This document shows, piece by piece, positions 1-32,496 of a stretch of 32,496 bases of DNA. The translations under genes and the position numbers were made by a program. The notes beneath the pieces were generated by a model. It saw only the letters and a program-made list of their open reading frames with translations. It searched no databases and was not told where the DNA came from. The stretch comes from a virus: IMG/VR virus record IMGVR_UViG_3300026519_000046, positions 1 to 32,496 of that record; one strand, written 5' to 3'. Numbering within the stretch: the stretch's first letter is position 1; each line of letters starts with the position of its first letter.

Positions 1-90
1 GCTTTAGTGATATGGGATGGGAGAAGCCAGGGAAGTAAATCAAATATAGTGTTTTTAAAAGAAAAAAATAAACCAGTTATTATCAGATAG
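1..90 (+). CDS. C-terminal fragment of a probable SLOG-family (YspA/DUF2493-like) nucleotide-binding protein
   Basis: The window opens inside a reading frame that gives 29 residues, beginning ALVIWDGRSQGSKSN and ending at TAG 88-90. The WDGxSxGTK-like stretch followed by a short helix and a hydrophobic strand (KPVIIR) is the usual C-terminal signature of YspA/cpYpsA-related SLOG proteins, a Rossmann-like family thought to bind nucleotides or nucleotide-derived ligands. This is family knowledge; the ligand-binding N-terminal half lies outside the window. The stop codon sits directly on the first base of a hairpin, so the gene ends its transcription unit and converges with the minus-strand gene at 136-441. 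The assignment rests on a short piece and is moderate. Confidence 0.55.
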   Translation, partial: ALVIWDGRSQGSKSNIVFLKEKNKPVIIR

Positions 91-113
91 CCGGACAGGT
101 TATCCTGTCCGGC
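90..113. terminator. Hairpin terminator between convergent genes
   Basis: A perfect 10-bp stem (GCCGGACAGG / CCTGTCCGGC) with loop TTAT lies between the plus-strand stop at 90 and the minus-strand stop at 136. GC-rich stem and convergent position indicate a terminator serving both sides; the flanks are AT-rich, but a clean T-run is weak on either side. Confidence 0.7.
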
Positions 114-135
114 TTATTAATCAACTGTGATAGAT

Positions 136-441
136 TTACAGCTCACTATGGGTCTTAATGACTATCCGGTTTTTCTGATGCCAGATCTTTCTGGCACTGA
201 TCCATGCCTCATTTTCCCCATATTCATCCTCACGATCATCGTTCCATACTAGGTGTTTATTCCATACTTTTACCCCGTCCTTCACGAATGATATCCATTG
301 TTCGACAGTTGGAATGATGTCTGTTTCTATTATGTCCCAATCTATGAAACCACAGCCGTCTGTGGATTTGTATCCCATAACTCCTTTCCGGTGAGTACTG
401 TGTTGGAGCATGGTGTTTGGAACAAGCTTCAACTTGTACAT
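136..441 (-). CDS. Hypothetical protein, 101 aa
   Basis: This is a single small minus-strand gene. The ATG at 441 is preceded by GAGG at a suitable distance (GAGGTATTTAAA-ATG), which supports the start. The product is soluble, with many aromatic and charged residues (several Trp, an acidic stretch DDREDEYGENE in the second half), and has no signal peptide or membrane segment. It converges with the SLOG-like gene and diverges from the gene at 543. I do not recognise the family, and the sequence gives no basis for a function. Confidence 0.65.
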   Translation of the reverse strand: MYKLKLVPNTMLQHSTHRKGVMGYKSTDGCGFIDWDIIETDIIPTVEQWISFVKDGVKVWNKHLVWNDDREDEYGENEAWISARKIWHQKNRIVIKTHSEL

Positions 442-542
442 TTTAAATACCTCATTAATTTATTGGTTTGATCTCAACTACTATATATATCAATAAAATT
501 AACTAATTTGCGATTTAATCCCCTGACTAACTTGGAGGTGAT
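442..542. promoter_or_regulatory. Divergent intergenic region, probable promoters
   Basis: About 100 bases separate two divergently transcribed genes. The region is strongly AT-rich and contains an alternating TATATATA run near 483-490, compatible with AT-rich phage promoters. It also carries the ribosome-binding site GGAGGTGAT of the gene at 543. No defined consensus can be established from this copy alone. Confidence 0.35.
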
Positions 543-1694
543 ATGGGGTTGATAGAAACTTATCCGTTTGTTCATAATTTTGGTTTATATAATAAAGCAA
601 AAACAGGCACTGATTTTAGAAAAGATATTTTAACCATCCATAATAGACGATTAACAGATCTATCTGTAACAGAACGATACATATCTCCAGCTCCTTATTT
701 TGGTGTTCTGGACGGATGGTTAAATGTCGTATCAAATACAGATACGTTTACCGAAATTATTAACGGCGTCAGAATAACCGGGTATTATTATTGGACAGAT
801 AGATATAGCTATATTAAAACACCTAGTTTTTCGGAATGGGAAGAACTCACAAAGAATAAATTCAAAAATAAGTTATTTGATTACTGGGTAACAAATAAAA
901 GTATTTATTTTATGGACTATACGGAAGGTATCGCCAGCACTATATCAAAAGTAGAAAAAGTATATAGTGTGTTTGGTAAGGATGATTCAAGAAGAAATAC
1001 TGTAATTGCCAAGCATCTTGAAAAACAAGGAATAGAATTTATTACCGATATTGGCGATATTGATCTCGATAACTATGGAGTCTTTGAAGACATATCTTAT
1101 CCTAAAGATATTAAAACACTTCCTGCTAGTTCTAATACAGGTATAGGGAGTAGAAGAAAATATATTTGTGGCTCTATTGCTATGCGCATCTGTATGCTGT
1201 CTGATATGGATATTGTTCTCAAATTCTTTTCTGAGGATTGGGATAAAGTAGTTGAAATATGTTCTGAGTCTAAGGATACTGATGTTCTTATGAATTTAGT
1301 AGATAAAGTTTTATTCCCATATTATGGAAGAAGAACTTATAGAGGTATCTTAACAGGAACCACTATAAGAAAGGACATTTTATGGGAAATAGGAAGATAT
1401 CTATCCGTAGATAAAAGTTTGGATAAACTAGATGGAGAACTATTTCCGATAGATCCCCCAAAAGACAGAATAGAATTAAAAAATAATATACTTTATAAAC
1501 CTTCTCCATCCGATTATATAGAATTGTTAAAGTTATTCAGTTTGAATAAAGAGACAGCTTTATGGTTCTATTGGTCTATGATGGGGTATTTTAATCTAGA
1601 ATATAAGTTCCGTGATTTAATAGAAAGACAATTAAAAGCTAATAAAATTAATCTAGATGTATCGAACGTTTTCCATACCATAAGTAGGTTATGA
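543..1694 (+). CDS. Hypothetical protein, 383 aa
   Basis: The start ATG is preceded closely by a near-perfect ribosome-binding site (TTGGAGGTGAT). The 383-residue product is soluble, rich in Tyr, Asp, Lys and Ile, with no signal peptide, membrane segment, repeat or catalytic motif that I can identify. It is transcribed alone: it has a divergent neighbour upstream and a strong hairpin right after its stop codon, so it may have its own promoter in the preceding 100 bases. Low GC content and codon use look like the rest of the window. I do not recognise the family; a single-gene unit of this kind is often accessory, but that is inference. Confidence 0.75.
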   Translation: MGLIETYPFVHNFGLYNKAKTGTDFRKDILTIHNRRLTDLSVTERYISPAPYFGVLDGWLNVVSNTDTFTEIINGVRITGYYYWTDRYSYIKTPSFSEWEELTKNKFKNKLFDYWVTNKSIYFMDYTEGIASTISKVEKVYSVFGKDDSRRNTVIAKHLEKQGIEFITDIGDIDLDNYGVFEDISYPKDIKTLPASSNTGIGSRRKYICGSIAMRICMLSDMDIVLKFFSEDWDKVVEICSESKDTDVLMNLVDKVLFPYYGRRTYRGILTGTTIRKDILWEIGRYLSVDKSLDKLDGELFPIDPPKDRIELKNNILYKPSPSDYIELLKLFSLNKETALWFYWSMMGYFNLEYKFRDLIERQLKANKINLDVSNVFHTISRL

Positions 1695-1704
1695 AAAAAA
1701 AATA

Positions 1705-1740
1705 GCATACTCCAGACAGGTGATCCTGTCTGGAGTATGC
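1705..1740. terminator. Strong bidirectional hairpin terminator
   Basis: A perfect 16-bp stem (GCATACTCCAGACAGG and its complement) with loop TGAT lies between the convergent genes ending at 1694 and 1759. An A-run precedes it on the plus strand (1694-1702), which reads as a T-run for minus-strand transcripts, so it is a good intrinsic terminator at least for the minus-strand gene. Confidence 0.85.
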
Positions 1741-1758
1741 AACGCATTTTGATGTACG

Positions 1759-2259
1759 TTATTGTTCAAAATCGTTCGAGATAAATTCCTTAACAGCCTT
1801 TGGTAGTTGATTAAGGGCTATCCCAACCCATGACTTAGAGATAGTTTTCTGATCACAGATAGTCTCCGCCAATGCAATAATTGTTTTTTCGTCTTCAGCT
1901 ATTGCGGTGCTGGATTTTGTAAGTCTTAGAGGAATCGTTCCCATAGGAAGCCGTTTATAGAAATATGCGCGTGCTTCGTCAAATCCAACAGTCTCTGCTG
2001 CGGTGATTATTGTTGGAGGGATATCAGGAACCACTACGATAAGCTCATCTCTTACATCACGATAGGTATCCTTAATATCTTCGAGGTATTCTATATAATC
2101 CTTTATTATAGCGTAGGCTTCTAGCCTAGTCGGACTCACCGCACGGCTATATATATTCTTGTTATACGGAATAACATAAAAATCCCCATCCTCATCTATC
2201 ATATCCGTTACTACTTCATCTACAAGTGAGACAGTACCAAACAACAACACACTATTCAT
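1759..2259 (-). CDS. Hypothetical protein, 166 aa
   Basis: The frame stays open further upstream, but the ATG at 2257-2259 has an excellent ribosome-binding site (GGAGAAGGTAT-ATG), and the extra upstream residues look like translated intergenic DNA, so I choose this start. The product begins MNSVLLFGTVSLVDEV, is soluble and mixed alpha/beta, with an acidic patch early and a helical C-terminal half. No motif is recognised. It lies downstream of the DNA polymerase fragment but is separated from it by a hairpin terminator, so it probably has its own promoter in 2260-2360. Confidence 0.7.
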   Translation of the reverse strand: MNSVLLFGTVSLVDEVVTDMIDEDGDFYVIPYNKNIYSRAVSPTRLEAYAIIKDYIEYLEDIKDTYRDVRDELIVVVPDIPPTIITAAETVGFDEARAYFYKRLPMGTIPLRLTKSSTAIAEDEKTIIALAETICDQKTISKSWVGIALNQLPKAVKEFISNDFEQ

Positions 2260-2350
2260 ATACCTTCTCCAGATTAGTTTCAATAAATTTTTTAACGACC
2301 TTGTATCGACCGACACGACTATATGACAATGGCTTAAAATAATTTGGGTA

Positions 2351-2388
2351 AAAAAATAAGCACTCAGACTCACTGCAACGAGTCTGAG
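2351..2388 (-). terminator. Terminator after the DNA polymerase gene
   Basis: On the minus strand, 8 bases past the polymerase stop codon, CTCAGACTC pairs with GAGTCTGAG (9 bp, 8-base loop; 2363-2388). It is followed by a T-rich run (the A-run at 2351-2356 on the plus strand). This is a standard intrinsic terminator closing the 6302-2396 transcription unit. Confidence 0.8.
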
Positions 2389-2395
2389 CCGAATA

Positions 2396-4513
2396 TTAAT
2401 AAATCTCAGAGATTAGATTATCAGGGTGTTTATGATATCCTAGTGTTTCAAGAATAATATAAAAAACATTGCACATATCTAATGTTACTTTCTTATAATC
2501 TATGCATGACATAATTTCTTCTGGAACACCAATATTTGCTACGATTCCTACGTCTAAGTATATGGTTGGTAACGTCTTTTTATTAGTACTTTCTAAGAAC
2601 ATTTTAAGTTTTCTTCTTATTGTGGTGTCCTCTATAGATGCTACCCAATTATTTAGCCTTGTTGTTGTAGTGAGTGTTGTATTGTATTTTACACAAATAT
2701 ATGGAGGTGTTGGCTCCATCTTATATTTATCTTTAAATACATTCATCCATAGTTCTTGACTATAATACGGCGTACTTAGTGGATTATTGGTGTACTCTTC
2801 TGGTGTTTTTATTTTAGCGTAATTATTAAAGTCGGGATCTCCCGCTTTTAAACGTCTAATTATCTCTTGCTCTAGTTCAGCTATACTTCTTACTTCATCC
2901 GTTAAGCATATTTTTTCATTATTTCCTATGGTTCTTAATATACGCTCCATCATGATGTGTGCTCGCTCTGTTAAATCTTGTGGTATCTTTGAGGCTATTA
3001 AATGTACACCCTTGAGTTCTAAATCTGGTTCTTTTAGAACGTTGGCTTCTTGTACTATTGTATTCGCATAGTAGTGTTTAGATACGTTAGCAGGAGACAT
3101 CAAAGACCATGTAAATTCATTCTTCATGGCCAGTGTTTCTTTGAACTCATCATCAACACCCATACATGCTGATACCATCTTGTGGTTATGTGATATGGTT
3201 TCTGTAGTAAGCGTCATCACAGCCGCCGCTAGTCCAGTTGTTTCTGCACTGAAAACAACTTCATCGTTGTTATAATAAGCCACCCAATCCTGATAAGTAC
3301 CGCAGGTACTATCTGTATCACTTAACAGTATCCCTTCTCTTACCATATCTGGTAAATAAGCCCCGTTGATTGGCATGTGTGGAGTACAACATATGGCATC
3401 TAATATATCCTTATGCTTATTAAATCCTTTTTGAACACCAATGCATGTGGATGCAAACACTGACAAAAGTTCTTTAGGAAATTCCTCATATCTGGTACCC
3501 ATTCCTCTACATTCATCCAAAAGGATATGTGTTACTAGATTAATAATTGGATCTGGTGTATTTCTTATATCCTCTATCGTACCATTATAATTAACATACT
3601 TTTTGCTAATGTCATCTAGAATTTCCTTACACTTTATTGGATTGAATTGTCTAAAGTGATAGAAGTCACCGGCATAGATATATACAGCTCTATCAATATC
3701 AGACATCTTTGATAAAAAATAATATATTCTATCTTCTTCCTTACTATTAGCCCAATACTTTCTGCTTGAGCGAAGAACTGTCTCCATTACTTCATCAGCA
3801 GTAGGGAGGGTTAAATTATGTTTTATTATAACGTTCTTAAGTTCTTGATGTTCTGGGTATATCATTGTCATTGCTATATCCTGTATTACTAGATCAGGAT
3901 TGCTATAATATCTAGCACCTAGGGCGAATCTTTCTGTAGTCGTATTACCTATTGCGGTGACAGTGCGTGTGGTTGATGTAAGTGTATAGTGTGCGCTATA
4001 GTCGTATAATTCACTCCCACGCACTGTTAATAAACCTGATACGGAATTATTGTCTCGTTTCATGACTTGTTGTAATAGATTTTGTGTTTTAAATACTGGT
4101 ATATTTCCTTTCGTTCTTGCTGCTATCGCTTTCTTTTTATGCACTCCTCTTTGTTTTATACGTCCTTGAGTAAACTTCACTAACACAGAACTTTGTTCTC
4201 TATAGTTTGTATAGCAAGTAAACGATGGAGCTACATTAAGGTTCTCTGTAATAAGACTTAGGATGTACCGTTCCAATGTGGTCTTGACAATCTCCTTGTC
4301 TCCTGTATCTGGATCTCTCTCATAAAAAATAGCAACAGGGTCTGTCTTCCTTGACATTACTTTATTTACTACGAAGTCTTCGCACTCCTGTGTTGATTTA
4401 TTTGTCACCGTCTCCAGATATTTTACCAATGCTTTCTTATATACTACTATAGGAGACCGGGTCCTGTGTTTCTTATACCAAGCATAAGGTTTTTCAAATA
4501 GATGGTTCGACAT
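2396..4513 (-). CDS. Family B DNA polymerase, C-terminal (fingers-palm-thumb) half of a split enzyme
   Basis: The 705-residue product carries family B polymerase landmarks in order. A region resembling the start of the fingers lies near residues 95-130. A motif B-like element KRDNNSVSG is at 152-160. Motif C, SDTDS, is at 398-402 with both catalytic aspartates. The KxY-like element SKHYYA is at about 478-483, followed by ELKGVHLIASKIP near 499-511, matching the palm-thumb junction (KIMGxExxxSxxP) of T4/RB69 polymerase. Motif A (DxxSLYPS) and the 3'-5' exonuclease motifs are absent; they would lie before residue 1. The protein therefore seems to be one polypeptide of a polymerase whose N-terminal part is encoded elsewhere, as expected for phiKZ-like phages. 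Its ATG overlaps the preceding stop by one base (TAATG), implying coupled translation. Function: replication of the phage genome, together with the missing partner. Confidence 0.8.
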   Translation of the reverse strand: MSNHLFEKPYAWYKKHRTRSPIVVYKKALVKYLETVTNKSTQECEDFVVNKVMSRKTDPVAIFYERDPDTGDKEIVKTTLERYILSLITENLNVAPSFTCYTNYREQSSVLVKFTQGRIKQRGVHKKKAIAARTKGNIPVFKTQNLLQQVMKRDNNSVSGLLTVRGSELYDYSAHYTLTSTTRTVTAIGNTTTERFALGARYYSNPDLVIQDIAMTMIYPEHQELKNVIIKHNLTLPTADEVMETVLRSSRKYWANSKEEDRIYYFLSKMSDIDRAVYIYAGDFYHFRQFNPIKCKEILDDISKKYVNYNGTIEDIRNTPDPIINLVTHILLDECRGMGTRYEEFPKELLSVFASTCIGVQKGFNKHKDILDAICCTPHMPINGAYLPDMVREGILLSDTDSTCGTYQDWVAYYNNDEVVFSAETTGLAAAVMTLTTETISHNHKMVSACMGVDDEFKETLAMKNEFTWSLMSPANVSKHYYANTIVQEANVLKEPDLELKGVHLIASKIPQDLTERAHIMMERILRTIGNNEKICLTDEVRSIAELEQEIIRRLKAGDPDFNNYAKIKTPEEYTNNPLSTPYYSQELWMNVFKDKYKMEPTPPYICVKYNTTLTTTTRLNNWVASIEDTTIRRKLKMFLESTNKKTLPTIYLDVGIVANIGVPEEIMSCIDYKKVTLDMCNVFYIILETLGYHKHPDNLISEIY

Positions 4514-4905
4514 TATACTCGGTGAATATCAAAGTCATTAAACCCAGCCAAGCTAAGAGAATTTCGTAATGTTATCTCATCACCAACTGCCGCGTTACGA
4601 ACATTGATGAGAAATTCCACTACTGTTATCTCTGTAGCAGTTTCTATCCATGCTTGTGACAATATGATTTCCTTATTTGTCGGATCTTTAAGTCTATAAT
4701 AAATAAGAGAAGAAGGATCTGTGAGTGTTCCGTTTGGTAACAAACTATATATCTCAGCATGAACACTTGCCACATCCCTGTACGAAGTGGCTGTTTCCAT
4801 ACCTAATATATCTACTAATTTCAACCCTTTGTAAATCCCACCCAATACCGATGGAGCGTATGTAGTAATATCGTATGTCTTACCAAGGTCAAGTGTAACA
4901 GGCAT
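4513..4905 (-). CDS. Hypothetical protein, 130 aa (possible virion component)
   Basis: ATG start preceded by GGAG (GGAGTTTTAA-ATG). It is translationally coupled to the polymerase fragment through a TAATG overlap at 4511-4515. The product is mostly predicted beta, starting MPVTLDLGKTYDITTYAPS, without signal peptide or membrane helix. The composition, rich in Thr, Leu and short turns, resembles small structural proteins of tails or baseplates, but this is only an impression. It sits third in a run of small genes (6302 to 4513) that precedes the polymerase. Confidence 0.7.
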   Translation of the reverse strand: MPVTLDLGKTYDITTYAPSVLGGIYKGLKLVDILGMETATSYRDVASVHAEIYSLLPNGTLTDPSSLIYYRLKDPTNKEIILSQAWIETATEITVVEFLINVRNAAVGDEITLRNSLSLAGFNDFDIHRV

Positions 4906-4921
4906 TTAAAACTCCAAAAAA

Positions 4922-5356
4922 TCAAAAATATTCGACAGTTATAAGAGCAGTATATGATCCCTGCTCATATCTTATTAATGACAAACTTTCTGGAATACGT
5001 TGTTCTGTAACAACATTTAGATACGTTAATAAGTTTGCCAAGTTAATCATAAAGTTAGATACATCTTCTACCAGTGAATCCATTGCATTGTAATTCTCTC
5101 GATCCAAACCCTGAGCATATTGATCTACTAATGGCTCCAGCCATTCTATGGAATCAGGACCTTCTACTAAATATATAGGAATCAAAGGTATTGCATCATC
5201 CAATAATACTTCCATTGGATAATCGTTAATTAATTGGTTATTAGGGTCTAGAAGAGAGTATACCTGGATGAAGTAACTTGGTTTTTTATTAACCTCGGTC
5301 GTTTGTGCAATGTTGTTACCAATGTGCTGCCCATAATATTGTTCTTTATGAAACAC
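4922..5356 (-). CDS. Hypothetical protein, 144 aa, GTG start, overlapping or fused to the preceding gene
   Basis: The GTG at 5356 has a strong ribosome-binding site, GGAGG, ten bases upstream; a TGA lies two codons before it, so translation cannot begin earlier in this frame. The product is acidic, with a helical C-terminal half (VEDVSNFMINLANLLTYL) and no recognised motif. The first 109 bases overlap the end of the 5649-5248 gene in another frame. Codon choice in the overlap looks more natural in this frame than in the other. Within the overlap lies a perfectly phased A AAA AAC heptamer (5287-5281, minus strand) through which a -1 shift would fuse residue 123 of the upstream protein to Pro26 of this one, giving about 242 residues. 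It may be a separate protein, a frameshift product, or both. Confidence 0.65.
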   Translation of the reverse strand: MFHKEQYYGQHIGNNIAQTTEVNKKPSYFIQVYSLLDPNNQLINDYPMEVLLDDAIPLIPIYLVEGPDSIEWLEPLVDQYAQGLDRENYNAMDSLVEDVSNFMINLANLLTYLNVVTEQRIPESLSLIRYEQGSYTALITVEYF

Positions 5357-5649
5357 GGATCAAAAGCCTCCAGAATTTTACGGTGTTGTTTATACCAGAT
5401 GTTTATTTCAGGAAAAATCCTATATCTATAATACACGGTATATACGAAGTCAGAAGGATTGTTCTGATAATCACCCCAGACTCTATATCCTAAACCCTGC
5501 ATAAATGTTATCATCGACTGTGTTATAGATGACGCTATCGCCGTATTTGGATTTCTTAAACCATGTTCAGACAAATATTGTTTTGTAGATTCTATTAATT
5601 GCTCAGGTGTGGTAATTAATCGGATAGGGTCGTATGTTCTTTCATCCAC
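5248..5649 (-). CDS. Hypothetical protein, 133 aa, GTG start
   Basis: The GTG at 5649 is preceded by GAGGG seven bases upstream and lies inside the end of the 6302-5616 gene (34-base overlap). The first hundred residues look like an ordinary soluble protein (MDERTYDPIRLITTPEQLIE, then helical segments and a YTVYYRYRIF strand). The last 35 residues, after about EAFDP, are basic and poor in acidic residues and look like out-of-frame translation. This fits either a gene that overlaps its neighbour by 109 bases or a protein whose natural continuation is in the 5356-4922 frame. No family recognised. Confidence 0.65.
   Translation of the reverse strand: MDERTYDPIRLITTPEQLIESTKQYLSEHGLRNPNTAIASSITQSMITFMQGLGYRVWGDYQNNPSDFVYTVYYRYRIFPEINIWYKQHRKILEAFDPCFIKNNIMGSTLVTTLHKRPRLIKNQVTSSRYTLF
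5281..5287 (-). promoter_or_regulatory. Candidate -1 frameshift heptamer A AAA AAC
   Basis: On the minus strand the codons ATA AAA AAC of the 5649-5248 gene contain the slippery heptamer in the exact phase needed for simultaneous -1 slippage. After slippage the next codons are CCA AGT TAC, which are in the frame of the 5356-4922 gene. No clear stimulatory hairpin was identified downstream. Confidence 0.4.
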
Positions 5650-6302
5650 GCTAATGCCCTCACGTCTGCGGTATGTCCTATTGTTATAAAAGGATATGCG
5701 GGTGTTACATGAAATTGATAATTTATAAATAATGCGGTTTTTTCATAAACTTCAGATAGAATATTTTCATATGTTCCTTCTAGATCTAGATTATTCTGGT
5801 TAATCATTTCTATACCTTCTTCGTTAAAATGATCATATAACCACTCATAATCAGATAACGAAGATATAGTATATACCGGATCATCTGTTAGTAACTCTGG
5901 ATACTGATTTCTGGAGCACAATAACTTTCTAACACTATCTGCTATCATCGATAAGCCTCTATACGGCTCAGTCGGAACTTCACTAAAAGTCATTAGTCGA
6001 ATATACTTCTTGGATAAAAGTAACGTTCCATCTGCGTTATATACGGAATCTTCCAAATTCTTGAAATCCTTTATAGATGTTAACTTATTCCTTTTATTAT
6101 CGAATAATGGTTTATCCACAGTGGCTATCGGCTCTGGTGTTCCTCTTATATATACGCCTTTATGATATGGTTTAAGAATATCTTTATATTTATTTTCCAC
6201 CACGTGTGCTTCTTCACCACACCATATGTTAAATACTCCTTTTGGTTTGGTTATTTCTTCATACCAATTTCTTGGCTTACAGAACGGGGAAATCGTTTTC
6301 AA
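5616..6302 (-). CDS. Hypothetical protein, 228 aa, TTG start
   Basis: The start is TTG at 6302, with GAGG seven bases upstream (GAGGTTTAAC-TTG); no ATG near the N-terminus matches a ribosome-binding site as well. The product begins MKTISPFCKPRNWYEEITKP and is soluble, aromatic-rich and without recognised motif. It heads the unit 228 aa, 133 aa, 144 aa, 130 aa, polymerase. Small phage structural genes are often arranged in such overlapping runs, but no virion role can be shown here. Confidence 0.7.
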   Translation of the reverse strand: MKTISPFCKPRNWYEEITKPKGVFNIWCGEEAHVVENKYKDILKPYHKGVYIRGTPEPIATVDKPLFDNKRNKLTSIKDFKNLEDSVYNADGTLLLSKKYIRLMTFSEVPTEPYRGLSMIADSVRKLLCSRNQYPELLTDDPVYTISSLSDYEWLYDHFNEEGIEMINQNNLDLEGTYENILSEVYEKTALFINYQFHVTPAYPFITIGHTADVRALAWMKEHTTLSD

Positions 6303-6385
6303 GTTAAACCTCGTTTAGTTGGATTCACTAATTAAATATAGGAATGATCATAAGTGATCTGGTGAGATCACCTTGGAGTTAAAAA
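6303..6385. promoter_or_regulatory. Divergent control region with a hairpin before the protease gene
   Basis: These 83 bases separate the minus-strand unit from the plus-strand protease unit and must hold their promoters. A 7-bp inverted repeat, GTGATCT-GGTG-AGATCAC (6353-6370), ends only a few bases before the ribosome-binding site GGAG of the protease gene. It could be an operator or an mRNA hairpin next to the ribosome-binding site. Confidence 0.45.
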
Positions 6386-7027
6386 ATGAAACAACTGATG
6401 CCTTTTATGGTCTTTATTTCCACATTTCTACTGTCTTTCACAGCTAGTGCTGATATAGTAGAAGTACGCAGTACTGGGGACGATACCGTATCTACCGGTA
6501 CAGGCACCGTTATTAAAAAGAACTTAGTTATTACCAATTACCATGTTATAGAAAACATGAATAATATTTATATACGATATGGGGATATAAAACGAAAAGC
6601 AGTAGTAGTTCGCATTGATATTGAAAATGATTTGGCTTTATTAAAATCAAATACTGGAAAGTTAAAACCAGTACAACTTAGTGATAAGTTTAGTGGATAT
6701 GGAGTAGGTTATGGATATTTAGATGGAGTAAGACATAAGAGTAGTGAGGGTCAATATACTGTTCAGGGAACTAGGGTGATCTATACCTCTACGTTATATA
6801 AAGGTTTATCCGGAGGACCCATATATGATGGACGTAGTAAGAGAACAGTGGCGATCATATCTGCTATTGCTAGAGATAGTGAAAGTTGCTCAGATATAGT
6901 TAGTATAGGAATACCGGCACGAATTGTTATTGATTTCATCAACAACAAAAAACCCACAAGCCCTGTAAATTCAAAGGGTCCGCTTTCATTAGATATGACT
7001 AAATCTCTTCCAATTTTTGTTAAATAG
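6386..7027 (+). CDS. Exported trypsin-like (chymotrypsin-fold) serine protease, 213 aa
   Basis: Residues 1-22 form a Sec signal peptide: Lys near the start, hydrophobic core PFMVFISTFLLSF, and a likely cleavage after TASA. The mature part shows the trypsin/HtrA triad in order: TNYHVI with His53, NDLALLK with Asp82, and GLSGGPIYD with Ser142. Glycine-rich strands GTGTVI and VGYGYLDG and a late IPARIVIDFI helix are also typical of the S1C (DegP-like) core. There is no PDZ domain, so this is a minimal single-domain protease. Its predicted site is the periplasm or cell surface of the infected cell. Targets are unknown; host envelope proteins or competing phage factors are possible (inference). 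It starts the plus-strand unit that leads into TerL. The start is supported by GGAG upstream and by the signal peptide. Confidence 0.85.
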   Translation: MKQLMPFMVFISTFLLSFTASADIVEVRSTGDDTVSTGTGTVIKKNLVITNYHVIENMNNIYIRYGDIKRKAVVVRIDIENDLALLKSNTGKLKPVQLSDKFSGYGVGYGYLDGVRHKSSEGQYTVQGTRVIYTSTLYKGLSGGPIYDGRSKRTVAIISAIARDSESCSDIVSIGIPARIVIDFINNKKPTSPVNSKGPLSLDMTKSLPIFVK

Positions 7028-7035
7028 GTGGTATT

Positions 7036-7380
7036 ATGTTTATTAGTTTTGAAGCAATTTTCTACGAAAATGATGTTCCTAAAGAAAAAGATACATTGGT
7101 AATTTATGATAAGGAATGGCAAGAAGAAGCACAAAGGATATTAAAAGAAAAATATCCTTCTATAGAGTATGATCGTGAAGTATATAGAGAAATTACAGGT
7201 AATGTATTATCTGTAGAAGAAATTGATGAAGTTGTATTTGTTGGTAATAAAGGAACGATAGTTAATAATATATCAAAACTTAGAAGGATGGCAAAAGAAA
7301 CATCATTGATTATTGTATCTGAGGATATATCTTCTAATCTAAAACAAGTCTTGGACGGATTCTCTCGTGTCGTATCGTGA
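7036..7380 (+). CDS. Hypothetical protein, 114 aa
   Basis: ATG start eight bases after the protease stop, with AGGTGG upstream. The product is acidic and lysine/glutamate rich, with a pattern of alternating strands and helices (VIYDKEWQEEAQRIL, DEVVFVGNKGTIVNNISKL, TSLIIVSEDISSNL) that could be a small alpha/beta fold. No motif is recognised. Its end overlaps the next gene by 14 bases, so the two are probably translated together upstream of TerL. Confidence 0.7.
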   Translation: MFISFEAIFYENDVPKEKDTLVIYDKEWQEEAQRILKEKYPSIEYDREVYREITGNVLSVEEIDEVVFVGNKGTIVNNISKLRRMAKETSLIIVSEDISSNLKQVLDGFSRVVS

Positions 7381-8569
7381 TTTAACCGAGTTCTTTGAAA
7401 AAAATCTCCATGATTTAAAGATAAATAAAGCACTAGCTATATCTATTAAACAATATAGATACAGATGGATTAATAAAAAAGAAGATAATCATTTATTTCT
7501 TGGAAGCGATCTCACCGGAGTATATTCTCCAATGTTTACTTCTATAGATACACGACAATTCTTTACAGACGTCATTATGGAAGATAGAGATCATTTACAA
7601 CAAGAAGTCTATAAGGTAAAAGGAATTAATAAAAACTTCGAAGTATCTTCTAATATCTTTAATATCATTACAATGTGGATCATTAAAAACTTCATAGAAA
7701 AAAAGATGGAAGATGCAGCTTTGGATATGTTCCTTATATTCGCTTACAGGACGTTTGTATCGCTACACAGTAGGTACTTTATGTATCCTGTAACAAAGGC
7801 CATAGGAATGGCTGTAGTAGCTAGAATGAGTAATAAATACCTAGTCAAGAAGTTGGGGACATGGAATAACGTATTTATATACAGATCTAAGGATTTTATA
7901 AGCACTAAAGGTGTTAACCATAGAAGAATAATGAAGTTTAAAACAGATGATGTTGTTAAAGCAATAAATGATGGGAGTGGTAGATTAAAAAGCGCCTTAC
8001 TGCAAGTGTACTCTCTCACAGTAGAAGTTGCTAAACAGGGAGAGCAGATTACCACAAAGTCAACTACCATACAAGATGATGAGGGTGGAGAGATCATACG
8101 AGATATTACAGGAGGATATAGTAGTATATTAACAGACTTGCACGCCATTATAATAGATGAACATAAATTGGTTAATGAGACATATGTGGATGTTGTTGTA
8201 AAGATAGTCGGAGGTCATATAGACAAAACTGAACTTATTAGACTATTAAAATGGTTATCTAGTAATTTTACAGGAACCAAGGAATCTAAAAAAATAACAG
8301 AGGTGGTGGATAAAGCTATAACTATCACACTTAATTATTTAAATAGAAAAGGACAAACATCCATCAATGGATCTAATCTATATAACATCCTTACAGATAT
8401 AAAAAACGTATGGAGTGTTCGCAGAGAAGAAGATGATCAGCAAAAGTATAAAGAAGAACTAATAAGTATTGTTAAAAAGGTTAGTAAAAAGAAAGACATT
8501 AGTGTCGTGACATCTGTGTCTGTTGGTTTAATTACATATCTGTTTTTAAGAGCCTCTTATAAAAATTAA
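7367..8569 (+). CDS. Hypothetical protein upstream of TerL, 400 aa, probable C-terminal membrane segment
   Basis: The start is GTG at 7367 inside the previous gene; the ribosome-binding site is weak (GGACGGA). The product is long and largely helical. A run near residues 378-396 (VVTSVSVGLITYLFLRA), preceded by lysines, could be one transmembrane helix. Its stop overlaps the TerL ATG (TAATG at 8567-8571), so it is coupled to the terminase. phiKZ also has a protein of unknown function just before its TerL gene, and this may be its counterpart; that is inferred from position only. A packaging or portal-related role is not shown by the sequence. Confidence 0.7.
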   Translation: MSYRDLTEFFEKNLHDLKINKALAISIKQYRYRWINKKEDNHLFLGSDLTGVYSPMFTSIDTRQFFTDVIMEDRDHLQQEVYKVKGINKNFEVSSNIFNIITMWIIKNFIEKKMEDAALDMFLIFAYRTFVSLHSRYFMYPVTKAIGMAVVARMSNKYLVKKLGTWNNVFIYRSKDFISTKGVNHRRIMKFKTDDVVKAINDGSGRLKSALLQVYSLTVEVAKQGEQITTKSTTIQDDEGGEIIRDITGGYSSILTDLHAIIIDEHKLVNETYVDVVVKIVGGHIDKTELIRLLKWLSSNFTGTKESKKITEVVDKAITITLNYLNRKGQTSINGSNLYNILTDIKNVWSVRREEDDQQKYKEELISIVKKVSKKKDISVVTSVSVGLITYLFLRASYKN

Positions 8570-10692
8570 TGACTATACTATTCGAAGAAGACTGGATAAA
8601 GAAACATCCGGGCAGTATCATACATGAAACTACCATGAATGAATCTTTTCTACAGCTATCAGCCAAATATGAAAAAATGGGGATCAAGAATGCTAACTTT
8701 ATTTTGGCATTACACGATCCGTCATTAGCAGAAGTTGACCCACATGATCCAGACCTGGATATGGAGACTATTGCTAAGATAATAGTCGAAACTAAAAATA
8801 ATCCATGGTATTATATAAGAGAAATAGTACGCATACCTGTACAGGGCGCAGGAACTGCTGTTCGGTTTAAAGCCAGTAGAGGAACGATAGCTATCTATTG
8901 GTTATTTCTTAACCATATTACATCCATTGTTGTACAACCAAGACAAACTGGTAAAACAGTAACTACCTGTAGTCTAATGAGGTGGTTATTAAACATACGT
9001 TGTACACATACGAATATGAACTTATTAACATTATCGGAACCACTAAGAACAGACACCATAGAAACGTTAAAGGAATTAGAAGAACATTTGCCGTATTACT
9101 TCCAATTAACTACAGCGCAAGATCTTAATAATACTCATATGGTAACGGTAAATGCGTTAGGGAACGTTTACCGTGGATTTCTTCCACAGAGGTCTATCAA
9201 GGCTGCTGCAAACGTTATGCGCGGTCATACGGCTCCTATCTTCCATATGGACGAAGTAAGTAATGTATATAATATCGACATAACCATGCCTGCCGCTCTA
9301 GCCGCAGGTACCAACGCCAGAGACGTGGCGGCGGCGTCTGGTAACCCATATGGAACGATATTAACAACCAACGCTGGTAAAAAGGATGATAGAAGCGGAA
9401 AGTTTATATACGGCTTATTACAAAAAGCCATGGTATGGACAGAAAAGCTATTTGATTGTGAGAACCACGAAGAATTAGAGAAAGTAATTAGAGCTAATTC
9501 AACAGACGATGGTTTAATGGTTAATGCCTCATTTAACCACCGACAATTGGGTTATACTGATGAATGGTTAAAGAAAAAGATCGAAGAAGCCATTGCGTCC
9601 GGTGAGGATGCTGATAGGGACTTCTTAAATAAATGGACTTCTGGTAAATCAGCTTCTCCATTAACAAAAGAAGATATAGAAAGAATAGTAAATTCCAGGA
9701 TAACTGATCCGTATACTGAAATATCGCGAATTAATGGATTTGCAACACGATGGTATATTAACCAAAAACTGATAAATAATGCTGATAAATCGGGAGGATT
9801 AATAGCCGCCATTGATACATCTGATGCCGTTGGTAATGATGATATTAGTTTGGTAATAAGAAATGTAAGTGATGGATCAGTAGTAGCGGCGGGTAATTTT
9901 AATGAAACCAATCTAATTACATTTTCAGAATGGTTAATGGACTGGTTGTTAAGATATGAAAAACTGGTTCTTATTATAGAAAGACGGTCATCTGGGTTAA
10001 TGATGATGGATAGTTTAGCTACAATGATGATTAGTAAGGGGATGAATCCATTTAGACGTATGTTTAATTGGATAGTACAAGACGCAGATGCTGATCCCAA
10101 ATTATCGAATACTGTTCTCAAATCACATAGTTCTCAGTTATCAGAATTATATGCTAAACATAGAAAACGTTTTGGCTTTGCTACATCAGCCAGTGGGCGA
10201 GCTAGTCGCGATCATTTATACGGGGCTATTCTAACACAAGCTGTTAAGTATACAGGTAAATTTGTAAGAGATTCTGTCTTGATAGATCAATTAACAGGAC
10301 TTGTTGTAAAGAACGGAAGAATAGATCATGAGGATGGTGAACACGATGATATGGTCATTGCGTGGCTTCTATCATATTGGTTGCTAACTCAAGGAAAACA
10401 CTTAAAAGAATATAATTTAGATACATTACAGATTATGAGAAACAGACCTGTTGAAGAGTCTGAAGATCCTAAGAAAATGTATGAAAATGTTCAAGCGGTA
10501 AAATTAAGGAAAGAAGCTGGGGAAATTATTAAGAAGCTGCAAAATGAAAAGAACCCATATTTAGTAAAAATACTTGAACGAAAGTTAACACTAGTAATGA
10601 ATGAATTGCAATCAACGGGCGCTATCGAAGAGTTCTCAATAGAGGAACTTTTAGAGAGAATAAGAGCCTCGTCGAAAAAATCTAAATTTTAA
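8569..10692 (+). CDS. terL: Terminase large subunit (TerL)
   Basis: This is the DNA-packaging motor ATPase and headful nuclease, acting at the portal vertex of the prohead. In the 707-residue product the ATPase comes first: Walker A QPRQTGKT (residues 123-130) and Walker B IFHMDE with Asp228-Glu229. A TTNAG element near 266-270 fits the coupling (motif III) position. The RNase H-like nuclease follows, with AAIDTSD (Asp416), LIIERRSSG (Glu471) and GEHDDMVIAW (Asp593/Asp594). The QPRQTGKT form is typical of T4-like and phiKZ-like TerL proteins. The length is that of jumbo-phage TerL, without an obvious intein or insertion. No small terminase is evident beside it. Start ATG overlaps the upstream stop (TAATG). 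Confidence 0.95.
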   Translation: MTILFEEDWIKKHPGSIIHETTMNESFLQLSAKYEKMGIKNANFILALHDPSLAEVDPHDPDLDMETIAKIIVETKNNPWYYIREIVRIPVQGAGTAVRFKASRGTIAIYWLFLNHITSIVVQPRQTGKTVTTCSLMRWLLNIRCTHTNMNLLTLSEPLRTDTIETLKELEEHLPYYFQLTTAQDLNNTHMVTVNALGNVYRGFLPQRSIKAAANVMRGHTAPIFHMDEVSNVYNIDITMPAALAAGTNARDVAAASGNPYGTILTTNAGKKDDRSGKFIYGLLQKAMVWTEKLFDCENHEELEKVIRANSTDDGLMVNASFNHRQLGYTDEWLKKKIEEAIASGEDADRDFLNKWTSGKSASPLTKEDIERIVNSRITDPYTEISRINGFATRWYINQKLINNADKSGGLIAAIDTSDAVGNDDISLVIRNVSDGSVVAAGNFNETNLITFSEWLMDWLLRYEKLVLIIERRSSGLMMMDSLATMMISKGMNPFRRMFNWIVQDADADPKLSNTVLKSHSSQLSELYAKHRKRFGFATSASGRASRDHLYGAILTQAVKYTGKFVRDSVLIDQLTGLVVKNGRIDHEDGEHDDMVIAWLLSYWLLTQGKHLKEYNLDTLQIMRNRPVEESEDPKKMYENVQAVKLRKEAGEIIKKLQNEKNPYLVKILERKLTLVMNELQSTGAIEEFSIEELLERIRASSKKSKF

Positions 10693-10709
10693 TTTTTTTG
10701 GAGATTTAA

Positions 10710-11141
10710 ATGGCTCGTAAAGATGTTATTGTTTTCGATAATCAAGAGGGTTTTCCAGGTAGTGCTGATACAGTGCAAGGAAATCCTCCTGACTTCTTTT
10801 TACTATATCAAGATTTGATAGATATGCTAACCGCGTCGTTACAAAGTGTTAAGTTTATAAATAAACCAATTATTGGGGCGTCAAACCAATCCCCACTGAC
10901 ACTGTCTGGTAACGGATATACAACCACGCAATATTGGATAGGTCCACATACGAAAACCGTTTGGGAACTAGCATCTGATAATATTTTCTCTAACATAGTA
11001 GAAACAAGCACAGTTACTTCTGGAGATCTTTATACATGGAATCCCACAACAAATACACCAGGAACTTATTATGCTAGGGTACGGTACGCATCTCCACCAG
11101 AAACCTCTGTTTGGTCAGATTGGATCGAAATCACTATTTAA
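10710..11141 (+). CDS. Small fibronectin-III-like virion or adhesion protein, 143 aa
   Basis: After an N-terminal stretch of about 50 residues comes one fibronectin-like module: an opening KPIIGASNQSPLTLSG strand, central TVWELASDNIFSNIV, then GTYYARVRYASP and VWSDWIEI. The same pattern (W-E-x-A-x-D-xx-F, YYxRVRY, S-x-W-S) recurs in the next three genes and in the minus-strand 1275-residue protein. Such modules are common on phage tails and capsids and may bind surface carbohydrates. The leader TTTTTTTGGAG resembles that of the next gene. There is no signal peptide, so it is presumably a virion part. Confidence 0.75.
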   Translation: MARKDVIVFDNQEGFPGSADTVQGNPPDFFLLYQDLIDMLTASLQSVKFINKPIIGASNQSPLTLSGNGYTTTQYWIGPHTKTVWELASDNIFSNIVETSTVTSGDLYTWNPTTNTPGTYYARVRYASPPETSVWSDWIEITI

Positions 11142-11160
11142 TTTTTTTTTGGAGTCTTAG

Positions 11161-11634
11161 ATGGCTAACATCACATATCATATCGATAAAACAAACGAGT
11201 GTAGCGGGAATACAGACGCCACTAATTTTGCTGGTGGGGATGTTAATGATCTTGTTCCCGCCAATCTGGTTATTTACTTAACTGCTCAGGTACTTAATCC
11301 GCCAATTAAATTACCAGATGTTATTTCACCACCACCTAGTCCTAGCGGAACACCTGGGTATGATTCGACACAACAAATTATATTTTCAGCGACAGCGTAT
11401 GAGACAGAAGATATATTTATAGGACAACATACTGCATCTACTTGGCAAGTTGGAGATAGTAGTGATTTTTCAAATGTAGTTTATGAATGGCTATCCGATA
11501 CAACAAATTTAGAAACACTGACTATACCCCCCAATACAATGGGACCGGGACAGTATTTATATCTACGTGTTCGTTATGAATCTGGTTATTATACATCTGG
11601 TTGGACTGGTGCTAGGAGGTTTAGAACACTATGA
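11161..11634 (+). CDS. Small fibronectin-III-like virion or adhesion protein, 157 aa
   Basis: It is a sibling of the 143-residue gene before it: a variable N-terminal stretch with a proline-rich linker (SPPPSPSGTPG), then one module with STWQVGDSSDFSNVVYEW, QYLYLRVRYESG and TSGWTGARRF. Ribosome-binding site GGAG after a T-run. Its TGA overlaps the next ATG (ATGA, 11631-11634), so it is coupled to the first large Kelch-bearing protein. Likely part of the same fibre or surface assembly as its neighbours. Confidence 0.75.
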   Translation: MANITYHIDKTNECSGNTDATNFAGGDVNDLVPANLVIYLTAQVLNPPIKLPDVISPPPSPSGTPGYDSTQQIIFSATAYETEDIFIGQHTASTWQVGDSSDFSNVVYEWLSDTTNLETLTIPPNTMGPGQYLYLRVRYESGYYTSGWTGARRFRTL

Positions 11635-14600
11635 CTAGTCGTAGAGACGGAAATCGTCCTCAGAATAAGTTCTATCGTGACGTATATATGAAAACCAAGG
11701 GATGCATAAGTATCTCTGGATTAGCGGACTTCTTAGGAGAAATCCGTTTTGATGAATATGTTCAACGATTACGTTTCGCAGAACTCATTAAAACTTTTGA
11801 TACATTACCAGCACCACCTGTTGGTCAAGCAAGGGTTCTTGGTCCAGCAAAAGATGAATTAATAGCGGACGCAAGTAACCTTGTTGTTCAAATCGATCCA
11901 AATAGTTTTACCGGGGATGGTGGTCTTGAACCATTAACAATAACGGCAACACGATATCAGGTATCTACAGATCCCAATTTCCAAAATATTGTCTATGATA
12001 ATACGGATACAACTCAATTCTTTGGGAAACTAATACCTTTACCGCCGACAGGTGGCGTGGAACAGCAATACTATATTAGAACCCAATTCGTTACTAACAA
12101 TTTTGTTGGTGGGTGGAGTGAAGAAATCCCATTTCGATGGAATTTAGATAGTGGTATAACCACACCAACAATAACTAATGAAGTAAATAGATTAATATTA
12201 GCAACACCTTATACAACATTTGGTAACTTTAATGAACCACAAATTTCTTCAGATTGGGAAGTTGCGCTAGATGACCAATTCCAATCCATGGTCTATACTA
12301 GTTACGCAGACACTATTAATCTACAAACTATTACATTAGCATCTTTAACAGCTGGACAATACTACTGGGTAAGAGTTAAATACCATGCCACCACAAGAAG
12401 TTCTGATTGGTCGCCACCTTTTCAGTTTTTAGCACAAACTTATTTCCCGGCACCGCAAATCGTTTACCCTACTTTTCATGATGCTGGTACTAATAGTATC
12501 GTAGTGGCACCATACGCTGGTTTATATGCTAATCCAGAAATAGTAATCGAGATGCGCTATACGGATGATCCAGATAGTCCTAACCCTATATGGACAGCAT
12601 GGACAAATTTTCAGCATATTTTTGAACCATACGGGTATTATGATATCTATATGGATACCGCACCTCCTGGTGGGAAACGGAGGTATGAGTGTAAAGCACG
12701 ATGGAGATATTTGGATGCTGCTACTGGACAGTATGTTTATTCTACATATTCTAACACATATTATACTATAATAGATTACACGTTATATAGTGGACAAGGT
12801 GGGTATATTACATACGGAATAAGTAATACATATAAAAGTAGCTATTATTTAACAGGAGCCGCTACGTTTACAGGTCATAGTTTAACACAAATAGAGTATC
12901 AAGCCTTTTCAGATAGAGCATTGACGAATATGGTACATACTGCAACTACTCCTATCTCTGGGATTAATAGCCATTATTATACATCTCCATACTGGGCTTG
13001 GAAAAGAAACGGCTCTGCTTTCTTTTGGGTGCCGGATAATGTATACTATATTAGAGCTAGAAAAATAGACAGTAATGGTATTCCTACTTCTTGGTCGGAT
13101 GTTAGAGTGCTTGATCTTACCGGTCTTGGGTATCCGAATAAACCAACGATTATATTACCTATAAACGGCGATACCAATGTTAGTAGTCCTGTATTCCAGT
13201 TAACACCAGTATCTTTTATTACTGATGATAAAGATAAACTATATGTAAAATTCTTTGGAATACAACCAAAATTAGGAACCAGCCTGGATGGAAATGGAGA
13301 TCCTGCTAATCTTTTGGAATATGAACCATACCAGTACAATGATCCGGCTAAATGTTACAAATACATTACTGGGGAATTGGATCCGAGCACAGTATATCAT
13401 CTGCAAATGCGTTACTTGTTTGAACCCTATTACTGGGGAACAGACTGGACCAACACTGTTACATTTACAACATCGGCTACTCCAATACCAAGAACACCCG
13501 GTATTAACCAACTATTAATAACTGGAAGCACCACTATTGGGGTACCACAAAATCCGACTATTGTTAATTTTGATAGATTCTATACGCCAAGAACTGATAT
13601 ATCTGCTGGACTACAATTTAATATTTATGATGTTTTAACAAACGAATTAGTTGCTTATTATATTCCAGATCCTACAAACGCTTGGTATGGTAAGACTGGT
13701 GTTAGTAAAAAACTGAACTTAGCGACATTAGTTAAGGGAAGACAATACAGAATTAGATATAGAGAAGTGAGAAGAATAAATGGCTCCAATTCTGGTAACT
13801 CTATTGCTACAAAATGGAACGAAAAGACATTTACAGTAACACGAACAGATGATATTAACTTAGGTAATGGTGCAGAGGGAACGAATACTGGAATTATAAA
13901 ATGGGCTAGATATGGAGCTGTATTTGGACAACTGGATTACAGTAATGTATATAAAGGATCAAGCTATATATATTCTGGTATTTTTGGAAACGCTTTCCAT
14001 ATCAGTTATGCTGACTGTAATAGTGTTCCCTGTACATGGGGTGTTACTAGAATAGATAGCGCGGTTATGCCTAAAGGAGCGTTAAATGTAGTATATAACC
14101 CAGATACAGATAATGTAGAATTTTGGGGTAATAGAGAAGCACATTCTAATACTACAGCACAGTATTATAATTTTACTACAGATTCGTATAGTGCTGGACA
14201 AGATTGGTCTGCCGGTTTCAGTAACTATAATTGTAGAAATATGATATATATTCCTGGACAGGGCAGATGGTTTTCTGGAGGAACATTTCAAACAGGAGAC
14301 CTTATGGATAGTGGAAGAACATATATGTGGAATAATGGTTCAGCCACACCTGTTGAGAAAACACAAAAACCAAATAAAGCATGGAGTTTTGGACAAGCAT
14401 ATAAACAAAATACGAACAGTATAATTACCATCGGAGGTACCGCTTCTAATAACCCAGCATTTCCACAGTATGTAATACAAACTGGAATTGAGGAATATGA
14501 TATTGCAACAGACACATGGACTTTGATAGGGGATATGCCTGGGCCGTTGCGAGATACACAGTGTTGTTGGATGACAGGTACTAATTATATTCTTATTACA

Positions 14601-14795
14601 AAAACAGGTTTTACTGTGGATTTAGGTAGTTTTGGTGGAGATATGGAACATTACACATTTATATATGATACTTTAAACAATACTTTTGATATAATAAGTG
14701 ATGAAGGTAATCTTGGTAATGCTCCGTGGTATTATAACGGATATTTATTTTATAGTGGGTTCAGGTATTTAGGCGCGTATGCTTTTGGAACGTAG
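11631..14795 (+). CDS. Large fibronectin-III / Kelch-like fibre protein, 1054 aa
   Basis: Residues 1-60 form a polar N-terminal region (KTKGCISISG, DEYVQRLRFAEL) that matches the corresponding part of the next gene and is probably the virion-attachment end. About six fibronectin-like modules follow (roughly 60-745), recognised by DWEVALDDQFQSMVY, YYWVRVKY and SSDWSPPFQF type elements; domain edges are approximate. The last 300 residues have Kelch-like blades, for example EEYDIATDTWTLIGDMP, with repeated Gly-rich strands and Trp, suggesting a beta-propeller. Kelch propellers at the tips of such proteins often bind ligands, so this is a good candidate receptor-binding or adhesion fibre. No enzymatic motif was seen. 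Confidence 0.8.
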   Translation: MTSRRDGNRPQNKFYRDVYMKTKGCISISGLADFLGEIRFDEYVQRLRFAELIKTFDTLPAPPVGQARVLGPAKDELIADASNLVVQIDPNSFTGDGGLEPLTITATRYQVSTDPNFQNIVYDNTDTTQFFGKLIPLPPTGGVEQQYYIRTQFVTNNFVGGWSEEIPFRWNLDSGITTPTITNEVNRLILATPYTTFGNFNEPQISSDWEVALDDQFQSMVYTSYADTINLQTITLASLTAGQYYWVRVKYHATTRSSDWSPPFQFLAQTYFPAPQIVYPTFHDAGTNSIVVAPYAGLYANPEIVIEMRYTDDPDSPNPIWTAWTNFQHIFEPYGYYDIYMDTAPPGGKRRYECKARWRYLDAATGQYVYSTYSNTYYTIIDYTLYSGQGGYITYGISNTYKSSYYLTGAATFTGHSLTQIEYQAFSDRALTNMVHTATTPISGINSHYYTSPYWAWKRNGSAFFWVPDNVYYIRARKIDSNGIPTSWSDVRVLDLTGLGYPNKPTIILPINGDTNVSSPVFQLTPVSFITDDKDKLYVKFFGIQPKLGTSLDGNGDPANLLEYEPYQYNDPAKCYKYITGELDPSTVYHLQMRYLFEPYYWGTDWTNTVTFTTSATPIPRTPGINQLLITGSTTIGVPQNPTIVNFDRFYTPRTDISAGLQFNIYDVLTNELVAYYIPDPTNAWYGKTGVSKKLNLATLVKGRQYRIRYREVRRINGSNSGNSIATKWNEKTFTVTRTDDINLGNGAEGTNTGIIKWARYGAVFGQLDYSNVYKGSSYIYSGIFGNAFHISYADCNSVPCTWGVTRIDSAVMPKGALNVVYNPDTDNVEFWGNREAHSNTTAQYYNFTTDSYSAGQDWSAGFSNYNCRNMIYIPGQGRWFSGGTFQTGDLMDSGRTYMWNNGSATPVEKTQKPNKAWSFGQAYKQNTNSIITIGGTASNNPAFPQYVIQTGIEEYDIATDTWTLIGDMPGPLRDTQCCWMTGTNYILITKTGFTVDLGSFGGDMEHYTFIYDTLNNTFDIISDEGNLGNAPWYYNGYLFYSGFRYLGAYAFGT

Positions 14796-14803
14796 GTTTT
14801 TTT

Positions 14804-17800
14804 ATGGCTAAGAAACGATATAATTCAAATGCTAAATGGAAGACAAAAGGTTGTCTATTAAATGGACAAATAGAAGCAGACTATTTGGGAAATGTTCCGT
14901 ATGATGGATATGTGGGTAATAAGACATATAATAGGTTGGTGTCTGAATTAGAATCTGCCAACAGTATAATTGATAAACCTGTTATCACAAGTCCTGTTAA
15001 CGGATTTGTAGTAACAGGTAACTCTCTTGTAGTATCGTCTAGTCAATATAGCATAACCGGTATTGAAGATAAACAACATGTTTCTACCACATATCAGATA
15101 GCTACGGATAATACGTTCACCAATCTTATATATGATAGTACTACAGCTACACCAACAACTACAAAGATTATACCAATTAATACTAATGGAAGCTTTGTTT
15201 TAAGAATACGTTATAATTCAAATAACTGGACAAGTGAATGGTCTGATATAGTTAATTTTAGTAGAAATTATATTCCTGGAATATTGACACCTTCTATATT
15301 AACAGACGGTGGTGTAAATAGGCTTTTAGAATCTTCTGCGTTTGGTACGGATCCTGGGTTTGTTGGTGCGCATGATTCATCCGACTGGGAAGTAGCATTA
15401 GATAGTGGCTTTACTTCCGTTATTCTATCCGCCTATAGCGATTCTATACAGAAAACGTCCTTAAATATTTCAAACTTATTAACAGGTACCCAATATTATG
15501 CTAGGGTAAGATATAGATCTGGTGCTACTGTAAGTAGTTGGTCAAATCCTTATGGTTTTATAACACAAGTGTATTTACCACCACCAGAACTAACGTATCC
15601 TAGTTTACAAGGAACTGATCCTATATTAGATGTATTCCTAAAGGATTATAATGGCGGTCCTCCAAGGACAGATGTAGTAGTACGTATCGTTGTTAAACGA
15701 CGCTACACACCTACCGCTACCTGGTTTACATCGTTGAACACCACCTATACCATAAATGATTATGGAAACTATAGTGCGCCAGCATATACAATATCACAGT
15801 CAATACCAAAAACGTACTACGAAATAACCATAACGTATGAACACACTCCTACTAATACAGCTAGTGATCCTACGGTTATTAATCTAACATTATATAAAAA
15901 TAGTTGGGCAATACAACCAACAAGTCTTTATAAAGCCCCAACAGGAGAATTGTTTTATAAAATGTATGATCCATTATATTATGGACAATCTATACCAATA
16001 ACCGCAGTACGTTGGCAAATATTCGACGATAGACGTTTTATAAATCCGGTATATGAAGTAGTATATAATTACGATGGTAGTAATGATATAGATAGACGGT
16101 TCTATCCGTCACCAGTTTATGAAGAATCTTATGGTAAGGAGATTCACTATTTTGATATCGGTAAATACTACTATGTGAGATGCCAATATATATCTGGTGG
16201 AATAACATCTCCGTGGTCATCCTCTAGAATATTTGATCTTAGAAACAAATACTATATACAGAAACCAAACATAGTGGCTCCATTTAATGGAGAAACTAAT
16301 GTGAATGATACCGTGGTTAGAATGACTAATGCTATTACCGTGTCGACTGCACAAGAACCAACCAGAAGTAACCTATTCGGTGTGCATGTAGTTATAGGAG
16401 ATAGTATCGATCAAAATGGAGAAATAAATAACGTTATAGAAGATGCGTATTATTATAATCCTAGAGAAACTAGATCTGGAATATATCCTACTGGCGCGCT
16501 TAGTAATAATAAAACATTTTATATTAAAGTAAGATATATATGTAAACCCTTAGGGGACAAATGTTTCAGTGAATGGTCTGATATTGTTAGTTTTACTACT
16601 GGTAATAGCATCTCTAATTTCCCAGATGTTTCTGACTTTAAAGTTGGTGGAATGACTACGTATGGGGTTGCATCTAGACCGTTAATATATCAAGCTAATA
16701 GACTCTATAATGAAGATCAAAATAAATCCGCTATATCTTACTATATAACTGACGTCAATGGTAAATTAGTTCAGATAGGTGGGTGGGAGTCAAGTATCTT
16801 AAATTACACACTAAATGTTCCAGACGTCTATATGTATTTTGTTAGAGAAGACCTAAATTTAAATCAAACATATAGGTTGTATTATAGAAGAAATATTGTT
16901 ACAAAAGAAATAGGAGCACTAACAAGCAATGTATCTAGTACCTGGAGCAGTGTACAAATAACACCTACTAGACAATTTCATGCAAGAGAAAGAATGACCG
17001 ATCCGCCAAATCTGGGGACAAGAACGATACGCACCGTGTATGCCAAAGGATCCGCCGTTAACTTTAACGAATATATTATACAGTTTGCTGATAATAATAT
17101 AGATATGCAGGTGGAGTATTATAATGTGGCGTCAGACAGTTGGACTATCGGAGCATCGACTTCCAGAAGAAGAAATAGATATACGGCTATCTTTAATGAA
17201 TATACTGGACTAGCAGAAGTATATGGCCATAGGACAGATAGTAACTCAAATCTTGATGGTAAAAATTACAACGTATTAACAAATACATGGAGTCCTGGAA
17301 ATACATTATATCCAAACTATACACTGGTTAGGGACAACTATGGGGTATATCATCCTGGAAAAGGATCAATTATTAGTCTAGGGAGATTTTATCAAAGCGG
17401 GGGTGTATTGGATGGAATAACAGTTATGTGGGATGATGTTACGGGGGTAAGATCAGAAAAGCCACCGCTGTTTACACCTATATGGAATAGCCAGCCGGTA
17501 GTAGGGAGCGATAATAAACTATATTATCTTGGAATGTCCTATACGGCGGCAGTAGGTACAAGTTATGACGTATGGAGCCTTGATGTAATAAATTCTTGGG
17601 GTGGTTGGGGTTATCATGATACTCTTCCATTACCGATAAAGAACGGATACTGCATTAAGCTAAAGGACGATATAATGGTAGTAAATACATTAGGAAAACC
17701 CAATAGATTTAGAAACATACTTTGGACCTATGATATAAATAATAAAGTACTTGAGCCTATTTATACAATAGCCGTGCGTGGAGTCTATAGGTTGTCTGGT

Positions 17801-17866
17801 AAAGGAGATGGAATATGTTACGCGTCATATCGGGCAAGACTATATAGATTCAAATTGATTGTATAA
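14804..17866 (+). CDS. Large fibronectin-III / Kelch-like fibre protein, 1020 aa
   Basis: It is a paralogue of the preceding 1054-residue protein and starts nine bases after it. The N-terminal region shares the KTKGC element and a YDGYV tract, then modules with SSDWEVALDSGFTSVIL, YYARVRYRSG and SSWSNPYGF run to about residue 720. The C-terminal 300 residues carry Kelch-like strands (YYNVASDSWTIGAST, NYNVLTNTWSPGN, TYDINNKVLEPI). The two proteins keep the same architecture but differ greatly in module sequence, as expected for duplicated, diversified host-binding proteins. It ends the plus-strand unit at a strong hairpin. Role as an alternative or partner fibre is inference. Confidence 0.8.
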   Translation: MAKKRYNSNAKWKTKGCLLNGQIEADYLGNVPYDGYVGNKTYNRLVSELESANSIIDKPVITSPVNGFVVTGNSLVVSSSQYSITGIEDKQHVSTTYQIATDNTFTNLIYDSTTATPTTTKIIPINTNGSFVLRIRYNSNNWTSEWSDIVNFSRNYIPGILTPSILTDGGVNRLLESSAFGTDPGFVGAHDSSDWEVALDSGFTSVILSAYSDSIQKTSLNISNLLTGTQYYARVRYRSGATVSSWSNPYGFITQVYLPPPELTYPSLQGTDPILDVFLKDYNGGPPRTDVVVRIVVKRRYTPTATWFTSLNTTYTINDYGNYSAPAYTISQSIPKTYYEITITYEHTPTNTASDPTVINLTLYKNSWAIQPTSLYKAPTGELFYKMYDPLYYGQSIPITAVRWQIFDDRRFINPVYEVVYNYDGSNDIDRRFYPSPVYEESYGKEIHYFDIGKYYYVRCQYISGGITSPWSSSRIFDLRNKYYIQKPNIVAPFNGETNVNDTVVRMTNAITVSTAQEPTRSNLFGVHVVIGDSIDQNGEINNVIEDAYYYNPRETRSGIYPTGALSNNKTFYIKVRYICKPLGDKCFSEWSDIVSFTTGNSISNFPDVSDFKVGGMTTYGVASRPLIYQANRLYNEDQNKSAISYYITDVNGKLVQIGGWESSILNYTLNVPDVYMYFVREDLNLNQTYRLYYRRNIVTKEIGALTSNVSSTWSSVQITPTRQFHARERMTDPPNLGTRTIRTVYAKGSAVNFNEYIIQFADNNIDMQVEYYNVASDSWTIGASTSRRRNRYTAIFNEYTGLAEVYGHRTDSNSNLDGKNYNVLTNTWSPGNTLYPNYTLVRDNYGVYHPGKGSIISLGRFYQSGGVLDGITVMWDDVTGVRSEKPPLFTPIWNSQPVVGSDNKLYYLGMSYTAAVGTSYDVWSLDVINSWGGWGYHDTLPLPIKNGYCIKLKDDIMVVNTLGKPNRFRNILWTYDINNKVLEPIYTIAVRGVYRLSGKGDGICYASYRARLYRFKLIV

Positions 17867-17878
17867 TCTTAAATAATA

Positions 17879-17908
17879 CCTACCCATGGTCAAATGACCA
17901 TGGGTAGG
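17879..17908. terminator. Hairpin terminator between convergent genes
   Basis: A perfect 14-bp stem (CCTACCCATGGTCA / TGACCATGGGTAGG) with a two-base loop lies between the fibre gene ending at 17866 and the minus-strand gene ending at 17917. Flanking T-runs are weak, but the stem strength and convergent position make a terminator the best reading. Confidence 0.75.
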
Positions 17909-17916
17909 CATAGTTA

Positions 17917-18861
17917 CTATTCTATATAATCATGGATGATAGAATTCATCTCTTTTTTCCAAGCATCTTCTAAAGACCGTACTTTAGAAAGACGCATTGA
18001 TTGAACAATCTGACTCCTTTTAAATGCAGGTGTTTCTACCAGAGAATATAGTATGGCATTCCACGTAGGTGGATGGGTAATAGCAATAATAATATTATTT
18101 ACCCTATCCAAGCCAAACCACCCGCCACTTAACAGACTTACAAATGAATCCAATGTAATACCATTTAAACGTGGTGAACATTTCTTTAGATTCTCTAGAA
18201 GATCCGCTATGCCTTCCGGATTCTTTTCTAACCCCTCCGCATATTCTAACCCAGTCTTATACGTAACTCCGACTAATTTTCCTATCTGGAGTATTCCAGC
18301 TTGCATATATTCCTCTTCTACATTATCTACCAATAGACTTTTATAATATAGATATGTAGCTATTTTAATTCTTAATCGTTCTTCTGGATCAAGACTATAA
18401 GTAAAAGCAAGAATATTAGTAATCCAGTTAGTATAAATAAGTTTATCGAAGTTATTAAGACCTGCAATAGCGTCTGATGATTCGATCCAATCCATTGTAA
18501 GGATAAGTTTATTAACAGCGTATTTATATTCCACTTTATTTCTAATTAATTCTTCTGCGTTCAAGATAGGTGGAATAGCCTTCTTTACAAACGGACGTAC
18601 GTCTACTGCAATAAACTTTTTATCCCTATCCTCTATTACCAAAGGGTGTGTAAAAGAAGGTATATGATCTTCTATAGGATCCCAACCAGTAATAACATAG
18701 GGTTTTAATTCGGTACCAAGAATTCCTTGGTTATAATCGTCCGGAAGTCCTTGTCTAATAACTTTCACAATTTCTCTTGTGATCTTATCTTTTTCACTAC
18801 TATAGATTGTTTTACCAACAGTAGTATCGTATGCTGTTTTATAAATCACGTTGATCACCAT
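17917..18861 (-). CDS. Hypothetical protein adjacent to the tail sheath, 314 aa
   Basis: The ATG at 18861 opens a 314-residue soluble, mostly helical protein (MVINVIYKTAYDTTVGKTIY). No membrane segment or known motif is seen. The ribosome-binding site is poor (ATTGG-ATG), so another nearby start is possible. It forms a one-gene minus-strand unit between the fibre genes and the sheath and diverges from the latter. In phiKZ the genes next to the sheath encode conserved proteins of unknown function; this may be one of them, by position only. Confidence 0.7.
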   Translation of the reverse strand: MVINVIYKTAYDTTVGKTIYSSEKDKITREIVKVIRQGLPDDYNQGILGTELKPYVITGWDPIEDHIPSFTHPLVIEDRDKKFIAVDVRPFVKKAIPPILNAEELIRNKVEYKYAVNKLILTMDWIESSDAIAGLNNFDKLIYTNWITNILAFTYSLDPEERLRIKIATYLYYKSLLVDNVEEEYMQAGILQIGKLVGVTYKTGLEYAEGLEKNPEGIADLLENLKKCSPRLNGITLDSFVSLLSGGWFGLDRVNNIIIAITHPPTWNAILYSLVETPAFKRSQIVQSMRLSKVRSLEDAWKKEMNSIIHDYIE

Positions 18862-18973
18862 CCAATAAAAAAGTATTCAAGATATTAATCCCAATTAATT
18901 TGAGTACGCGTGCTATCTGAAAAAATAGTATACTCGAAATTTGTTAACAATTTTTTAATTTGGGAAATTTGAT
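18862..18973. promoter_or_regulatory. Divergent control region before the tail sheath
   Basis: This AT-rich region of 112 bases between divergent genes must hold the promoter of the sheath-tube unit. It contains TATCTGAAAAAATAGTATACT-like sequence near 18914-18935 and a GGGA ribosome-binding site nine bases before the sheath ATG. No consensus can be defined from one copy. Confidence 0.35.
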
Positions 18974-21082
18974 ATGGTTACATCTATTATCAATGCAAGT
19001 CCCACGGTCGTGGATTTAGGTAGAGATGATAAGTCTACCAGACAAGTACCGGTACAACCTATTCCACGTCCAACACATCTGCCTAAGTTTTGGCTGTATA
19101 CTGAAAAGGGTCCTCTTGGACCACAATTGGTTACTTCAGCTGAAGCGCAGTTGATGTATGGGACTGCTTCATTTGACACGACAAAACAATACTATAACCA
19201 CGCTACCTTGTTTGCTACAAAGGTAATGGGTGAAGGAAACAGTATTATGCTGGAAAGGGTCGTACCAGCTGACTCAGCAACGGCATCGCTGATTCTCTGG
19301 TGCGAAATTGGTGATGATGCGGCTATGACCGTGTATCAGAGAGATCCCGCCACCGGCGCATGGATTCTCGATAATACCGGTAATAGGATTCCAGAAACAC
19401 CAGCCACCACCGTATCTGGTAAAAGGATCCGTTGGGAATTAACAGCCCATGCCTCCGCTAACCTGGGTACTGATTTTGGAAACTTAACCCCTCAAGCCGG
19501 TACTGTGCTAAATAATAGTACAAAATATCCAATCTTGGAACTTAAAGCAAAGTCACCTGGTGATTTTGGTAACTTAGCAGGGATTCGTATTTATCCTGCT
19601 AAAAATGATGAACTTCCATCTGGGTTTATATCTTCTAGTGAAGTATATCCGTACTGGATTGAAGTCATACGTAAAAAAGATCCTACATCAACAGCTGATA
19701 CAGTTGCTAATAACTTTGGAGAAGCAAGAACCCTCTTTAGTTTTAAGAAAGATTCTATTAATGGAATTACTACAGCTGAACTAGATCTTGAGAAGAAATT
19801 CCTTAGTTGGTACGAGAATACCGAGGATCCAAAATATCCGCTAAGTTTTTCTGACTTTGAAGAAATTAATGTCTATCATACAAATATAGATACAATTCTC
19901 ACAGCTATGAAGGCAGCAGAATCTGCCGCAATGACTACAGTTACAGGTGTTAATCCTGCATGGTATAATCTTGCTTGGTTCGATGGTGATCCATCTCAAG
20001 CTACCACACCTACTGATATTTTTGACTTTGTTCGCTGTATAAGTACTAATGGAGCACCATATGAGGGTGTAAGGTTAGCAAGCGGCGCTAACGCCGGTAT
20101 CTACTTTACTAAACTTACAGATAATCTAATGGCAAATGGTTCAGATGGAACCATGTCAGATTCATTATTTGCTGGTTTAGTTAGTGCAAAGGCTTTGGAA
20201 TATCTGGATCCGAATAGTAGAGTGCAGGATAATGCCGTAAATGTTGAATCAATCTTTTATGATAGTGGTTTCCCACTTCAAACAAAGAAAGATTTAATGG
20301 CTGTATTAGCACTTAGGAAAGATACATTCCTTAACCTTAGCACATATATCGCAGGAAACCCAGCGCCAAGTATATCTGACGATGCAGCGACTGCTACTGC
20401 GTTGGCTACTAACCTTGCAGCCTACCCAGATTCAGACTTTTATGGAACTAAAGTATTTAGAGCAATGATTGTGTCTCAGACAGGTATGGTTAGGAACCAC
20501 ACATATGTTAAGAGAGCACCATTACTACTGGAAATTGCTATCAAATCCGCCCGATACATGGGTGCCGGAACAAGTAAATGGAAGTCAGGTTTTTCTTTTG
20601 ATAGTGCGCCTGGTAACATCGTAGAAGATATGTACAAAATTGAGGCTGATTTCATTCCAGCTAATACGAAGTTTATTCTTTGGGATAAACAAGTTGTATG
20701 GGTACAGCCTTTTGATAGAAAACGTTATTTCTTCCCAGCAGCACAGACTGTCTACGACAATGATACTTCTGTGTTGAATGCTTATCTTACAGCTATGGCT
20801 GCTGTAGAGCTCGATAAGATTGGTTGGGACGCATGGCGTAATTTCACTGGTGTTTCATCTTTGACAGATGCACAACTGACACAGAGGGTTAAAGACTTTG
20901 TCAATGAGCGCGTCAAAGATAAGTTTGATGATCGGTTTGTAGTAATTCCAGAAGCCTTCATGACTGCTGCGGATACGCTGCGTGGTTATAGTTGGACCTT
21001 GGTAATTAAACTATATGCCCCGAACATGAAGACTGTAGAGACACTGAAGATTGAAACATATCGCATCGGCGATTTGGCATAA
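18974..21082 (+). CDS. Contractile tail sheath protein
   Basis: This is the 702-residue subunit that assembles around the tail tube and contracts during DNA injection. The N-terminal start (INASPTVVDLG, then RPTHLPKFWLYTEKGPLGP) and the C-terminal domain (LDKIGWDAWRNFTG, FVNERVKDKFDDRFVVIPE, WTLVIKLYAPNMKTVETLKI) match the usual sheath pattern: C-terminal alpha/beta domain with a final strand donated to a neighbour. Length is close to the phiKZ sheath gp29 (about 695 residues). The neighbouring tube gene supports the call. GC content and codon choice are noticeably richer in G and C than in adjacent genes, fitting high expression. Start supported by GGGA upstream. Confidence 0.9.
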   Translation: MVTSIINASPTVVDLGRDDKSTRQVPVQPIPRPTHLPKFWLYTEKGPLGPQLVTSAEAQLMYGTASFDTTKQYYNHATLFATKVMGEGNSIMLERVVPADSATASLILWCEIGDDAAMTVYQRDPATGAWILDNTGNRIPETPATTVSGKRIRWELTAHASANLGTDFGNLTPQAGTVLNNSTKYPILELKAKSPGDFGNLAGIRIYPAKNDELPSGFISSSEVYPYWIEVIRKKDPTSTADTVANNFGEARTLFSFKKDSINGITTAELDLEKKFLSWYENTEDPKYPLSFSDFEEINVYHTNIDTILTAMKAAESAAMTTVTGVNPAWYNLAWFDGDPSQATTPTDIFDFVRCISTNGAPYEGVRLASGANAGIYFTKLTDNLMANGSDGTMSDSLFAGLVSAKALEYLDPNSRVQDNAVNVESIFYDSGFPLQTKKDLMAVLALRKDTFLNLSTYIAGNPAPSISDDAATATALATNLAAYPDSDFYGTKVFRAMIVSQTGMVRNHTYVKRAPLLLEIAIKSARYMGAGTSKWKSGFSFDSAPGNIVEDMYKIEADFIPANTKFILWDKQVVWVQPFDRKRYFFPAAQTVYDNDTSVLNAYLTAMAAVELDKIGWDAWRNFTGVSSLTDAQLTQRVKDFVNERVKDKFDDRFVVIPEAFMTAADTLRGYSWTLVIKLYAPNMKTVETLKIETYRIGDLA

Positions 21083-21092
21083 GGGGTAGATA

Positions 21093-21938
21093 ATGGCTAG
21101 AGTAACTAATGCGATTCTGACGAATAAGGCTTACAATCAATCAGATACACCCATGTTGGATCTTGACTACGGTGGTCAGTTTGGTTGGAGTCCTAACCTT
21201 ACAGAATGGGTTTCAAATCAAGCATATATCAATAGAGATGTAGTAGCATTTGTTCTGGAAGCACCGAAGTTCTTTGAACTAATGCCTAACCCAGAAAAAT
21301 GGGTAAGTAGTCTTAAAGCACTTATTGAGGTACATACGTATAATATTGATGGACTCAATATGGGTCTGACGGTTGATACAGAGGAACATCCCGTAGGTGG
21401 GGGTGGTGAGATGATGGAAGAATATACCAACGTCACACGAGCTCGTAGTCAGGTAACTACTACAGTTCGTGAAAAGTATGGTATTCCGGTCTCTTTATTT
21501 CTATATAACTGGATCGTATACGGCATGATGGATCCAGATGCTAAATACGCATTGAGTGGTACATTGAACGATGCACCAGATGATGCGCTAGCTGACTGGT
21601 ACAGCATGACCGTATTGTTTACGGAACCTGACCCTACACATAGACGCCCACTGAAGTCATGGATTGGTACAGGAATGTATCCAAAGAATACAGGAGATAT
21701 TATTGGTAAAAAAGCCAAACAAGATGGTGGTGCTGGTAACGAGATCACCATTGAATGGGCTGGAATTTATCAATCGGGTATCGGTCCTAACAAACTGGCA
21801 CAGAAGCTCCTAGATGGTGTTAATCTTCTTGGAGCTAATCCATATAATAAACCCGCCTTCATTGATGATATTCATCCGGATGTGAAAGCAGCTGAGAAAG
21901 GATACATCAGTAGTGTAGAAGAGTCTAAAGGCGACTAA
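21093..21938 (+). CDS. Tail tube protein
   Basis: The 281-residue product lies ten bases after the sheath stop, the standard position for the inner tail tube of contractile phages, and its length equals that of the phiKZ tube protein gp30 to within a few residues. It begins MARVTNAILTNKAYNQSDTP and is mainly beta with a conserved-looking core (EKWVSSLKALIEVHTYNIDG, VREKYGIPVSLFLYNWIV). It forms stacked hexamer rings through which DNA passes. GC content is higher than the window average, as for the sheath. Followed by a strong terminator, so sheath and tube form a two-gene unit. Confidence 0.85.
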   Translation: MARVTNAILTNKAYNQSDTPMLDLDYGGQFGWSPNLTEWVSNQAYINRDVVAFVLEAPKFFELMPNPEKWVSSLKALIEVHTYNIDGLNMGLTVDTEEHPVGGGGEMMEEYTNVTRARSQVTTTVREKYGIPVSLFLYNWIVYGMMDPDAKYALSGTLNDAPDDALADWYSMTVLFTEPDPTHRRPLKSWIGTGMYPKNTGDIIGKKAKQDGGAGNEITIEWAGIYQSGIGPNKLAQKLLDGVNLLGANPYNKPAFIDDIHPDVKAAEKGYISSVEESKGD

Positions 21939-21960
21939 AGAAAAAAATAATAAGTAATTA

Positions 21961-21992
21961 TCCACCTACCCACAGTATTGTGGGTAGGTGGA
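21961..21992. terminator. Bidirectional hairpin terminator after the tail tube gene
   Basis: A 14-bp stem (TCCACCTACCCACA / TGTGGGTAGGTGGA) with loop GTAT. Read on the minus strand it is followed by a T-run (the A-run at 21942-21948 on the plus strand), so it also terminates transcripts coming from the structured segment and minus-strand genes on its right. Confidence 0.85.
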
Positions 21993-22002
21993 CTTCTTTA
22001 CA

Positions 22003-22185
22003 TTATCCGGTCCACCGTAAATCATTATCGTCCTGATAATTTAAATACCAGGAGATATTAATTCCATAGACTACTACTGTGGTCCTTAGACAGTAGTCTA
22101 TATGTGGGCATCCATACCCACTGACCATACTGACTAGACATGATCTCTGCTCCGATGCTCTACGCACCAGATCACTGGGGGACAT
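22003..22185 (-). CDS. Possible small protein, 60 aa
   Basis: ATG at 22185 preceded by AGGA seven bases upstream (CCAGGATATATA-ATG); 60 residues including several Cys and a tryptophan-rich end (SWYLNYQDDNDLRWTG). A 20-codon GTG frame directly upstream ends in a TAATG overlap with it. However, the same DNA is full of inverted repeats (see the ncRNA entry), so the frame may be fortuitous. No family recognised; real gene and noncoding RNA are both open. Confidence 0.35.
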   Translation of the reverse strand: MSPSDLVRRASEQRSCLVSMVSGYGCPHIDYCLRTTVVVYGINISWYLNYQDDNDLRWTG

Positions 22186-22330
22186 TATATATCCTGGTAA
22201 TATTCCATTGAAATCGCAGTCCTCAAAAGAGGACCGGTATAGTCCACCTAACTAGCTGGTGGGGCGCTACCCTCCGGGTACAGCGGGTCATGTCCTATCC
22301 GAAGATAGTCGGATCTTCCAATCACCTAGG
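22003..22330 (-). ncRNA. Candidate structured noncoding RNA
   Basis: On the minus strand this stretch packs many hairpins: CTATC-TTCG-GATAG, a UUCG loop closed by C-G; GTACCC-GGA-GGGTA; CCACC...GGTGG; GTCCTC-TTTT-GAGGAC; GTGGG...CCCAC; TAGACTACTGT with a bulged partner; TGATCT...AGATCA. A longer-range stem (TACCAGGA near 22192 with TCCTGGTA near 22047) closes the last three into a multibranched fold. It is GC-richer than its surroundings and is followed at 21961 by a terminator with a T-run on this strand. No known RNA family (tRNA, tmRNA, RNase P, group I core) was recognised. The call rests on visual pairing only. Confidence 0.4.
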
Positions 22331-22337
22331 TAGATTA

Positions 22338-22375
22338 GATAAATAGCTAGTATATGGAAATACTAACTATTTATC
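22338..22375 (-). repeat. Hairpin repeat, copy 1
   Basis: A 15-bp stem interrupted by one mismatch: GATAAATAG, mismatch, TAGTAT, loop ATGGAA, and the complementary arm. The core TAGTATATGGAAATACTA is identical to copy 2 at 22964-23001. It overlaps the last codons of the paralogue ending at 22363. There is no clear T-run, so it may be an RNA processing or stability element rather than a terminator. Confidence 0.65.
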
Positions 22376-22656
22376 GGCTCGACCGACACGACATATAAAT
22401 CCTTTGAAAATCTAGTAGTTCCTATATGTCTGGTGAGATATGGTTCTAATCCAAGCGATCTTCCTTGCTCTGGACTAATAAACCATATAATTTCTCCATC
22501 GTAATATTTACCAGTCAAAGGTCCGTTAGATACAAACTTAGTTCCATTTCCAAATTCCTTCATCTTTTCTAACAGACTTTCTAACTCACCTTTAAATTCT
22601 ATATATCTAATCGCATCATATGGTTCTCTAACTAATATCTTACCTTCCAGCTTCAA
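22363..22656 (-). CDS. Small protein of a tandem paralogous pair, 97 aa, TTG start
   Basis: A longer frame opens at an ATG at 22719, but that ATG lies inside the coding end of the upstream paralogue. Alignment of the two copies places the start at TTG 22656, with GGAG five bases upstream, matching the GTG start of the sister gene. The product (LKLEGKILVREPYD...) is strongly similar to the sister throughout, sharing MKEFGNGT, SNGPLTG, WFISPEQG and RHIGTTRFSK. It extends about eleven residues further at the C-terminus (DLYVVSVEPINS). No known family, signal peptide or membrane segment. Confidence 0.7.
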   Translation of the reverse strand: MKLEGKILVREPYDAIRYIEFKGELESLLEKMKEFGNGTKFVSNGPLTGKYYDGEIIWFISPEQGRSLGLEPYLTRHIGTTRFSKDLYVVSVEPINS

Positions 22657-22675
22657 GAAGTCTCCAAATATAATT

Positions 22676-22936
22676 CTATTGTTTTGAAAATCTGGTAGTT
22701 CCAATATGCCTAGCGACATACGGTTCTAGTCCAAGCGCATGTCCTTGTTCTGGACTAATAAACCAAGTAATTTCTCCATTGTGGTATCTACCAGTCAAAG
22801 GTCCGTTAGATATAAATTCAGTTCCATTTCCAAATTCCTTCATCTTTTTTAATAGAGCTCCTAACCCACCTTTAAATTCTATATATCTAACTGATTCATA
22901 TGGTTCTCTAATTACTATCCTGCCTTTCAGCTTCAC
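22676..22936 (-). CDS. Small protein of a tandem paralogous pair, 86 aa, GTG start
   Basis: The start GTG at 22936 is preceded by GGAGG with four bases spacing; an in-frame GTG five codons upstream lies before that site and is less likely. The product runs VKLKGRIVIREPYESVRYIEF to RHIGTTRFSKQ and is close to the neighbour ending at 22363 at both protein and DNA level. It stops at FSKQ, where the sister continues, so a substitution has shortened it. About 20 bases separate the two genes. Function unknown; recent tandem duplication is typical of accessory phage genes under diversifying pressure (inference). Confidence 0.7.
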   Translation of the reverse strand: MKLKGRIVIREPYESVRYIEFKGGLGALLKKMKEFGNGTEFISNGPLTGRYHNGEITWFISPEQGHALGLEPYVARHIGTTRFSKQ

Positions 22937-22963
22937 GAAACCTCCAACCACACAGGTATATTA

Positions 22964-23001
22964 GATAGATAGCTAGTATATGGAAATACTAACTATCCAT
23001 C
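22964..23001 (-). repeat. Hairpin repeat, copy 2
   Basis: Near-identical to the repeat at 22338-22375. One A-T pair of the lower stem is replaced by G-C with both sides changed, which supports selection for the hairpin; one other pair is lost to an A-C mismatch. It lies between the 146-residue gene and the paralogue pair, so each gene boundary of the duplicated unit ends in one copy. Confidence 0.65.
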
Positions 23002-23026
23002 GATTCAACTGACGCGATACACAAAA

Positions 23027-23467
23027 CTACTTAGCTTCTAGCGACTTGATCTTTTCCTTAACGAAGGTATCTACGCAATCAAAGTAATCTTCCATAGCTT
23101 CGGTCTTCTCGACTTTCACTCTGGTAGCTACTTTACCAGATTTCAGGACAGAACCATCCACGCTAAGAATATCCCCCACTTTCACTTTTACGTGTACCTT
23201 CTTACCAGGATGATCCTCTACCAGCCTTGCGGTTCCTCCAGCCACCACACCTCTTAGCGTTTCTTCGAACTCATAGACTTTCCTAATCGTTGCTTTAGTC
23301 AATCCTTTTGGTAAAACATCGTTTGTTAGTTCAAACTCGGCAGTAATTCCTTTTTCAGAATCCTTTATAACCGGCTCTTTGGTAGATACCGACCTAGCCA
23401 ATTCTTGTACGTTCTCCGGTGCTTTACCAAAATACTTAGCAATGATTGGATTTTTTGTTTCAGACAT
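23027..23467 (-). CDS. Hypothetical protein, 146 aa
   Basis: The frame is open to 23539, but the ATG at 23467 has a clear ribosome-binding site (GAGGATAATAAA-ATG) and the upstream residues overlap a terminator hairpin, so I choose MSETKNPIIAKYFGK as the start. The protein is highly charged, with a central beta-rich part (KKVHVKVKVGDILSVDG) and a helical acidic/basic C-terminus ending KSLEAK. Soluble; no known motif. Codon choice is somewhat richer in GC than in the adjacent fibre gene, which may indicate high expression. A small virion or abundant infection protein is possible but unproven. Confidence 0.7.
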   Translation of the reverse strand: MSETKNPIIAKYFGKAPENVQELARSVSTKEPVIKDSEKGITAEFELTNDVLPKGLTKATIRKVYEFEETLRGVVAGGTARLVEDHPGKKVHVKVKVGDILSVDGSVLKSGKVATRVKVEKTEAMEDYFDCVDTFVKEKIKSLEAK

Positions 23468-23501
23468 TTTATTATCCTCATGTTTTTTGAGATAAGAGAA
23501 A

Positions 23502-23528
23502 GATGGGCTATTTAATAAATAGCCCATC
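23502..23528 (-). terminator. Terminator after the 1275-residue fibre gene
   Basis: A 12-bp stem (GATGGGCTATTT / AAATAGCCCATC) with a three-base loop lies 65 bases past the stop at 23593. On the minus strand it is followed by TTTCTCTT, so it works as an intrinsic terminator for the fibre gene and isolates the 146-residue gene. Confidence 0.75.
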
Positions 23529-23592
23529 CAGTTAAACAAACTGATATAGTTACTTCAGTTCAGTCATTATATATACGAATATAAAAAAACGA

Positions 23593-25180
23593 TTACCATG
23601 TAACATTATATAAATCACTATAGGGACTGCCAAGACCGACATCACTATTATATTTTACTTTTACCCATATATTGTTATTAGTTGTATGTTGATTCATATA
23701 GATGTAAGTAAGTCCTCCGGCAGGCATATCGCTACTATAGGTAGTACTACTAATAAAGCTAATACCAGCAGGATCACTATACCATCTGTAATGTGAACTA
23801 GTATGATTATGCCAGTTAGGACCTACTGTAGACCAATTACTAAAATCAATTCTACTGGTAATATTATCTATAGAGATCATCACCGGAGCTACGTATGGAT
23901 CAAATAAATGTAGCTGTTCAAGGTTACTATAAGGACTGCCAAGACCGACATCACTATTATATTTTACTTTTACCCATACGTCAGTTAGTGATGGTGTCCT
24001 AGTACGCATATAGATATATGTAAGTCCACCGGTACTAATATCACTGCTATAGGTAATACTACTAATAAAGTTATTACCAGCGGAATCACTATACCATCTG
24101 TAATGTGAACTAGAGTGATTATGCCAGTTCGGTCCCACTGTAGACCAGTTACTAAATTCAATTCTACCGGTGATCATAGTTGGGTCATTATTTACTAATA
24201 CTGGAGCCACATATGGATCGAATAAATGCAACTGCTCCAAGTTACTATAGGGACTACTAAGACCGACATCACTATCGTATCTTACTTTTACCCACACATC
24301 ACTTAGTGTAGGTGTTCTGGTACGCATATAAATATACGTAAGTCCTCCAGTAGGCTGGTTACTAATATAGGTAATATTACTAATGAAAGTATTACCAGCA
24401 GGATCACTATACCATCTGTAGTTGGAACTAGTGTGGTTATGCCAGTTAGGACCTACTGTAGACCAATTACTAAAATCAATTCTACCGGTGATCATAGTTG
24501 GGTCATTATTTACTAATACTGGAGCCACATATGGATCGAATAAATGTAGTTTCTTTACATCACTATAAGGGCTGCTAATATTGATACTGCTATTATATCT
24601 TACTTTTACCCACACATCAGTTAGTGTAGGTGTTCTGGTACGCATATAGATATATGTAAGTCCTCCAGCAGGCAGGTTACTACTATAAGTAATACTACTA
24701 ATAAAGTTAATACCAGCAGAATCACTATACCATCTGTAATGTGAACTAGCGTGGCTATGCCAGTTTGGCCCTACTGTAGACCAATTACTAAAATCAATTC
24801 TACCAGTAGACATAGTTGGGTCATTATCTATTAATACGGGTTGTCTATAAGTATTGAATAATTTAACTTTCTCTAATTCAGAATAACTACTACTAGAGCC
24901 TAAACTACTATTATATCTTACATTTACCCACACATCGCTTAGTGTAGGTGTTCTGGTACGCATATAGATATATGTAAGTCCTCCAGCAGGCAGGTTACTA
25001 CTATAGGTAGTACTACTAATGAAAGTAGTACCAGCAGAATCACTATACCATCTGTAATGTGAACTAGAGTGACTTCCTGTCTGTCCGAATGGTACCAGAT
25101 CGATATATGGGTTAAAATCTATTCTACCTGTGGTTCCATCATAAGTCGTCATATGCGGACTATTGGGCCCATATACTAAT
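23593..25180 (-). repeat. Tandem 318-bp repeats, five units, inside the 1275-residue gene
   Basis: Equivalent positions recur at 23892, 24210, 24528 and 24846, exactly 318 bases (106 codons) apart. The first three share an ATGGATC(G/A)AATAAATG tract; the fourth is diverged. Long stretches between units are identical or nearly so, such as the DNA for SNWSTVGPNWH. The outer edges are approximate. The identity implies recent duplication or continuing gene conversion. Confidence 0.85.
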
Positions 25181-27420
25181 TTTATTCTTTCTGGTAGTGA
25201 CCAAGGTGTTTGCTGATTTTGAACACTATGGTATCTGCAACGTGTCCATATTTCTACTTCAGACGGATATAAAGTCTTAACATCTTTCGTATAAAGATCT
25301 GTAGTATCATTATAACTAGATCCTAACATATTAGTCATAGCTTGATCACTAAAGAATTCCCAATCGGTATACTGGTGTGTTTGTTCAGAATGCATGACTG
25401 TATTGATATTAGCAAAAGTAATCGTACCATTGACATTGTCTTTGGCTAATAGATATGGGGCTACATTAGGGTTAGTTATAATAAGCTCTTTTCTAATACT
25501 CCAATCAGACGCTACTCCTGTAGTAGAAATATATCTAACCTCTACCCAGACAGATTGTCTAGAAGGCACATGGTTATCTGTACTAGTTACTTCCAAGAAC
25601 CTAGAGGTATTATCTATCTTTATTGCTATGGCCGAAGTTTGTGTGTCATAGAAAGCCCAATCCGTACTTCCGTGTGTAAAGCTATTGGTAGGGTCTGATA
25701 ATGCAAAATTAGAATAGGTGAGTTCCCAATCATTAGAAGTAATATAAGAAACAAATACAGGTGCTGTTAATATCGGATCTAAAACACATTGAACCACATC
25801 ACTCCATGGACTTGTTATTCCTTCTATACTTGTATATCTTACTCTAACCCAAACATCAAGTCTAGTTGGGAATAAACTTCTAACATTTATAGATGTTAGA
25901 TCGCTAGAGTTATATTGTGTTCCTAATGTATTGGTCATAATTTGGTCATCAAAGAACTCCCAGTCGCTATAATTATGCGTATGTGTGGCGGGAGCTATGC
26001 TAATAAAATCACTAAAAGTAATTGTTCCTACATTCGTATCATTGGCTACAAATACCGGTGCGGTATAGTTTACTAATAAATTAGCAAGAACTTTAGCCGA
26101 CCATTGAGTTTCAGCACCACGATTTCCGTTATATCTAACCCGAACGTATACATCTGTATCAATATAGGTTCCTGGTAGATATGCTGTATAATCGATATTT
26201 GTTAAAGAAAATACATTACCGCCTGTTCCAGATATAAAGTTTGTTGAATCAGATCCGCTGTAAAATTCCCAGTCACTGCTTTGGTGGTTTTGATCTACCG
26301 TATTACCACCCCACACGCTATTCCAATCAGAGAAAGTAATAGTAGTGCTAGCCACATCCGTATTAACGTGTGCCGGAGCAGTCAATGTTAAAAGATCTAT
26401 ATTAAATAAATCGCTCCACGGAGTATATCCGTATTGCCCTAAGTACCGGTATTTTACATAAAAATTTGTAATAGTTGATATCAATGATCCAAATAAGAAA
26501 GTTCCGTTATCAAACGAGTTACTTCCTATAGCTATTTCGTTTACTCCGCCATTATCAGAATAAAACTTCCACTCTGTGGAAATATAATTTCCTAAAGCAG
26601 TTGTGCTATAGTCATTAGAACTATACGTATATCTATAGTGATATATAGTTTTTGTAGAACCTCTTACAAACTTGAAAGTAGGTTTATTTAAGTTAAGAGG
26701 AGGGTACGTATAATCAGAAGACCAGGAGGAATCTACTCCAACAGATGAACCATATTTTACATTAATAATAAATCCATCTGACCTATATGGGTATAATTCA
26801 CTAACACCAGATAGATCAATGGTAGTTAGATTTCCACTATTTATATTCAAAGTAGTTATTTGTGGTCCTTTCAAACCACCTACTATTTCATAAAATTCTA
26901 TATCAGTGGAGGTATGTATTCCAGGAAATCCACCTAAAGGAGTAAAGTTACTAAGCGCTACACCAAAAGGACTAATGGTCGATACTACTGTAGGTGTATC
27001 GATAGATCCAGGTATATAACTACTTCCTTGTTCTTCAACCATGTATAGTATTTTTATTGTATCTGACCAATCTGATATATACTTCTCCGTCCTAAATCTA
27101 GCACGAATATAATAATAGTTATTAGTGAGGAGTATAATCGTTTTGGTTAATTTATTAACAGTGTCCTCATGTGAAACTATAACGACTTCATTAAAAGTAG
27201 GATCTAGAGCTATTTCCCAATCAGTAGAAACGTGTGTATCGCCGGTGGTGAGTTCTATAGATGGCGTTGTGATTGAGATCACTATAGGTGATGTATTTAA
27301 AGAACTACCATCTATCGGTGTTGTAATAATAGGTTTATCTATCTTATCAGACGAAATCGTAGTTTTATTTATACTAAGCTTCGATGTAGTTCGTATACTA
27401 ACTGTATGTTTTAAAGACAT
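23593..27420 (-). CDS. Giant modular fibronectin-III-like surface protein, 1275 aa
   Basis: After a short polar N-terminus (about 30 residues) the protein consists of about twelve modules of 90-106 residues. Each has an opening P-strand, an S-S/T-D-W-E-F-Y-S-D element, and V-W-V-x-V-R-Y-x-S followed by S-P-W/Y-S. Modules 1-7 are diverged; modules 8-12 (C-terminal 530 residues) are nearly identical, with SNWSTVGPNWHNH, YRWYSD and GGLTYIYMRTRTP repeated. There is no Kelch domain, signal peptide or enzyme motif. It is probably a virion fibre or capsid decoration that binds cell-surface glycans (family-level inference). The ATG at 27420 lacks an obvious ribosome-binding site, and a hairpin ends only 32 bases upstream. 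Confidence 0.8.
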   Translation of the reverse strand: MSLKHTVSIRTTSKLSINKTTISSDKIDKPIITTPIDGSSLNTSPIVISITTPSIELTTGDTHVSTDWEIALDPTFNEVVIVSHEDTVNKLTKTIILLTNNYYYIRARFRTEKYISDWSDTIKILYMVEEQGSSYIPGSIDTPTVVSTISPFGVALSNFTPLGGFPGIHTSTDIEFYEIVGGLKGPQITTLNINSGNLTTIDLSGVSELYPYRSDGFIINVKYGSSVGVDSSWSSDYTYPPLNLNKPTFKFVRGSTKTIYHYRYTYSSNDYSTTALGNYISTEWKFYSDNGGVNEIAIGSNSFDNGTFLFGSLISTITNFYVKYRYLGQYGYTPWSDLFNIDLLTLTAPAHVNTDVASTTITFSDWNSVWGGNTVDQNHQSSDWEFYSGSDSTNFISGTGGNVFSLTNIDYTAYLPGTYIDTDVYVRVRYNGNRGAETQWSAKVLANLLVNYTAPVFVANDTNVGTITFSDFISIAPATHTHNYSDWEFFDDQIMTNTLGTQYNSSDLTSINVRSLFPTRLDVWVRVRYTSIEGITSPWSDVVQCVLDPILTAPVFVSYITSNDWELTYSNFALSDPTNSFTHGSTDWAFYDTQTSAIAIKIDNTSRFLEVTSTDNHVPSRQSVWVEVRYISTTGVASDWSIRKELIITNPNVAPYLLAKDNVNGTITFANINTVMHSEQTHQYTDWEFFSDQAMTNMLGSSYNDTTDLYTKDVKTLYPSEVEIWTRCRYHSVQNQQTPWSLPERIKLVYGPNSPHMTTYDGTTGRIDFNPYIDLVPFGQTGSHSSSHYRWYSDSAGTTFISSTTYSSNLPAGGLTYIYMRTRTPTLSDVWVNVRYNSSLGSSSSYSELEKVKLFNTYRQPVLIDNDPTMSTGRIDFSNWSTVGPNWHSHASSHYRWYSDSAGINFISSITYSSNLPAGGLTYIYMRTRTPTLTDVWVKVRYNSSINISSPYSDVKKLHLFDPYVAPVLVNNDPTMITGRIDFSNWSTVGPNWHNHTSSNYRWYSDPAGNTFISNITYISNQPTGGLTYIYMRTRTPTLSDVWVKVRYDSDVGLSSPYSNLEQLHLFDPYVAPVLVNNDPTMITGRIEFSNWSTVGPNWHNHSSSHYRWYSDSAGNNFISSITYSSDISTGGLTYIYMRTRTPSLTDVWVKVKYNSDVGLGSPYSNLEQLHLFDPYVAPVMISIDNITSRIDFSNWSTVGPNWHNHTSSHYRWYSDPAGISFISSTTYSSDMPAGGLTYIYMNQHTTNNNIWVKVKYNSDVGLGSPYSDLYNVTW

Positions 27421-27452
27421 GAAAAAGTATCCGAGAAATTAGTTCACTAAAT

Positions 27453-27486
27453 CTCCATCACCCACAGAAAACTGTGGGTGATGGAG
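27453..27486 (-). terminator. Hairpin terminator upstream of the 1275-residue gene
   Basis: A perfect 15-bp stem (CTCCATCACCCACAG / CTGTGGGTGATGGAG) with loop AAAA (TTTT on the minus strand) lies eight bases past the shifted-frame end of the broken fibronectin gene. On the minus strand it is followed by a moderately T-rich stretch. It would stop transcripts coming from the prohead protease unit. Confidence 0.7.
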
Positions 27487-27494
27487 TATATGAA

Positions 27495-27826
27495 TCACGG
27501 GATATTTATTCGTTCTAACGCACTTAGTGGGGTTTCTCCATAATCTCCATAGTACTTTACTCTTCGGAATATGTGGTGCCAGGCGTGGCCCAATCTGAAT
27601 ACGGATAGTAATTCAGATTGGTAGTATCTCCGATGCTAGATTCTACCAAATTTGTTCCAGCAGCATCACTATAGAAATACCAATCAGTAGAAACGTGCGT
27701 TTGATCTGAAGCGATTTCTACATAAGACGGATCAACAGTAATTGTTAAAAGAGCTTCACCATGATAAAAATTATTTGGTACTGTTATTGTTGGTGTAACT
27801 ATCGGCTTTAAATTAATAAAGCTCAC
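27495..27826 (-). pseudogene. Single-module fibronectin-III-like gene with a frameshift
   Basis: GTG at 27826 overlaps the protease stop (GTGA), so it is coupled to that gene. The frame gives STDWYFYSDAAGTNLVE and then stops at 27557 after GTTYSEE. Just before this stop, a -1 step at Tyr (27571-27569) restores the missing end of the module: FRRVKYYGDYGETPLSALERINIP, stop at 27495. This is exactly the YYxRVRY and closing-strand pattern seen in the sister genes. The full product would be about 111 residues. The cause could be a natural one-base deletion, a sequencing error or frameshifting; no canonical slip heptamer is present at the junction. Confidence 0.7.
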
Positions 27827-28584
27827 CAATCAGTACCCCATATCTTTTTATCAGTTGACTTATATTTCTCCTTAATATGATTCAATGTTTCTAAAGATTC
27901 CATAGATAAGGATTGCTGAGGTGCGATATTCAGTACTTTGTTAATCGCATCTAGAGTAACAACACCTTCCGAGATATTATTATAGATAGATTCCATTGAT
28001 GGACTATCCCATTTAGTAGCTTGTGCGATTCCTGGTTCAGATACAAAATCCCAGGAAATAATATCCTCGAAGTATTTATATAAACAACCTGATTGAAACT
28101 TATCTCTTGTAAAAGAACGAACTGAAAACGCTGGATTAATAGATGGTGTATTAAGATATTCTTCCAGATTATCCTTATATACCCCTACGGGTTTAACCAT
28201 ACCTATAATCGCTACAATATTATTAGAGTTTTCCCCTAATGGACTATAATTAGACTCAAGTCTTACTTCTTTAATATGCCCACAGTGTCTGGTTTCTTCT
28301 GTCCTAACCACTCTTTCCAACCATTGAGAATCCGTCATACCTGGTTCTCTCTTAGGATGTCCTTGCTCCATATACAAATGTCCGTTTCTTATTCTTCGTT
28401 GCAATATGCTGTTAGGAGAAAACATTTCCATATTTCCTTCCTTTGGATAATAAGCCCCACCGCTATTCCTTACACCAAGTGCACCTAGCACTACTTCATA
28501 ATAACCTTCGCTATCAGGTTTAAGTTCTCCTTTCTTACCACTACTTGCCAATCTACTAATAGTAATATAATAAGGTTTTGACAC
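27823..28584 (-). CDS. Prohead maturation protease (T4 gp21 / phiKZ gp175 type)
   Basis: The 253-residue product resembles the herpesvirus-like/T4 gp21 serine protease that cleaves scaffold and capsid proteins inside the prohead. Visible elements are GHLYMEQGHPKRE, with His76 in the position of the conserved G-x-x-x-H-P motif, and SINPAFSVRSF, with Ser154 as the probable nucleophile before an Arg-Ser pair. A third catalytic residue was not identified. phiKZ-like phages have such an enzyme (gp175, and gp245 of SPN3US), so the family fits. Start ATG has AGGAG upstream. Its end overlaps the broken fibronectin gene. The next genes upstream are likely head genes by position. Confidence 0.8.
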   Translation of the reverse strand: MSKPYYITISRLASSGKKGELKPDSEGYYEVVLGALGVRNSGGAYYPKEGNMEMFSPNSILQRRIRNGHLYMEQGHPKREPGMTDSQWLERVVRTEETRHCGHIKEVRLESNYSPLGENSNNIVAIIGMVKPVGVYKDNLEEYLNTPSINPAFSVRSFTRDKFQSGCLYKYFEDIISWDFVSEPGIAQATKWDSPSMESIYNNISEGVVTLDAINKVLNIAPQQSLSMESLETLNHIKEKYKSTDKKIWGTDW

Positions 28585-28588
28585 GACA

Positions 28589-29302
28589 TTATCTCCTAAT
28601 TAAATCTTCAATTCTTTCGACACTATCGGATTGTTTTACTAAACTACCGACCAAACCATTTTTCATGTAAGATCCAAAGACCTTATTAGTTGTATCCTTG
28701 AACGCATAGAATACGTTTAATAATCCAATCCATGTGAGATGTTTTTTATTCGAATGCCTGTACAATACAGTTCTATCATTCGAATCCCTACCCATTATTG
28801 AAACAAGCATTTCTATCCCCGTAAGATACCTAGATACGGGAGAATCTGCATGTGTTCCGGCTGTACGTATTAATCTAGCACCCAAGTCCTCGTAGTCAAT
28901 AAACCACGGAACATTTCCATTAATTAGAAACTCATTAATTACCGGATATAGAATATCGTCCTGTACAGTAGTAACTAACTTTGGTGCGATAATGTCTCCT
29001 TTTCTAAACTCTAGTTCCAGATATTCTACATCATCCACTGTTATTTCAGAAAGATTATATGGTGTTAGTGTTATGAACGATAGTAGTATGGAGCTAGCGT
29101 ATTCCTTATCATCCAGAACAATAGCATAGCAATTAAGGGTATAAATATCTGTTTTAAATATTCCTAACTTAATGTCCCCGTATCTCTTTGGAATATGTAT
29201 CGTTAAATCCCTGTTAGCTATTAAACTTCCATCTTTCTGTATTAATGCTTTCTTGATAGCCTCAGGATTTCTCCTGAGGCTTGAAGAAGTCAAACTCTTC
29301 AC
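28589..29302 (-). CDS. Hypothetical protein upstream of the prohead protease, 237 aa, GTG start
   Basis: GTG at 29302 overlaps the previous stop (GTGA), indicating coupled translation. The product is soluble, with alternating strands and helices (GDIKLGIFKTDIYTLNCYAIVL), and no recognised motif. An 8-bp hairpin (GCCTCAGG / CCTGAGGC, 29259-29280) lies within its first codons and might tune translation. Position between a 491-residue gene and the protease resembles the head-gene block of phiKZ (gp176/177 region), so a head role is possible by position only. Confidence 0.7.
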   Translation of the reverse strand: MKSLTSSSLRRNPEAIKKALIQKDGSLIANRDLTIHIPKRYGDIKLGIFKTDIYTLNCYAIVLDDKEYASSILLSFITLTPYNLSEITVDDVEYLELEFRKGDIIAPKLVTTVQDDILYPVINEFLINGNVPWFIDYEDLGARLIRTAGTHADSPVSRYLTGIEMLVSIMGRDSNDRTVLYRHSNKKHLTWIGLLNVFYAFKDTTNKVFGSYMKNGLVGSLVKQSDSVERIEDLIRR

Positions 29303-30774
29303 TGAACGACTCTCAAATTACTACAGATATATCTAATCATATAACGTAATCCAGCAATAGATGCTACGTCCTTTGGATCCATATCTGTATTATGTTCAGA
29401 TATCTCCAGAAGATCATCGAAGAATGACTTGGCGTCCATATATGGAAAACGATATTCCATTAACATTTCCATTATTTCCTCATCCATGTCTTCAAAGAAC
29501 TCATCAACTTCCAAATCATTTAAAATATCTTCAAGTCTCTTCGAAAGATATTCGGTAACATTAAATAATTCTGGATAATTATCCCTAACAGCCTGTTCTC
29601 TGTCAGAAATTATGTTAAAATTATTAACAAATACGTCACGAAGAATCATCTTGACCTTGGCCTTATTAACTACACGTTGTTCCTTATCACGAACACTGAC
29701 ATATCTTTTCCATAAGTTAATAAGTTCTTCCTTGTGTTCTACCAAAGAACCTATTGTTCTATACGACATCCTTAGATTTTCTTTAGCTACAGCAGCTCCG
29801 TATACGACATCCACGGGGTTTTCCTCAAGGAACCTATCCAGTGTAGGACCATATACATAAATCTTGTTATCGACCACGGTAGCTACTACAAAATCTCCTT
29901 CAGTACGCGTGACCATAATGCGTCTAATTGTAGAAAGAATACTTCTTGTGTATCTTACAACCTCTTTGAGTACTCTTTGATATTTCCTAGTATCCACTTT
30001 ATATGTTGCGGGTGGATTCTGCAATATACTTCTGGCAAACATATGTATAAAAAATACTTTATCTGCGTCTGCCACTGATATAGACGATCTAAGATCTTGG
30101 TACGCTGGGTTAGTCGGACCAATATTTGTAAAATATGTATCCAACCAAGTTCTCATTAATGATCTATCCAGACCTTGTACCCATTCTACAAGTTCGTCTG
30201 TATTGATAGAACTATTATTATATTTCTTAAATGCTTCAAACACATCAGGATTACTAATAGTTTGCAGCGTAATGCGTCCGCTACTAATCATCAGTTTCCT
30301 AGGAGGAGTAGTTTCGCTTTCGAAATAATCATCCATTTCCGGATACGTCATCAGTTTCGGAAGACGAAGCACTACCATTTCTACAGTAGACTTCTGTAGT
30401 TCTTTCTCAGCGGCATCTACTTTCTCCCTAACTTCTTCGATAGTATCCATGAGAACAGGTTTAATAACAGTCCTCATAAATGAAAGATCTGATTTTAGTT
30501 TTCCAGATAGTACTTCCTTAACATTATCACGAAAGACTTGCCCAATATCTACGTCATTCTTTTCCATAAGAATATATTCTGCCATAGTTGTAACGTATTC
30601 ATCCGCATTAGTTGTTTCAAGCGGATTTGTTACAGCTACGGCCATACTTCCTTGTATTACCTGTGATAAATCATTCAGTGTTGTTCCATATTTACCAACA
30701 AGATACTGGTTCTTATCTGTTATTTCAGATGCTAATCCAGAGACTGTGTTTACAACGGCTTTATTAATTCTCAT
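29299..30774 (-). CDS. Hypothetical protein, probable head-region protein, 491 aa
   Basis: ATG at 30774 overlaps the previous stop (ATGA), with GGAGG in the end of the 62-residue gene. The protein is long, mainly helical and strongly charged (RKVDAAEKELQKSTVEMVVL-like segments; an acidic DEFFEDMDEEIMEMLMEY tract near residue 440), consistent with an internal structural or scaffold-like protein. No enzymatic motif, signal or membrane segment. It precedes the 237-residue gene and the prohead protease in one coupled series. Assignment to the virion head is inference from context. Confidence 0.7.
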   Translation of the reverse strand: MRINKAVVNTVSGLASEITDKNQYLVGKYGTTLNDLSQVIQGSMAVAVTNPLETTNADEYVTTMAEYILMEKNDVDIGQVFRDNVKEVLSGKLKSDLSFMRTVIKPVLMDTIEEVREKVDAAEKELQKSTVEMVVLRLPKLMTYPEMDDYFESETTPPRKLMISSGRITLQTISNPDVFEAFKKYNNSSINTDELVEWVQGLDRSLMRTWLDTYFTNIGPTNPAYQDLRSSISVADADKVFFIHMFARSILQNPPATYKVDTRKYQRVLKEVVRYTRSILSTIRRIMVTRTEGDFVVATVVDNKIYVYGPTLDRFLEENPVDVVYGAAVAKENLRMSYRTIGSLVEHKEELINLWKRYVSVRDKEQRVVNKAKVKMILRDVFVNNFNIISDREQAVRDNYPELFNVTEYLSKRLEDILNDLEVDEFFEDMDEEIMEMLMEYRFPYMDAKSFFDDLLEISEHNTDMDPKDVASIAGLRYMIRYICSNLRVVQ

Positions 30775-30959
30775 TTCTTAACCTCCACAGAACCAATTCC
30801 TTTCTTCAGATCAGATATGATAATATCTGAAACTCTTTCCTTAGAGATACTTGAGAAAATACTATCTTCTTCTTCCATTATTTCAACTAAAATATCAGTA
30901 ATAACGGCCAGCATTGCGGTATTGTGAATACCATACAACAAACTTTTATCAAGTTTCAT
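30771..30959 (-). CDS. Small hypothetical protein, 62 aa
   Basis: The frame extends to 31037, but the upstream part overlaps a terminator hairpin. The ATG at 30959 has AGGTG upstream, so MKLDKSLLYGIHNTAML is the likely start. The product is acidic in the middle (EIMEEEDSIF), helical and soluble. It starts the unit that continues with the 491-residue gene, 237-residue gene and protease. Function unknown. Confidence 0.65.
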   Translation of the reverse strand: MKLDKSLLYGIHNTAMLAVITDILVEIMEEEDSIFSSISKERVSDIIISDLKKGIGSVEVKK

Positions 30960-30971
30960 ATAACACCTATA

Positions 30972-31013
30972 AAAAATATATGTTGTGGTAGGACTAGCCT
31001 GATAACCACAACA
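30972..31013 (-). terminator. Terminator after the RNA polymerase beta gene
   Basis: TGTTGTGGT (30981-30989) pairs with ACCACAACA (31005-31013), 9 bp, with an inner AGG/CCT pair. On the minus strand a T-run follows (the A-run at 30971-30976). It lies just past the beta stop and before the 62-residue gene. Confidence 0.75.
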
Positions 31014-31049
31014 CATAATTATTGAAAAAGATATCAAACTAGTCGATAT

Positions 31050-32165
31050 CTAACCAAAATACATTTTAACAGCTTTATCCTTTATTACTGTTAATAATGC
31101 GTTTGTAGTACCAATCGTCATTGGCGATAGTACTATCCTGGCATAAACCGCCCTATCACCAAATAACGCTTCGACTACATCCCCGTTCTCTGTCTCTATA
31201 TCATCCTTAATTACTTCACCTGTGGTGGCTTTTAATTGATTAGCAAAAATACCTTTATCGCCCAAACCATATGGTTCTTCTACATCAACATAAATAAAAA
31301 TAGCAATATGATTCTTTGGTAATGGTCTACCCTCTATTAATAATTGCCCTTTTGTATCGCCGGTAACCTTCTTACCTTTCTCTTTTGATAACTCCTTATC
31401 ACCTTCTTTAATAATTTTCTTTATACTATTTGTAGCTTCAGAAGGATCGCCATTATGATAAATAATAATTTTACCAATAGTCCCAGTGTATTTTGATCCA
31501 GGAGATTTCCTAGCCAACTCCATCAATGCTTTCTTAGTATCAGCATCTATATTTTCATTAATTGCTGACTCATTCATGATAAATAATTTATCACCTGTTT
31601 TTACTTTATCACCTGCTTTTACCATATCAGTTATTACTGTATCATAACTAATGATATATGAGTGTATTTTAGAAGAACTAACAGATAGCTTAGATGTAGC
31701 AGAAGCTGTGATCGCGTTACTATCTTCATATGTTTGATTAGCTTCCATCAAAGCTGTTCTAAGAATTACACCTGATTTATATACTAACTTACCATCATAA
31801 AGCCAATCCATTTCAAAATATGAATTATCGTAATAAATAGGATCTCCTTCCTTGAACTTATCTCCTTTCGACAATGATGTAACTAACCTATGTTTATATG
31901 AAGCTCCCGCTTCCGGACGACTATACCATTCTCCTAATTTGTATTTCTTTTTTGTCTTATCTTTATATTCTACCTCAATAGAAGTTTTTGATAAAGATAG
32001 AACTTTACCAGCTTGAGGTGCCATTAAAACGTACTTACTACTTGCTCTATAGGGCATGACATAATCATAACCAGTACGAGTTTTTGGCTGTACTTGTCCT
32101 GAGATTGGAACAACATGTGTATTTTGTATACCTGTAACTTTATATTCGCCTGATATCGCTACTAT
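31050..32165 (-). CDS. Multisubunit RNA polymerase beta subunit, C-terminal part, downstream exon
   Basis: The frame is continuous from the intron edge at 32165 to the stop at 31050, giving 371 residues (the first ATG, at 32057, is internal and not the start). It follows bacterial beta in order. IQNTHVVPISGQ aligns with the conserved ALMGANMQRQAVP region. PKTRTGYDYVMP corresponds to the GTGMER element, APQAGKVLSL to AKRGGVVQYV, and QTYEDSNAITAS to the NFEDSILVSE motif with its Glu-Asp. GLGDKGIFANQ corresponds to the GDK/GNKG lysine region, and YARIVLSPMTIGTTN to VLNPLGVPSRMNIGQ. Such split beta fragments form the virion or non-virion RNA polymerases of phiKZ-like phages. The upstream exon is outside the window. 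Which of the two polymerases this is cannot be decided here. Confidence 0.85.
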   Translation of the reverse strand: MVAISGEYKVTGIQNTHVVPISGQVQPKTRTGYDYVMPYRASSKYVLMAPQAGKVLSLSKTSIEVEYKDKTKKKYKLGEWYSRPEAGASYKHRLVTSLSKGDKFKEGDPIYYDNSYFEMDWLYDGKLVYKSGVILRTALMEANQTYEDSNAITASATSKLSVSSSKIHSYIISYDTVITDMVKAGDKVKTGDKLFIMNESAINENIDADTKKALMELARKSPGSKYTGTIGKIIIYHNGDPSEATNSIKKIIKEGDKELSKEKGKKVTGDTKGQLLIEGRPLPKNHIAIFIYVDVEEPYGLGDKGIFANQLKATTGEVIKDDIETENGDVVEALFGDRAVYARIVLSPMTIGTTNALLTVIKDKAVKMYFG

Positions 32166-32496
32166 CAGACCGCAACATTACTTGCAGCTTTAGCTTTCAC
32201 TAAAGAATAGACCATATCTTCATCCTCTATACAGAGGAGCCTCCCGCTTCGGGCACGCTTGTACCCTACACCGCGCTACCGGTTGGTCGTTGAACTTTTC
32301 CCATATCTAATACGACTTAGGGACTTAGCTGCTGATTGCCTATTATAATCCGAATTATTTTCAAACATTCACGCTTGTCCTTTCGAACTACGTTGTAGTT
32401 AATTCGACTTTAAGGGTTTCCAGCAATTCAAGAGGTTAATCTTAGCAATTACTCGCTAAGAGGACTTTAGACCTAATTAAATCATTAGTTAGTACA
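32166..32496 (-). ncRNA. Group I intron (3' and core portion) in the RNA polymerase beta gene
   Basis: On the minus strand the four conserved elements occur in the right order. P is AATTGCTGGAAA (32428-32417); Q is AATCAGCAGCTAAG (32337-32324); R is GTTCAACGACC (32295-32285); S is GAAGATATGGTCT (32221-32209). A P2-like hairpin (CTTAGC...GCTAAG) precedes P, and P8-like stems lie between R and S. I place the 3' splice site after the terminal G at 32166, since the beta frame resumes at once (ATA GTA GCG). The 5' splice site is at or beyond the window edge. The core is compact, with no internal reading frame; a homing endonuclease could lie further 5' or be absent. Confidence 0.88.

Follow-up and report, generated by a model that had tools for sequence, protein, structure and literature searches.

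A predicted exported, PDZ-less trypsin-like protease encoded upstream of the terminase gene in a phiKZ-like jumbo phage fragment

Cellular counterparts of the protein reported here are the HtrA family proteases (DegP, DegQ, and DegS; MEROPS S1C) and the Mycobacterium tuberculosis protease Rv3671c (MarP), which possesses N-terminal membrane helices. HtrA domains that lack PDZ domains are expected to escape the regulation by which substrates trigger DegS and DegP. PDZ-less trypsin-like proteases are also annotated in Rhizobium phages 16-3 (p036), RHph_TM3_3_14B, and RHph_X2_25 (PHROG 9683, “protease”). Trypsin-like proteins with an N-terminal hydrophobic segment occur in the Pootjesviridae phiM9, AF3, RL2RES, N34, and Y68, and Zobellviridae phage KZY1 and Vibrio phage LP.1 likewise encode single-domain trypsin-like proteins with a hydrophobic N-terminus. 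Across this set, the proteins have 205–299 amino acids and one trypsin-like domain each. The literature searched gives no function for any phage trypsin-like protease of this kind; one paper names a trypsin-like serine protease in its gene list for a cluster of alphaproteobacterial phages (PMC10783043).

Here, we describe such a protein in the window, by which we mean the whole 32.5-kb stretch of DNA analysed, an IMG/VR record. The window carries a divergent family B DNA polymerase, a phiKZ-type large terminase subunit (TerL; best identity in the phage collection 45%, to Burkholderia phage FLC9), a tail sheath, a Peptidase_S80, and an RNA polymerase beta subunit. It is thus part of the genome of a phiKZ-like jumbo phage. 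The protease gene (Table 1) has an ATG start, 213 codons, and a GGAG ribosome-binding site 7 nt upstream, and its GC3 of 0.24 is inside the range of the remaining window genes. A previous sequence-only reading had placed it upstream of the terminase, and it indeed heads a tight plus-strand run that ends in TerL: a gap of 8 nt precedes the gene for a 114-aa protein, which overlaps the phrog_2921 gene by 14 nt, and this in turn overlaps the TerL gene by 1 nt. Such spacing suggests late co-expression of the protease with the packaging operon. We considered whether the protein is the phage head maturation protease and rejected this identity based on the lack of an S80 match and the presence of a separate S80 gene. 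As this capsid protease is separately present, capsid maturation does not need the protein described here.

Table 1. Positions in the window of the protease gene, its parts, and the neighbouring or related genes.
Feature	Position	Strand	Basis
Predicted exported trypsin-like (Trypsin_2, S1C-like) protease, 213 aa; H53, D82, S142; without PDZ	6386..7027	+	ORF, profiles, alignment, model
Divergent intergenic region; GGTGAgaTCACC inverted repeat and GGAG ribosome-binding site preceding the protease	6303..6385	.	Sequence reading
Predicted Sec signal peptide, residues 1–22 (MKQLMPFMVFISTFLLSFTASA), cut between A22 and D23	6386..6451	+	Rule-based; kept in ortholog
Trypsin_2 domain match, residues 38–157	6497..6856	+	Pfam
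Subfamily motif GYGVGYGYLDGVRHKSSEGQYTV, residues 104–126, in the shortened Asp-Ser segment common to the L191 ortholog	6695..6763	+	
114-aa protein, 8 nt downstream of the protease; kept at the same place in sister contig L191 (36%)	7036..7380	+	
phrog_2921 protein; homolog of the “virion-associated head protein” of Serratia phage Moabite	7367..8569	+	
Terminase large subunit, phiKZ-like type	8569..10692	+	
Peptidase_S80 head maturation protease, which serves the capsid of this phage and has no relation to the protease at 6386–7027	27823..28584	-	

Pfam Trypsin_2 (PF13365) matches the protein over the whole profile (1–144 of 144; E = 1.3e-12) with 49.1 bits, above the gathering cut-off of 27.6 bits, and PF00089 (Trypsin) matches it as well (E = 1e-4). 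From the sequence alone, it had been described as a 213-residue protein with a complete His-Asp-Ser triad (53, 82, 142) and no PDZ domain. This description is borne out: the three triad columns are invariant H, D, and S in 62 of 62 aligned sequences, the triad order is correct, with G-x-S-G-G around the serine, and the trypsin domain is the sole Pfam match, without any PDZ domain. At the C-terminal end, where the HtrA/Do family has its PDZ domain, the protein has about 20 residues modelled with low confidence. Matches to two NCBIfam models are partial and below the cut-offs, with 46.9 bits against a curated cut-off of 416.2 for Do/HtrA (TIGR02037) and 42.4 bits against 250 for MarP, covering part of its 390 positions. 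The best sequence matches among solved structures are Rv3671c/MarP, which ranks first, DegQ, and HtrA (top E about 4e-6), and identity to cellular relatives is only ~19–31%.

AlphaFold2 with an alignment of 61 homologs gave a trypsin fold (pLDDT 81.9, pTM 0.77) in which confidence is high in the core and low in the signal region and over the 20 C-terminal residues; without an alignment, the model was meaningless (pLDDT 31.7). The nearest structures found by Foldseek in the PDB are DegP (E = 1.9e-12), DegS-deltaPDZ (TM-score 0.71/0.72), and MucD. The fold prediction that the sequence-only reading had proposed as a check returned the double beta-barrel of trypsin. This result supports the fold but overlaps with the sequence evidence, for the aligned homologs were themselves trypsin-like (HtrA-type) and bias the model toward that fold. 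Together, profile, triad, and fold point to a trypsin-like member of clan PA with predicted proteolytic activity. The protein shares with the HtrA family the catalytic barrel and triad (TM-score ~0.7) and the partial TIGR02037 match, but it lacks the PDZ domain, scores far under the TIGR02037 cut-off, and has a shorter barrel segment.

A scan with the TerL alignment uncovered a sister contig, IMGVR_UViG_3300028908_000020 (L191, also numbered G001), whose gene order is colinear with most of the window and whose TerL is 71% identical to that of the window. At the same place it encodes an ortholog of the protease (3826–4446; 206 aa; 37% identity over 189 aa; 39.0 bits with Trypsin_2), and the gene order from protease to TerL is identical. 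The ortholog keeps the signal peptide, the triad, and G-x-S-G-G; given 37% overall identity, against 71% for TerL, the signal and the active site appear to be under constraint. Rapid divergence as a mark of an arms race was rejected, as small neighbouring genes diverge about as much (32–36%). The syntenic ortholog also led us to reject host contamination or a chimera, and with the phiKZ-like flanks and matching GC3 it supports the earlier statement that the protease is phage-encoded. In L191, a possible HNH homing endonuclease gene (2939–3739, minus strand; weak HNH_3 match) lies between the protease gene and its upstream neighbour.

The two proteins share the motif G-x-GV-x-x-GYLDGV-[RK]-HK, located between the catalytic Asp and Ser. 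Spacing between these residues is 60 in the window protease, where the L191 ortholog aligns without gaps, compared with 69–85 in the 61 cellular homologs (9 to 25 longer) and 66–71 in ten other phage proteins. This spacing is shorter than in all compared homologs and thus marks the lineage. Since the segment is shortened relative to all 61 aligned cellular homologs, the enzyme could be inactive or narrowly specific.

The N-terminus of the window protease, MKQLMPFMVFISTFLLSFTASA followed by DIVEV, has n, h, and c regions as in a signal peptidase I substrate, with K2, a hydrophobic stretch at residues 4–18, and ASA followed by D at residues 20–23. Signal peptides were called by a crude, simple rule, not by SignalP; the protease alone passes it among the 26 window genes, and so do 220 of 10,000 shuffles of the protease (2.2%). 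The stronger argument is comparative: in the L191 ortholog (MIKSFIATILLLITTNAYA followed by DIILI, with the cut between AYA and DI), both the position and the pattern of the signal recur. The signal peptide noted in the earlier reading is predicted by rule and kept in a diverged ortholog.

Used as the sole query, the window protein brought up no close relatives in IMG/VR or in GTDB genomes, nor any relative at E 0.01 in 50,697 phage records. A scan with the two-sequence alignment of the window and L191 proteins recovered L191 again and nothing else. Trypsin_2 is present in none of 13 complete phiKZ-like genomes and is absent from 79 of 80 other phiKZ-like contigs, of which many are fragments, L191 being the sole positive. 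Burkholderia phage FLC9 gp22, in a comparable position, is a different protein without a signal peptide. Sequences from the flank of the IMG/VR prophage contig L018, from L019, from MW462191, and from Acinetobacter MD-2021a look bacterial and were not counted as phage proteases.

Beyond the phiKZ-like phages, an IMG/VR scan with the alignment of the rhizobial and other phage proteins listed above revealed 121 loci encoding relatives, and 77 of the 80 phage-family ORFs examined have a hydrophobic N-terminal segment. The window protease, with an N-terminal signal or anchor and one Trypsin_2 domain in a phage genome, fits the description of this group. Hence the homologue search suggested in the sequence-only reading yielded, besides the L191 ortholog, rhizobial and other phage relatives. 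That reading had regarded secreted proteases as outside the normal tailed-phage toolkit; they are uncommon, but they are not foreign to tailed phages, as the architecture recurs in rhizobial temperate phages, Pootjesviridae, a Zobellviridae phage, LP.1, and many IMG/VR loci.

The PHROG 9683 proteases (215–299 aa) resemble the window protein in being phage-encoded, with a hydrophobic N-terminus, a single trypsin-like domain, and no recognised PDZ domain. They differ in sequence (~18–23% identity for the phage group), in Asp-Ser spacing (69–70 versus 60), in having paired cysteines that the window protease lacks, and in belonging to an unrelated phage type. The PHROG 9683 profile matches the window protease over positions 53–229 of 233 (E = 2.5e-8) with 34.7 bits, versus 173–245 for two rhizobial members. 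Its higher scores with cellular-type models (46.9–49.1 bits) suggest independent capture. The Pootjesviridae proteins (~230 aa) share with it the N-terminal hydrophobic segment, the H-D-S residues, and an adjoining head gene, but their Asp-Ser segment is longer, as is the His-Asp segment in four of the five. By these sequence comparisons, the window protein forms its own, shorter lineage among the predicted exported phage trypsin-like proteases without PDZ, and adds a new case to a rare but known kind. In other members of the set, p036 of phage 16-3 (3776–4675, plus strand, in fetched locus L100) has Glu in the catalytic Asp column and may be altered or inactive, and a “hypothetical protein” of LP.1 (1779–2396, plus strand, in fetched locus L109) looks like a lipoprotein-type trypsin-like protease, with a lipobox-like VTGC and GMSGGG. 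Pootjesviridae keep the protease gene beside the major capsid gene, on the opposite strand.

The best plasmid match (E = 2e-4) is a Trypsin_2 protein from a stress gene cluster of Pseudomonas IncP-2-type megaplasmids, which has the HVIE-M motif in common with the window protease. Unlike the window protease, it is 379 aa long, has another N-terminal domain and no signal peptide, and lies in another gene cluster. We rejected these longer, unsignalled proteins as close kin, the match being a generic superfamily one. On the plasmids (3.3–10.5 kb; loci L004 and L005) the cluster comprises ATP-grasp, the Trypsin_2 protein, a phosphoribosyltransferase, StiP-like, HpcH, HAD, and TerD, and the same cluster is found on the flank of L018.

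The window protease is probably a Sec-exported, signal-cleaved, single-domain serine endopeptidase of the periplasm or envelope that folds into a trypsin-like barrel of HtrA/DegS type, with export and fold being predicted and activity inferred. It would be co-transcribed with the packaging operon, as the tight gene spacing suggests. On export, signal peptidase would cut between A22 and D23, so that the mature protein would begin with the first strand of the barrel, an arrangement predicted here and kept in the ortholog. The barrel, with its H53-D82-S142 triad, would then cleave periplasmic or envelope proteins. Each of the actions named in the sequence-only reading, on the host envelope, on superinfecting phage, or on the release of progeny, may apply. 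We favour a use late in infection, in which the protease would prepare the host envelope for release by clipping exposed or unfolded envelope proteins; as a role this is a tentative guess among several, ranked ahead of superinfection exclusion and, after that, of envelope quality control or stress signalling. The missing PDZ regulation would suit an enzyme required solely while the host cell is dying. In superinfection exclusion, the exported protease would act in the periplasm and cut a surface receptor, or else tail proteins or ejected proteins of an incoming phage. We regard this as unlikely, even though periplasmic proteins of phages often serve in exclusion or in the timing of lysis, as T4 Spackle (PMC7677548) and T4 RI (PMC8385771) exemplify, and though the gene is accessory (one of 80 phiKZ-like contigs) and its kind recurs in accessory regions of temperate phages. 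The place of the gene in the packaging operon suggests that it is expressed late in infection, at a stage where exclusion is less important, and the literature searched holds no exclusion protease of this type.

Less likely again is envelope quality control or stress signalling, in which a constitutively active, DegP/DegS-like enzyme would remove misfolded proteins from the envelope or trim an anti-sigma factor and so keep the host working during infection. The nearest folds (DegP, DegS-deltaPDZ, MucD) and profiles (Do/HtrA and MarP families) agree with such a role, whereas the absence of the PDZ domains that regulate HtrA proteases and the low identity to cellular relatives argue against it. 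We consider it improbable that the hydrophobic N-terminus has no signal function and that the enzyme processes phage structural proteins as a virion- or head-associated protease. The operon shared with TerL and a head-associated protein, and the similar genes adjoining the capsid gene in Pootjesviridae, would suit this explanation, but an S80 head maturation protease is already present, the canonical, positively charged AxA-type signal is kept in the L191 ortholog, and a hydrophobic N-terminal segment is nearly general among the phage-family ORFs. A neutral or captured host gene without a phage role (a recent moron or an assembly chimera) is the least probable of all: the empty search of the phage records would be in line with it, but it is largely refuted by the diverged, syntenic L191 ortholog with its active site kept, and the GC3 is phage-like.

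A small phiKZ-like lineage may have its own compact, unregulated periplasmic protease, marked by the shortened Asp-Ser segment and the GYLDGV-HK motif, captured independently of the rhizobial ones and remodelling the host envelope during infection, be it to aid release or to act against competing phages. This reading is doubtful; if true, it would reveal an unrecognised envelope-directed activity of phiKZ-like phages. If the window protease is active, it would show that unrelated phages (rhizobial temperate phages, Pootjesviridae, and phiKZ-like jumbo phages) have each acquired a pared-down protease of HtrA type and directed it to the periplasm. The triad and signal peptide of the window protease allow a simple mutant test.

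The window has several other features. A group I intron (Rfam RF00028, 100 bits; 32188–32488, minus strand) is located just upstream of the ORF for the C-terminal part of the RNA polymerase beta subunit (31050–32057), so this polymerase gene is probably intron-split. The intergenic region 21955–22380 is strongly structured (RNA folding z-score -6.6 on the plus strand and -6.9 on the minus strand), with a 14-pair hairpin at its start; it has no Rfam family and no similarity in L191. Two tandem paralogs of ~1,000 aa (11631–14795 and 14804–17866, plus strand) are 27% identical over 939 columns, and both match one single stretch of L191. Finally, a module of ~70–100 aa is repeated in five proteins, two of them small (10710–11141, 11161–11634, 11631–14795, 14804–17866, and 23593–27420), and these are possibly virion or fibre modules.
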